DNA of 64,000 nucleotides. Origin: Impatiens glandulifera (taxonomy: Eukaryota; Streptophyta; Magnoliopsida; Ericales; Balsaminaceae). Below are positions 1 through 64,000 of the stretch, piece after piece. The notes below the pieces were generated by a model. It saw nothing but the letters and a program-made list of their open reading frames with translations, ran no database searches and was not told the origin of the DNA. Positions within the stretch are counted from its first letter, which is position 1; every line of letters starts with the position of its first letter. The position numbers and the translations under genes are program-made. The DNA is taken from NCBI RefSeq assembly GCF_907164915.1, contig NC_061863.1, forward strand, positions 23,947,710 to 24,011,709. Direction: 5' to 3'.

Positions 1-114
1 AAATGGAAAGAAAAAGAAAAAACTTAATAATTAATTAGTTAAAAAAATTACAAAATTAACATTACATAAATATGAATATGTGAAACTAAAAGGTTTACAA
101 ATAAACAAGGCATG

Positions 115-133
115 TTTATATATATATATATAT

Positions 134-229
<96 letters not shown>
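115..229. repeat. (TA)n microsatellite
   Basis: About 115 bp of nearly pure TA dinucleotide, broken once near 133-137 by TGTTTA. It lies in AT-rich DNA and is expected to vary in length between individuals. Confidence 0.95.
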
Positions 230-231
<2 letters not shown>

Positions 232-1723
232 AGTTTTTAATAAAATTGTTGACATAAATTTAAAATCAAGGTAAATATTTGTTTGGATCATAATTTTTTT
301 TCTCTGGATAGGATAATAATCGGAATAGATAACTAATGTAGAGGAGATTTAAGGTAGCTTTTAAGAGATATGGTATTAAGTAGCTTAGAATATTTTTTTT
401 ATTCAATTCGAATGTGTACGCAACTTATAATTTCAATGCTATTTATCAATTGTACATAAAACTAATATTGGAATTTAAGTTGAATAGTTATTGACATTGT
501 TTAATTTATATTTGCTGTTTCATTTAGAAATAATATTAATTTATTTTGTATTAAATTTATTATAGAGTTATTTTATAACTTGTATATTACATTATTTATT
601 AATATTTATATAATTAATTGTATATTACATTATTTTATTGAAATAAGAATCAATAAAATTTAAATCTATCTATAAACTTATTATTTATAAATTTACTAAC
701 TTAATTAATTCTTAATTATTTATACATATTGTACGTAGTATCCATTTATTTTTGTATATAATTATTTATTATAAATTAATTATACCAATTTTGCAAAGAA
801 TAATAATAAATAAATAGTTATGGAATAAGTAAAATTAATAATATTAAAATTGGATATGAGCTACAAGTGCTAATCCATTGGTTTTTACTAACAATTTTGA
901 TAAACAATGTAAATATTAAGTAGTTTGGAAAATTCCTTTATCCAAGGGATGTGAGATTCTTGTCGTGTTCTATTTATTAACTATTATTGTAACTTTATAA
1001 AACTAAATATTGCAATATAAGTTGAATAGCAATTGATATGGTATATATAATCTATCTATTAGTTTCATTTATAAATGAATAAGTAATGTATTTTGCATTA
1101 TGTATATTAGAGTTATTTGTAATTTGTTTTTTTAATGAACGTATCAAATTGCAACTGGCCTTGTGACTTTCATAAAAAAATAAAATTACAATTTGTATTA
1201 ATTTTACCATAACAAACTTTGAACTTTTTTGCTAATTTGAGCTAAAAATTAAAAGTAGATGTGATGTTTGCGAAAAAGAAATATGAACAACTCGTGTAGG
1301 AGTCAGTCCATGGTCTTTACTCAATTTTTATTATATAAAATATGTTAAATAGTTTCGAAATTTTCTTTTTCTAGGTCATATGAGATTATTGTCGTGCTTG
1401 AGTAATTACATGTAAATAGCTACGCAACTTGCTTTGGCGTAAAAAAAATCAATGCTATTAACAACTATTATATCCATTTATTATAACTTTAAACATTATC
1501 AATACAATTATATATATATATATATAAAAAATAATTAATATAATAAAAAATTATAATAAAAACATAATTAAATAATGTAAAATAACTAACTACTTAATAA
1601 TATCATTTTAATTTAAAAATATTTAAATAATTTCAAATTAAATAAAATAATTTGAAAATAAATACAAAATAAAATTTAAATAAGATAAAAATTTAAATTT
1701 AAATAAAATAACATAATTAAAAT
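230..1723. other. AT-rich intergenic DNA, no gene seen
   Basis: Very AT-rich sequence with a second short TA run near 1505-1527. No reading frame with family-like composition was found on either strand. This is the 3' flank of the minus-strand Myb/SANT-like gene. Confidence 0.6.
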
Positions 1724-2705
1724 TTACAACCAAGAAGAATCATTCATATAGTTTTGTAACAATTTAACAAAGGCGTCTCCTTCATACATCGCCAATGCTT
1801 CTCTAGCGTGTGAGTGTGGTCTACTCGTAGCATACACGGCATGCAATGATTCATTTGATCCAGGTGGATATCCCATATATTTTTCAACCTTTGCAACAAA
1901 TTTTTTTTCAGAGTCTCCAGTTATTGGGTTCGATGTACGACTCAAATGATCGGTGTGAGTATGTTGATGATATATAATATGTTCTTTGACTAATTTGCGT
2001 TTTGATCTCGTATTCTCATTTTTACTTGAACAATTACGCTTGCTGCTACTATAACTTCCGGACTTTCTTGGAAGCGTCGGAAGATCAACATCGTCTGGAG
2101 TGAAAGTACTATCCTCAGAATCACCAGAACCTTCAGCAATTGTATCGACCCCAACAGTGTATACAGTCGAACCAGTAGCTAAACTTTGACCAAATAATCT
2201 TTCATAAATGTATTCATTTTGAATCCCACTTGACTTAAATTTAAGTAGTTGGTCATGATCCTATTCAACAAAAAAATAATAAACAAAATTCAATATTAAT
2301 AACTTTAACCTAACTAATTTTTATAAAAGTGAAAAAAAAACAATGTTTACCTTGCTCTTTTCTTTCCACCAAAAGTTTGGAGCTTTAATAGTATTTCGCT
2401 GATGATCCCAACCCATGCCGCTAAGTTTACTACTATTTTTAAAAAAAAATCCAAACTTTCCACAAATTCTTTTCTGAATTCCACTTATTTCTCAAGATTT
2501 TGATATCGTGATAGACAGACAAATGAGTCCACAGACCCTCACTTACGTTTTTATAACCTAAGGGCGTAGGACTTTTATCCTTCAAATTTTTCTTTTTTTT
2601 TTCCAGATCACAAAGCTGCAGAAATATTTCGGTCCTTTCTTTACTGGATTCCCAATCCACCGGAGTAATGGGAACTCCGGGATTAAAATTAGTAATCCTT
2701 GGCAT
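1724..2705 (-). pseudogene. Myb/SANT-like (Myb_DNA-bind_3 type) protein gene, two exons, one frameshift
   Basis: Exon 1 runs from ATG at 2705 to 2351. The intron 2350-2261 begins GT and ends AG. Exon 2 runs 2260-1724, open for 178 codons to a stop. The N-terminal half has the spacing of the plant Myb/SANT-like domain of L10-interacting MYB (LIMYB-like) proteins: a VDW start, then ILRNKWN, KNLWKVW, the GMGWD motif and FWWKEK just before the intron. The only break is in the run of nine T (plus-strand A, 2441-2449), where one base too many shifts the frame and gives an early stop. Both halves otherwise stay open and the splice sites are good. With that base removed the protein would be about 296 residues, normal for the family. 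Exon 2 is Ser/Asp-rich with a basic patch (KRNC, RSKRK), so a nuclear DNA-binding role is likely by family. It may be a young pseudogene or a homopolymer sequencing error. Some relatives derive from Harbinger-type transposon Myb proteins. Confidence 0.6.
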
Positions 2706-3225
2706 TCTATTAATATAAATGAATTGATATTAAAAAGAGATAAAAGATTTAAATAAATAAAATTGATAAGAAATAATGAGACGGAATAATAACAATCAAC
2801 AAGATCAAGGATCAACTTTAAAAACCTCAGACAGAAAGTTTTAAATGTGTTAATTGAATTTAAAGTGGATATAAGAGAAAACATATTTGATAAACTTACT
2901 TTAACACTGCCGATGAAGATGCCGACTAAGAGTATAAAGGCAGAGTTCAGTCAATCCTAACAAATAAAAGAAGAGAATCAAATAAAAACGTTTAATATAA
3001 CTAAATTTCACCTCATCCTTCTTTATAGAAAAAAAATGAAAGAAACTTACTTATTGGAGAGCGATACTTCGGTTAATTATTCTTTCAAATCTGATATTCG
3101 ATCTTCAAAATCTCAAAAGGACCGCTTGTCTCTGTCTGTTCATGAATCTTAAAGCCAAATTCAATTTCGAATCTGAAATAGTTAGAAAGATGGTTTAACT
3201 GATGTACCGAAGAAGGATTAAATAA
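2706..3225. other. Upstream flank of the Myb/SANT-like gene
   Basis: AT-rich leader or promoter region on the minus strand. A possible 5'UTR splice donor (GTAAGT) reads on the minus strand near 2898-2905. No clear TATA box can be assigned. Confidence 0.3.
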
Positions 3226-3345
3226 GAAATGAAGGAAAAGAAAGAAAAGATGATGGAAAGAAAAACGAAGGAAAGGAAAGAAGAGAGAAATGGGATTGGA
3301 CGGAAGGAAGGAAGGGATGAAAAGAAAAGAGAGAGAGAAAGGATG
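3226..3345 (+). repeat. Purine-rich low-complexity (GA/AAAG) tract
   Basis: About 120 bp almost entirely A and G. Its translation is a Lys/Glu/Arg string with no family resemblance, so it is scored as low-complexity DNA and not as a gene. Confidence 0.8.
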
Positions 3346-3845
3346 GTTCAGACTTCAAACAGAAGTACAGACTTATTTTTCAAACTATCTTATCAGTCAA
3401 ATTCTTTCAGTCGTCTGTGCTTTACTTTAAATCTTGTCCGTATACAACAGGCCTAAGAGCTTGTTTGATCTCGGCTCTTTTAAGGTGTAAAAGAAATAAT
3501 TAAAAACTATAATATTGAATTTTATGAAACTCAATAAAAAAAAATCAACTAAATTAATATTAAGACATACTATCAAATCATAAAATAAAAAAATTCAAAA
3601 TTAAATAAAAAAATTCAAAATTAAAGATATTTAATTTTTTAAATATATAAAAATATGTCTATATTAAATCATTTCAAAACTTAAAAAAATATTTTACAGA
3701 CATCTGATATATAAATATAATTTTTTTATTATTAAATATTAATACTCTTAAATCTTTTCACAAAAATAACTTAAAACTCAAAATTTTATTAAAATAACCA
3801 AATAAAAACTAATTATCTCAACCACTTTCTCGTACTAAACATTAA

Positions 3846-3915
3846 TTCAGTAAAAAGTTATAATAATAAACAAGACCGGATTCAGTAAAAAGTTATAATA
3901 ATAAACAAGACCGGT
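3846..3915. repeat. 35-bp direct tandem duplication
   Basis: Two adjacent copies (3846-3880, 3881-3915), each starting TTCAGTAAAAAG and ending CAAGACCGG, identical except at the last base. A shorter 17-bp pair (GTCCATCAAACC / GTCCATCAGACC) follows directly at about 3914-3947. Confidence 0.85.
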
Positions 3916-3947
3916 CCATCAAACCTATAGGTCCATCAGACCTATAT

Positions 3948-6900
3948 ACGGAAGAAGAAAATAAGTAATAATCACAAATCTAGGTGCTGATTAATGTTTT
4001 TATTTATCATAATTTTAATTTTTTTTATTTATTAATAAATATCAAATTCTTTTTTAAATTAATTATTAAATAAAAATATAGAGAGAAATGAGGATGATCC
4101 AAAAAAAAACCTAAAAAAAAATTATTTAGGTCAGTGAAAAAAAATAATAATTTATGATAATTTTGAATAAATAGAGATATTTTGTTAGTAAAAAAAGTTT
4201 AAATGTATTGATTTATATATATAATAAAATTAATAATTTTAAAAAATATATATTTTAATATTTTAGTTAATAAATTAATTAATTGAATGAATAAAATATT
4301 AAATGAAGTAATTGATGTTTTCTGGATTATTCCAATTAAGCTATTTTTAGCATAATAAGTTGGGTGGAAGAGCAAAATTTTCTGAAAATGCTTAAAGGTT
4401 TCACAAGAACTGAACTCCTTTACTATCTAAAAATAATAAATGAAATATATACCTTCTAACTTAAGAAATACCAAAAAGCACCCCGTCATACCATTACGAA
4501 TATGGTAGAATTTGAAAAGTTCTTAAAATCTTTATACTTCCTCCAATATTTAAGAAATTAAATAAAATATTACAAAATTTTATATAAAAATGTATGATTT
4601 ATAGCTCATTCATTTCTGATGATGAATTTTGTTAGAATATAAAGAAATATTTTAACGGGAGAACTTATTAATAATTTTTTAATAAAATTATAAATAATAT
4701 TAAATATAAAATCAAATGAATAGAATAGAATATTGGAGAATTAAAAAAAATAATTAATAAGTTTCTTCTTTAATTTTCTTTTTCTTTTTTTTTTGTATCT
4801 GTACTTGGTGGTGTTTGGCGGTGACAGATATAAAGGCAAAGGAAAGGAAGAAAAGTAATATAAAAACTACTGTTGTTAAATCCAACTCAGTATAATAAAT
4901 AGCAATCCAATCGGTGAGTATATTAAAAATTGACAGTTTTTTTATTTATTTATTTTTATTCTACATAATAATAAATCTTCCGAAGAAGAAAGCTAAATAT
5001 ATATTTTAATATCAATCAGGTTGAATTTTTTTAATGAAAAATTTTGATATGCATAATTTAATTAATTTTGTTTATTAAAAGTAATATAATTCATTGATAT
5101 TTTTAGGCCTTGTTCGAATTGGGGTTATTTGAATAATCTGGAGAGAGAAAAATAATAATTTTTATATGGATTAAACTAAAATAAATAAATAAATATTTAA
5201 AATAAATTACAAGAATCAGGATTTTATTTCTTTCTAATGGAGTAAAAACAAAATTAATTAAAAAAAATCAAAGAACTAAAGAAAAATAAGAAGAGAAGAA
5301 TGGTAAATAAAAGATTTTATTAGAGAACACTTCCATGATCATTTATTAATTAACATGTTATTTGAGATATTTTTTAATAATATTAAACAAAACTCACCTT
5401 TGAGACCAATAATGTAGCTATATACATAAAAATGAGGAATAATGATAAATATAGATTATATCTCACTATATTAATAATTGATCTCAATATATATTTGGGA
5501 CTTGTTTGAGGAACTAGTTAAGTTTTTTTTTATCATAAATCTAATATATCATTTTAATTATTAATCCATATAAATTAATTATTAAATAAAAATATCCAAA
5601 TAACTCAAAAAAAAAACTGTTTGTGTCAATGTTTGGAATTGATTTATTTAAAAAATTAGTAGTAGGTCAGTATTTTATTAAAAAGTTCAATATTTATTTT
5701 GATTGTTGGGGGTTAAAAAAGTATGAATTATCAAATAAAATCATAACAATATCATTATCAAATAAAATAATAATATACATTATATGGATTTAGTTAATTA
5801 TTTTGAAACTTTATTAGAATAACCATGTCAAAACAAACTTCTAAATTAAATATTTACACATATTCATTATTAATTATAAGATATTTATAATATTTATATA
5901 TTATTAAGAATTAAGTTAGTTTAACTAATTTATGAATAATAAGCTAGCTAATATATAAAGTACATTATTCTTATTTAATAACGTAAATAATATTAAATAC
6001 AGTTACATAATTAAGTTTATTTATATAACGTATAACAGTACTATATGGATTATTAATATTAAACTAATGTAATCATTATAATTTATGAAAAACATTATTG
6101 AGATGTTGGGTTAAATATATAAAAACTGAAAAGGAGAATAATATAATTAATTATATTATTATATTTAAAATTAAAATTAGACCAAGTAAAAATTCTATAC
6201 GTAAAATGATTTGTTATTGTTTATTTTTACGGATAATCATCCTATAAGTTTATTGACTATCTTTATTTATTTATTCTCTTAAAATTAATAAAATTTATTA
6301 TTAAGAAATTAGGAGAATGAAAAATAAGAATAGAGGAAAAGATAATTAATTATTTTTAAAAAAAGTATTTGCATTTTTTGGGTGAGAATTAATTGCAATT
6401 TTTATTAAAAAAAAAACATATAAGTTTTAATAAGTTAAATTATTAAAATAAAATACAAATAAAATCTAAATAAAACAGAGTAAAATATAGAGTTAAAAAA
6501 ACAAAATAAATTTCTAAATAGAGTTTAAAAGAGTTAGTTTAAATATTTTTGTTTGAAAGATCATTGTAATTTTTTAACTAAAATTAGAAAGTTTTTAATA
6601 TGTTAAATAATTAAAATAACATTTAATATAATAAATCTAAACAATAACACGTAAAATATAGAATTTTAAAACAATCAAATAAAACATTTTTTTAAATAAG
6701 GAGTAAGTTTTAGTTTAAATAATGTAAAATATTTATAATTATTTATAAATTAAATTTGATATTTAAAGAAGGTATGAAATTATGATAATTGATTAAGTGT
6801 TAATTTAGATTGAATGATGAGAATTAGTAAACCAAGTATATGATTAAAAATTTGAAAAAATATTTTAATTTTTTTTATCAAATTATATAAAATAATTAAA

Positions 6901-7540
6901 ATTAAATCTAGTCTAATATAATAAAATCTAAAAAGATAAGAAAATTTAGAGTTATAAATAAATGTAAAATATTTGTAATTATTTATAATATATCTTTATA
7001 TTAACTTTTGTAATTGAGAAAATTTTATAAAAATATGAAATTATGATAATAGCTTAGGTGTGAATTTGAATTTAATGATTACAAACGATTATGTGTGAAT
7101 TTGAAATTAATGATAACAAACGGTGCATGCATGATATAAAACTGAAAAGACATTTTAAAGTTTTAAACAAAAATAAAATAAAATAAAATCTAACAAGTTA
7201 TGTATAATCTATTAAAAAAAACTTCTCATTATCTCTATGTGAATAGAGCTCAAATCAAGATCTCCCTTCTCTCTCCATTAATGGAGCTTTCAAACCTTTG
7301 ATTTAGCTTTTCCAAACTTTTCATTGTCAATCAAAAAGTTTGTAAATAAGTGTTCCAGATTCTTTTCTTTAAACCTTTCTATATTTGATGTGTTGGTGAA
7401 TACTCATTTGAAAAATATCTCTAATAACATTTATAAATTTAGGTTTTAATTTGATCTATAAATTTTTTGTTTTGATTAACTGATAGAATACAATTTTTTA
7501 TCTGAATATTTTACTTAATATTAAGATGTGTAAAACTTGC
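3948..7540. other. AT-rich gap; possible MITE remnants only
   Basis: No supportable gene over about 3.6 kb. Segments beginning like GGCCTTGTTCGAATTGG (near 5106) and GGGACTTGTTTGAGG (near 5497) resemble the ends of plant hAT-type MITEs, but I could not pair their termini or find target duplications. Confidence 0.4.
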
Positions 7541-8260
7541 AGGAATATGAGTAAACTTGATAAAAAAAAATAGGGCTCAAGTTACTATAGAAGAGAAAAA
7601 TGAAGAGGTATGATTATCGGGGTATATATTATAGTTTTAATTCGTTTTTTTTCTTCATTTTATTAATGATGATTTATGACTTGGTAGGATGAAACAATAA
7701 CGGAACAAATACAAAGGAAGAAAACAAGAAAGACTAAAAAAAAGGGACTACAAAAAAGGGACATCGGACAACACACAAACAAGCTTCAGCTTCAAAATTG
7801 AATGGTAGATCTGATTCTATTCTAGTACCATAAATCATTCTTCATCAGTTCCTCAATCCAACAATACTTTCACCAACATTCAACCAAATCTCAACTAATA
7901 ACATCAAGGGGTCCTCCTATGCAAATCAACAACCAAACCACAAGCAAATCAACAACCAAACCACGAGCGCACCAACTATTACTCCATCTGCAATCATTCT
8001 TGACAACCACCATCTAACCCAACCACCATCACAACCTCTAACAGAAGAAGATTTAGCAATGGATGATGGTGAAATTGAATCACAAACCACAAACTTAAAA
8101 ATATTTCTTAGGATCGAAGGGGACAAGTAAGTATCTTCTATTTGAATAATGTACATATACGATTAATACAAATATTTTTACTTTCAATTCAATAAATATT
8201 ATATTGTAAATATTATATATAGTTTCGAACCAGACATTACCAAAGAAGTCAATGGTATTG

Positions 8261-8735
8261 TGTTAGGGTCTAAAATCAAGGCCTCGGTCCTAGAATAAAT
8301 TCCAGCAACGTTCCTCGGCACCCGGTCTCGGTCTTAGTGTGCACATGGGCCAGATTTCTGTTTTGTTGTATTATTATTTTGTTTTGCTTTCTTTTTCTAC
8401 TTTACAAACTGAATTCTGTTATTTTCTAGTTATTGTTGTAACCGAATATTTTGGGGCAAGACATCACCTATATAAGGCCGATCTTTCTTCCCCAAGGACC
8501 CATGAATAGAATGATGAAGATATGACTTCGCCCTATTCGTCTATTATTATTATTATGGTCTGTTTGGTATAGACCAACAGTATTTCTCTTCGCACCCTTG
8601 ATTCTTCTATCCCTTCCCCCCAAATTCTCTATCGAAAACCTTCCGCTGCCCTTTGATTGTAGAATTTCACCGGTCTTATAGATCAAGAACGTGATTCTTG
8701 AACCCAAAACACTTATTACGAAACAAGTCGTAACA
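8261..8735 (+). repeat. 5' LTR of the gag-only element
   Basis: 475 bp, TG...CA. Contains a TATA box (TATATAAGG, 8469-8477), so transcription probably begins within about 40 bp downstream. Confidence 0.93.
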
Positions 8736-8739
8736 TTCT

Positions 8740-8752
8740 TGGTATTAGAGCA
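8740..8752 (+). promoter_or_regulatory. Primer-binding site (initiator tRNA-Met type)
   Basis: TGGTATTAGAGCA lies 4 bp after the LTR. It matches the usual plant PBS TGGTATCAGAGC with one C-to-T change. Confidence 0.8.
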
Positions 8753-8791
8753 AGACGATTCTCAAATGAAAGAAACCAGATAGCAGCAAAG

Positions 8792-9775
8792 ATGGATGAT
8801 CTTAAGACCCTACTCGAAGGGCTGACTCAACAATATGCCTCCATGAATGCTGCCCTACAACAACATATGACCGAACAGGCTGCCTTACACAATGCTTTTC
8901 ATCAAAATATAGACAGAAAGTATGCTGCTGGAAAAAGCTTGACAGCCATTGAAAAAGGTGCGTTTAATAATGGCCAAGATCTCCGCACCCGACCCCATGT
9001 TATTGCTTCTTGCTACCTTCCTCCTCCAACCCGGCTCACAAATATTGATATTCCTGAATTTGATGGGACTGATTTGGAGGGCTGGCTCTTATTTGCCGAG
9101 CAAATATTTAGGGAGAGCAAGTCGAATGATGCCACAAAGCTGGACATTGTCCGCACTCACTTCTCAAAAGAGGCAAGAACATGGCATGAATCATATTTGC
9201 GGAATCGCAACCATATGGAAGCATTGACGTGGCATAAATTCAAGAAAGATCTCTTGTTGCGATTCGGTCGCAGACCCTTGTACAATGCCAAACCGCCGCT
9301 GCTGCCCAAACCATGCATTGATAACACGGTCTGGCCGAGCACAAAATGGGAGCTCAATCATAGGTGCAAATCCAGATTGTTCATGGCCCCGGCTAATCAG
9401 CAAGAAGTTCAAGAACTCGTTCAAGAACCCGTCCAAGAATCAGATTTTTATGACCCACCTTTGGTGCTTGAGACAAGGGACGAACGTGTCATTATCTTGC
9501 ACACTTTCTCGGTCCAGCAAGGTGCCCCTCGGTCGCGGGTCAACATAATACAAGGCAGCCAACTAGAAAAGGCCTTGGAAAATCATAATATTGCTGCTAC
9601 GGTACAAATAAAGAGCAAAAACGAATGCCAAACTGTTTCACATGTTTTGGAAGACGCTCCTGAAAATTTCCAAAATATAATCAAAGGGCTAACCCAGCAA
9701 CCCAACAACCGAACACCAGCCAGGAAGGTAGTCGGAAGACATGGCTATGTTGTTGCGCATGTATTGCTGGTCTAG
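8792..9775 (+). CDS. Gag-like protein of the gag-only element
   Basis: 327 residues from an ATG 40 bp after the PBS. Residues about 85-165 carry the Ty3/gypsy gag core (PF03732 type): IPEFDGTDLEGWLLFAEQIF, TWHESYL, and TWHKFKKDLLLRFG. The N-terminus is a short amphipathic coil (QQYASMNAALQQH). No CCHC zinc knuckle and no protease motif are visible; after residue 200 the protein is Gln/Glu-rich and unlike known domains. A stop at 9773-9775 is followed by further coding-like sequence in the same frame (KDWAWLFEDILEYARK), so the original frame may have been longer. The presumed role is to form the particle that packages the element RNA, using enzymes supplied in trans. Confidence 0.8.
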   Translation: MDDLKTLLEGLTQQYASMNAALQQHMTEQAALHNAFHQNIDRKYAAGKSLTAIEKGAFNNGQDLRTRPHVIASCYLPPPTRLTNIDIPEFDGTDLEGWLLFAEQIFRESKSNDATKLDIVRTHFSKEARTWHESYLRNRNHMEALTWHKFKKDLLLRFGRRPLYNAKPPLLPKPCIDNTVWPSTKWELNHRCKSRLFMAPANQQEVQELVQEPVQESDFYDPPLVLETRDERVIILHTFSVQQGAPRSRVNIIQGSQLEKALENHNIAATVQIKSKNECQTVSHVLEDAPENFQNIIKGLTQQPNNRTPARKVVGRHGYVVAHVLLV

Positions 9776-10035
9776 ATAAAGGACTGGGCTTGGTTATTTG
9801 AAGACATTCTAGAGTATGCCCGGAAGAAAGATGACCCTTTTGCTGCACTTGGCGTGCTAGGCCGAAGAAAGGACTGGTCGTGGAGCAGGAAGACCGAAGG
9901 CTTCTAAGAAATGCGGTCCTAGACTCCGACACTTGCTGAAGTCCGACCGAATTTTTTGAAATATTGAGCATGCGCATTAGAGGCTCGGCAGACTCGGCAG
10001 ACCACGGTCTTATTTCGTCGAGGGCAACGAATTTT

Positions 10036-10049
10036 GAAGGGGGAGATAA
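10036..10049 (+). promoter_or_regulatory. Polypurine tract
   Basis: GAAGGGGGAGATAA directly precedes the 3' LTR and is the expected plus-strand primer. Confidence 0.8.
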
Positions 10050-10525
10050 TGTTAGGGTCTAAAATCAAGGCCTCGGTCCTAGAATAAATTCCAGCAACGT
10101 TCCTCGGCACCCGGTCTCGGTCTTAGTGTGCACATGGGCCAGATTTCTGTTTTGTTGTATTATTATTATGTTTTGCTTTCTTTTTCTACTTTACAAACTG
10201 AATTCTGTTATTTTCTAGTTATTGTTGTAACCGAATATTTTGGGGCAAGACATCACCTATATAAGGCTGATCTTTCTTCCCCAAGGACCCATGAATAGAA
10301 TGATGAAGATATGACTTCGCCCCTATTCATCTATTATTATTATTATGGACTGTTTGGTATAGACCAACAGTATTTCTCTTCGCACCCTTGATTCTTCTAT
10401 CCCTTCCCCCCAAATTCTCTATCGAAAACATTCCGCTGCCCTTTGATTGTAGAATTTCACCGGTCTTATAGATCAAGAACGTGATTCTTGAACCCAAAAC
10501 ACTTATTACGAAACAAGTCGTAACA
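10050..10525 (+). repeat. 3' LTR of the gag-only element
   Basis: 476 bp, nearly identical to the 5' LTR. It is followed by the TATTG target duplication at 10526-10530. Confidence 0.93.
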
Positions 10526-10617
10526 TATTGTCACTGGATTATGGAGATGATCTTTCTTAAATTTGAATGAAGTTTCTCAAGATATGAAAGACTTGTGGTG
10601 GGCTCATTTCACGGTAT

Positions 10618-11339
10618 GTTAAAAAAATGATTATGAAGTTATAATATTTTAAAAATTATAGGTTAATCTTATATATATTGTATTTGGTTAATATATATAT
10701 TGTATTTGGTTTAATTTTGCAGGAATATATTTTAAATGAAGTTATTTAAGATAATTTTTAGTAGTTTTGATCTTATTAAGATAAGATTAATTAACCATAG
10801 ATTATTCTATATTGTATTGCATTGATTAATTATATATGAATTCTAATGTATTTATGGTTTTGTTTACAGGTGGGGAAGAATTGAAGATTGCTAAAATTTA
10901 TTTTATTATTTATTATGTTTAATTTTAATGAAGAATTATTGTTGGTTTATTTTGAACTTAATTATCTACGATTTTGTTGCTGTTTATTTTAGCTGTAATT
11001 GGGCAATTATGTGACAATGATGGTGTGATTGTGTTATTTTGAAATGTGAAGTTAACTTATTATTTATTTTTGTAAATTACCAATTATGTAGAAATGATAT
11101 TGTGAATGCGGTATTTTGAAGTACGAAGGGTTCAAAAATATATAAACCTAATTTTTGTAGGTTGTTTTATTATACAAAAATATATTATATATATAGGAAT
11201 ATTATTGGATTATTTATTTTTTATATTGAATTAGTAATTGTAATTAGAAGCAGATGATTATATACAAATAAATTGGAATTTTAAAAATTATAATATTATT
11301 GCTCAATATCCTATTGCAAAACTAATTATAAAATTAATA
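10618..11339. other. AT-rich flank of the transposase fragment
   Basis: A further acceptor-like site (TTTACAG, 10864-10870) precedes a four-codon open stretch and a stop, possibly the last exon of the fragment. Nothing else is seen. Confidence 0.3.
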
Positions 11340-12240
11340 AAATATAATTATTGGATAAAATCTTGAAAATGAAATGGCTAAATGTATAAAATTCTATAAA
11401 TATATTTTTTCTGGTGGAAATTATAAATTAAATATTAATTACAAAAATGTTGTCAAATCAGTTAGTAAATTAATTCAGAAAATAAAAAATATGCCATCTA
11501 AATATTGAAAACTATATTGCACAAGAAATGACTAAAGATATTAGTAAAATTTATAAATATATTTTTGTATAAATTACAAATTATGTTGAACTGATATTTG
11601 AGATAAAAAATATATATTAATTGCAAAAGATTTTACAGAACCTATTGGTAATATTTTGCAAAAATTATAAATATTATAAATTATGTTGGAGAACATATAG
11701 ATAAAAGTATTGATAAATTTTTATAAATAAATTTATATAGATTGCAAAAATATATTGTAGAATAAATTGGTAAACTTATTGTAAATATTTTTAAATCTTT
11801 AATTTAAATTTGATTGTAAATTATGTTACTGAACAAATAGCTAAAGTAATCGATAAAATTTCATGAATACATTTATATGGATTGCCAAAGATATTGTAAT
11901 ACTTATTAATAAACTAATTGAAAAAAAAAACTTAAATATATAATGTAAAGTTATTGTAAATAATATTATAAATGAAATATCTAAAGTTAATGTTAAAATG
12001 AAAAATATAAATTATATATATATTACAAAATATATAGCAATAAATGAAATTAATAAAATATTAAAAATTAGATATTAATTACAAATGATATTATAAGTGA
12101 AGTTTGAAAATTAGTTGCTATATTAAAAATATATAATTATTTGAATGGTAAAATAAGTTACATTTAAAATCATTATATTTATAAGATAAATGAAATGATT
12201 GCAAACATAGTTGTAGAACATTTGACTAATTACATTTTAA
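11340..12240. repeat. Degenerate tandem repeat region, unit about 130-170 bp
   Basis: The block (A/T)AxCTAAAG-TATTxxTAAAATTTATAAATATATTT...TTGCAAAA recurs at about 11375, 11527, 11697, 11838 and 11967 with heavy divergence. It may be an old satellite or the worn subterminal repeats of a DNA transposon, since it lies between the En/Spm-like exon and a CACTA-like terminus at 12664. Confidence 0.4.
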
Positions 12241-12650
12241 GAAATATTTTTACCATCTTAAATGTTAATATATATTTTTGTTGAAAAATATAAATAAGTT
12301 ATTAATAAATAAGTCATTAATAAACAAGTCATTAATAAATAGTATTATAATAATTATTCCAAAATAAGTTGTAAAATACAAAATAACATTAATAAAATTT
12401 ATCATGATAATAATAATTTGAATACTAGTTTGAATAATATATATGGAAATAAAAATGTCTAAAGTCTAGTAACAAGTATAATTGTAAAAAGAGTGACAAC
12501 ATAAGTTACAAAATCTGCAACTTCATAACCGCATCTGATTTATGTAACATTGCTGATTATATTAGAATTGTTCTCAAAGTTACTAAATTAGTTGATAAAT
12601 ACTTATTTTAATGCTACTTCAGTCGAAAAGAACACTATTGCAAAGTATCA

Positions 12651-12664
12651 TAATTTTTGTAGTG
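12651..12664 (+). repeat. Possible CACTA-type 3' terminus
   Basis: ATAATTTTTGTAGTG-like end. TTTTTGTAGTG is the usual end of plant CACTA inverted repeats (reverse complement CACTACAAAAA). No matching 5' terminus was found within the window, so this is tentative. Confidence 0.25.
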
Positions 12665-13559
12665 TTACCAGTCATAAACATAGTTCATGATTTCAACATT
12701 TGGATGGCATAGATTGAATTGGATACTTTAATTACAACTTCACCATGAAATTGAAAAGGCTAATGAATCATGTTTGTGATAATATTCAACATTGTTGATC
12801 AACTTCACCATTGATTTCCTAATGTTAACCCTTTTAGATTGAATTTTAGGAAGTATTGAAACATTGTTGATGAAGAAGCTATTCATAATAAGTGGCGGCA
12901 CACAAACTTTTATATTCATAAAACCACTTCAAAAATCCATTATATTCTACATTAAACCCATTTCTAATTCTTTAAATATGGGAGTCATACACTTCAAGTA
13001 TTCTAGCATATGTCAATTAACGAATATAGATACAAATATAGAAGAAACATTGGCCAAAGAAATTGGTGGATTTGACTAATATTGTGAATATGATTTTGGG
13101 TTTGGTATATGGTATGAGTATTGTAGCTAGAAGTTGTTGATAAGTTTTATGTAAATCTAATTGGTGCATTGTTCTGAAACAACAATACAACATCTCTAGA
13201 TTTTCGTATCATCAATGCTTGGTGCAATGACCAAAATCAGGTTAGAAGAATGATAACCAACTTTATTTTTATAAAGCAGTTAAAAGTTTTCTAATTGAAC
13301 ATTTGTTGTCTTTTTTATACATAAGGATTTTCTATAGAGCTATTATATGTATGCTGACAACTTTGTGTTTACATTTTTTATTTATTAGAAGTCAGCCTTC
13401 TAAAACAAAATTAAATATTTAATATAGAAAATGAGCCTGATTTACTTTTAATTAATGCGTTTAAAAATGAGAATGATATTTGTTTATTTATAAATGACTC
13501 TGATTAATTGAGCTACCCTATAAAGTTTATTTCAATTATACTTAATTTATATATAATGA
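12665..13559. other. AT-rich gap, no gene seen
   Basis: A 71-codon open stretch at 12864-13079 has no family resemblance and is not called. Nothing else is seen. Confidence 0.5.
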
Positions 13560-13561
13560 TG

Positions 13562-14061
13562 TTTAATTTTTAAAGTGTCCGGATTGCCGGGTCGAGAGCT
13601 GTGGTTAATTTGGATATATATGTGAGAGTAAATGAATATTTGGGTCGAATTGTGAGTTGACCCACCCATAAATTTAAAACAGTTAAAAATAAAATTAAAT
13701 ATGTTATAGGTATGGTTCGAACTTACAACCTAACCAAACAAATACAACTATTTAACCAACAAGGCTAATAACACTTTATATTTTAAATCAACACCAAATT
13801 TGATGAACGCGGGACATTTTAACAATATAAGTTTAACTTTTTAACTAACTAATATATATATATATATATATAATGATACTTAATTTTTAAAGTGTCCGGA
13901 TTGCCGGGTCGAGAGCTGTGGTTAATTTGGATATATATGTGAGAGTAAATGGATACTTGTGTCGGATTGTGGGTTGACCCGCCCATAAACATCTTTACCG
14001 TAATATTTTTTTCACGATTTTTTATATTATTACTCGTGCAAATGCACGAAATATAAGCTAG
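13562..14061 (+). mobile_element. Helitron-like 3' end with internal duplication
   Basis: The right end reads TCGTGCA-AA-TGCACGA (7-bp stem hairpin, 14034-14049), then 8 bases, then CTAG followed by T (14058-14061). This matches the 3' signature of Helitrons, a short hairpin 8-12 bp before CTRR inserted ahead of a T. A roughly 110-bp block starting AAAGTGTCCGGATTGCC occurs twice in direct orientation (about 13575-13672 and 13893-13990), separated by about 200 bp. The 5' TC terminus is not identified, so the element is larger than shown or truncated. No Rep/helicase is encoded. Confidence 0.5.
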
Positions 14062-14625
14062 TTGTATGAATTTCTCTTAAAATATGTAACTATAATATGA
14101 AAAATAATTAGGTAAAAATAATTGTATATATAAAATATAATTTTAAAGAAATACATTAATTTCCGATGAATATTCCTAGATGTTTTCAACAAAATTTCAT
14201 TTGGAAAAATTCTTTGGTAAAGCATTTCTTGCGACTGAAAATATTATAGTATAAATATCTTCATAAAATGTTATGATAGAAATATTGTTGCGAAATGATT
14301 ATCGTCACAAATATTTACGTCGAATTGTTTATCCGTCCAAAATTTATAATGACTAAACACCTAAACACCAACTTGATGAAAAATCATTTTCACTAGAAAT
14401 AGCTATCCACGGGCAAACTTGATGAAAAATCCTTTTCACTAGAAATGGATATCCACAGGAGCTGTTTGGGGCTTGTGTGTACGGAGAAGGAGTTCACATA
14501 TTTTTATAACATGCACATATGCAGGGACGGACCTAAAAATTTGCATTAGGGTGGGCTTAAATTTTATGAAATAAATTATATATATAAAAAAAACGTTATA
14601 TTATGATAATTAAATAAGTTAAACC
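14062..14625. other. Gap with a 44-bp direct duplication
   Basis: AACTTGATGAAAAATC...TATCCAC occurs at 14370-14413 and again at 14416-14459 with a few changes. Near 14524 GGGACGGACCTAAAAATTTG resembles a widespread plant repeat terminus. No gene. Confidence 0.5.
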
Positions 14626-16193
14626 CTTTGAGATATAAAAATATTAAATTCATCTATAATAAAACCACATAATCATCAGAAATAGCCGATCTTCTTTCCC
14701 TTCTAGGTCTTCTTAATGGTATTTCTCGTGTGGTTCATTTATTGTAGGTTCATTCATTGGTGACAACCTCATCAGGTGGCATTTGATCATTAATTTGGTG
14801 TCCTTACAAGTCATTAGGATTATCAACAACTGTAAGAACAACAACATGAGAAGAAGTTACAAGTACAGGAATTTGTATCTTAACTTCTTCCATCTTCACT
14901 TGACGTGGTTCCAAACTCCCACTAACTTCACCATTTTCAATGAAACTAGCATTACCAATTTCTACAATTCTCATACTATGGTTTGGACAATAAAATATAT
15001 ACCTCTTAGAATTTTCTAGATAACCAACGAAAAACAGCTAGTTGTTCTTGAATCCAGTTTCTTTTCATGTGGATTATAAATTCTTACTTCTGTCAGGCAA
15101 CCCCAAACATGCAAGTGCCTTAAACTAGGTTTCCTTCCTGTCCACAGTTCAAAATGATTTTTTGGAACTAACTTGGTATGAAGTTAGTTATCTACAAATT
15201 TTTAATTTCTATAGACCATCACAAAGAGAACTAGAACCAATGAAAAGATCATTTTTTAATAAATTGAAACATTCATTTCCATATTTAAAGGAGTATCTAG
15301 TTGTATCAAGTTTAGACAAGGAAATCAAATTTTGAGAAATAGAAAGAACATAAAAGGTTTGAAAAAGTTCTAAATAATGTCCATTGTCTAGAATTAAGCG
15401 ATAGGTTCCAATGGCTTCAACTAGAGTTTTGACTCGATTTCCCATAAAGATAAACTTTTCATTTGGATTTATTGTTTGGGTCGTAAGGAATCTCTGCATC
15501 GTATTAGAAACATGAGTTGTACAACAGAATCAATCAACCACGTATTATAAGGAACTTATGGAACTTATGCTAAATTTGATTTGAAACATACTAAAGCACT
15601 ATGCTTACCTCTCTTTTCGAATATTGCCTTACGTTTCAGTCAATATTTCTAATAGTGTCCATACTTTTGGAAAAACTGATACTTATCTTTCATCAGCTCC
15701 TTCTTATGGATTAGGGCAGATGACTTATTTGTCTTTGATAGTCCATGCTTACCCTTTTCATAATTCTTTCTTGGTTTCTTTCCAGCTCCTTTATGATCTA
15801 TGATATAGCATAATGAACTTCTAGTTTCTTAAGTCTTCCTTCCTCCTAAATGAGCATATTTTGTAGTTCATGTACATTCCATTTATTCTTAAGAGTATTA
15901 TAGCTCATTTAAAATGGGCCATATTGAGAAGTGAAGGAGTTGATGATAAATTACACTAGAAAGTTCTGGTTAACCTCTAATCTCATAGACTTTAATCTCG
16001 CCTCTATGTTCGTCATTTCAAGAACATGTTCATGCATGGTACGAGAACCATAAAATTTCATGGTGTTTAAAGTACACATAAGTGTCCCAACACGTGACTT
16101 ATCAGCATAATCAGATTGAAACCATTCTTTTACAAATGACATAAATTCTTGAGCACTTTCTGTTTTATGAAGTGTGGACCTAATGTTTTTTAT

Positions 16194-16311
16194 TGTTAGA
16201 TATATTAGTTTTATTATTTTTATTAGCACTTCAGGGTATTTTAGTCTATTAGTACTTAATGGTATTTCAGTCTATTGTAATCACTAACTATATAAACTCT
16301 TTATCTTATCA
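16194..16311 (+). repeat. 5' LTR (118 bp)
   Basis: Unusually short LTR, with a tandem 26-bp repeat of the type TTAGCACTTAAGGGTATTTT inside. It contains ACTATATAAACT as a likely TATA element. Confidence 0.88.
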
Positions 16312-16323
16312 TGGTATCAAAGC
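16312..16323 (+). promoter_or_regulatory. Primer-binding site
   Basis: TGGTATCAAAGC follows the LTR directly. One mismatch to the initiator tRNA-Met PBS TGGTATCAGAGC. Confidence 0.85.
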
Positions 16324-16693
16324 TTCCATTTATAGATTTTCTTTGTTCAACCTAAATCTTTTAATCTACATCTTTTGATTTGAATTTGGTGCTTGAGTCT
16401 GCAATTGTTAATGGTATTTTTAATTTTCATTTCCTTTTTCTTTAGCTGATTTTGTTTGGAAATTTGTATTTATGTTGCGTCATGCCGCATCATGTCGCGT
16501 CGTTCCATATTCGTGTTATTGTATTTTTGTTGCCGTTTTTTAGTATTTGTATTTGTGTCGCGTCGTTCTGCGTCGTGTCGCATCGTGTCATTTTGTGCCA
16601 TATGTGTGCTACTATATTTGGGTTGTCGTTGAAGATTTGTATTTGAGCTGCATCGTGTTATGTCATACCATATTTGTTGTTGTTGTTTTCACC

Positions 16694-19600
16694 ATGTCTG
16701 ATCGGAAAAATGATTCGTCATCGAGTGTACAATGGACTTATCTTCCACCGCATATTGGTAATACAATTGCTGCTCCAACCTTGGATCCATATATGTTTGA
16801 GAAGTTTGAGAAGTTTAAGTAGTTCCTCGCCTCACAACCACATGCCATGTCCGCCTCCTTTTATAAAGGTTTGTCATTGTCTGATAATTCAGGTAAATCG
16901 TCTCCCTTATAGATATTAGATTCAGACGCATCTCATCATATGTCTCCTAATATTATCTCATTTGTGTCAATCAATTATGTTCTACCATCTTCTGTCATGA
17001 CTGTCGATGGTACTCCATTGCCATTGGCAGGAATTGGTTTTGTACATATATCTTGTTTTTCTCTATCACATGTCTACCATATTCCCTATCTTTCTTTAAA
17101 CCTTGTATTTATTAGTCAATTGTGTGATTCTAGTCTCATAGTTTTGTTTATTTCTTCCAATTGTTGTGTTTATGACCCACGGTCGCAAAAGGTGATTGGA
17201 ACAGGCCGTAGAAAATGAGGACTTTATGTTTTGAATGAACTCAAAATATCAGATGTTGTTGTCTCCAGCATTAACTTGTCATCATTTCGTTTAAATATAT
17301 CATCTTCGGAATTTTACCGTTGGCATTCTCATTTGGGTCATGTTTATGAATCTCGTTTAAAGATTTTAGTGTCTACCAGAGCTTTGGGTAGTTTAGAAAG
17401 TCATGACATCTCTACTTATAGTGGTTGCAAATTGGCTAAATTTTCAGTATTACCTTTTTATAATTGTGTTTCTTTTTCCACTACTTCATTTTATCTCGAG
17501 CATTCTGATGTGTGGGGACCTTCTCCTATTTCTTCTAAAGGAGGTTCTCGATATTATATTTTGTTTGTTGATGACTTCACTCGTTATACTTGGGTTTATC
17601 TTATGAAATGTATGTCTAAATTTCTTACTATAGTCACCAATTTTCGAGCTCTTGTGAGAACCCAACATTCTTCCTCATGCACTAACACTCCTCAAAAAAA
17701 TTGTATGGCTGAAAGAAAACATCGTCTCATGCTATCAGTCGATATTCCTAGTGTGTTTTGGGGGAAGTAGTTCTTACCGCTACTCATCTGATAAATAGAA
17801 TCCAAATATCTCATAATTCAGGTTTGTCCTCTTTTGAAAAATTATATAGTCATTCACCAGATTATTCCTCGTTGCGTGTTTTCGGTTGTATTTTTTTTGT
17901 CCTTTGACCACATATTGAGCGTAATAAGTTGTCTCATCGATCTGCCTTATGTGTCTTTCTGGGTTATGGTGTTGGTCAAAAGGGATATCATTGTTTTGAT
18001 CTAGTTAGTCAAATATTGTATGTTTCGCGTCATGTTGTGTTTTTAGAGCACATTTCATTCTTCTATGTTTCTGCTAGTTTACATCATATAACCCAAACAG
18101 ATCTAGTTCGTATTGATCCCTTTGACATTGAGCCCGATGAAGATATATCTGATACTTTAGTTCATGATACTTTGGTTCACGATACATCCATCTCCCTACT
18201 CTAACGACCACCCAAATTCGGGATGAGATTGCAAATCCTCTTACTAGTCTATTTAATACTTTGGTTCACGATACATCCACCTCCCATGTCCCTGCTCCTA
18301 CGACCACCCAATTGCCGGATGAGATTGCGGATCCTCGTCACTCCACTCACATTCGTAAGTCTATTAAACTTCCCGATTTTAAGTACTTCTCTTATTCTAG
18401 TTCATTTGTTACCTTTGTCACTTCTGTTCATCGTTTTTATGAGCCTTCATCCTATAAGGAGGCAGTTCGTGATCCCGTTGGCAGACTACTATGGCTGAGG
18501 AACTTACTACTTTATATTAGACTCATACATGAGATTTGTTTTCACTATCATCTGGAAATATGCAATTGGCTCTCGTGGGATCTACAATATTAAAACAAAA
18601 TCAGATGGTTCCATTGAGCAATACAAGGCTTCACTTGTTGCTAAAGGTTATTCTAAAAAATATGGCATGGATTATGAGGAAAAATTGCTCATGTTGAGAA
18701 AATGACAATTGTTTGCACTTTGATTGTTGTTGCTTCAATTTTCCAATGGAAAATCGATCAAATGGATGTGAAGAATGCTTTCTTGAATGGTGACCTTCAT
18801 GAAAAGGTTTATATGATGCCTCCCACGGATGTTCCTCGTCCACTTGGTGAAGTTTACAAACTTCAAGCTCTTTATGGTCTCAAACAAGAACCACCCACGT
18901 GCCTAGTTTGAAAATTTTCTATGGTGATCACTTTGCTTGGCTTTCTTCCTAGTCACCATGATTCGGCTTTATTTGTCAAGCGTACAACAGCATGACGCAT
19001 TATTCTATCCTTGTATGTTGATGATATGATTATTACGGGTCATGATCATGAAGATTTTGAATCATTCAAGTCTGAGTTAGCGCACTCATTCACTATGAAA
19101 GATTTGAGCATGCTACATTATTTTTTGGGAATTGAGGTAGTTTATTCTCCAAAAGGTTATCTCTTATCTTATATCTCAATCTAAGTACATTGCTGATTTG
19201 TGTGAGCGTGCTCGACTAACTGACAACTGAATTGTTTATACACCCCTTGAGACCAACGCTAGATAATCTTCATCCGATGGCACTTCTTTGGAGGATTATG
19301 GTCTTTATCGTACCATGGTTGGCAACTTGGTTTATCTTATTGTAACTCGCTCAAACATTGCGCATGTAGTTCATGTAGTTAGTTAGTTTGTCATTGTCCC
19401 TACTACAGTTCATTGGACTGTTGTTCTTCGTATTTTCAAGTATCTTCGGCGCACTCATTTTCATAGTCTCGTGTTTCCTTCTATGTCTTCATTAGAGTTG
19501 CATGCCTACTTTGATGCAGATTGGGCTGGTGATCCTACGGACTGCAAGTCAACCGCTGAATATTGTATTTTTCTCAATGATTCGCTTATTTCATGAAAGA

Positions 19601-19936
19601 GCAAGAAACAAGATGCAATCTCTCGGTCTTCTACAGAAGTTGAGTATCGTGCCATGGCCTCGACTACTTCTGAAATTGTTTGGTTACGCAGATTACTTAC
19701 TGATATGGGAATTTCTCTTTCTCACCCTACTTTGCTACATTGCGATAATCAAAGTGCTATCCAAATTGCACGGAATTCTGTCTTTCATGAGCAAACCAAA
19801 CATATCGAGATTGATTGTTATGTCAGTCATCATCATCTATAGACTCACACCATCACTTTTCCATTTGATCCTTTCTCCTTGCAGATTGCTGATATATTTA
19901 CAAAAGCGCACTCGACTTCGCGCTTTCGTTTTCTGA
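16694..19936 (+). pseudogene. Degenerate copia gag-pol
   Basis: Fragments in order: a gag start (MSDRKND, 16694); a protease remnant near 16920 (ILDSDASHHM, in which the catalytic D-S-G is now D-S-D); a pre-integrase block at about 17310 (FYRWHSHLGH); an integrase N-part (HSDVWGPSPISSKGG...FVDDFTRYTW, about 17500-17600); an integrase C-part at 17929-18090; reverse transcriptase pieces (QMDVKNAFLNGDLHEKVYM at 18760, LYGLKQEP, and a YVDDM frame near 19015); and RNase H (ADWAGDPTDCKS region and CDNQSAIQIARN, 19510-19840). Multiple stops and frameshifts and a large gag deletion make it non-functional. Confidence 0.85.
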
Positions 19937-19975
19937 CTGACAAACTCTTAATGCATATTGTTATTGCATCGTGAG

Positions 19976-19987
19976 TTTGAGAGGGGA
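19976..19987 (+). promoter_or_regulatory. Polypurine tract
   Basis: TTTGAGAGGGGA directly precedes the 3' LTR. Confidence 0.75.
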
Positions 19988-20105
19988 TGTTAGATATTTT
20001 AGTTTTATTATCTTTATTAGAACTTAAGGGTATTTTAGTCTATTAGCACTTAAGGGTATTTTAGTCTATTGTAATCACTAACTATATAAACTCTTTATCT
20101 TATCA
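19988..20105 (+). repeat. 3' LTR (118 bp)
   Basis: Pairs with 16194-16311 with 7 differences; followed by TTTAC. Confidence 0.88.
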
Positions 20106-20807
20106 TTTACTACAATCATCTTCATAAACATCTAGCTCAATCTATTTGATATTTCCCAAGAATTATAGAAAGATATTTGCTCAACACTTCTTGTATCAGT
20201 AAGAGAAGTAGGTTTTTCACTTACAAGCGCAATGTCAAGATCCAGAACACGAAGGTGAAACTAAACTTGCTCACACCATACATAGCTTGCGAATGAAGAG
20301 AAATTGGAACAGATACTGCAATACATATAGAAGGTACCCACATATTAATAATTTGATAAAAAAAAACTGGACTAGATATTCATAATCAATTAAACAAGTG
20401 AACATTAACACATGTTGAAGGTTTCCTTTGGGTCACACAACAATATACAACATAAACATAATTGACGCTCAAATTTATTAGTATAATTTGTGATTAACAT
20501 ACTCCAATCAAATATGTTTGCAATATTTGGATATACTAATATTAAATAAATAAGAGAAATTATTTATTTATTTCCTATTAATTAGGCTAAATATAATAAC
20601 TAATTCCTAAGTTTTCTCAAATTAGTTATCTTTTCTATTACTATTATAAATAGATAAACTATTATAAAGATTACTCATTCAATCAATAATATTATTTCAA
20701 TCATTCTCTTCAAGAACTCAATCAAATAGTTCTTGTTTATTTTATCAATTCTAGATATCAAACTTGGTTTCAGAGCTTATAAGTAAAAATTCCCAAAAAC
20801 CATTTCA

Positions 20808-21533
20808 ATGGAAGAACAATATCATTTTCTCAGTTCTACCAATAATACCTGGAATCGTAAAACTTGATAAACATAACTATATCTATTGGACATCACAAGT
20901 TACTCCAATCATTATAGGTTATTAATTTATGGATATAGTAGAAGGGAATCATGAAACTCCTCCCAAATTTCTTCTAGAAACAGATGATAATACAATTCAA
21001 ATCAAGAATCCAAAATTTAAAAAATGGCGTATCCAAGATCAAAGGGTACTTGCATGGCTCTTTTCTTCATTGACCGACGAGATTCGTCAACAAGTCTCAA
21101 AATCATCTTCGGCGCAAGAACTTTGGGAAACCCTAGAGAAAATCTATGTTTCTTAATCAAAGAGCCAACTATTTCAGTTACGGAGTCAACTCCTAAATGC
21201 ACACAAAGGTAGTGACTCTCTTCTTAACTTCATTCAACATATCAAAACATGTCAGATGCACTTATCGCTTTCAGACAATATGTTTCTGATCAAGATCTGC
21301 AACTAACTCTACTTAACGGGCTTGGAGACGAGTTCGAGTCGATGATATGTGCTCTAACTTCTGAACACAATCTATCGTTTAATGAGATGACAAACATCCT
21401 TCAAAATCATGAACAACGACTCATATTCAAGAAAAGAAAATTCCATTATGAAAATATTTCGCCCTCAAACGTTTCAACGAATGTTGCTTATATTTATGGG
21501 CATGGAGGCGGAAAGAACCAAAGACAGAACTAA
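20808..21533 (+). pseudogene. Copia gag remnant (UBN2 type)
   Basis: The ATG at 20808 starts a frame broken near 20864 and 20920. KLDKHNYIYWTSQV, PPKFL, WRIQDQRVLAWLFSSL and AQELWETLEKIY show a UBN2-type gag, continuing after a frameshift at 21249-21533 (LNGLGDEFESMICALTS). The zinc knuckle is scrambled. Role by family: capsid formation. Confidence 0.75.
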
Positions 21534-21705
21534 GACAATAATTGTCCACAATGTAATTTTTTTTATAAAATTGGTCATCGCTCCAAAGGTTGTTTTTATA
21601 ATCCATCATGTCAAATATGTAATGTACAAGAACATAGTACTCTCGAGTGCCCTCCTTTTAATCCTTCTACAAATCCTACGACAATGTTAGTTACATCGTC
21701 TACTA

Positions 21706-23731
21706 TTGTGGATCCCACTTGATGTCCAAATTCAGGTGCTACCGACCATATTACTTCCGATCTTAATAATCTACACGTACATGCTCCTTATACATGTACT
21801 GAAATTATTAAAGTCGGAAACGGTATGCCTTTGAATATTTATAATATTGGTACTACTAAAATTTTAAATCAACAAAAATCTCTTAACTTAAGTAATATCT
21901 TACACGTTCTGAGTTTTACTAAAAATCTGAGATACGAAGATGAGTGTCGCAAGATTTTCATCAGATAATAACGTATTTTTTGAATTCCACCCGAATGTAT
22001 GTCTTATTAAAGACCGAGATACGAAGATAGTACTTCTTAAGGATTACTGAAGGATGGAATTTATTGCATTGAACATACTAAAAGTTTGTTTTCAACTAGT
22101 TCTAATAAACAAGTGTTCATTGGTATTCGATCTCCGGCTCAAATTTGGCATTCATGACTTGGACATCCTTCTAGCGCTACTACATCTTTAATTATATCAC
22201 AATTTAAATTATCAGTTTCAGATAGTAATACTATTTCTTTTTGTGGATCATGTCAATATGGGAAAGCACATAAACTACCTTTTTTTATTTTAAAATCTAC
22301 ATCTATGGCTCCTTTTGACCTAATTCATTCGGATGTTTGGGGATCTACTCCTGAATATTCGTCTACTGGTTGTCGTTATTTTATACATTTGAAGATGATT
22401 TTATCAAATTCACATGGATATATCCGCTAAAGAAAAAGTCAGATGTTTTGAATACGTTTATCAACTTTCTTCGACTTATTGAAAATTTATTTAGTCATAA
22501 AATCAAAATATTGCAAACTAATTGGGGAGGAGAATATTGAAATTTCAATTCATTAACGGATAATCATGATATTTTACATTGTTTATCTTGCCCATATACT
22601 AGTGAGCAAAACAAAATTACTGAACGAAAAATTCGTCAAATTACGGAAAATGATCTCACTTTATTAGCTCATGCATTTATGCCACTAAATTATTGGAGAG
22701 AAGTTTTTGAAACAGGCATATATCTTATCAATCGTTTTCCTACTCCGACATTATATCATCGTTCACCATTTGAGACTATATTTAACTCTTCTCCTGACTA
22801 TGGTTTATTGAAGACATTTGGGTGTTCTTGTTATCCACTCACACGACTGTACAATCAACACAAACTCGATTTGCATACTACTGAATGCAGTTTCCTTGGT
22901 TATAGCTCATCTCACAAAGGTTATAAGTGTCTTTACATTCCGTCTGGACGAATATTTATCTCTCGACATGTCACTTTTGATGAACTCACTTTTCCTTTCA
23001 AAAATAAGGATCTTGTGCACTTGTCTAAACCACAAGAAGATAATGAGACATCTCTTCCAACAAATATACTCAATTCATCGATACCACCTATATTATCTCA
23101 TATCACTTCATCGTCTCCAGCACCACCCTCTTCGACCTCCACAACATCACCAAACACTATATCATCTTCTTCTACTATTATTACCGTTCCTTCAACACAA
23201 CCAATTATCACAACAATTAATGCACCTAAATCTTTTACTAATCAGATGATCACACGCAATAAAGCATAATATATGTCCTCATCAACTCTCACTACTACTT
23301 CTTTTGCTATTACACCTACATATTTTATCAAAGCTAATAAGGATCCACAATGGCGTCTTGTCATGACAAATGAATATAATACTCTTATTCATAATAGAAC
23401 ATGATCTCTTAATCTTGTTGGATATAAATGAGTTTGCAAACTCAAGCATAAAGTTGACGGGTCTATTGATCGACATAAAATATGTCTTGTGACTAAAGGA
23501 TTCCATTAGCAACAAGGTATTGATTATGAAGAGACATTCAATCATGTGGCAAAACCCACTACTATTCGTGTTACTCTTTCTTTGGAAATATCTTATCAAT
23601 GGTTCATTCATCAACTTGATGTTAGTAATGCATTTCTTCATGAGTCTCTACAAAAATAAGTTTACATGGAATAACCACCCAGTTTTGTCCATCCAGATTT
23701 TCCTAATCATATATGCAAACTTCACGGGTTG
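21706..23731 (+). pseudogene. Copia pol remnant: protease, integrase, start of reverse transcriptase
   Basis: Protease motif NSGATDHIT near 21727 (the catalytic Asp is now Asn); pre-integrase HLGHPSSATT-like near 22150; integrase FDLIHSDVWG near 22320, frame-shifted through the core; a good 196-residue integrase C-terminal frame at 22679-23269 (NYWREVFETGIYLINRFPT, FGCSCYPLTR, SFLGYSSSHKGYKC), then a Ser/Thr/Pro-rich linker. The reverse transcriptase begins near 23340 (DPQWRLVMTNEYNTL) and reaches the [13 protein letters not shown] motif before breaking off at about 23727. Confidence 0.8.
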
Positions 23732-25070
23732 ATAGAAGAGCACACATTCTGAATCCTAAAACATTTATCAACCTCATCCTTCTCTTATTCAAAACAAATT
23801 CTGAGATAAAGATATATGACTTATTAGGATTAACTTGAAGACCCGAACAAGCACCAAATAACCATAAAATATCCCAAAGATTCTTAAAATTTATGTATAT
23901 AAATACAACGTTTCATCAGCGAAAAACAAATGTGATATGGAAAAATGATACATTTTTATCACACAAGTTATTCCACGGATGAGTCCCGAGTATTTTTTTT
24001 TAAGGACATCATTTTTTAGAGGGAATCTAAAATAATGACGAATAAGAAAAGAGAGAGTGGATCGTCATGTCTCGTCCCTTGAGAGATCTCAAAAAAATCC
24101 ATGAGAACTTCATTAAAATGACAGAACACTTAACTATCGAGAGACCAAATCTTATCCAACTAATTCATTTCATACTCATTCTCATTCGGTCTATGACATC
24201 AAACAAAAATACTCAATTAACGTGATCATAAGCTTTTTCGATGTCTCACTTGATAAAAATACATTTCTCATTTGTTTAATTAGCTGAGTCAATTCACTCC
24301 TCGGATATTAATATGGCATTATAGATTTGATAAGTTTTGATGAACATCATCTAATTACTAGATATAATTGTCTCTAACACCCTTAGACACATGTTGGCTA
24401 AACATTTTTAGACAATATTATAAAAAGACAAAACGAGGCGAATAAGCTTAAATTTTTTCACGCCAATAGTCTTTTGAGCTTTACGAATGAGGCATATTAA
24501 AGTAGAGTTCCAACTATTACCAAATAAAGAGCAACGATAAAAATGATCAATTACTTCCACAATTCCAGTCTTAAATAAAGACCATGATTTCTTACAAAAT
24601 ATTAAATAAACTTGTCGCATCCCGATGCTTTATCACTTCCGCACCCCTTAATGGACTCCTCAACCTCCTCAGTCGAAAAATGAGCCTCCAAAATATATTA
24701 GAAACCCCTCAAAAAATTGGTTCACTAACTAAAAGTTGTTTTAAAAAGAAAAAACATTTCATCTCATTTTCCATCAATTTAATAAATAATAAAAGAAATA
24801 CTAGCATGTTCTATTGTTTTATCAATCGTTTCTAGAAAATAATTTATAGTTTTTTTTTAGTTGATCTTTGCATAGATCAATGTTAGAGACATTGAAAAGA
24901 TGTTTGGTGAACTAGAAGGCGAAGGATTGTTCGAGTAATGATCGTCGAGTGTTCGTGGGATTCTTGAAAGCATTTTAGACAAGAACTTGAGAAGCCTAGA
25001 AAAAAATGAATATAGTTCACAGTCGTTTACATAACCATAAAAGATTAACGAAATTTCGTAATTCAATGAA
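23728..25070 (-). pseudogene. LINE (L1-type) reverse transcriptase fragment, copy A
   Basis: Minus-strand remnant with the order seen in plant L1-like LINEs. NSTLICLIRKAQKT (near 24510) begins the polymerase; an IEKAYDHVN-type motif lies near 24220, a GTRHDDPLS-like segment near 24075 and a FADD-region remnant near 23920. Copies B and C below cover the same part of the protein. Heavily mutated. The left end joins the copia pol at a few bases of shared sequence (GGTTGATAGAA). Confidence 0.75.
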
Positions 25071-25500
25071 CACCCAATAGATTTTTTAATATTATTTATA
25101 AACGGTGAAGCTTGTGACGGTCATTGGTCATTCGAAGCATAGATTATAAATTCAAAAAAAATTCTTAACAAGATATGCAATAAAAATACATTTTTATGAT
25201 ATATGCTATAAATTAATATTTTATATCATTTAGTTAATTTCGACCTTTTAGATAAATCAAGCATGACCTATATAACCAAGTGAGTTAAACAATTTCTTGT
25301 AAATTAAACACTAATATTTTGTCCTTTTAAATTTACTTAATTAATACAGAGAAATAAAAAAGAAAACATTTAAAATAGTCTAATTTTCTTCTTCTTTTTT
25401 TTGTATTGATGTTGGTGAGAAAGGAGACTTAGAATCCTTTTATTAAAAAGTCCCCAAAATTAAAAATATCGTTTAAGATTAATGTAGAGTAAACAAGTTA
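24989..25500. repeat. Dispersed repeat shared with 62586-63090
   Basis: ATTATTTATAAACGGTG-AACTTGTGAC and the downstream TTTAGATAAA-CAAGCATGACCTA, AATTTCTTGT and TGTTG-TGAGAA blocks recur in the same order at both sites. The identity of the repeat is unknown. Confidence 0.6.
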
Positions 25501-25670
25501 TAATTAAACATATAAATAATCAAATTCCATTATATTATAAGCACAATATTATAATAAATATAATTATCTCACATTGACTATTTACTCTTATCAATTTGAA
25601 GGACTTGACATTGTTGAGAGAAATTGACATAATTAAAGAAGAAACGTAATAAATAACCCACTAAAAATTT

Positions 25671-25758
25671 GATAATGGAGTTCGGCCAAATGTGGCCTAC
25701 GTTTCCGAATAAGGCTACTAATTAATAAGGAAGAAGATATACAAGTATTCGTGCAAGA
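25671..25758 (+). repeat. 88-bp direct repeat, left copy
   Basis: TTTGATAATGGAGTTCGGCC...ATATACAAGTATT, matched at 26475-26562 with about 85% identity by eye. The two copies bracket a copia RT fragment. They may be remnants of LTR ends or of leader sequence. Confidence 0.6.
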
Positions 25759-25944
25759 CTAATAAGCTTCCCACACACCCATCATCTTCCGATGTGGGAT
25801 TCTAATTATAATAAGAGTTTCTTTTATATACTAAGAGATTTATCTCACTCCTATCATCTACCGATATGGGATTCTAATAGTGCCAATAAACAACTAATCT
25901 CCACATTGACACAATATCCAATACAAATCTTCATTATTGAATAA

Positions 25945-26440
25945 TACTTCTCAAGTGTTTCCAATTGGCGCTCTTCAGCACTGACTCAAACGCGAAAGAT
26001 GTTTACCAAATCTAAATAATGTTTAAATTTTTTTTCCATGTCTTTCATTTCTAACCCTTTACTCAATTGAGCCTTCAATTTGTCAATTTTATATTGTCTC
26101 TTTGATGCTATTGACATGTCATCAACGTACAAGATTAGATAGATATAAGACTCATTTTTGTAGTTTGCATAAATACACACATGAATTGAATTTGTTTTTT
26201 GTGTACTTGTGGTCCATAAACTTGTCAAGTCGCATGTACCATTGTCTCGACAATTGCTTCAACCCGTAGAATGATTTTTTTCAACTTGCAAACACAATTT
26301 TCTTTATCAGCAACTTTAAATCCATCTAGTTTAGACATGTAGATTTCCTCGATCAAATGACTGTCTCGAAATACGGTATTCACATCTAGTTGAACTAGAT
26401 CCAAATTCATCTGAGCTACTAAGGACAACAAAATTCTAAT
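25945..26440 (-). pseudogene. Ty1/copia reverse transcriptase fragment
   Basis: On the minus strand the frame at 26431-26225 carries LVQLDVNTVF, EEIYMSKLDGFKVADKEN and CKLKK. The frame at 26228-25986 carries the catalytic LILYVDDM box and the KAQLSKGLEMKDM segment. These are consecutive RT blocks of one copia protein with a frame break where they meet. No gag or integrase is attached. Confidence 0.85.
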
Positions 26441-26474
26441 GGAAGAGTGTTTAACAACAATAGAAAATACATCA

Positions 26475-26562
26475 TTTGATAAAAGAGTTCGGTCAAATGT
26501 TGTCTACGTCTCCGAGCACTAAGGCTATCGATTAATAAGGAAAAAGATATACAAGTATTGGG
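26475..26562 (+). repeat. 88-bp direct repeat, right copy
   Basis: Partner of 25671-25758. Confidence 0.6.
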
Positions 26563-26569
26563 TTCAATA

Positions 26570-27186
26570 ATGTTAGGATCAACTTCAACAATAGAAGGGA
26601 GGTTGAATATTGTTGAGCTAATTTTTACTTTAAATGCTATTTTAATTCTGTTAGAGATTAAATTATGTTTCTATTCTTTGGCAAATCGTCGCAAGCTCTT
26701 GAAAGGATTCAAGTGCGGAAATGATTGCTAGATTTGAAGCAATAGATTATAGACTAAGAGATGCAATAAGAAAATAAAACAAAGTTTTATGGATGTTCAG
26801 AGATAAAACTCATACATCACCCCTTCTTCTGTTTTTAGAAGGATTCCACTAGAAGGCTTTGGTTTGTATAGCATCAACACAGATTTAGTCAGAACTCAAG
26901 ACTTAACAGCTGCCTATTCTGAACTCCTAGCTATCACTCTTTTAAACAGCCAACTTTCTGTTCAACTTACAATGCTGAATATACTCTTAGATATTATAGT
27001 AATTTATCTCTCATCTTAGCATAAATGAAATACAGAATATACTTATGAAAGATGAGCTAGAGAGAGTAAATTGATCAAGAGTTAAAGCTTGTTGTTGTTC
27101 GACTTGTTATACAAGAAGATCCTCATAGAAATTTAAACATTATTCTTTCAATTTTTACAGCTACACTCTTCAAGAGAATGGAATCA
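26570..27186. other. Unassigned sequence, LTR-like in composition
   Basis: Begins TGTTAGGATC and contains AACTCATACATCACCCC and TTCTGTTTTTAGAAGG, which recall plant LTR leaders, but no second copy is in the window and no PBS follows. No gene is seen. Confidence 0.25.
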
Positions 27187-27259
27187 TATATGTGGCCATA
27201 GATGACAAACTCTTAATGAGAATTAACCGACCCCCTTTCGATATTATTTTGTTTTTTTC
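27187..27259 (-). pseudogene. LINE copy B, left part (3' side)
   Basis: Aligns with 53236-53320 of copy C (ATATATGTGGxCATAGATGA, CTTAATGA-ATTA). Separated from the rest of copy B by the gypsy-type insertion. Confidence 0.6.
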
Positions 27260-27989
27260 ATTGGTATGGGGTGCAAATGTCAAGCTGCGAGGTGCATTTC
27301 CAGAATATTCCAGACTGCAAGTCTATGCAATCTTTGCTCAAGGGGCTTGTGCACAGATACGAGGGACCGTGTGGGGAATGTTTCAAGGAAGAGGTTGAAG
27401 AGTATCAGGCCAAGGTCGAACCGAGGACGGCCACGACTAAGGTGGGGGAGTATGTCACGACCATTAGAGTCATGACCTAATCCAGGGGATGTTAAGGCTC
27501 GTTAAAGTCTTGGTCTGATAATACGTTAATCTTCTTAGCCCAAGGGGAGGCCTAGTTGCCTATGTATACCCAATGAATCTTCTAATTAAGGAAGAGATTA
27601 TAAGATATTCTAATTAAGGAAGGGGTTGTAAGATATATTCTAATCAAGGAAGGGATTAGAATATATATTCTAATTAAGGAAGAGATTACAAGACCAAGAG
27701 ATATTCTAAATTAGGTAGGGATATTCTTGCTATGGAATGGATATCCTAAATTAGTGTAATTAAATTATAATTAGAAGGCAATTCCTAATATAATACGTGT
27801 AAGTCCTATAAATACCCTAAAAGTATTCCATTGTAAATATAAAGTATTCTTTCAATATAATCTCATTCTCAAGAGTTTTCTCTCTCTATGTCCGTTGTAT
27901 TCTTTTTGCATTGTTTAAAAAGGCTTTCTAAGCTAGAATCAGGGTTGATTTAGCCTAGTGCTGCACGGGTAGAATTTTAGCCCGTGACA
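27260..27989 (+). repeat. 5' LTR of the gypsy-type element (5' edge lost)
   Basis: Contains a second internal purine tract plus LTR-like start (AAGGTGGGGGAGTA then TGTCACG, about 27440-27460), and four to five tandem units of the form TTCTAATTAAGGAAG at 27574-27720. Confidence 0.82.
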
Positions 27990-27991
27990 AG

Positions 27992-28003
27992 TGGTATAAG
28001 AGC
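27992..28003 (+). promoter_or_regulatory. Primer-binding site
   Basis: TGGTATAAGAGC, 2 bp after the LTR; one change from the initiator tRNA-Met type. Confidence 0.8.
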
Positions 28004-28035
28004 AAGGTTGTACTTCTGTATTCAAGCTACAAGAG

Positions 28036-29525
28036 ATGAATTCAGAAATTATTGTCACTAAGGTTCTGACCGGCCAACAGAAGGACAAAGGATCCAAGAA
28101 GGATAAGTCCGTCGAGAGAGGTGCTGTCATGGATGTGTGGGTGACCCAGATTGAAGAAGACATGAGCGAGCACCAAGAAGCTCTAGAGATGTTTAACGTA
28201 GTGGCCGAGAGGGTGACGATGTTGGATGAGGGTGCTGAAAAGTTGGAGAATGAGTTAATGAGAATCATTAATGGTTTGAATCGTAGCATTCATGACGAAG
28301 TTCTAAGATCGGTTCGAGTGGAGATTAATGATATCTTCTAGAAAGTGTTTGATCCAATCCGGGGAGAAGTCCATGCGATGGTTGAGGCCCTCCGAAGGGA
28401 GATCTTGGGGAGGCTAGAATCGATGGACAGACAGATGGAGAGGAATGGAGGGGAACATAGAGGTGTGGCACCTCATCCGATGGATGTTCCTAAGCCAACT
28501 TTATTCAAAGGCTCGAGGAGTGCATGGGAAGTGGAGGACTTCTTTTGGAACATGGAGATGTACTTTTGGGCATCTAGCATAATTGATGATCATGACAAGT
28601 TGGAGACGGAACATTTCTTCCTACAAGAGATGGCATTGTTGTGGTGGAGGAGGCGAGAAAGAGATATTGAACGAGGGACCTTGAGGATGGAAACATGGGA
28701 AGACTTCAAGATCGAGATCAAATGCCAATTCTTCCTAGAGAATTCCGAGTACGAGGCTAGGAAAGGTTGAGTCAACTTGTGCACAAAGGGACCATCTAGG
28801 AGTATGTGAAGGAATTTCAAGAATTGATGCTCGAGTTACCCAGTCTAACGGAACAGGAGACACTGTTCGCGTTTGTTAACGGCCTAAAGACTTGGGCACA
28901 GTTGGAGCTGCAAAGGGCCAAGGTGCGGGACGTTTCCGAGGTAATAGCGGTTGTAGAAAGACTGATAGAGCTCAAAGTGTATGTGGACATGCCGAAGTTC
29001 ATCAGGGATGATGAGGAAGAATGTGGGGGAGACCGCCCACGGGACCAGGAAAAAGGTGGGGGAGACTGTCCATCTAAGAAGAGGCATGCACATAAAAACT
29101 CAGGGAGGCAAGCCGACGAATCGGATAAGCCAAGAGCATGTTATATTTGTGATGCTCAGAATCACATAAAGTTTATGTGTCCGTTAAAGAGAAAGAAGGT
29201 CGCAGCGGTTAAAGGAACCGAGTCCTCTAATGAGGAAGAAGAGACTCAAATAGGATCCTTAAGACTGCTTAATTTTGTGAAGGCTAGTATTGCAAAACCG
29301 ATCAAGGGAACAAGGAGGGGCTCTTTGTTTGTGGAAGCTTGGATCGGGGGAAAGCGCATCAAGGCACTAGTGGACACAAGGGCTACGCACAACTTCATGC
29401 GAGAAGGAGTAGCCAAGGCGTTAGGTCTGCGGGTCAGCCCAACAAGAGGAATGGTAAAGTCCTTCGATGTAGGCAAGCCGGTGAGTGGGGAGGCTAGGAG
29501 AGTGCACACCAGGATCGGAGGCTAG
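28036..29525 (+). pseudogene. Gypsy-type gag-protease polyprotein, interrupted
   Basis: The ATG at 28036 begins a 101-codon segment predicted to be coiled-coil, ending in TAG. The next frame (28345-28770) holds the gag core (PKPTLFKGSR, WEVEDFFWNMEMYF, WEDFKIEIKCQFF), ending at TGA. The third (28806-29525) holds the gag C-part (ELPSLTEQETLFAFVNGL), a perfect CCHC knuckle (CYICDAQNHIKFMC) and the protease start. The active-site D-T-G is changed to D-T-R (LVDTRATHNFM), which should kill the protease. Protease-like sequence continues after the stop (VVLGLELCDQ, about 29570). Family role: capsid and maturation. Confidence 0.85.
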
Positions 29526-29529
29526 AATG

Positions 29530-30306
29530 GGACAGTCTTATTTACCTCGGTCCCAATGGAAGACTACGACGTAGTGTTGGGACTAGAATTGTGCGATCAG
29601 GTAGGCGCTTGCATAATGCCACATTCCGATTCCTTAATCATTCTAGATCACGGGAAGACTAGCGTGATTCCAACAAGGAGAGAATGAGAGGGAATGTGCA
29701 TTTTCTCGGCAATGCGGTTCGGCCGAGGTCGCAAATGTGATAAAGAGACATTTGCCACTTTTGCCAATATGGATGATGGGGACGGGTCCAAGGGAAAAGA
29801 AGAATTACCCAAGGAAGTCCAAAGAGGGTGCAAGGTCTTCGAGCGACTTAAGACTAAGAGCACAAAACCATCAGATCCACAAGGTTTGGCCACAGGCAAC
29901 GTGGGCCAAAGTTAGTCTACCTTCACTCGCACCAAGTCCGTGGGAAAGGAAGCAGGTCGTGCTCGGGCATATTTAGAGGGAGACACCAAGAATATGAAGA
30001 GAGGGACAGATCTGAGAGGGCGTGTAGTTAAGGTAGGGGACGATGGAAAGGGGGAAGTTGCCCCCAAAACTGTTGAAGTCTATGCGGTTTGTGCCCAAGG
30101 GGCTTGTGCGCAGATTCAAGGGACCGTTTTCAATTGAGAGACGTGTGGGAAACGTCTAATATCGGTTATGGTTGGCGACCATAAGTGCAACTGATGTCGT
30201 GACGTGCAAGTGGGGAGGAAGAGCGCTCAGGGGACGCCAGAAAGAAGATCACCATGCAGCAGTCTAGGGTCGTGCCGAGGACGGACACGACTTAGGTGGG
30301 GGAGTA
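29530..30306 (+). other. Internal 3' untranslated part of the gypsy-type element
   Basis: No conserved domain. A block at 30075-30125 (GTCTATGCGGTTTGTGCC...GGGACCGT) recurs within both LTRs at about 30378 and 27320, so part of this region was copied into the LTR. The purine tract ends at 30306. Confidence 0.6.
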
Positions 30307-31040
30307 TGTCACATCCGATTGGTATGGGGTGCAAATGTCAAGCCACGAGGTGCATTTCCAGAATATTCCAGACTGCAAGTCTATGCAATCTGTGCTCAAG
30401 GGGCTTGTGCACAGATACGAGGGACCGTGTGGGAAAGTTTCAAGGATGTGGTTGAAGAGTATCAGGCCAATGTCAAACTGAGGACGGCCACGACTAAGGT
30501 GGGGGAGTATGTCACGTCCATTAGAGTCACGACCCAATCTAGGGGATGTTGAGGCTCATTAAAGTTTTGGCCTGATAGTGCGCTACTCATCTTAGCCCAA
30601 GGGGAGGCCCAATTGCCTATGTAGGCCCAATGAATCTTCTAATTAAGGAAGAGATTAGAAGATATTCTAATTAAGGAAGGGATTGGAAGATATATTCTAA
30701 TCAAGGAAGGGATTAGAATATATATTCTTATTAAGGAAGAGATTACAAGAGATATTCTAAATTAGGTAGGGATATTCTTGCTATGGAAGGGATATCCTAA
30801 ATTAGTGTAATTAAATTGTAATTAGAAGACAATTCCTAATTTAATACGTGTAAGTCCTATAAATACCCTGAAGGTATTCCATTGTAATTATCAAGTATTC
30901 TTTCAATATAATCTCATTATCAAGAGTTTTCTATCTCTAAGTTCATTGTATTCTTTTTACAATGTTTAAAAAGGCTTTTTAAGCTAGAATTAGGGTAGAT
31001 TTAGCCTAGTGTCGCACGGGTCGAATTTTAGCCCGTGACA
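30307..31040 (+). repeat. 3' LTR of the gypsy-type element
   Basis: 734 bp, TGTCAC...GTGACA, with an internal purine tract and second TGTCACG start near 30497-30517. Confidence 0.85.
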
Positions 31041-33085
31041 TTATACTCCATTATAGTGATAATCGGGACCTAAAAGACCTTGAATCGTAATTTAGCATCC
31101 AATGGAATATCAAGATAGGTTGATAGAAAAGTACTAATTCTGAATCCCAAAACATTTTTCAACCTCAACCTTTTCCTATACCAAATAGAATCTAAGAAAA
31201 AGTTGTATGCCTTCTTAAGAATAACTCGAAGACTAGAACATGTACTAAATAATCATAAAATATCTTGAACATGTTTAAAATTTCTATATGTGACCTGAAT
31301 CAAGTAGGGTGTGTCATCAGCGAAAAACAAATGTGATATGATAAAAGGATACATTCTTGTCTTAGAACTCACTCCACATATGAGTCCCCAGTTTTCTACA
31401 AATGCCATCATTTTTTTAAAGGATTCCATGACAATGACAAACAAGAAAGGAGAGAGTGGATCACCCTGTCTAATCCCTTAGGAGCTCTTGGAAAAAACTT
31501 AAGAACTCTCATTTACAATGATAGAAAATTTAATTGTCGAGTGGCACAATCTAATCCAGGAAATTTATTTCACACCAATTATCATTTTGTCCATGACATG
31601 CAACAACAACTTTCAATTGACGTGATTATAAGCTTTTTTGATGTCTAGCTTGATAAAATCACATTTTTTGCCTCCTAAATTAGTTAAGTCAATGCACTTG
31701 TTGACTATTAATATTGCGTCATATATTTGTCGATATTTAATGAAAGTCAACTAAATACTAGATATTATTGTCTCTAACACCCTCCATAACCTATTGGCCA
31801 AATATTTTGAAGCAAACTAATAAAAATATGAAATGAGATCGATAGGTCTAAAGTTCTTCACGTTAATAATCTCTAAAGCTTTATGAATAAGACATATCAA
31901 AGTAGAGTTTCAACTATTTTCAAATTATGAAAATGATATAAATGATCATTTGTTTCCATAATTTTAGTCTTAAGGAAAGGTGATGCCTTCCTTCTTAAAA
32001 AAATCTAAATTAAACTCGTCACAACCCGGTGCTTTATCGGTTTTGCACCCTTAAATGGTCTCATCAACCTCTTCTATCGAAAAAAGAGCCTCCAACATAT
32101 TTTTTGTATTGTACTAGTTGAATCAAAAGTAATACCATTTAATTTATGTCTAATCTTAAATGGCTCATGAACAAATCCTTATAGAGCTTGATAATACTTG
32201 TAGAGATTTTTCGTTTACTATCATTAACTTCTCATTTGATCAAGATCAAATTAATCACATTATTTCTTATTTGAGCGTTAGAGATCACATGAAAAAAATA
32301 TTGTTTATATCCTCGACTCTTAGCCATGTAGCTCTACTATGCTTGTATGCTCTAATTTCGTCTTCCTTAAATATAGAGGACAAATTACTAACAATGTGAA
32401 TCCAAGAACTAACCTCGTATATTGAGAGCTTACGAATCTCCTCAGTCTCATCAATGACATTAAATTTATTACATAAATCATTGAATTTAGCACATAATAT
32501 ATCACGATTCCCCATGAACCAACTTTTTAGAAGTTCACGCATATTCTTTTAGTTCACAAAGAGGTTATTCGACGGAGAACCAACCGATGTCTAGCTCAGT
32601 CACTATGATTGAACACACAGTATAAAGTTTTATTTAATCAACCATTTATTTTTTAATCTAAATTGTCGACATGTTCTCATCATCACTCGACGTTCTATTA
32701 AGATTGGTCTGTGATCTGAACTACTCGATGAAATGATCTTTTGAAATATATTAAAAATCTCACAAAAAAAATCGATTCACTAATTAGGAATTTGTCAATA
32801 CAGGAATGAACTTGACCCACATTACGTCTCCTAAAGGTGACCGTCTTCCAAAGGCAAGTCGATAAATTCAAGTTCTTCAAATGTCAATAAAAACTCGTAG
32901 AGTAGGTTACTTAGCCTATTGGCCCCATTTTCTTTTAGACGGTGATCTAACTTCGTTCATGTCTCTCGTAAAATAATTGGTATGTCCCCAAAACAAGTCA
33001 CATTCTTCATTAAGGGTAAAATTGAGACGGTTCAGTTCAAGGAATCGCATTACCATCCTCTCTAAATCTACCAACTCCGTCGCGA
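31041..33085 (-). pseudogene. LINE (L1-type) endonuclease and reverse transcriptase, copy B main part
   Basis: On the minus strand, reading from the right: endonuclease remnants (TRDMNEVRSP near 32950, a DHRPI-type motif near 32690); a linker frame at 32542-32285 (WFMGNRDIL, HSRATWLRVEDINNIFF); the RT entry with a KAPG-like segment near 32030; NSTLICLIHKA near 31905; IKLDIKKAYNHVN near 31640; GIRQGDPLSPFLFVIVM near 31450; and the catalytic FADD in the frame at 31444-31253 (SHLFFADDTP). This is the best preserved of the three LINE copies. Frameshifts and stops make it inactive. Enzyme role by family: target-primed reverse transcription. Confidence 0.85.
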
Positions 33086-33320
33086 TCCCCGATGTGGATT
33101 TTAATTAAGAATCATTCCCGACCTGATTTAAATAACTATCATTAAATACAAAATTTGTGTTCAATTCAAGGATCGGCACGGGAATTGTAAATATCATCCC
33201 TGTCCTGATCCCCGATCAACATATTTCGGGTTTTTCACGGTCAATCCCGATCTCCGATCAAAGCAGGAAAAAACCATCTTAATCGGTTCGGATCGATTAT
33301 CGCAAGACGGTTTCATATTA
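33086..33320. repeat. Dispersed CCCGATC-rich repeat
   Basis: A relatively GC-rich segment with repeated CCCCGAT/CCCGATC motifs. A related segment (GGGGATCGG, CGGGATC) is at 52350-52460 in opposite sense. Unidentified. Confidence 0.35.
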
Positions 33321-33758
33321 TCATCATTATTCTTTATCTCATTAAAGAACTCTATTTTAAATTGTGAAAGAACCGGACATAGACTACCGAAATAAACAAC
33401 GAAAATTATTCTCTCAATTTTTTAAATAAAGTTAACCAAGTATATACCCAACCCGATTTTTTGTGTGGTCTTCCCTATTCGTTGCGATTTAGGAATTGAA
33501 GGACCTTATCCTAATTTTGGGCTTAATTTTGAGCTAGGCTAACTCTAATGGATTCTCAATACTCTCGGTACGTATAACATGAAAATAAACGAGTAAGCAT
33601 GCGATTTAATCATTAAAACAATCAAATAATCTTAAGAGTACTTTATGTTCAACCAAAACATTATATATATATATTATATTGTCATGGAACAACCCAAATG
33701 AATTCAATTATCATAATTTTATAAAGATTTTTTTTCATTTTATGTATCATTTCTATTT
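33321..33758. other. Gap, no gene seen
   Basis: AT-rich sequence leading to the truncated 5' edge of the next copia. No LTR or PBS could be recognised here. Confidence 0.4.
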
Positions 33759-36700
33759 TTGTTTCATGTAATAGTGCTAGCTTTACTATCCTACACTTCT
33801 AGTTCTTGTGGAATTGTTAGAATGGGTAATGATGACATTGTCAAAGTTATTGGTTTTGGAAACATGTGCCTACAACTTGAAAATGACAACACGTTGGTTA
33901 TGAAGAATTTGAAGCACATTCCCAACATTTACACGAATTTGATCTCCGCTAGGAAGATCGATTATGAATGCTTTTGCAATACTTTACTACTAAAGGCTCA
34001 TTGATATTAGTAAATGAAGAAAAGTTCTCCTCATTTTATATGATGCGGGCAACAATTGAAGATTCTTCAATCAATGCAGTTGATGATGAAGAAAACGTTG
34101 AGCTTTGGCACAACAAACTTAGTCATATGAGTGAAAAAAGTTTGATGATATTGGATAAGAAAATCCTTCTCTCTAGAGTGAAGAATGGTTCTTTGAAGAA
34201 GTGTACTCATTGTTTGACGGGGAAGCGGACTAGAGCCGCCTTAAAAAATGTTCCTCACTCGTGAAAACCAGGTTTACTTGAGTCAGTATATTTCTATGTG
34301 TGTGGTCCTATGAAAAAAAGACACTTGGTGGTGTCTTATATTTTGTTCCTTTTACTAACGACCATTCAAGAAAGAATTGGGTGTATACTTTAAAGTCCAA
34401 ATATCAATTGTTAGATGTTTTCAAAAGGTTTCATGTTCTTGTGGAAAGGCAGACTGACACAAAACTTATGTGTGTTCGGACGGATAATGATGGTGAGTAT
34501 TGTGGTCCTTTTTATGAGTATTTCAGGAAGAAAGGAATTCAACATTAAAAAAAACTACGAAGACACCTCAGTTAAATGGTTTAGTTGAGAGGATGAACCG
34601 GACACTAGTTGAAAGAGTGAAATGTTTAATTTAGCAATCACATCTTCCAAAATACTCTTGGGGTGAGACTTTGAATACAGTGGTACATGTTTTGAATCTC
34701 ACACCATGCGTTCCATTGGATTTTGAGGTTCTAGAAAAGATATGGTCGGGAAAAGAAGTTTCTTATGATAATTTATGTGTGTTTGTGTGCAAGGCTTTTA
34801 TTCATATTTTTAAAGATGAACGATCTAAACTTGATGTAAAAACGAGACATTGTGTATTCACTAGTTATGGGTTGAATAGTTTGGTTTCAGATTCTATGAT
34901 CCAATTCGGAAAAAGCTCATTAGAAGTCGAGATGTTGTGTTTATCGAAAACTAAAACATAACATATATTAATAAAATAGAAACAACTTAGAAGAAAAGCG
35001 ATGATTCTATTGAGATAGATCTAGTTCATACACATGTAGCACATTATAATCATGGGGGATATGTGTCAAATGATAATGATGGTATCACTAATGATGAAAT
35101 TCCGTCGATCAGTGATCCAACTGAAAATGTTGATGAAGAAGTTCAAAATGAACCAATTGAACCTTCTTTCAGAAAATATGTTAGAGAGTGTCGTCCCTCG
35201 ACGAGGTACCCTTTAGGTGAGTATGTGATGCTCACAAATGTAGGGAGATAGAAACCTACCTAGAGGCAATTTCTATTGATGAGAAAAGATGATCTTTGAA
35301 AGCTATGGAAGAGGAGATGAAATCACTTCATGATAACCACGCTTATGACTTGGTAAAGGTACCACAAGGCAAGAAGAATCTCATGAAAAATATATTTACA
35401 AGATTAAGACCGAAAATAAAAATTCACAACCAAGATACAAGGCTCGGTTGGTTGATAAATTCACTTTGAAGATATATTCTCTACGGTTGTGAAGATGCCC
35501 TCAATCTGAGTTGTTTTTAGTATAACAGCATGCTTGAACCTAGAGATTGAACAACTTAATGTGAAAACTGCATTTCTTCATGGTTATGTGGAAGAAGAAA
35601 TTTATATGGAGCAGCTAGAGGGATTCAATGTCACTGTAAAAGAGCATTTTGTGTGCAAATTGAAAATGAGCTTGTATGGTCTTAAACAAGCTCCAAGGCA
35701 ATGATACAAGAAGTTTCATCATTTTATGATAAGTCATGGGTACAATAAGACATCGTCAGATCACTGCGTATTTGTCAAAAAATACTCGAAAGATAACTTA
35801 ATTATTCTTATTTTACATGTTGACGACATGTTAATCATCGTCCATGATACTACCAAGATTGATATGTTGAAGAGAGAGTTGATCAAATCTTTTGCGATGA
35901 AAGATTTTGGACCGACGAAGAAGATATTCGGCATGAATATTTCTTGTGATAGAAAAAATGGGAAACATTGGTTATCTTAAAAAGACTACATTGAGAAAGT
36001 TCTTGAAATATTCAACATGTGTAAGGCCAAGACGATTTGTTCTATACTTGTATGTCAATTCAAGCTCACTTCTAATAAATATCCTAAGAGTGAGAAGGAG
36101 GAATAAAATATGAGCAAAGTTCCTTATTCGTCTATTTTCGATAGTTTGATGTACACCATGATTTGCACTCGTCCTGATATTGCTTATTATGTTAAAGTAA
36201 TTAGTTAGTTTCTCTCAAATCTTGGTAAATATCACTAGGAAGATATGAAGTGGATATTAAGATATCTGTGAGATACTTCCAAAGTGTGTTTGTATTTTGG
36301 CGGTAGTAATCTTATACTAGTTGGGTATACATATTTAAATATGGCAGGGGTGTTGATTCCAGGAAGTTTATTTCAGGATTTTTGATGACTTTTGCAGGGG
36401 GTTGTTTTGTGGAAATTAAAGTTGTAAAAATGTGTTGCGTTGTCCACCACAGACGCTGAGTACATTACAATCACTAAAGGTTGCAAAGAAGCATTGTAGA
36501 TGAAGAAATTTCTAAAATAGTTGGGTTGTAACCAAGATAAACTTTTTGTGTTTAACGATAGCCAGAACGCTATCAATCTCTCCAAAAACTCGTCATTTCA
36601 TTCCAAATCGGAGCATATTGATGTGCAATACCACTGGATTCGAGACATGTTTGAAAAAAGCAATTGCACTTGGCAAAAGTGCACACCAATAAGAATGGAT

Positions 36701-36798
36701 AGGACATGTTAACGAAGAGTTTGTCAAGTAAAAATCTCGATGCTTGTCGACGAAGAGCAAACTTGTTGGATCCCACCATATAAGCTAGAGGAGGAGTA
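33759..36798 (+). pseudogene. TNT1-94-like Ty1/copia pol, 5'-truncated
   Basis: Starts within the protease tail (VRMGNDDIVKVIGFGNM). Then pre-integrase/zinc block LWHNKLSHMSEKSLMIL...CTHCLTGKRTR (about 34100-34230), integrase (GGVLYFVPFTNDHSRKNWVY, CVRTDNDGEYCGPF, the altered QLNGLVERMNRTL near 34570), integrase C-part (CKAFIHIFKDERSKLDVKTRHCVF), RT ([31 protein letters not shown], catalytic box ILHVDDM with His in place of Tyr, about 35800-35830) and RNase H (DAEYITITKGCKEAL, NDSQNAINLSKNSSFHSKSEHID). Gag is missing. Many stops. Plus strand. Confidence 0.88.
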
Positions 36799-37399
36799 TG
36801 TTGGGGTGTCCGGCCCATAGACTTGGAGTTATAATATATATTATATATTATTATATACTATTCTATATTATTATATTAAATATTATTGTATAGTATTATA
36901 TACTATATAATAGATATCAATGGTTTCTAATCACAACATACAAGTTTGAGGGAAACAAGACAAAGAGAGCAAGACGAGGGAGGCATTAAGACGAAAAATT
37001 CATTTTTCTTCAATTACTTTCACTTCTCTTTCTAGATAGTTCTTAAAGGTTTATCTAATCATTCAGATTGTAAATCTTATTTTGTAAGAACTTTGTTTTA
37101 CCCATTATAAACGATATTATCGTGAATGGTTTAAGCGGCGTAAGGGTCTCGTGGTGTTTTACTTTTGTTGAAGGGGTTTTCCACGCTAAAGCTCACGTCT
37201 CTTTCCTTTTTTGTCTGCTTGGTTGAATTAATTTTGATAGCTTACAAACAGAGCACTAAAACTAAAAGGAATCATTTCTGCATTAGTTTCTTTTTTTATC
37301 AACAGAAGGTTACCCATCGGGTTCGTTCGTGGATTGGGAGTGTGCCAAACCCAAAACCTAATACCCGACTATATTAATATTAAAATATATATATATATT
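36799..37399 (+). repeat. 3' LTR (and flank) of the TNT1-94-like copia, first copy of a duplication
   Basis: Begins TGTTGGGGTGTCC directly after a GAGGAGGAGTA purine tract. From about 36934 (ACAAGTTTGAGGGAAAC) to 37399 it is repeated at 51487-51943. The large SIRE-type element is inserted at its right edge (ATATT, 37395-37399). Confidence 0.75.
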
Positions 37400-38613
37400 T
37401 GATAGAAAAATTTAGTAAGTTAATTTTTGGAACCGGCCAGACGAACTAAACAGTCGTTAACTTTCATGTGTAGATACAGATCAAAACCGTATGAACCGGT
37501 TGGGGCATCAAAACCGGTTGCTGCTATACTTCAAAGAAATCAGTTCCAAGTGATCAAGTTAAAGATTAGAGGAACCGGTTTTCACATTCTCAAGCGACCG
37601 GTCAGCAAAGTCAAAAACTTACATACCAACCGGATCATACTGCACAAGACACAAAACCGGAAGATTCAAACTTCAAGAGTGACGCACCATGATGAAAGAG
37701 ACGTGCTTTGAAAGAATAAAAGAAGATCAGATCCGATCGGAAGCATGCGAGTAAAGCAATGATGCTTTATTGATCTGAAGTTGACAACCTGAGGTGCATG
37801 TCCAACACGTGTCCAAATCTGAAAACCGATTATGTCATCTTCTGCTCAGAGCTGCCTGCATGACTGCCAAGTGTTGAGGAAGGTGAAGCGTGCAAGCAAC
37901 CTCTCTGCACCGGCGTGATAATGATCAACCAATCCAGAGGAGAGAGAAGAAAGTGACCGTTGGCTCTTCTCAGCTATAAAAGGAAGATGAAACGTCTTCA
38001 TTTAATGCAGCAGTTGTGAAGTCACAGATCACGAAACAAATCATAAGAGCAATAAGTTAGAGAGATAAACTGTTACGATCAAAACCGGTGTGTCTAAAAC
38101 CGGAAGCTTTCTGTATTGTGTTGTGTTGAGTTATTGTATTACATCAAAGAGTGAGTTTAGTGTAACCGGCGAGTAGAGAAGTTGGGCTCGACCGGAAGTG
38201 TTGTTGTAACTATAAAAGTTAGTGGAGATCCTTCTCATAACCTGAGAAGAAGGGGTGACGTAGGAGGGTTTGCTCCGAACATCCATAAAATTCTTGTCTC
38301 GTGTTCTTTCTTTTGTTTTCATTACCTACTTACTTAACCTAACCTCAAACCAATCGTACTCCAAAAACCGGTCACTCATATCCATAAAACCGACTCCTCC
38401 TAAAACATCATCTAAAGTCGCAAACGTTGCTTCAACCTAAAACAGACATTTCCGCCCTTGAACCCGGTTTAAGAGTCTGACAGTTTGTGTAGTGCTGAGA
38501 ACGGTTATAGTCTCTAACCGGACTATCACCAAAGTGTTGTGTGTGTTGTAAGCGGCCACCCTTCCTAAAACCGGAAACACCCCGGTCCTCCAAGGGCGTC
38601 CCCGATCCTAACA
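37400..38613 (+). repeat. 5' LTR of the SIRE-type element
   Basis: 1,214 bp. Rich in ACCGG (about 15 copies by eye), including three perfect AACCGGTT palindromes at 37494-37501, 37512-37519 and 37573-37580. Confidence 0.95.
37975..37983 (+). promoter_or_regulatory. LTR TATA box
   Basis: TATAAAAGG in the 5' LTR (TATAAAAG at 50743-50750 in the 3' LTR), preceded by CCAATCC at about 37929. Likely core promoter for the genomic RNA. Confidence 0.75.
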
Positions 38614-38615
38614 AG

Positions 38616-38627
38616 TGGTATCAGAGC
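38616..38627 (+). promoter_or_regulatory. Primer-binding site
   Basis: TGGTATCAGAGC, a perfect initiator tRNA-Met PBS, 2 bp after the LTR. Confidence 0.93.
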
Positions 38628-38659
38628 GAGGTTCTTAGCACTCAAGCAACCGAAAAAAG

Positions 38660-40456
38660 ATGGGAAGCATGACCCACAGCGACAAGCCACCAATGCTAAA
38701 CAGAGAAGCGTTTAGCAGTTGGAAGAAACAGATGTATCTACATCTGATTAAATTAGATGATGAGATGAGCCGAGTCCTGAATAAGGGACCGATCAAGATC
38801 AACAAGGAGGCAGACCTATGGACGAATGAAGATCGAAGACGGAGTAACCTGGACAACCATTGCATGAGGCACATCTACAAGGCTATAGATGATAACACTT
38901 TGAACAAAATATCAGAGTGTGAAAATGCAAAGGAAGCCTGGGAAACGATCATTCAGATCCATGAGGGAAACGAAAGAACTAAGGAGAACAAAATCGTGGT
39001 GGCTACACAGAAATATGAAAACATCAGGATGAAACCGGGGGAAAACATGAAGGAATTCAGCAACCGGTTCACCAGTGTAGTCAACGAGCTTCAAACACTC
39101 GGAAAGAAGTATGACAACCGAGAAGTAATCATCAAAGCCCTAAGATCTCTGCCAAGCACGTGGGATATCAAGACCATGGTGATGAGGGAATCGAGCACCC
39201 TTGGGCATATGAAGTTGCATGATGTGTTCAAGGATCTAAAAGTCTACGAGTTCGAGATCAAGTCTCGGATCGAAGACGAAGCATCCACATCAACCGCAAC
39301 CAGAGCTTTGGTTACATCGGTGGAACCGGCGGTCCAAGTATCAACCGTTCCGACTCCAGTCAAAAACACCGATCAAATTACTGAAGATGTGATGGCGATG
39401 TTAGCTCAGAAATTCGGGAAGTTCATGAAGAAGAGCCAGCCACCATCTAACAATGATTTTAATTATAACTATGTAGATAAATCAAACAAAAGATGCTATA
39501 ACTGTGATGGTTTTGGACATTTCAGGTCAGAGTGTAGAAAATCAAGGAGAGACGACAGAAAACCGGAAGGAAACTATCAGGGGAACAACTATCAAGGCAA
39601 CCGGTACCAGGGAAACAACTATCAAGGGAATAACTACCGGGGAAACAACAACCAACGAAACGACTACCGGAGAAACGATGATCAGCATGCAGACGAAGGA
39701 AAGGAGATTCAGAAAGCGCTCATTGCATCCGACGGCGGAAGCAAGTGGGCATACTCCGATAATGAAGACGGTGAAGAGAAAGTAACCTGCTTCATGGCAA
39801 ACGACGAAGAGGTATTTGATTTCTCTTCTAACGAGTTTACCAAAGAAGATCTGGTTTCTGCACTCAACCAAATGGTTGCTGAGTTCAGAAACATATCTGC
39901 ATACATACCAACTCCGATAGAATCTAAAACCGAACAAATAAATAATGTATATGATAAAACATGTGAAATCGAAATGTATGAACCGGATGAACTATTCTCC
40001 GATAATGAGAAGACAGTTCAACCGGTAACCGAAACCGATGAACGAGCAATGTACGTCACGGCTGCGTGGGAGAGATCGCGTCAAGCGGTAAAAAAAATGT
40101 ATAACTATAAAAGACACCCTAAGCGTAGGTATGGTATCGGTTATGAACCAAATAAACAAAACGAATCAAAACAGCCTAACGGGATAAAACTCACGAAGAA
40201 CAATCTTCCGTTTATAAAATTTGTCAAGAGTTCACAAACCGAAAATGACTTAAAACCGGAAGAAACACTTAAGTATGTAAGCCCTACTGAATCAGAAAAA
40301 TGGCTTCATCCTGAGAGAAGGAAGGTAAACCGGATGTCAAATAAACCCAATAAAACTCGACATCAAAGAAACTCATCACAACATAAGGCATTCTTGAGCA
40401 ACAGCCAAGAAGTTAAGCCAAATATTATAAAAACAGATACCGGGAAAGTGATCTGA
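38660..40456 (+). CDS. Gag of the SIRE-type element
   Basis: 598 residues from the first ATG after the PBS. Residues about 15-190 form the DUF4219/UBN2 gag core (FSSWKKQMYLHLI, AKEAWETIIQIHEG, SNRFTSVVNELQTLGKK, LRSLPSTWDIKTMV). A single CCHC knuckle lies at about 278-291 (CYNCDGFGHFRSEC). It is followed by a tandem peptide of the form NYQGN/RYQGN/NYRGN (about 303-345), Asn/Gly/Arg-rich and probably RNA-binding. The C-terminal third is polar and low-complexity. Gag and pol are in the same frame, separated by TGA at 40454-40456 and another TGA at 40505-40507, so gag-pol was probably one frame before these changes. Expected to assemble cytoplasmic virus-like particles. Confidence 0.92.
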   Translation: MGSMTHSDKPPMLNREAFSSWKKQMYLHLIKLDDEMSRVLNKGPIKINKEADLWTNEDRRRSNLDNHCMRHIYKAIDDNTLNKISECENAKEAWETIIQIHEGNERTKENKIVVATQKYENIRMKPGENMKEFSNRFTSVVNELQTLGKKYDNREVIIKALRSLPSTWDIKTMVMRESSTLGHMKLHDVFKDLKVYEFEIKSRIEDEASTSTATRALVTSVEPAVQVSTVPTPVKNTDQITEDVMAMLAQKFGKFMKKSQPPSNNDFNYNYVDKSNKRCYNCDGFGHFRSECRKSRRDDRKPEGNYQGNNYQGNRYQGNNYQGNNYRGNNNQRNDYRRNDDQHADEGKEIQKALIASDGGSKWAYSDNEDGEEKVTCFMANDEEVFDFSSNEFTKEDLVSALNQMVAEFRNISAYIPTPIESKTEQINNVYDKTCEIEMYEPDELFSDNEKTVQPVTETDERAMYVTAAWERSRQAVKKMYNYKRHPKRRYGIGYEPNKQNESKQPNGIKLTKNNLPFIKFVKSSQTENDLKPEETLKYVSPTESEKWLHPERRKVNRMSNKPNKTRHQRNSSQHKAFLSNSQEVKPNIIKTDTGKVI

Positions 40457-40525
40457 CTTATTCAAGTCTGGATCCCAAAGGGACTAATCAACTATGGACC
40501 CAACTGAAAAGGTGTAAATAATTGT

Positions 40526-43500
40526 TTGTTGCAGGTTAGGAGGAGCAACTGGCTAAAGAATTCAGAATGGTACCTGGACAGTGGATGTTCAAGGCATATG
40601 ACCGGAAACAAAGAATTACTAATAGACATCAAGTACGAAACCGGAGAAATCATCACATTCGGGAACAACTCGAAAGGTAAAACCGTGGGCAAGGGTAAGA
40701 TTGTCCATGGTAACTTATCCATAAGCAATGTATTATTGGTAGAAGAACTGCGTTTTAACTTGTTAAGCATAAGTCAAATGTGTGATGTGGGTTACAAAGT
40801 TGAATTTCATAAAAACTCATGTTTAGTTAAAAATCAGGATAATGACATTATGTTAACCGGTAACCGGATGGGAAACATTTACAAAGTTGATTGGAAAACT
40901 GATTTTGAAAAACCTGTGTGTATGATAGCCGGAAATGATCCAAACTGGCTTTGGCATAAACGGTTAAACCATTTGAATTTCAAAACGATTAACTTCATTT
41001 GTTCCAAGGAACTAGTTCACGGTTTTCCAAACGTTAAATTCTCAAAAGATAAAGTATGCACTGCATGTCAAATGGGCAAACAAGTAAAATCATCTTTCAA
41101 AAGTAAAGGAAATTATCAATCTGAACGATGCTTAGAACTCTTGCATATGGATCTGTTTGGCCCGGTCAAAGTAACTAGTTTAGGAGGCATGCATTATACC
41201 ATGGTAGTTATTGATGATTATTCTAAATTTACTTGGGTTACCTTTCTAGCTTCTAAAAGCAAGCAACTCCAAACCTGATTAAATTGATTTTGAGAATACA
41301 AAATGAAAAATCCATTCGAGTGAACAAAATTAGAAGTGATAGAGGAACTGAGTTTATAAAAAGCAATTTAACTACTTTTCTTGATGATTCCGGTATTAGA
41401 CACGAGTTGTCTAGTGCCAGAACTCCTCAACAAAATGGCCTGGCCGAGAGAAGAAACCGGACTCTCAAGGAAGCCGCAAGGTCAATGATAGCTGATTCGG
41501 GTATTGCTCAAAAGTTTTGGGCTGAAGCTATCAACACCGCTTGCTATACACAAAATCGATCTTTAGTAACTAAACGGTTTTCTAAAACTCCTTTTGAAAT
41601 TTACTTTGATCAAATTCTAAGTGTACGTTATTTTCGAATTTTTGGTAGCAAATGTTTTGTTCACAAAAACGGCAAGAATTACTTGACCGCTTTTGATGCT
41701 AAATCCGATGAGGGAATAATGTTGGGATATTCAGCTGTGAGTAAAGCCTACAGAATATACAATACTAGGACTTTAACAGTTGAAGAAACCGCACACGTTG
41801 TTTTCGATGAATCGGTTGAACGAAACACTGTATTACCCTTCGATCTTCACAACAGAATGGAAAATTTTAATATCTATTCTGATGATGAAGACGAGGTTCC
41901 GGTTTTTAGACGATTTGTCAAGGACCAAGCGGTTGATGTTGAACTTCAGCCTGATCAAGCTGCTTTACCGCAGAAAGTTGACACTTCAGTTTCTACTGAA
42001 GAAATCGGTCGGTCTGACTCTGTTCAACCTACCGATCAGTCTCACATTGATCAGCCAACCGAAAGCTTGATAGACACGTCTCGAATTAACCTCAGAAGGA
42101 ACAAAAATCATCCTCTTGAACTAGTAATAGGTAACATATCCTCACCCGTCCGAACTAGGCAACATAATTTGGATCACTATAAAAACTCAGCTTTCATATC
42201 ACAAATTGAGCCGAAAAAGGTGGATGAAGCATTGTCAGATCCAGATTGGATCTTAGCAATGCAAGAGGAATTAAACGAGTTTGAGAGAAATAAAGTCTAG
42301 TACCTAGTCCCTAAACCGAAAAACAAACCGGTTATAGGAATACGATGGGTATTCAGAAATAAACTCAATGAAGACGGTTTAGTTACGAGGAACAAAGCCC
42401 GGTTAGTGGCTCAAGGCTATAAACAGGAAGAAGGCGTTGATTTTGAAGAATCATTTTCCCCTGTAGCTAGACTTGAGGCCATTAGAATATTTTTAGCATA
42501 TGCAGCTTTTAAAAACTTCAAAGTTTTTCAAATGGATGTTAAGAGTGATTTTCTAAACGGTAAAGTAAATGAAGAGGTGTATGTTAATCAACCTCCAGGT
42601 TTTAAAAATCCAGAACACGAAAATCATGTTTACCGGCTGAATAAAGCCCTTTACGGTTTGAAACAAGCTCCAAGAGCTTGGTATGACACATTGACACAAT
42701 TTTTATTTGATCACAAATTCACAATAGGTTCGGTAGACAAAACACTTTTCAAATTTGAAAGAAAGGAACAAATATTTCTTGTTCAGATTTATGTTGATGA
42801 TATCATATTCGGATCAACCGATCCAAAATTATGTGACAAGTTTTCGAAAATGATGACTGATAGATTTCAAATGAGTATGATGGGATAATTGAGTTTCTTT
42901 CTAGGACTTCAGGTTAAGCAGATTGAAGCCGGAACCTTCATAAGCCAACCAAAGTACACAGCCGAACTACTGAAGAAATTTGGAATGGATACATGTGACG
43001 AAGCGGCTACGCCAATGAGTCCTTCCGTAAAGCTGGACAAAGATGATGATGGTCAAGCCGTTGACATCACAGCCTATCGAGGAATGATCGTGTCACTGCT
43101 ATATCTAACAGCCAGTCGACCTGACATTTTGTTTGCGGTTGGAGTGTGCGAAAGGTTCCAAGCAAATCCAAAGTAATCTCATTATACGGCGGCCAAAAGA
43201 ATTCTAAAATATCTGAAGGGAACTCAAGAAGTGGGACTTTGGTACCCAAAAGACTCAAGTTTCAATCTTATAAGCTACTCAGATGCCGATTACGCAGGAT
43301 GCAAGATTGATAGAAAGAGCACAAGTGGAACCTGTCAATTCCTAGGTGACCGGTTAGTCACTTGGAGCAGCAAGAAACAAACATCTGTTGCAACATCAAC
43401 CGCAAATGCAGAGTACATAGCGGCTGGAAGCTGCTGTGCACAACTTCTTTGGATCCAACAACAGCTAAGGGAATTCGGGATAGAAGCCAAGGAATCTCCA

Positions 43501-43746
43501 ATCTTCTGTGACAACACCAGTGCTATAGCGATTACATACAATCCGGTGTTGCACTCAAGAACAAAGCATATCGATATTAGACACCATTTCATCCGGGAGC
43601 ACATTCAGGAGAAACACATCCGGCTGGAATATGTCTCGACCGAGCAACAAGTAGCGGATATATTCACGAAACCGCTACAGGAAGCTAAGTTTTCTCACTT
43701 TCGAAATATCTTGGGACTTACTAATCTTAATCAACTGATATCATGA
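40526..43746 (+). pseudogene. Pol of the SIRE-type element (protease, integrase, RT, RNase H), disrupted
   Basis: Domains in order: aspartic protease (WYLDSGCSRHMTG, about 40568); pre-integrase WHKRLNHLNFKTI (about 40950) with CTACQMGKQ; integrase DDE core (LHMDLFGPVK, IRSDRGTEF, PQQNGLAERRNRTLKEAARS); integrase C-part (FGSKCFVHKNGK, EGIMLGYS). RT has [10 protein letters not shown] (usual Ala replaced by Asp), [12 protein letters not shown] and catalytic IYVDDIIF (about 42790). RNase H has YSDADYAGCKIDRKS, TANAEYIAAG and CDNTSAIAITYNP, then the usual DIFTKPL end. Breaks: a frameshift near 41262-41284 inside integrase, TAG at 42298-42300, TAA at 42886-42888 and TAA at 43174-43176. The rest of the sequence is well conserved, so these breaks look recent. 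Confidence 0.93.
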
Positions 43747-44443
43747 TTATGCTTGTATAAAACCGGGATATGTGTTCAGGGAGAAGCTCTCGCTTCTCAA
43801 ACCATATTCAAATAGGCCATTGATAAATCAAAAATGCTAACCGGGAGGAAGTCTCCGGTTATGCCCGATTACTTCATAATTTCAAATCACATGTATATTT
43901 ACTATACGGTTGAAATAACCAGGTTGAAGTAGATATAATAAATCCAAAGTTGAGCAAATGTTGACATAAATAAACCTTTCTTCACAATCGGAACAAAATA
44001 TCCTACTAAAACCGGTCATGGAAAACCGCTTAGTACAAATGCATTCTGGTCTGATAGAATGAACTCCTCCGGTTAACCTGGGATGACTGACTGAGTTTTC
44101 ATGCATATTTTGAAAAATGAAGCCTGCAATCAATAAAAACAGTCTACCACAATCAAGATGACGACATGTGTCCATCATCAAGAGAGGGAGATTAACATCT
44201 TGTCAATAGATATTTGTCATCATTAATATCTTGGTAATAATTAGATTTCGCCTTGGAAATAAACATTATTTACTTCAACAAGTTAAAGCTTATTAAATGA
44301 CTGATGACATCATCAAGCATGCTTAAAACTCATTAATCTAGCCGAACCCCTGGCTATATAAACCACCCTTAAACCTTCACAAAACTTTACAAGATTACTA
44401 TTCACAAGTATCATTCTTGAGATTAACCTTCTCTCTCAAGAAC
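43747..44443 (+). other. Spacer between pol and accessory ORF A
   Basis: About 700 bp without a gene, containing several ACCGG motifs. Its last 90 bp look like a plant core promoter and leader (TATA box, then a C/T-rich leader). Confidence 0.6.
44354..44362 (+). promoter_or_regulatory. TATA box upstream of ORF A
   Basis: CTATATAAA, 82 bp before the ATG at 44444, followed by a C/T-rich leader (CTTCTCTCTCAAGAAC). Confidence 0.65.
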
Positions 44444-45181
44444 ATGAACTTCAACTCTCTAGCAAAGAAGATTCTATTGGCAGATTTTAATTCAATCTAC
44501 CAATATGAAGATCACGAAGTCAAAGAAATGTTCTTAGCCGTAGAAAGAAGCGGGCTAAGAAGCTTCCTCGAAAACAGATTCATTCTCGACTACCTAGTAG
44601 TTGAAGAATTCTTCCAGACCGGAAAAGAAGTGCATCGAGATATAATCGTTGCACAAGTCTACGGTCAGAAATTTCTATTCAGCGAGACGGATTTCGTTGT
44701 ATACTGCGGTTTGCCCACTGAAGGGGTGACCGACCTAACATACTCACCGGTAACCATGGAAGAGATGTGTCGCCGGTTCTCAGGATCTGACATCCCGGTT
44801 AAACCCTGGGGTGCTAAAAGCCAACTATCTCATAAGTACCAGCTTCTCTGTGAGATCCTGGGAAAGTCCGTTTTGGGCAGAGAGAAAAGCTATTACTACA
44901 CCCAAAGGCTTTTCGAGATGATGATCGCTGTAACGGTTGGGACACCGGTTAACTAGTCTTGGATCATCTTCAGTAACCTGAAGAAGATGCTCCTCTCCAA
45001 CAAAACCGGCTACGCCCCTCAGCTGAGCGGTTTTTGTGCAAGTCTGGACATCCACTCCGGACCGTTCGTAACCCTCCATCCAAGGCATGTGCTCACCAAG
45101 GAAAGAGTACAAGAGATGGTCGATCGGTGGGAAGCAGTGAAGGCTAGAAGAAATCAAGCGGCTGAGTCATATAACGTCTAG
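44444..45181 (+). pseudogene. Accessory ORF A of the SIRE-type element, one in-frame stop
   Basis: Function unknown. 246 codons from the first ATG after the TATA box (MNFNSLAKK) to a stop at 45179-45181, interrupted only by TAG at 44954-44956. ORF B has Trp at the matching place (INW against VN-stop), so this is probably a TGG-to-TAG change. Shared landmarks with B and C: an N-terminal DF, SGLRSFL, VEEFF, LFSETDF, LPTEG, and with B also RRFSGSDIPVK and a C-terminal FSNLKKML / FAPQ-like APQLSGF block. No signal peptide, membrane segment, zinc site or catalytic motif is visible. From memory, similar proteins are predicted in some Lamiales genomes, and the domain may belong to the group called putative plant transposon protein; both need a database search. 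Not evidently an envelope protein. Confidence 0.7.
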
Positions 45182-45622
45182 CCTGTCCTTTTCCTCTGTC
45201 CTATTTTACTTCCTTTCCAAAACCGGTAATTTTGTTGTACTACCGGTTTTGTACATCAATCAATGAAGCAGATTTCCTTCCTCTTTTAAGTTAAAATTAA
45301 AAATCATAAATGACCAAACATTTAATGTGCCGTATCAAAATAAAATCAGATCACTCTTGGAAACAGGAATCGTCATTCTCAATAAGCATGCATGACTTGA
45401 TTAGACAAGACATGTCTTTATTCTCTTGAAAAATTACAAAGTCATTAATGACTAGACATAAACGGCTAGATTTTTCAAATATCCTCATTAAATGCTCTCA
45501 ACCGTTACAAGCTATAAAAGGGGGCTCAACCCTCCATTCTCAAAACATGCTTCCTGCTTTTCTTCTCTCTAGAGCTTGAAAAATCACAAAAATCTCCTCA
45601 GCCTCTCTCACTCCTCCGCATA
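45182..45622 (+). other. Spacer between ORF A and ORF B
   Basis: Holds the putative ORF A 3' end motif TTTTGTTGTAC (45230-45240), an RY-type CATGCATG (45387-45394) and the ORF B promoter. Confidence 0.5.
45513..45520 (+). promoter_or_regulatory. TATA box upstream of ORF B
   Basis: TATAAAAG, 110 bp before the ORF B ATG, followed by a C/T-rich leader (TTTTCTTCTCTCTAGAGC). Confidence 0.7.
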
Positions 45623-46384
45623 ATGTCGGCCGAACTCAGAAATACCCTTATCGTCGATTTCGAAGACGTCAAAGACAGTGCATACTATGAATGTATTTTT
45701 CAACCTATCATAAAATCGGGACTTCAAGGTTTTCTTAAAGGTTCAGACACTATCCACGTGGAGGAGGTGTGTGAATTTTTCAACAACGGTCATGTTCTAG
45801 ATGATGGCAGCATCTGCACCATCGTCGACAGTCAATTCCTTCGGTTTACCGAAGAGGAATTCGCAAACTTCTTTCACCTTCCAACCGAACGTTTTTCGGA
45901 CTTCCCAACGCCGTTCCTGCCGGCTAAGGAAGACTTCTTCCAGATGTTTTCTTCTTCCAACGCTCCGATCAAGGACTTTGGAAAGAAAGAAACACTCGCT
46001 CCTCACTACCAAGTCCTGCATGACTTGGTTCAAAGGTCTATCATGGGCCGAATGCCTAACCAGAACTACAACCGGGAGGCTTTCGACATCATGATAGCCA
46101 TCATTCGAAACTCGTCGATCAACTGGGCAACCTACCTCTTCAACAAACTGAAGCAGATCATGACCGCTGCAAGGGGAAGGACCAGTTTCGCTCCTCAAAT
46201 CACCCGGTTCCTGATGTCTAAGCGCTGCAACCTTGGAACCGGTGTTCCGGTTGGACCGTCCAACACCATCACCATGCTCATGATGCACAGGTGGATATCA
46301 AGGATTGAGGAACGGTCACCCGAAAACACCGTGGAAAAGTGGTACGAAAGGATGGTGGAAGGGGAATGGTTCAAAGAAGACTAA
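45623..46384 (+). CDS. Accessory ORF B of the SIRE-type element, intact
   Basis: 253 residues, fully open: the only intact member of the three. Same family as ORFs A and C: VDFEDV at the start, SGLQGFL, VEEVCEFF, FTEEEFANFF, LPTERF, MFSSSNAPIK, HYQVLHDLVQRSIMG, FDIMIAIIRNSSINWATYLFNKLKQI, FAPQITRFLM. The C-terminus ends in a Trp/Glu/Lys-rich helix (RWISRIEERSPENTVEKWYERM). No transmembrane or signal segment and no known catalytic motif. The ATG is the first after the TATA box, with a 110-bp leader. Probably a soluble protein; function unknown. Its survival while neighbours carry stops may be chance, or recent selection in the parent element. Confidence 0.75.
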   Translation: MSAELRNTLIVDFEDVKDSAYYECIFQPIIKSGLQGFLKGSDTIHVEEVCEFFNNGHVLDDGSICTIVDSQFLRFTEEEFANFFHLPTERFSDFPTPFLPAKEDFFQMFSSSNAPIKDFGKKETLAPHYQVLHDLVQRSIMGRMPNQNYNREAFDIMIAIIRNSSINWATYLFNKLKQIMTAARGRTSFAPQITRFLMSKRCNLGTGVPVGPSNTITMLMMHRWISRIEERSPENTVEKWYERMVEGEWFKED

Positions 46385-46416
46385 GTTATCTGTCTTTCCT
46401 CTCCGGTTTTTGTTCA

Positions 46417-46427
46417 TTTTGTTGTAC
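46417..46427 (+). terminator. Shared 3' motif after ORF B
   Basis: TTTTGTTGTAC, 33 nt after the stop. The same 11-mer is at 45230-45240, 49 nt after the ORF A stop. It resembles plant UUGUA-type far-upstream polyadenylation elements. Inferred. Confidence 0.4.
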
Positions 46428-46618
46428 GACCAAAACTGCTCAATGCTCACTATTTTTATTTATGAAATATTTAATCTTCAAAGTCTCCGGTTTTCATTCA
46501 TATCTTTCTTTCCGGTTTCTTAAACTTATACACAAAAACTTAAGGTTAACCTAAAAACTTCCTGTTAACAAGTCTTCAAGTAAAACCGGAACTTCGAGCA
46601 AAACGAAAATTTGAAAAA

Positions 46619-46723
46619 TTTACCGCCCACGGTTTTACCTCCCAATATTTACCGCCCATGGGTTTTCCGCATTTACCGCCGAAAGTTACTGCAGTAACTT
46701 TTGGAGGAAAAGTTGGCGCCAAA
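46619..46723 (+). promoter_or_regulatory. Cluster of E2F-like motifs and two palindromes upstream of ORF C
   Basis: TTTACCGCC occurs three times (46619-46627, 46648-46656, 46672-46680). A perfect 20-bp palindrome AAAGTTACTGCAGTAACTTT lies at 46682-46701. Another palindrome, TTGGCGCCAA, lies at 46713-46722; read on the minus strand with its flank it gives TTTGGCGC, a match to the E2F consensus TTTSSCGC. The cluster sits 46-150 bp before the ORF C TATA box. Regulation by E2F is inferred only. Confidence 0.5.
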
Positions 46724-46768
46724 AACATCAAACGACGGTTCGTTTTCCAACCGTTCGGAACCGCCATC

Positions 46769-46776
46769 TATATAAG
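46769..46776 (+). promoter_or_regulatory. TATA box upstream of ORF C
   Basis: TATATAAG, 115 bp before the ATG at 46891, with a C/T-rich leader (TTTCTCTCTCTAAAATTTCC). Confidence 0.7.
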
Positions 46777-46890
46777 TTCACATCAGCCCATTCGACACAT
46801 GTACTTTCTCTCTCTAAAATTTCCAGATCTTCAAAGGCTCTCTTATCTCCGATCATCATCGTTCTTTATTCCTCTCTTTTCAAAACTATC

Positions 46891-49808
46891 ATGGATCTAA
46901 GCAAAGCCCCTTTCCAATGGATGTTGCAAGTTGACTTCGCAGATATTGATGAACACGCCGATGACAAAAACAAGGATGTTCTTCAATCTCTAAGAGATTC
47001 TGGGTTAGAGGAATTCCTATCTGGTCCGTTCACCATTTATCTGGCGGCCGTGACGGAGTTTCTGGCGACGGCGACGCTCACAAAGAGGAATGTCTCAGCC
47101 ACAGTCAACGGGAAGGACATTCTGATCACCGAAGAGTTATTTGTTGAAGCTCTCGGTCTGCCCAACACCGGTCTGGACCTATAGACTGACCTAACCGCTG
47201 CAAAATCAAACGCTGTCTAGTTGGTGGTTTCTTTCTCAGATCAGGATCTGGTGATTCACTCTAGTCGGAAGAACAAGCTTAAACCGGAGTTCAGGTGGCT
47301 ACTGAACATCATCGCCCCTCACTTTAGGGAAGAGGAGGTAACTTCGATAACCTGACGAAACTTAAACTCAAGATGCTGATGGCCATTGTCCGCGGTGACA
47401 AGGTGGATTGAGGATACGTCATTTTCGAAGAATTTTGCCAGATGGTGATTAAGAAGGATGGCCGGGTACAGGCTTTCGCAAAGCAGATTGTGAAAATCCT
47501 TAAGTCCCTTAATGTAGAGCTTGGTGACGGAGAACCGCTTCCTCTCAACAATATTCTCAACTCAGAGTCGGTGATTGAGAAACCAGAGAAAGCGGTTAAA
47601 CCGAAATCTTCCAAAACAAAGTCATCCAAAGGAACCAGTTCTTCCGCTCCGGCTGAGGAAGTTATCAAACAAAAGAAATCCAAAAGAAAGGCGGTTGAAA
47701 CCGAAACCACACAAGAATTGAAGGGGAGGAAGAAAGCGGCTGCAAGGAAGAGTTCCAACAAACCGGCGGACTCCGAGAAAACTCTTTCCTCGGATAATCC
47801 ACCAGAAAGAACCGGAGACGTCTTTCAACCCATTCCCATCAACACCGTTATTCCTACCCCTGTTCCATCTAACTCACCAAGGCAAACCGAATCCTCGGGG
47901 AGCCAGAAAACCGAATCAGCGCCCAAGGAGGAAGCAGAGGTTAGTATTCACTCTGAAACCTCCAAGTCACCAAGCAAACGAATTGAAGAGGTAATAGCCG
48001 ATGTGGGCTTGAATACTTCTGAAGCAATTGAGGACGTTATCCAAGACATTGCAAGGGAAACCGAGGACGATGTGTCAAGTCGTCGCAAATTAATTGATCA
48101 GGTTGAGATACCTGATCAGAGTGAAGTTCAACCGGTCGAAGAAACGGCCAAAACCGCAGACATTACACCTCCGGCTCAGGAGAGTAATTTTGATGAACAG
48201 GAACCATCCGGTTCCGCATGGGGCAAGACAACTCCAGAAAACCAATCGGCTCAAGATGGGTCATCTGACTCAGCATTCATACCTGAAGGTTTTATTCAGG
48301 TCAACAAAGGAAAAGGGGTTCTTATCAAAGATTCAACGGTAACAGGAAAAGGTACGCTGCAGACCGGTCCTCAACCAGAAGTCATAACCGGGAACGAGGT
48401 TCCCTTTACCGCAGAACAAGAAGATGAAGTATTCGAGGAACTTCTCAAGGACATGAACAAGGGTGCGAGTGATGTGATAGCTCCATACCTCATATGGGTA
48501 AAGCTCCGGTGTGAAACAAAGATATCCGACATGGCTCCAGGATTGAGCGGTAACAGGCATTGGGACAGACTCATCAGGCTGGAAGAAAGGGCCCTCCAGT
48601 TAGCTCACACCAATCTTATCCAACCTGCCTTTAACAAAACCGCAGTAATTCTTGAAAACACTCGGTTACAAGCAGTGGAGAATGCTTTTAAAGAAACTGA
48701 ATGAGCGACGCTAACTCCGATTGAAATGAGAATGTCCGAACGGTTCCATGCGGTGCGAGAAAAGCTCGTACAAAATCTCGACCATCTTGATATGTAATGG
48801 AGGAAAGGTTGCCGAAGCCAACTCAATAATGTCGATCTACATCAAAGTAAGCCATTCTATGTAATCGGGGAATCATCTACAACAGCGGAGAACCTGGAAC
48901 AAGAATCTTCTCAAACGGCTAAGGTTCCGGAAATCGATCAAATGAAGCAGGCGGTGATTGATACCATTGATTCATGCCTTGGAAGTTATAAAACGGCAAC
49001 CGATGAGAGGATTGCAACGGCTGAAGCTAATCTGTCAAACACTATACGGGGATCTGTACAAACCGAAATCGCAAACACCGTTCAAACATCTATCAGGTCC
49101 ATGATAGATGCGGCTGTGCAGACCTCAGTAAAATCCTTGATCGCCGAGTCCATCCAAACCGCAACCGCTCCACTATTAGATATGCTGCAAGCAATGGCCA
49201 TTCAAATTGGGGAGTTGTCCAAAATCCAAGTCAGCAAGACTCAAACGCAAATCGAGTCGGATGCTGAAACCGCTAAGAGGCTGCAAGAGGAAGAAATGGA
49301 AAGGGAACGGGTGCAGAAGGAGATTGAAGACAAAGATTATGAGCTTTCCCAAAAGTGCAACGAGGAGGAATAGGCAAGCATCCAGGAATCCCAACCGGCT
49401 CAACCGTCCCATTCAATGAACACAAGGAATAAGAAGAAACGGAGCGCGGTTGCGAAAGTAATCAAGCGGGCAGAACAAAGAGCAGTTGTACCAGTCGTGT
49501 TGAATGTGCAACCTCTTGATGAAGAAGAAGAAGAGGACACTGAAGAACTTAACCAACGGAAGAGAAGGGCAATTGAAGGCTCAACCGCAACCACAAGCCC
49601 CAGACCAATCTTTGCTCCGCCGCCTCCTCCACCAAAACTAGTTTGTGCCGGTTTTGGATTTAGCAAAAAGACTCTAGGCCACTCAAGTGTATGGGCCGGA
49701 ATGTTGATCGACGCTGAAAGACGTGATGGGGAGTGGAAGGCAAGAGACGAAGAAGAAAGAAGACGGCTTGAGAAAGAGCTGGAAAAGGGGGGACCATCCA
49801 AGCCTTAA
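46891..49808 (+). pseudogene. Accessory ORF C of the SIRE-type element: long protein, disrupted
   Basis: About 970 codons. The first 98 (to TAG at 47182-47184) match the N-terminal half of ORFs A and B (VDFADI, SGLEEFL, TEFL, ITEELFVEALGLPNTG). The domain continues past further stops (TAG 47218-47220) and a frame change near 47343 into the frame 47442-49808. TGA at 47409-47411 falls where ORF B has Trp. The tail is Ser/Lys-rich with nuclear-signal-like patches (KQKKSKRK, GRKKAAARK, about 47670-47740) and an acidic, Pro/Thr-rich stretch. After TGA 48702-48704 and a TAA near 48796 comes a helical region with a repeated VQT/IQT unit about every 12 residues (49057-49170) and a Glu-rich coiled coil (RLQEEEMERERVQKEIEDK). 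After TAG 49371-49373 it ends with a basic segment, six prolines and KLVCAGFGFSKKTLG. Possibly nuclear or RNA-binding; function unknown. Confidence 0.65.
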
Positions 49809-49940
49809 TCTTTTTCTTCTCTTTCAAAACAATTTATGTTTAAACTATGTTTCTGAACTTGGTTATTTTATCATATTTCTCTCCTCGAGTTTACACATAC
49901 TTTTCTTTTGAAAAATCAAACACATGTTTTTGAAACATTC
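49809..49940 (+). other. Spacer after ORF C
   Basis: T-rich 3' flank without recognised motifs, leading into the tandem purine-tract repeats. Confidence 0.4.
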
Positions 49941-50207
49941 TCATTACAAGTTTTGAATATTTATTCTAAATAATCAAAAAGGAAGAAATTGATAGAAAAA
50001 TTAAGTAAGTTAATTTTCAAACCGGCCACTCATTACAAGTTTTGAATATTTATTCTAAATAATCAAAAAGGGAGAAATTGATAGAAAAATTAAGTAAGTT
50101 AATTTTCAAACCGGCCACTCATTACAAGTTTTGAATATTTATTCTAAATAATCAAAAAGGGAGAAATTGATAGAAAAATTAAGTAAGTTAATTTTTAGAA
50201 CCGGCCA
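49941..50207 (+). repeat. 89-bp tandem repeat x3 at the polypurine tract / 3' LTR junction
   Basis: Units start at 49941, 50030 and 50119. Each starts TCATTACAAGTTTTG, passes a purine tract (AAAAAGGGAGAAAT) and ends with the first 35-40 bp of the LTR (TGATAGAAAAATTAAG...ACCGGCCA). The last unit runs into the real 3' LTR at 50168. Each unit could in principle prime plus-strand synthesis. Confidence 0.92.
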
Positions 50208-51383
50208 GACGAACTAAACAGTCGTTAACTTTCATGTGCAGATACAGATCAAAACCGTATGAACCGGTTGGGGCATCAAAACCGGTTGCTGCTATACTTC
50301 AAAGAAATCAGTTCCAAGTGATCAAGTTAAAGATCAGAGGAACCGGTTTTCACTTTCTCAAGCGACCGGTCAGCAAAGTCAAAAACTTACATTCCAACCG
50401 GATCATACTGCACAAGACACAAAACCGGAAGATTCAAACTTCAAGAGTGACGCACCATGACGAAAGAGACGTGCTTTGAAAGAATAAAAGAAGATCAGAT
50501 CCGATCGGAAGCATGCGAGGAAAGCAATGATGCTTTATTGATCTGAAGTTGACAACCTGAGGTGCATGTCCAACACGTGTCCAAATCTGAAAACCGATTA
50601 TGTCATCTTCTACTCAGAGCTGCCTGCATGACTGCCAAGTGTTGAGGAAGGTGAAGCGTGCAAGCAACCTCTCTACACCGGCGTGATAATGATCAACCAA
50701 TCCAGAGGAGAGAGAAGAAAGTGACCGTTGGCTCTTCTCAGCTATAAAAGGAAGATGAAACGTCTTCATTTAATGCAGTAGTTGTGAAGTCACAGATCAC
50801 GAAACAAATCATAAGAGCAATAAGTTAGAGAGATAAACTGTTACGATCAAAACCGGTGTGTCTAAAACCGGAAGTTTTCTGTATTGTGTTGTGTTGAGTT
50901 ATTGTATTACATCAAAGAGTGAGTTTTGTGTAACCGGCGAGTAGCGAAGTTGGGCTCGACCGGAAGTGTTGTTGTAACTATAAAAGTTAGTGGAGATCCT
51001 TCTCATAACCTGAGAAGAAGGGGTGACGTAGGAGGGTTTGCTCCGAACATCCATAAAATTCTTGTCTCGTGTTCTTTCTTTTGTTTTCATTACCTACTTA
51101 CTTAACCTAACCTCAAACCAATCGTACTCCAAAAACCGGTCACTCATATCCATAAAACCGACTCCTCCTAAAACATCATCTAAAGTCACAAACGTTGCTT
51201 CAACCTAAAACAGACATTTCCGCCCTTGAACCCGGTTCAAGAGTCTGTGACAGTTTGTGTAGTGTTGAGAACGGTTATAGTCTCTAACCGGACTATCACC
51301 AAAGTGTTGTGTGTGTTGTAAACGACCACCCTTCCTAAAACCGGAAACACCCCGGTCCTCCAAGAGCGTTCCCGATCCTAACA
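50168..51383 (+). repeat. 3' LTR of the SIRE-type element
   Basis: 1,216 bp, about 98% identical to the 5' LTR. Followed by the ATATT target duplication at 51384-51388. Confidence 0.95.
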
Positions 51384-52025
51384 ATATTAAATTTATTTAT
51401 TTATTTTGTTAAAGATGTGACTTTTCAAATTCTTAATCATTATAATCATTACAATAAATATAAATAATCTATTAATCATTATAATCACAGCACACAAGTT
51501 TGAGGGAAACAAGACAGAGAGAGTAAGACGAAAGCATACATTAGGAAGAAAAACTCATTTTTCTTCAATTACTTTCACTTCTCTTTTTAGATAGTTCTTA
51601 AAGGTTTAAATAATCATTCAGATTGTAAATCTTATTTTGTAAGAACTTTGTATTACCCAATATAAACGATATTGTAGTGGATGGTTTAAGCGGCCTAAGG
51701 ATATCGTGGTTTTTTACTCTTGCTGAAGGGTTTTGCACGCTAAAGATCACGCCTCTTTCCTTTTTGTCTGCTTTGTTGAATTAATTTTGATAGCTTACAA
51801 ACAGAGCTCTAAAACTAAAAAGAATCATTTCCACATTAGGTTCTTTTTTTATCAACAGAAGGTTACCCATCAGGTTCGTGAATTGGGAGTGTGCCAAACC
51901 CAAAACCTAATACCCGACTATACTAATATTAAAATGTATATATTAAATTTATTTATTTTGTTAAAGATGTGACTTTTAAAATTCTTAATCATTATAATCA
52001 TTACAATAAATATAAATCATTTAAT
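51384..52025 (+). repeat. Second copy of the TNT1-94-like LTR segment plus flank
   Basis: 51389-51475 (AAATTTATTTATTTATTTTG...AATATAAAT) continues the first copy that the SIRE-type element split at 37399. 51487-51943 repeats 36934-37399, and 51944-52020 repeats the flank. So a segment of roughly 550-650 bp was tandemly duplicated. Confidence 0.75.
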
Positions 52026-53235
52026 ATACTCACTCAATCTTCACTTCAACCAAAATATTTATCACTCATGACTATTCATCCTCACATTTTTTAATAACAC
52101 AATGTTATTTTCTTCTTATCATTCTTCATCTTCAATATCATTCTCTATAATTTTTAAACATTATTCTCTCTAGTTCTTCAACATTTATTCTCTCTAGTTT
52201 CTTCTTCAATTATAATAACAATAATCTTATTATATTATTCAACCACTAAAAATATGAGTATGGGTAAATAATGTTTCTATTTGTTTATATCATAAGTTAT
52301 AAAGTTATATTTCTTATTTTCAACATCTAAAATCTTGCAAATATTTAATCGTGTAATGGGGTACCCGTTGGGGATCGGATACCTGACAAATCGGGAATAA
52401 GGACACAAATGGAGATACTTGTCGGGTTCGGGGTCGGGATCTTCACTTCCCGGTGGGTAGAGTAACCGTTGACATTCCTATTCCTATTCCTATATCACCA
52501 GAGAAGGAGGTTGATAGCAGGGAAACTCAGAACTCCCTACTAATAGGTATTGGCTTATTAGAAACCGGAGGAAAAAGGAGATGTCGACCCGACTTGTGGA
52601 TCATAACCGCGTTCGCCTTCTCGTAGCCATTTCCTATGACCCGAGACTCAAGAGCCTAGTTTGTTTGTTCTTGGCCATCATGTCGTTAACTAGCTCAAGT
52701 CTAGTAAAAACAAAATAGGCCCACAAGCCTTGGCAGGCCCATTATCTCTAATAGTTATTCCTCATTAATTGTAGTATTTCTACGTATAAAAATGAAATCA
52801 AGCTCAAGATACGTCATAATTAAAAATTTGACACTACATCAACTGTAGTCCCAAAAATTGATCGAAGATCCATTCCCCGCAATAAATTTGGACTACTTGC
52901 GAAAACATTTCTAAATACAATAAATTCTCTTCTAAATGTCACATCCCTCTGAATAATTAGACATTTTGGTGAACCAACCAAACATATCTTGACCATACTT
53001 ACATCTAATCATCAATGCTTAAAGACTATTAGACTCTTTTGTAAATCTACTACACTATTTAAATAGAAGAGCCATATTAAAGAAAATATGGTCTCAAATA
53101 TGTAGAGCTCCTTAAACCTTATCCTGACTAAATAGATGAAAAAACAATAAGTTATAAAATCATCATAGCAATTTACACATTATTATCTATATTATTACTA
53201 TCACACTTTTGGAAACAGTGAATAAAGATATCATA
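52026..53235. other. Gap with repeat fragments
   Basis: Holds the CGGGATC-rich dispersed repeat at 52350-52460 (related to 33086-33320). A short stretch near 52540-52700 translates as YWLIRNRRKKE and faintly recalls the linker before copia RT. No gene can be supported. Confidence 0.35.
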
Positions 53236-54690
53236 TATGTGGGCATAGATGATAACACATTCTTAATGAAGATTAGTCAAAACCCTTTTAAGATTTTGTA
53301 TTTCAATTTAGATAGTTTACATTCCATTTTAGTAATAATCGGTTCCTAAGTGACCTTGAATCGTAATTTAACACACAATGACATACAAAGATAGGTTGAA
53401 AGAATAACACAAATTCTGAATCCCAAAATATTTGTCAACCTTATCCTTCTTATATTCAAAATAAAATATGAGATAAAGATATTTGACTTATTAAGATTAA
53501 CTCAAAGACCGGAACAAGCACCGAATAATCATAACATATCCCGAAGATGCTTACAATTTATGTATTTGGACTAAACCAAACAAAGAGTGTCATCAATGAA
53601 AATCAAATATAATATGGCAAAAGATACCTTCTTGTCACACAACTCACTCCACGAATGAGTCTAGAGTTTTTTTTGAAGGACGTCATTTTTTAGATGACTT
53701 CCAAACAATAACGAACAATTAAGGTGAGAGTGGATCACCATGTCTCATCCCTCGGGAGCTATCGAAAAATCCATGAGAACTCTCATTTACAATGACAGAA
53801 AACACAATCGTCAAGAGGTTAAATATAATCCAACCAATCCATTTCACACACATTCTCATTCAGTCCATGAAATCAAACAAAAACTCTCAATTAACGTGAT
53901 CATAAATATTTTCTATGTCTAACTTGCCAAAAGCACATTTCTCATATATTTAATTAGTTGAGTCATTGCACTCATTAACTATTAATATTGCATCAAAGAT
54001 TTGATGAAATTTGATGAACATCATATAATTACTATATATGATTTTTTTCTAACACCCTTCGCAACATGTTGGTTAAACATTTTAAGACAATATTATGAAA
54101 ACACGAAACGAGTCAGATATGCTTACAGATTTTTACGCCAATAGTCTTTTGAGCTTTATGAATGAGACATATCAAAGTAGAGTTTCAACTATTTTTAAAT
54201 GATGAGAAACAATAAAAATGATCGCTTGATTCCATAATTCTTGTCTTAAGGAAAGACCATTCCTTCTTAAAAAAATCTAAAATAAACTTGTCTCATCCCG
54301 ACTTTATCACCTCTACACCCCTTAATGGACTCCTCAACCCCCTCCATCGAAAAATGAGTCTCCAAATATATCTTAGAAATCCCTCAAAAAATTGATTCAC
54401 TAACTAAAACTTGTTTTAAAAAAATTCTATTTTATCTCATTTTCCATCCATTTTAAATAAGAAAAATACTAGCATGTTCTTTTGTTTTATCAATCGTTTT
54501 AGAAAATAATTTATAGTTGTTTTGAGTTTATCTTCGCGTGGCTCAACGTTAAAGACGTTGAAAAGGCGTTTGGTGAAATAAAAGACGAAGTGTTGTTCGA
54601 GTCATGATCGTCGAGTGTTCATGGAATTCTTGAAATCATTTCAGATAAGAACTTGAGAAGTCTAGAAAATAGTAACGAGTAATGTAAGCA
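53236..54690 (-). pseudogene. LINE (L1-type) reverse transcriptase fragment, copy C
   Basis: Minus-strand copy aligning end to end with parts of copies A and B: shared blocks include AATTCTGAATCCCAAAA, CATTTTTTAGA, TCATCCCGA, CTTAATGGACTCCTCAACC and GATCGTCGAGTGTTC. RT motifs are recognisable only by comparison with copy B. It shares the right-hand segment 54500-54665 with copy A (24840-24995). Inactive. Confidence 0.7.
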
Positions 54691-55135
54691 CTAAAAATCT
54701 ACATCCCAATATATAATATTAAACTAATTATTTTGACTTATTTTTAAATAAACAAAATCAAAATAATTAACCTCATAGCCAAAACCAATTAAGGAAAATG
54801 GTCGAAATAATAAAAATAAAATTATTTAAGATAAATGTTGTACTCATTTATCTAAAAATAATTTTAAAAAAATAATGGGACAAAATAAATAATTTAAAAT
54901 GATTTGTTTTATCCATTTTTATTTAAAATAATTATTTATTTAAATCATAAAATATATACAATAAAATAAAATAAATTGGTCAAATATTTGTCATATTTAT
55001 TTTAATTTTTTGTGTATTTAAAAAGATCAAAATTAAATCATTAAAGGTGAAATAAAAAATAATTTCAAACAAATATTTAAGGTTTTAAAATAAAAATTAA
55101 ATCAGTAATTGGGTGTAGCCGAAATTCCGTTGAAT
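54691..55135. other. AT-rich gap, no gene seen
   Basis: Nothing beyond A/T-rich sequence was found. Confidence 0.5.
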
Positions 55136-56757
55136 AGTTACAGCCGAAACCACAACCAACTGATTAATGTTGGATTTTCATCCAGCACCCAAGAAGTTGT
55201 CGCTTACTCGTTGTAGCAGAAGGAAGTGCGTGTCCGGGTTGTAGGGGATCAGTTAACGCGAGCGTTAGCTTCGCCTCTCCAAACGCTGATGGAACACCAT
55301 CATTTGATGGATCGCTGAATGTGAACAAAATGACCCTGTTTTGAGTTCCGATCGTCTTCCTCATCGCGACGATGCGAGGATAAGGATGAAGATCCGTGTT
55401 GATCTTCTATTTTTAGAAATCCTTTGTTAGTCCACCATTTTGGTTCATTTAAAGCCTGAAATGATCACCCTACGATGGTGATCATTTCTACCTATCAAAA
55501 TAGGGATGAATCATTCATATTCCGGCGATTTAAGCTAATAACAGTTTGGTCAACTAAGGCCACTTAAAGCCTCCGCCGACTTAGGGATAGTATAAATACA
55601 CACCCTAAGTAATTCCTAGTCTAAGGAACCAACTCATAACCTTCCGATCGAAGAAAAAAAATCGCCATAAAAGCTTGAAGCTTTTAAATTTTTCATATTT
55701 TCTATTCGAATACTTAAATCTTGGATCTCAGTATTTAGAAAGCTTCCATAAGGATTAAGGAGTATTCTCTCGTCCCTGGTAAGGTTCCAATCACTCTCTA
55801 ATTCATATTTATAATTTGTATTTGAAAATTTTATATTCGAATTGCATAAGCTTGTATGCTTGCTGTTTATGATATTTTATGGTTGAAAAATCAACCATAA
55901 ACCCTAAACCCTAATTTTAAAAATAAAAAATGTGTTTGTTGTTCTTGGGTTTAATTCTATTGAATCACAGCCTAAAATCTTCCCAACATGATTGTAATGA
56001 CATTGGGAAACTGTTTGAATCATGTTTGATCCATTCCGGTCATGTTTGATCAAAATCAAAATTTTCAAAAATATATGGAAATTTTGATTTCTTAAATTGG
56101 TTCAAACAAACAGCCAATGTTCTTGTTTGGTACCAATCAAATATATTTAGTATTAAGAAATTATTTGATAACTCCTTACACTTCATAACAGTTTTCAAAT
56201 CAAAAACCCAATTTTTATCACAAACTGTTTTGAATAAATTGATCATCATGCAAGTCGATTGATACCTTGAGATGATGATCAACATTAACTAGGAGCTTTT
56301 TGAAGCTACCTAAGCTATTAGATCAAATAATCAAAGCTAAAAAACGAATTTAAAAAACTTGCACTTTGGTGTTCTTAATGATAGAGGCTTGTTAGCCTAA
56401 GATTGAAAGGTACGACCGATGTTCTTGAGCTAGGACCGAGAAATTCGACCGATGATTTTCACCTAGGACTGAGAGATCCAACCTAGGATCGAGAGGTCCG
56501 ACCTTGAGACCAAGACTCCCTAACTTTAGGACCGAGAGGTGTCACATTGGGACCAAAAATCTCAAACTTGGGATCGAGACCTCTCGAGCCTATGATCGAT
56601 GGACCTAACCTTGAGTTAGCCTAAGACAGAGAGGTTTATGCACCTCGACCAAAAAAATTAGCCCCATGTTAACCCACGACCAAAAGGTTTATACACCTAG
56701 ACCGGTAAGATCAGCCAAGGACCGAGAGTCCTTTGCACCTAGACCGAGGGACTTTAA
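55136..56757 (+). mobile_element. Probable Ogre/Tat-type gypsy LTR, left part
   Basis: GC-richer sequence with a TATA-like AGTATAAATACACACCC (about 55588-55605), then from 56400 a degenerate tandem of (TA)GGACCGAGAGGTCCGACC-like units. The matching right part (61693-62310) has similar GACCGA motifs and ends at a TGGCGACTCTG primer-binding site typical of plant Tat/Ogre elements. The CACTA element lies between. The LTR start is not resolved. Confidence 0.45.
56400..56757 (+). repeat. Degenerate GACCGAGAG-type tandem repeats
   Basis: About ten units of 25-40 bp with the core GACCGAGAGGT / ACCTAGACCGAGG, in variable spacing. Probably internal to the Ogre/Tat-type LTR; alternatively worn subterminal repeats of the lost CACTA 5' end. 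Confidence 0.55.
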
Positions 56758-59024
56758 CGTTAAGACTGGGTTTATCAAGTGATGGGTTTCAACCATTTGC
56801 AAATGGGAAAAAATCATACAGTGTTTGGCCGGTTATTCTCGTTCCTTATAATGTGTCACCCATGACTTGCATGGATTCTAGCAATTTCATTTTATCTATG
56901 TTAATTCCGGGTCCAAAGAGTTCGGTAGATGCAATTGACATATTTCTCCAGCCATTGATCGAATAGTTGCATGAACTGTGGCAAATTGGTGTGAAAACGT
57001 TTGATGCACACACCTCGCAATACTTTAACATGCGAGCGGCGTTGTTGTGGACCATTAACGACTTTCCCGCCTACGTGAATTTATCAGGCTGGAGTACGAA
57101 AGGTAAATTCGCATGTACTTGTTGTAACAACGACACAGTATCTCTTCGATTGGTTCATGGTTCCAAACAATGTTACTTGGGTCATAGACGCTTCCTTCCA
57201 CCAAAGCACAAATACAGAAGGGATAAAGAGTCGTTTGATGGTCGAACTGATTATAGAGAGCCCCCTAGATTGTTAATGGGGCAAGAAAGTTACGAGCAAG
57301 CACGAGACCTAGAAGACATAATTTTTAGTACGGATCTGAGCAAGAGAACCAAGATATATCATGAAACGCGGGGAGACAATTAGAACAAACTTAGCATTTT
57401 CTTCTGTTTGCCTTATTGGAAATCACTATTATTGAGACATAATTTGGATGTGATGCATATTGAGAAAAAATTTTGTGATAGCGTGTTGGGAACAATAATG
57501 AATGTGAAAGAGAAGACTAAGGATGGTCCTAAAGCCTGTAAAGACTTACAACTCTTAGGCATAAAATCATGGTTACATCCTATAAATGATGAAGGAGTTG
57601 TTCATTATCCAGAAGCGCCTTTCACTTTGACATCCGAAAATAAAAAACGTCTTTGTAACTTCTTGAAAGATCTCAAGTTGCCTAATGGTTTTTGCTCAAA
57701 TATCGGCGGTTGTGTAAATTTGGAAGAGAAAAAGATTTCGGGATTAAAGAGTCATGATTGTCACATTTTATTGGAATATCTTATTCCTTTAGCAACTCGT
57801 GGATTACTTCCAGATAATGTGTATGATGCGTTAGTAAATTTGTCTCGTTTCTTTCGGTTGTTGTGCTTCAAATAGTTGATTCAAGAGGACCTCGAACAAT
57901 TGTACATGGATATTACATCGACACTTTGCAAATTTGAAATGATTTTTCCGCCGTCAATCTTCGACATCATGATGCATCTCCCGGTTCACTTGTCATTTGA
58001 GGCTTTGCATGGAGGACCTGTTCAGTATCGATGGATGTATCCGTTTGAACATTACATGGGTACAATGAAAAGATATTTGCGGAATAATAACCACCCTGAA
58101 GCCTCTATATGCGAGAGCTATCTTGTTAATGAGAGTATTAGTTTATGTGCCAGGTATATTGAGGAAGAAGAGCAAGAAAATGCACAACCTGAAATCTCGG
58201 GCATTTCAATATTTGCATCGTTGGAAGACCTATCTAACGGAAAAATATACAACTTGGATTATATCGATCGAGTGACAGCTCATTCTTAAATTTTGAAAAA
58301 TTATCCTGAAGCAGAACCTTTTTACACGTAAGATTCTATGTTGCTGTTACTAATTAGCATTAAAGAGTGTACTATTTAATATTCGATCTATTTGCAGAGA
58401 TTATATGCAGTATTGCAATAAAAACGAGTCCACTAGAGAAACGTTTTCCGCCTATTTCAAGCATCGAGTGAGTAAATTATAAACCATATATCCTAACTCT
58501 TTTTATTCATTTTAACAACTTCATTTCGGATACATATATAGGTCGCCCATTTAGCAGAATTTAACGACATATCAAGAGACCTCAAGATCTTAGGAGAAGG
58601 TCCAAGTATGTACTCGTCTACGTATGTTTGGTGTAAAGTAAACGGATACAAATTCTGTACAGAAAAATACGACGAAGGTTTGACCACTCAAAATAGCGGG
58701 GTGGTTGTTGAGGGGTACAACATGTCTAAAACTATGTCATACTACGGAGTTTTAACGGATATAATCGAAGTACAATACTTTTCTCACAAACGAGTTATTT
58801 TATTCAAGTGTAAGTGGTTTGATACACACTTGTGGGAACTAGGAGTAAAAGTGGATAAATATGGCTTCGTAAGTGTAAATGTAAACCGAATTTTGAAAAC
58901 CCAAAGTCAAGACCCGTATATATTGGAGAGTCAAGCGAAACAAGTATTCTACGCCCCTGATATGTCAGCCCGACCCGGTTGGAAGATTGTGACAAAAATA
59001 AAACCGCGGTTTACAAACATATAG
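56758..59024 (+). pseudogene. TNP2-like transposase with DUF4218 and DUF4216 domains
   Basis: Starts inside Transposase_21 (PF02992): RLGLSSDGFQPF, SVWPVILVPYN, GPKSSVDAIDIFLQPLIE, LHELWQIGVKTFD, AALLWTINDFPAY, NLSGWSTKGKFACTCC. After a stop comes LLLRHNLDVMHIEK; then DUF4218 (PF13960; MHLPVHLSFEALHGGPVQYRWMYPFEHYMGTMKRYLRN) and, after two introns (58328-58397 and 58468-58541, GT-AG), DUF4216 (PF13952; YYGVLTDIIEVQYF, VNVNRIL, QAKQVFYAPD), ending at TAG 59022-59024. In-frame stops at 56964-56966, 57381-57383, 57873-57875 and 58287-58289 all lie in the one long exon frame, so there is no frameshift. Family role: catalytic transposase binding the terminal repeats. Confidence 0.88.
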
Positions 59025-59130
59025 TTCAGATTAATTAATTAGGTAGATTTATGTTTTTTACTTTATATTCATTCTTATTACTACTTTATTTCAATTATTC
59101 ACTCATTTTTATTAATGGTGTGCATTAAGA

Positions 59131-60873
59131 ATGTCTGAAGGTCCTAAAACAACTTGGAAGAGTATGAGAAAAATACCCAAGAAATTGGATAAAAGTTACC
59201 AAAACCTACTTGCCCAATCAGAGACCTTAAGGCTGCGAGGATTGTCTTCTAGGAACCAACCACCTATTGTTGTGGTCCCGATAGCTACTGCTCCCCCAAC
59301 AGACGAGGATGTTGAGGCTACGGAGCTCGAAGATTTTATAGAGAGCACGTTTGCTGATATGGTGGATGACGATGAGACTAAAGACGAGGGTCTCGAGGAG
59401 CCTATCGAGGAGGAGGATGACGAGGAGGAGCACGGTTCCACTCCCGACCCATCATCGACAGGTAACTCGTTTACAAATTAGTTATTGTTTCAACTAATTC
59501 ACATATCTAATTATGATTTTGATAATTTTGAAGAATCTTCTGCCCGCAAGAGACGGGGGAAGAACAAGAATATTGCGCTGTCTAAGAGGGTAGCGGGGAC
59601 AAGGATTCCTCTTACGTTTAGAGAGAAGGATGGGAGGTCAGGCGGTACAGACGTTGGAAGAACACGGTGGTCTAGACATGTGGGGTCGATTATCCGGGAC
59701 CCCGTAGCCGTCTCACACCGTCTTCTAAAGTGGAAGATATTAAGTGCAGACCAATTGGATTCATTTTGGACTGCTATCAAGGTAATACTTATTACTTGAT
59801 TATACATTACGTCATTAAATAATTATTTTTAACATATGGATGTTATTTTTTTCAGGATCCGTTCGAAGCTACTAATGGTGATATTGAGTCTTTTCGAAAG
59901 ATCGGATTGGGACACGCAAATCAGATATGGGATAGATGGCGTTCAGATTTGAACAAGGCATATATCCGCGTCCACGAAGGAGACGAGGCGGCGGTATTGG
60001 CTAATCCTCCACCAGACTACGATCGAGATGATTGGGAGTTTGTGTGTCGCAACCATTTCTTCACGGAAAAATTTAAGGTACGGTTTCATAATTCAAATAA
60101 AATTTGATATTAATTAATCTAACTTCATTTTTTATTTCAAATACAGAAAAACAGTCGTACAAATATTATTAACAGGAAGAAGCTGAAATTCCCACATCGT
60201 ACGGGAAGTAGACCGTGTGCACAAATTGAAGAAGAGTTGGTAAGTACATTATTTGTAATAACTTAATATAAATATTGTTATTAATTATATAAATCATTTA
60301 TTTCAACAGTCGATTGAAATGGGACGGGCACCGTCTGTCATTGAAGTATTAAAGAGGACCCGTACCCCAAAACCGACAAAAGAAAACTCAATACCCGTCC
60401 CGGACGAACACGTGCAAGAGAAAATTGTAAGTGAATTGAATATGCCTAGTTTTTTATTATAGAAATGATACTTTATTTCAATTGTGCAGTTTGAGATGGA
60501 GGAGGTTGTTAGTAACGAACCTGGAATATCTGATTTTGAATTGACGGAGAGGGTGTTCGGACAACAAAAACACGGGGTAGTGTTCGGAATGGGATCAGGC
60601 GTCCGGCCCACACACTTTCGTGATGATCGTCGAAGTGGAAACAGTTCACAATGAAACAAAGAGCGATTGTTAGAAGAGAATCAAATAATGAAGCTCAAGC
60701 TGGAGGAACAGGAGAAGAGGGACGAAGAAAGAATGCGCACAATTCAACAAATGCAAGCGGAAAAAGAAGAAACAAATCTGAGAATGGAGAGAGAGAAGTT
60801 AGAGATGAACGCAAGAATGGAGAGAATCGAATTGTATATGAGGCAACAACCACCTCCTCCCCCCACAAGCTAA
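59131..60873 (+). pseudogene. TNPA/Ptta-type En/Spm transposase, six exons
   Basis: Exons inferred from GT-AG sites with frame kept: 59131-59461, 59534-59781, 59856-60077, 60147-60239, 60310-60426 and 60490 onward. Exon 1 is acidic (VDDDETKDEG, EEPIEEEDDEEEH). Exons 2-4 hold the PF03004 domain (RTRWSRHVGSIIRDP, DQLDSFWTAIK, WDRWRSDLNKAYIR, YDRDDWEFVCRNHFFTEKFK), then RTGSRPCAQIEEEL. Exon 6 has TGA at 60652-60654; beyond it the same frame continues with a 68-residue charged coiled coil (LEENQIMKLKLEEQEKR) and a run of five prolines, stopping at 60873. So the coiled-coil tail is lost, or read only past that one stop. Role by family: DNA-binding partner of TNP2 that recognises subterminal repeats. 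Confidence 0.82.
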
Positions 60874-61085
60874 GGTTGTTTCAATTCAAAACATGTTTTC
60901 ATTAGTAGTTGTGTCAATTTGAATTTATAACAGATTGTTCGGATTATTAGTTTGGTTGCGAATTTTGTAATGATAATGATCATTTAATGTGATCGTTTAA
61001 TGTATGTGTCATTTCTTTTATTATTGATATATTGGTTTGGCTGAACAGGTTTTGGTTGCGAGCAAAATAATCAGCACAATTTTAA

Positions 61086-61680
61086 AATTTTACCCTAAAA
61101 ACCGAAAGTAATATTGAAATCTCTCGGTTTTTCTTCAAATGGAAAAACCGAGAGATATGTAAAACTTTCGGTTTTCTCCATTTGAAGAAAAACCGAAAGG
61201 TAATTGAAAAACTTTCGATTTTTCTTCAAATGGAAAAACCGAAAGTTTTCTAATAACTCTCGGTTTTCTACAAATGAAGAAAACCGAGAGTTATTAGAAA
61301 ACTTTCGGTTTTCCTCTTTGTGGAAAACCCGAGAGTTTTCTAATAACTCTCGATTTTCTTCAAATGGAAAAAGCGAAAGTTAATAGAAGACTATCGGTTC
61401 TTCCATAAGGTGTAAAACCGAGAGTTATTTGTAAAACTCTCGGTTTTTCCATTTGAAGAAATACCGAAAGTTTTTCAATAACCTTTCGGTTTTACTCTAG
61501 GGTATCTAAACCGAAAACTCTACGATATCTCTCGGTAAATGCCCAATTGTTTTTAACGAAAGAGTCAATACCGAGGGATGGCGAGAGTTATCAAAACCTT
61601 CTGTAATGTGTCTATACCGAAAGTTATACCGAAAGTTATAGGGTCAAAACCGAGAGTAAAAACTCTCAGTTTTGACCCTT
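61086..61680. repeat. CACTA subterminal repeat array (ACCGARAG / CTYTCGGT)
   Basis: About 22 copies of the 8-mer ACCGAAAG or ACCGAGAG and their complements, alternating in orientation and spaced about 25-30 bp, so that neighbours form hairpins (for example CTCTCGGTTTTT...AAAAACCGAGAG near 61122-61155). Expected binding sites for the TNPA-type protein encoded just upstream. Confidence 0.9.
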
Positions 61681-61692
61681 TTTTCACTAGTG
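61641..61692 (+). repeat. Terminal hairpin and 3' inverted-repeat end of the CACTA element
   Basis: GGGTCAAAACCGAGAGT (61641-61657) pairs with 61662-61678 across a 4-base loop, one mismatch in 17. It is followed by TTTTTTCACTAGTG. The element ends at 61692. Confidence 0.85.
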
Positions 61693-62310
61693 AACAACCA
61701 GACCAAAGATCCCGAGCCTCGACCTGGACCAAGGGTCTGTTGAGCACGACCGATAAAAACGAACCCAGGCTTAAGACTCCTGTCTTAAGGCCTGTTTGGT
61801 TCTCCTTTTCAAAATCCAAAATTATTTTTGTAATATTTGGACTGCATGTCATTTTTTAAAAATCTCGGAAAATTAGAAAATGCATTTTAAATATTTTTGG
61901 GATATTTCCACTAAAATATTTTAACAAAGACTCGTTTGGAGTTTATTTCCAAACCCTAATGCCTTTAAAAAATGAATGATATTATTTAGGTATTTCCTCC
62001 CTAGTAATCATCACCAACAGGTACCAGGATTTTAAATATTGTTGTTTTAATATTTTAAATAACGTTAAAATCTAGAAGAATGACTAGGACCGGAAGAATA
62101 ATCGGTTAAAACTCAAACGTTATACAACCGATTTTCAAAATATAACTTTATAAGTAGAGACCGTTTTTAAAACGGGTACAGAGGATGAAGCGTGAAAGTC
62201 ATTTCCTACGTATCACCAAATTACGAACTAAAAGAAAATTATGATCAATACGTTTATGTACGCATGCCAACTTTTATTGATTTTCAAAAATCAATTGGCG
62301 ACTCTGTTTC
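61693..62310 (+). mobile_element. Ogre/Tat-type LTR, right part, with primer-binding site
   Basis: Continues the left part (55136-56757) across the CACTA insertion: GAGCCTCGACCTGGACC, GCACGACCGATAAAAACG. TGGCGACTCTG at 62296-62306 is the sequence found after LTRs of plant Tat/Ogre gypsy elements. No gag or pol follows in this window. Confidence 0.45.
62296..62306 (+). promoter_or_regulatory. Primer-binding site of the Ogre/Tat-type element
   Basis: TGGCGACTCTG, which differs from the tRNA-Met PBS used by the other elements here. Confidence 0.45.
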
Positions 62311-62585
62311 AAAATAAATAATATTTTAAATTAATTATGTGTAGTTAATTTAAAATAATTGAATTTTAAATTAAATTGTAATTTGATAAATCCCTAGATT
62401 ATTTAAAATTGAACCACGAGATTAATTATTTTTAATTAATTTCAAAAACTATCAGGAATGATTGAAATCTTTTAAAAATATTTTTTTTAAAATAAAATTC
62501 TTGACACGCAAACCGATGTTGAATTTATGGAACCTCAAGTTCTTCACAGAAACTAATGCGAGGGAATTTTTGGGGGTTACAAGTA
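62311..62585. other. AT-rich leader-like sequence, no gene
   Basis: A/T-rich DNA after the Ogre/Tat-type PBS, ending at a break into the dispersed repeat. Confidence 0.4.
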
Positions 62586-63090
62586 CGGATCATTGTCGTC
62601 TTCATAACCGTAAAAGATTAACAAAAAGTCGTAATTTTATAAACAATGAATATTATATGTGTTAATATTATTTATAAACGGTGGAACTTGTGACTATCAA
62701 CCTAGGCATGGATTATAAATTTATAAAAATTTAAATGTTAAATTTTGCAATTTCATTGACATTTCTTAAAAAAATCCCAACAAGATCTACATTAAAAATA
62801 TATATTGAAGATACAAGCTCTAAATTTAACATTTTATAACATTTAGTAAATCCCAACCTTTAGATAAACCAAGCATATGACCTAGTTAAACAATTTCTTG
62901 TCAATTAAACCCTAATATTTTGTCATTTTAAATTTACTTAATTAATACACAGAGAAAATTATAAAAGAAAACATTTAGATTAGTCTTATTTTTTTATTTT
63001 TTATTTTTTTATTGTTGTTGTTGAGAATAGAGATTTAGAATCAGAAAAAAAAAAACTTGTTTAAGACTAATGTTGAGTAACATATGTCTC
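62586..63090. repeat. Dispersed repeat shared with 24989-25500
   Basis: Same order of blocks as at 24989-25500 (ATTATTTATAAACGGTGG, CAATTTCTTGT, GTTGTTGAGAA). Identity unknown. Confidence 0.6.
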
Positions 63091-63829
63091 AACAAGTTAG
63101 AATTAAAGACTCCCAAATAATTTTTGGCCAAAACCACAAATAAGTTTCTTTTTACTTTCTTTGCCAACAATTTTTTAAATCATATCCGAACCGAGAGTTT
63201 TGAGTTCTGGACAACCTCCTACTTATCTCGATTTTGACGGAATATCTAGATTATCTCCATTTTCATCAAACATAATACACAAAGTTTTATAGGGATAATC
63301 ATAAATTCACTGATTTTATCTGTCATCCCGAGTCTCCGTCAGTATGTAAGCAAAAGAATGAAACCATGTCTTGGTGCAACATTGGTAGACCACACAACAT
63401 GGTGTCAATAGACAATTTGCCCGCCATCTCGGAGAACATCTTATGCTTTGCGAGAACAGAATTTTTACGTTGGGTCTCCCATCAAAATGTGGAACTATCT
63501 TGGGGAATAGGAATGAGGATGAAACATATCGGGATTAGGAGTAAGAAAATTATCGATATTTTCGGTACATTGAGAACACAGTACCGCAAGATAAATAAAA
63601 CCGTGAATCAATTAATCAACAAATCTTAATAAATGTATCAAAATTCAATTAATAAACCAATTTTAATAAATTTATTTTATTTTCTGAACATATTTGAAAC
63701 TGAAATCTAAAAGTATTTATTATTTCTCTCTAATTTTAAAAGATTGGTATCCTTCTAAAAAAATTTATATTAATTTAATTATATAAATTTATTTTTTTTA
63801 AATTAAAATATAATAAAACTTTAATATTA
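63091..63829. other. Gap, no supported gene
   Basis: An 87-codon open stretch at 63366-63629 has no recognisable domain, splice context or promoter and is not called. Confidence 0.4.
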
Positions 63830-64000
63830 TTTAGTATGAACGGTATAATATCGATATCGTATCGAAATTACGATATACCGTCAATATTTTGTAAAATTTG
63901 TATGTTACTTGTATTATACCGACAGTATATTGAAATAACGATACAATATTATATCTTACCAAAAATTTATATATATATTTATATATATATTGTACCGAGT
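63830..64000. repeat. MITE-like ATACCG/CGGTAT repeat, runs off the window
   Basis: GAACGGTATAATATCGATATCG...CGATATACCG and later TATACCGACAG and TGTACCGAGT give self-complementary CGGTAT/ATACCG blocks, like a common plant miniature element. The right end lies outside the window. Confidence 0.35.

Follow-up and report, generated by a model that had tools for sequence, protein, structure and literature searches.

A Sirevirus-like copia retrotransposon of Impatiens glandulifera with a three-gene accessory module 3' of pol

The window analysed here is a 64,000-nucleotide stretch of Impatiens glandulifera contig NC_061863.1, and all positions below refer to it. Positions 37400-51383 are occupied by a 14 kb Sirevirus-like copia retrotransposon that carries a three-gene accessory module 3' of pol, with all of its features on the forward strand. 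The element is structurally complete: its 5' LTR (37400-38613, TG...CA, with a TATA box at 37975) and 3' LTR (50168-51383) differ by a K2P distance of 0.0175, and the target-site duplication ATATT is found on each side (37395-37399 and 51384-51388). The gag gene (38660-40456) is open and encodes 598 aa that match Pfam Retrotran_gag_2 (3.8e-25). The pol gene (40598-43746; gag_pre-integrs 6.2e-19, RVT_2 1.4e-35) is in pieces in the window copy, with stops and a frame change after 41278. Three 89-bp direct repeats at 49940-50206 contain the polypurine tract (PPT) and the start of the LTR. The lineage is a high-copy one, as the 26-mer core of the hairpin after gene A, described below, occurs at no fewer than 364 exact genomic places.

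We found that this element resembles the Sireviruses, and SIRE (Maximus) elements among them, in being a large copia element (14 kb, compared with 14.42 kb given for Maximus in PMC2829016) with a large gag, a Met-tRNA primer site, a TATA box in the middle of the LTR, an AT/TG attachment site and extra coding sequence 3' of pol. The 5' LTR ends in CA at the junction with the primer-binding site (AACA AGTGG TATCAGAGC, 38610-38627), which corresponds to the Sirevirus junction motif and its TATCAGAGC primer site as described in PMC2829016. The large Gag carries a CCHC knuckle, as in Sireviruses, that scores 19.0 bits against zf-CCHC, slightly below the Pfam cut-off of 20.8. The PPT octamer is AGGGAGAA, with two differences from the Sirevirus AGGGGGAG, which ends 2 bp before the 3' LTR. 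PPT copies are clustered by the 3' LTR, as is typical of Sireviruses, with one tract in each 89-bp repeat; the upstream copies here keep AT/TG, whereas the published Sirevirus upstream copies do not. AACCGG occurs 12 times in the LTR against 0.3 expected and is enriched in linkers and coding sequence too, a layout that differs from the published Sirevirus palindromic CGG-CCG motifs, which lie in the LTR and upstream of env.

A reading made from the sequence alone had placed three open reading frames after pol, all in one direction and starting at 44444, 45623 and 46891, and our analysis confirms them as the genes A, B and C. ORF A (44444-45181) is open from 44444 to 44956 (170 aa) in the window copy, where it meets an in-frame TAG at 44954; homology runs on past this stop in the same frame to 45178, and the sibling copies are 245 aa long. 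ORF B (45623-46384) encodes 253 aa and is intact, as had been read. ORF C (46891-49808) is broken in the window copy into pieces at 46891-47184, 47442-48704, 48942-49373 and 49416-49808; the ORFs that start in the window at 47442, 48942 and 49416 are fragments of C. The sequence-only reading had counted C among three soluble-looking paralogues, but C is not a small protein: it consists of a shared domain of about 230 aa followed by a long, charged tail that is probably disordered and coiled, and it forms a single 977-aa frame in one of 12 sibling C regions.

The proposal that A, B and C belong to one diverged family was borne out both by BLASTP (A-B 75.5 bits, E 1e-21; A-C 46.6 bits, 2e-12; B-C 37.0 bits, 1e-8) and by comparison of profiles built with sibling copies (A-B 7e-22, B-C 4.9e-18, A-C 3.2e-12, over 211-217 columns). 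Among Pfam families, PF20167 (Transposase_32) matched four sibling pieces of C at 27-31 bits (27.2-30.8; best E 3.3e-7), the window C at 12.3 bits and B marginally (14.3 bits, E 0.039), and did not match A. All of these scores lie below the 45-bit Pfam gathering cut-off and indicate a distant relationship only. PF20167 is related to Athila ORF1 (PMC11728184). The likeness of the C domain to these 3' extra ORFs of Ty3/gypsy Athila elements (Athila ORF1/Transposase_32, PF03078/PF20167) is weak, and the present case differs in that the host is a copia and not a gypsy element, that the gene is present in three copies, and that A lacks a match. Relatives outside Impatiens were not found by a protein search that requires shared 5-residue words; its matches were confined to Impatiens glandulifera gene models (B, one of 149 candidates; the A/B/C profile, one of 3039; C, nine of 7991 scored), and pieces of C are counted as host genes in the NCBI gene models of this species. 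An AlphaFold2 model of B from a three-row alignment of the window proteins had a mean pLDDT of 41.6, too weak for use, and a seven-row alignment to which the C gene models were added fitted poorly and was dropped.

One explanation for such a set of genes is that they are envelope-like and derive, as remnants or components, from a retroviral envelope by which particles pass from one cell to another. The position after pol is that of the Sirevirus env-like ORF (PMC2829016, PMC4093653), and the tail of C is coiled-coil-like. By simple hydropathy, however, none of the proteins has a stretch of transmembrane grade (the best 19-residue Kyte-Doolittle means are 1.27 for A, 0.79 for B and 1.17 for C), and the sole family resemblance, to PF20167, leads to Athila ORF1 and not to a fusion protein (PMC11728184). 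An envelope role for A, B and C is therefore not supported by their sequences, and we regard it as very improbable.

We then asked how A, B and C fare in sibling copies. Most sibling loci retain the order A-B-C: B is present in 29 of 30 loci selected by A, while 30 loci selected by B, one of which is the window copy, contain A (at least 80% coverage) in 29 cases and C in 27, and eight loci of a diverged subfamily contain A in 8, B in 7 and C in 8, with the order A-B-C in 7, although the loci are mutually related and the counts, here and below, hence are not independent. The three frames are also under purifying selection. Among 29 sequences of the family, dN/dS was 0.180 for A, 0.166 for B and 0.207 for the domain part of C, against 0.76-2.15 off-frame. 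Across subfamilies, at dS of 0.68-1.44, it was 0.083-0.108 for A, 0.215-0.282 for B and 0.111-0.132 for C, against 0.91-2.92 in the off-frame control. These values bear on the idea that the three genes are passengers in decay and without any role, whose open frames survive by chance in young copies. A and C are indeed broken in the window copy, and stops are found in six of the 30 best A loci and nine of the 30 best B loci. Yet open frames of chance survival would hardly show such low ratios at dS near 1, nor would they be free of length changes, as the frames compared across subfamilies are (A 735, B 759 and C domain 690 nt), and we consider this idea almost certainly wrong.

An RNA hairpin with a covarying stem lies downstream of A, and another downstream of B. 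That after A lies at 45218-45251, with the loop ATTTTGTTGTAC at 45229-45240; that after B lies at 46407-46436 and has the same loop at 46416-46427, with one stem pair broken in the window copy. Across the aligned hairpins 93.3% of cells are paired, and covariation is 0.614, whereas shuffling gives 0.236 and sliding no more than 0.310. Where hairpins were located by their loop, the constancy of that loop is by construction, and unbiased measures are separate. Of the diverged loci, 6 of 8 show the pattern TTGTTGTA[AC] downstream of A, and 5 of 7 show it downstream of B. A search of 43700-50200 against Rfam gave three matches, all of them below threshold and away from the hairpins. The loop fits the far-upstream-element pattern of poly(A) signals, which in plants is U-rich with UGUA (PMC11245536). 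Two points speak against the hairpin as a poly(A) signal: AAUAAA-like hexamers within 60 nt 3' are no commoner than in the control (A, 40/41 vs 40/41; B, 9/47 vs 19/47), and a strong signal at that place would cut the genomic RNA.

The hairpins also bear on how the three genes came together. In favour of separate capture of the cassettes from different elements, A, B and C are about equally distant from each other (27-29% pairwise identity), and published SIRE extra ORFs form 19 groups that have little similarity to one another (PMC6317226). Against this, the hairpin common to A and B suggests that a whole cassette was duplicated, and the likeness of A, B and C to one another far exceeds their likeness to PF20167 (14-31 bits, none for A), although the methods behind the two comparisons differ. 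We consider separate capture improbable, and duplication inside the element, the simplest origin, is likely on the sequences at hand.

Each gene is preceded by a TATA box: TATATAAA at 44355-44362 for A, TATAAAA at 45513-45519 for B and TATATAAG at 46769-46776 for C. The boxes start 89, 110 and 122 bp before the respective ATGs; the 82-115 bp given earlier agrees when counted from the box ends. A TATAWA is found upstream of A in 39/39 sequences, the B box in all 29 A-selected loci having B, and the C box in 32/34 sequences. In the diverged loci, the boxes are present in 8/8 (A), 6/7 (B) and 7/8 (C). TATAWA is expected by chance 1.76, 0.96 and 0.79 times per linker (A, B and C), which means that mere presence is near chance and the case for promoters rests on conservation. 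Mean linker identity per 12-mer in the diverged loci is 0.81, 0.67 and 0.64, and conservation equal to that of the TATA 8-mer is reached by 28 of 413 windows for A, 24 of 434 for B and 6 of 493 for C. Within the family, the B box alone stands out, those of A and C not being clearly distinct from their surroundings. Counted by transversions, the linkers as a whole show no clear slowing relative to fourfold sites. The leaders, taken from TATA+35 to the ATG, are free of ATGs in 39/39 A and 36/36 B sequences, compared with 1/39 and 0/36 for equal-length stretches just upstream. The B result depends on the cut, as from TATA+32 one ATG is found in 8 of 31 sequences of another locus set, and the C leader gave no contrast (32/32 ATG-free vs 29/32 upstream). 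LTR and linkers share matches of only 9-12 bp, so the candidate internal promoters are not copies of the LTR. Altogether, the conserved TATA boxes and the ATG-free A and B leaders indirectly support internal promoters for A, B and C.

Alternatively, the LTR promoter could drive all three genes, with splicing of the genomic RNA or re-initiation or readthrough on it, in which case the TATA boxes would be incidental AT-rich sequence. There is precedent for this: splice acceptors have been predicted for the env-like genes of Athila and BAGY2, and SIRE1 uses stop-codon suppression (both PMC2829016). The pyrimidine-rich leaders would suit a 3' splice site as well, and two AG dinucleotides in the A leader, kept in 92-95% of sequences, could be a splice acceptor for A. 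However, the AGs of the B leader are all kept in fewer than 70% of sequences (best 68%) and the best of the C leader in 76%, the TATA boxes outlive linkers that are 19-36% diverged, and in A and B the ATGs cease where transcription would be expected to start. Readthrough is unlikely in particular, since the distance from the pol stop is 1.9 kb for B and 3.1 kb for C. We therefore hold LTR-driven expression to be the less plausible account, without dismissing it.

On balance we think it probable that A, B and C form a module of internal TATA transcription units whose products act jointly inside the cell; the start sites, the separate mRNAs and the joint role are what we infer here. RNA polymerase II would most likely transcribe each gene from its own internal promoter, and the resulting short mRNAs would be translated from the first ATG. 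A and B, which consist of the domain alone, would probably be single-domain partners of the large C, acting with it intracellularly in a step that is probably needed for the spread of the element. For the fuller claim, that these are three complete RNA polymerase II genes with conserved promoters, two of them with a shared structured 3' element, kept together through long-term retrotransposition, we see the chances as evenly balanced.

Extra ORFs 3' of pol are common in SIRE elements and fall into many unrelated groups (PMC6317226, PMC2829016). The arrangement described here differs from that of Sirevirus/SIRE elements with a single forward extra ORF at the 3' end (env-like, eORF-3'F), as the sequence-only reading had proposed: it has three genes of one family, a TATA box at each, and 3' hairpins. 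SIRE1 of soybean is likewise a copia element with extra coding sequence 3' of pol, but its one env-like ORF is separated from pol by only a stop codon and is expressed by suppression of that stop (PMC2829016), whereas here a 0.7 kb linker follows pol and leads to TATA-led units. Bdelloid rotifer retrotransposons (PMC5408684) are also LTR elements with several extra ORFs, although in an animal host and likened here by description alone. Our searches of the open-licence literature brought up no paper describing a copia element with several related extra ORFs. The proposal of an internal promoter for Sirevirus env is due to Peterson-Burch and Voytas; Bousios et al. supported it but did not identify the promoter conclusively (PMC2829016), and the MASiVEdb text names an internal promoter among the mechanisms of expression.

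These observations carry a warning for surveys: a minimum of 250 codons for extra ORFs, as in PMC6317226, would miss A (245 codons). If our reading is true, a set of internal promoters for Sirevirus accessory genes would here be identified for the first time, and a dedicated RNA hairpin, with a U-rich UGUA loop and a covarying stem, would mark the mRNAs of A and B. The function and the expression of SIRE extra ORFs are described as open questions (PMC6317226, PMC2829016). With three members of one family in a high-copy lineage, strong selection on each and well-marked candidate promoters, both become testable, because there are three given positions at which to look for start sites and the proteins can be studied one by one. 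How and why plant retrotransposons keep "envelope-like" genes are thus questions that could be put to the test in this system.

The three same-direction genes 3' of pol (A, B and C, with ATGs at 44444, 45623 and 46891) had been taken to be related in the sequence-only reading, and both BLASTP and profile comparisons place them in one family, with nearly equal mutual distances (27-29% identity). A and B are one domain each, and C consists of the same domain plus a charged tail that is rich in serine and proline and contains basic clusters and helical segments; no transmembrane-grade stretch was found in A, B or C. B is indeed fully intact, its 253-aa frame (45623-46384) running without interruption. 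In this copy, A is open for 170 aa until an in-frame TAG at 44954, and its homology continues in frame past this stop to 45178; A in sibling elements (other genomic copies of the same family) is 245 aa. C ends early in this copy. One of 12 fetched sibling C regions contains a single 977-aa frame whose end resembles the window's last ORF, which indicates that the window ORFs at 47442, 48942 and 49416 represent fragments of C. Among named families, Transposase_32 (PF20167) comes closest; it is related to Athila ORF1 according to PMC11728184. The Pfam search proposed earlier for B did return PF20167, at 14.3 bits; sibling C proteins score 27.2-30.8 bits (best E 3.3e-7) and A has no match to this family, and every one of these scores lies below the 45-bit cut-off. 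From these profile scores, the A/B/C family appears to be a distant relative of PF20167 rather than a member.

We searched the 654-Mb genome for siblings. The best 150 of 18831 first-look candidates for B were all 84-100% identical over almost the full length, and the best 150 of 19325 candidates for A were 91-100% identical. The cassette order is conserved: among 30 loci picked by B (this copy included), 29 carry A at a coverage of 80% or more and 27 carry C; of the C absences, one is due to an assembly gap and another resembles a deletion. In 29 of the 30 loci picked by A, B follows A. Among the 30 best frames for each gene, stops break 6 for A and 9 for B. The same A-B-C order is seen in a diverged subfamily, from which eight loci were retrieved by means of a C relative (A 80-91% identical, B whole or partial in seven at 54-68%, C 68-75%). 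At one of these loci, L075, C directly follows A and B is missing, so B can be lost. The NCBI Impatiens glandulifera gene models P0001 and P0004-P0012 are C-family retrotransposon proteins; names on such models include 'DNA ligase 1-like' and 'autophagy-related protein 23-like', and in P0001 the end of a B gene is fused to part of an ABC transporter.

All three genes are under selection. The suggested dN/dS comparison between siblings (28 loci plus the window) gave pooled in-frame values of 0.180 for A, 0.166 for B and 0.207 for the first 98 codons of C, whereas the same alignments read off-frame gave 0.76-2.15. Across subfamilies, at dS 0.68-1.44 and with loci picked for unbroken alignment length, dN/dS was 0.083-0.108 for A (three loci), 0.215-0.282 for B (four loci) and 0.111-0.132 for the C domain (four loci), with off-frame values of 0.91-2.92. 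B is the fastest evolving of the three.

Each gene had also been credited with its own TATA box (starting at 44355, 45513 and 46769). These boxes are kept across subfamilies, but the presence of TATAWA in each linker is not above chance expectation, and the argument for candidate internal promoters is thus one of conservation, not presence. TATAWA is retained across subfamilies in 8/8 loci for A, 6/7 for B and 7/8 for C, where mean linker identity is 0.81, 0.67 and 0.64, and the windows that equal the conservation of the TATA 8-mer number 28 of 413, 24 of 434 and 6 of 493, respectively. Within the family, the B TATA is among the best-kept linker blocks (the 12-mers at 45508-45510 take places six to eight among 409), and the A and C TATAs are not distinguished from the rest of their linkers. 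From TATA+35 to the ATG, the leaders lack an ATG in every sequence (A 39/39, B 36/36, C 32/32); because equal-length stretches immediately 5' of them are free of ATGs in 1/39 (A), 0/36 (B) and 29/32 (C), this test favours A and B, not C. The B result depends on the cut: from TATA+32, one boundary ATG appears in 8 of 31 B-selected sequences. The B leader has no conserved splice-acceptor AG (best 68%), AG conservation in the C leader is at most 76%, and two AGs in the A leader are conserved at 92-95%.

Far 5' of the A TATA, the pol-A linker contains blocks (44160-44220 and 44032-44045) that are near-invariant in 31 sequences; the 12-mers at 44032 and 44169 are identical in all 31, and 44169-44172 are kept also across subfamilies. 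Located 5' of the C TATA (46745-46755 and 46713-46724) are the palindrome TTGGCGCCAA, which we take to be an E2F-like site, and TTTACCGCC repeats, together showing 0.875-0.92 identity per 12-mer across subfamilies.

Immediately 3' of the A and B stop codons is a hairpin with the loop AUUUUGUUGUAC. Whether compared within the family or across subfamilies, the A hairpin is among the best-conserved blocks, and its core has 364 exact genomic occurrences (reversed control, 0). Standard pairs fill 93.3% of cells over 20 distinct sequences, versus 68.6% when shuffled and at most 52.2% when slid, and covariation is 0.614 versus 0.236 and at most 0.310; much of this signal is a split between A-type and B-type stems, plus a few compensated changes within the B group. 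The hairpin is absent from Rfam. Its loop carries UGUA in a U-rich context, similar to the plant far-upstream poly(A) elements described in PMC11245536; no near-upstream poly(A) signal above control follows the hairpins. C in the window has no such hairpin, and its transcript would end with the LTR.

The element (37400-51383) is bounded by TG...CA LTRs, 1214 and 1216 bp long, and by an ATATT target-site duplication. It reads, in order, LTR, Met-tRNA primer site, gag (598 aa), pol (fragmented in this copy), the three accessory genes, three 89-bp repeats that contain the polypurine tract, and LTR. The 5' and 3' LTRs diverge by K2P 0.0175, which at assumed rates of 1.3e-8 and 6.5e-9 would date the insertion to 0.7-1.35 million years ago. 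Repeats about 91% alike on both sides (36925-37403 and 51479-51952), together with an 80-bp repeat at 51395 that recurs at 51947, suggest that the element inserted within another repeat. Further copia reverse-transcriptase fragments in the window (18762-19097, 23615-23725, 26037-26389 and 35555-35911) are 33-41% alike to that of the element over the longer pieces. AACCGG/CCGGTT is strongly enriched across the element, linkers and coding regions included (12 AACCGG per LTR versus 0.3 expected), with no clear excess in the flanks, and may be this lineage's own version of the Sirevirus CGG-CCG repeated motif. The element matches several Sirevirus hallmarks given in PMC2829016 (primer site, AT/TG attachment site, repeated tracts, mid-LTR TATA and large gag); its tract octamer is unlike the one described there at two positions.

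That paper describes an internal promoter for the Sirevirus env as proposed but not conclusively identified, and the MASiVEdb text lists an internal promoter among expression mechanisms. The extra ORFs of SIRE elements form 19 groups with little mutual similarity according to PMC6317226, and a copia element bearing several mutually related extra ORFs did not turn up in our searches of open-licence papers. The analysis establishes that the three genes are homologous, keep their order, are under selection and have conserved cis-elements; we infer that the module is transcribed and that its proteins act, and we think that it would comprise three internal transcription units whose proteins would be jointly active inside the cell.
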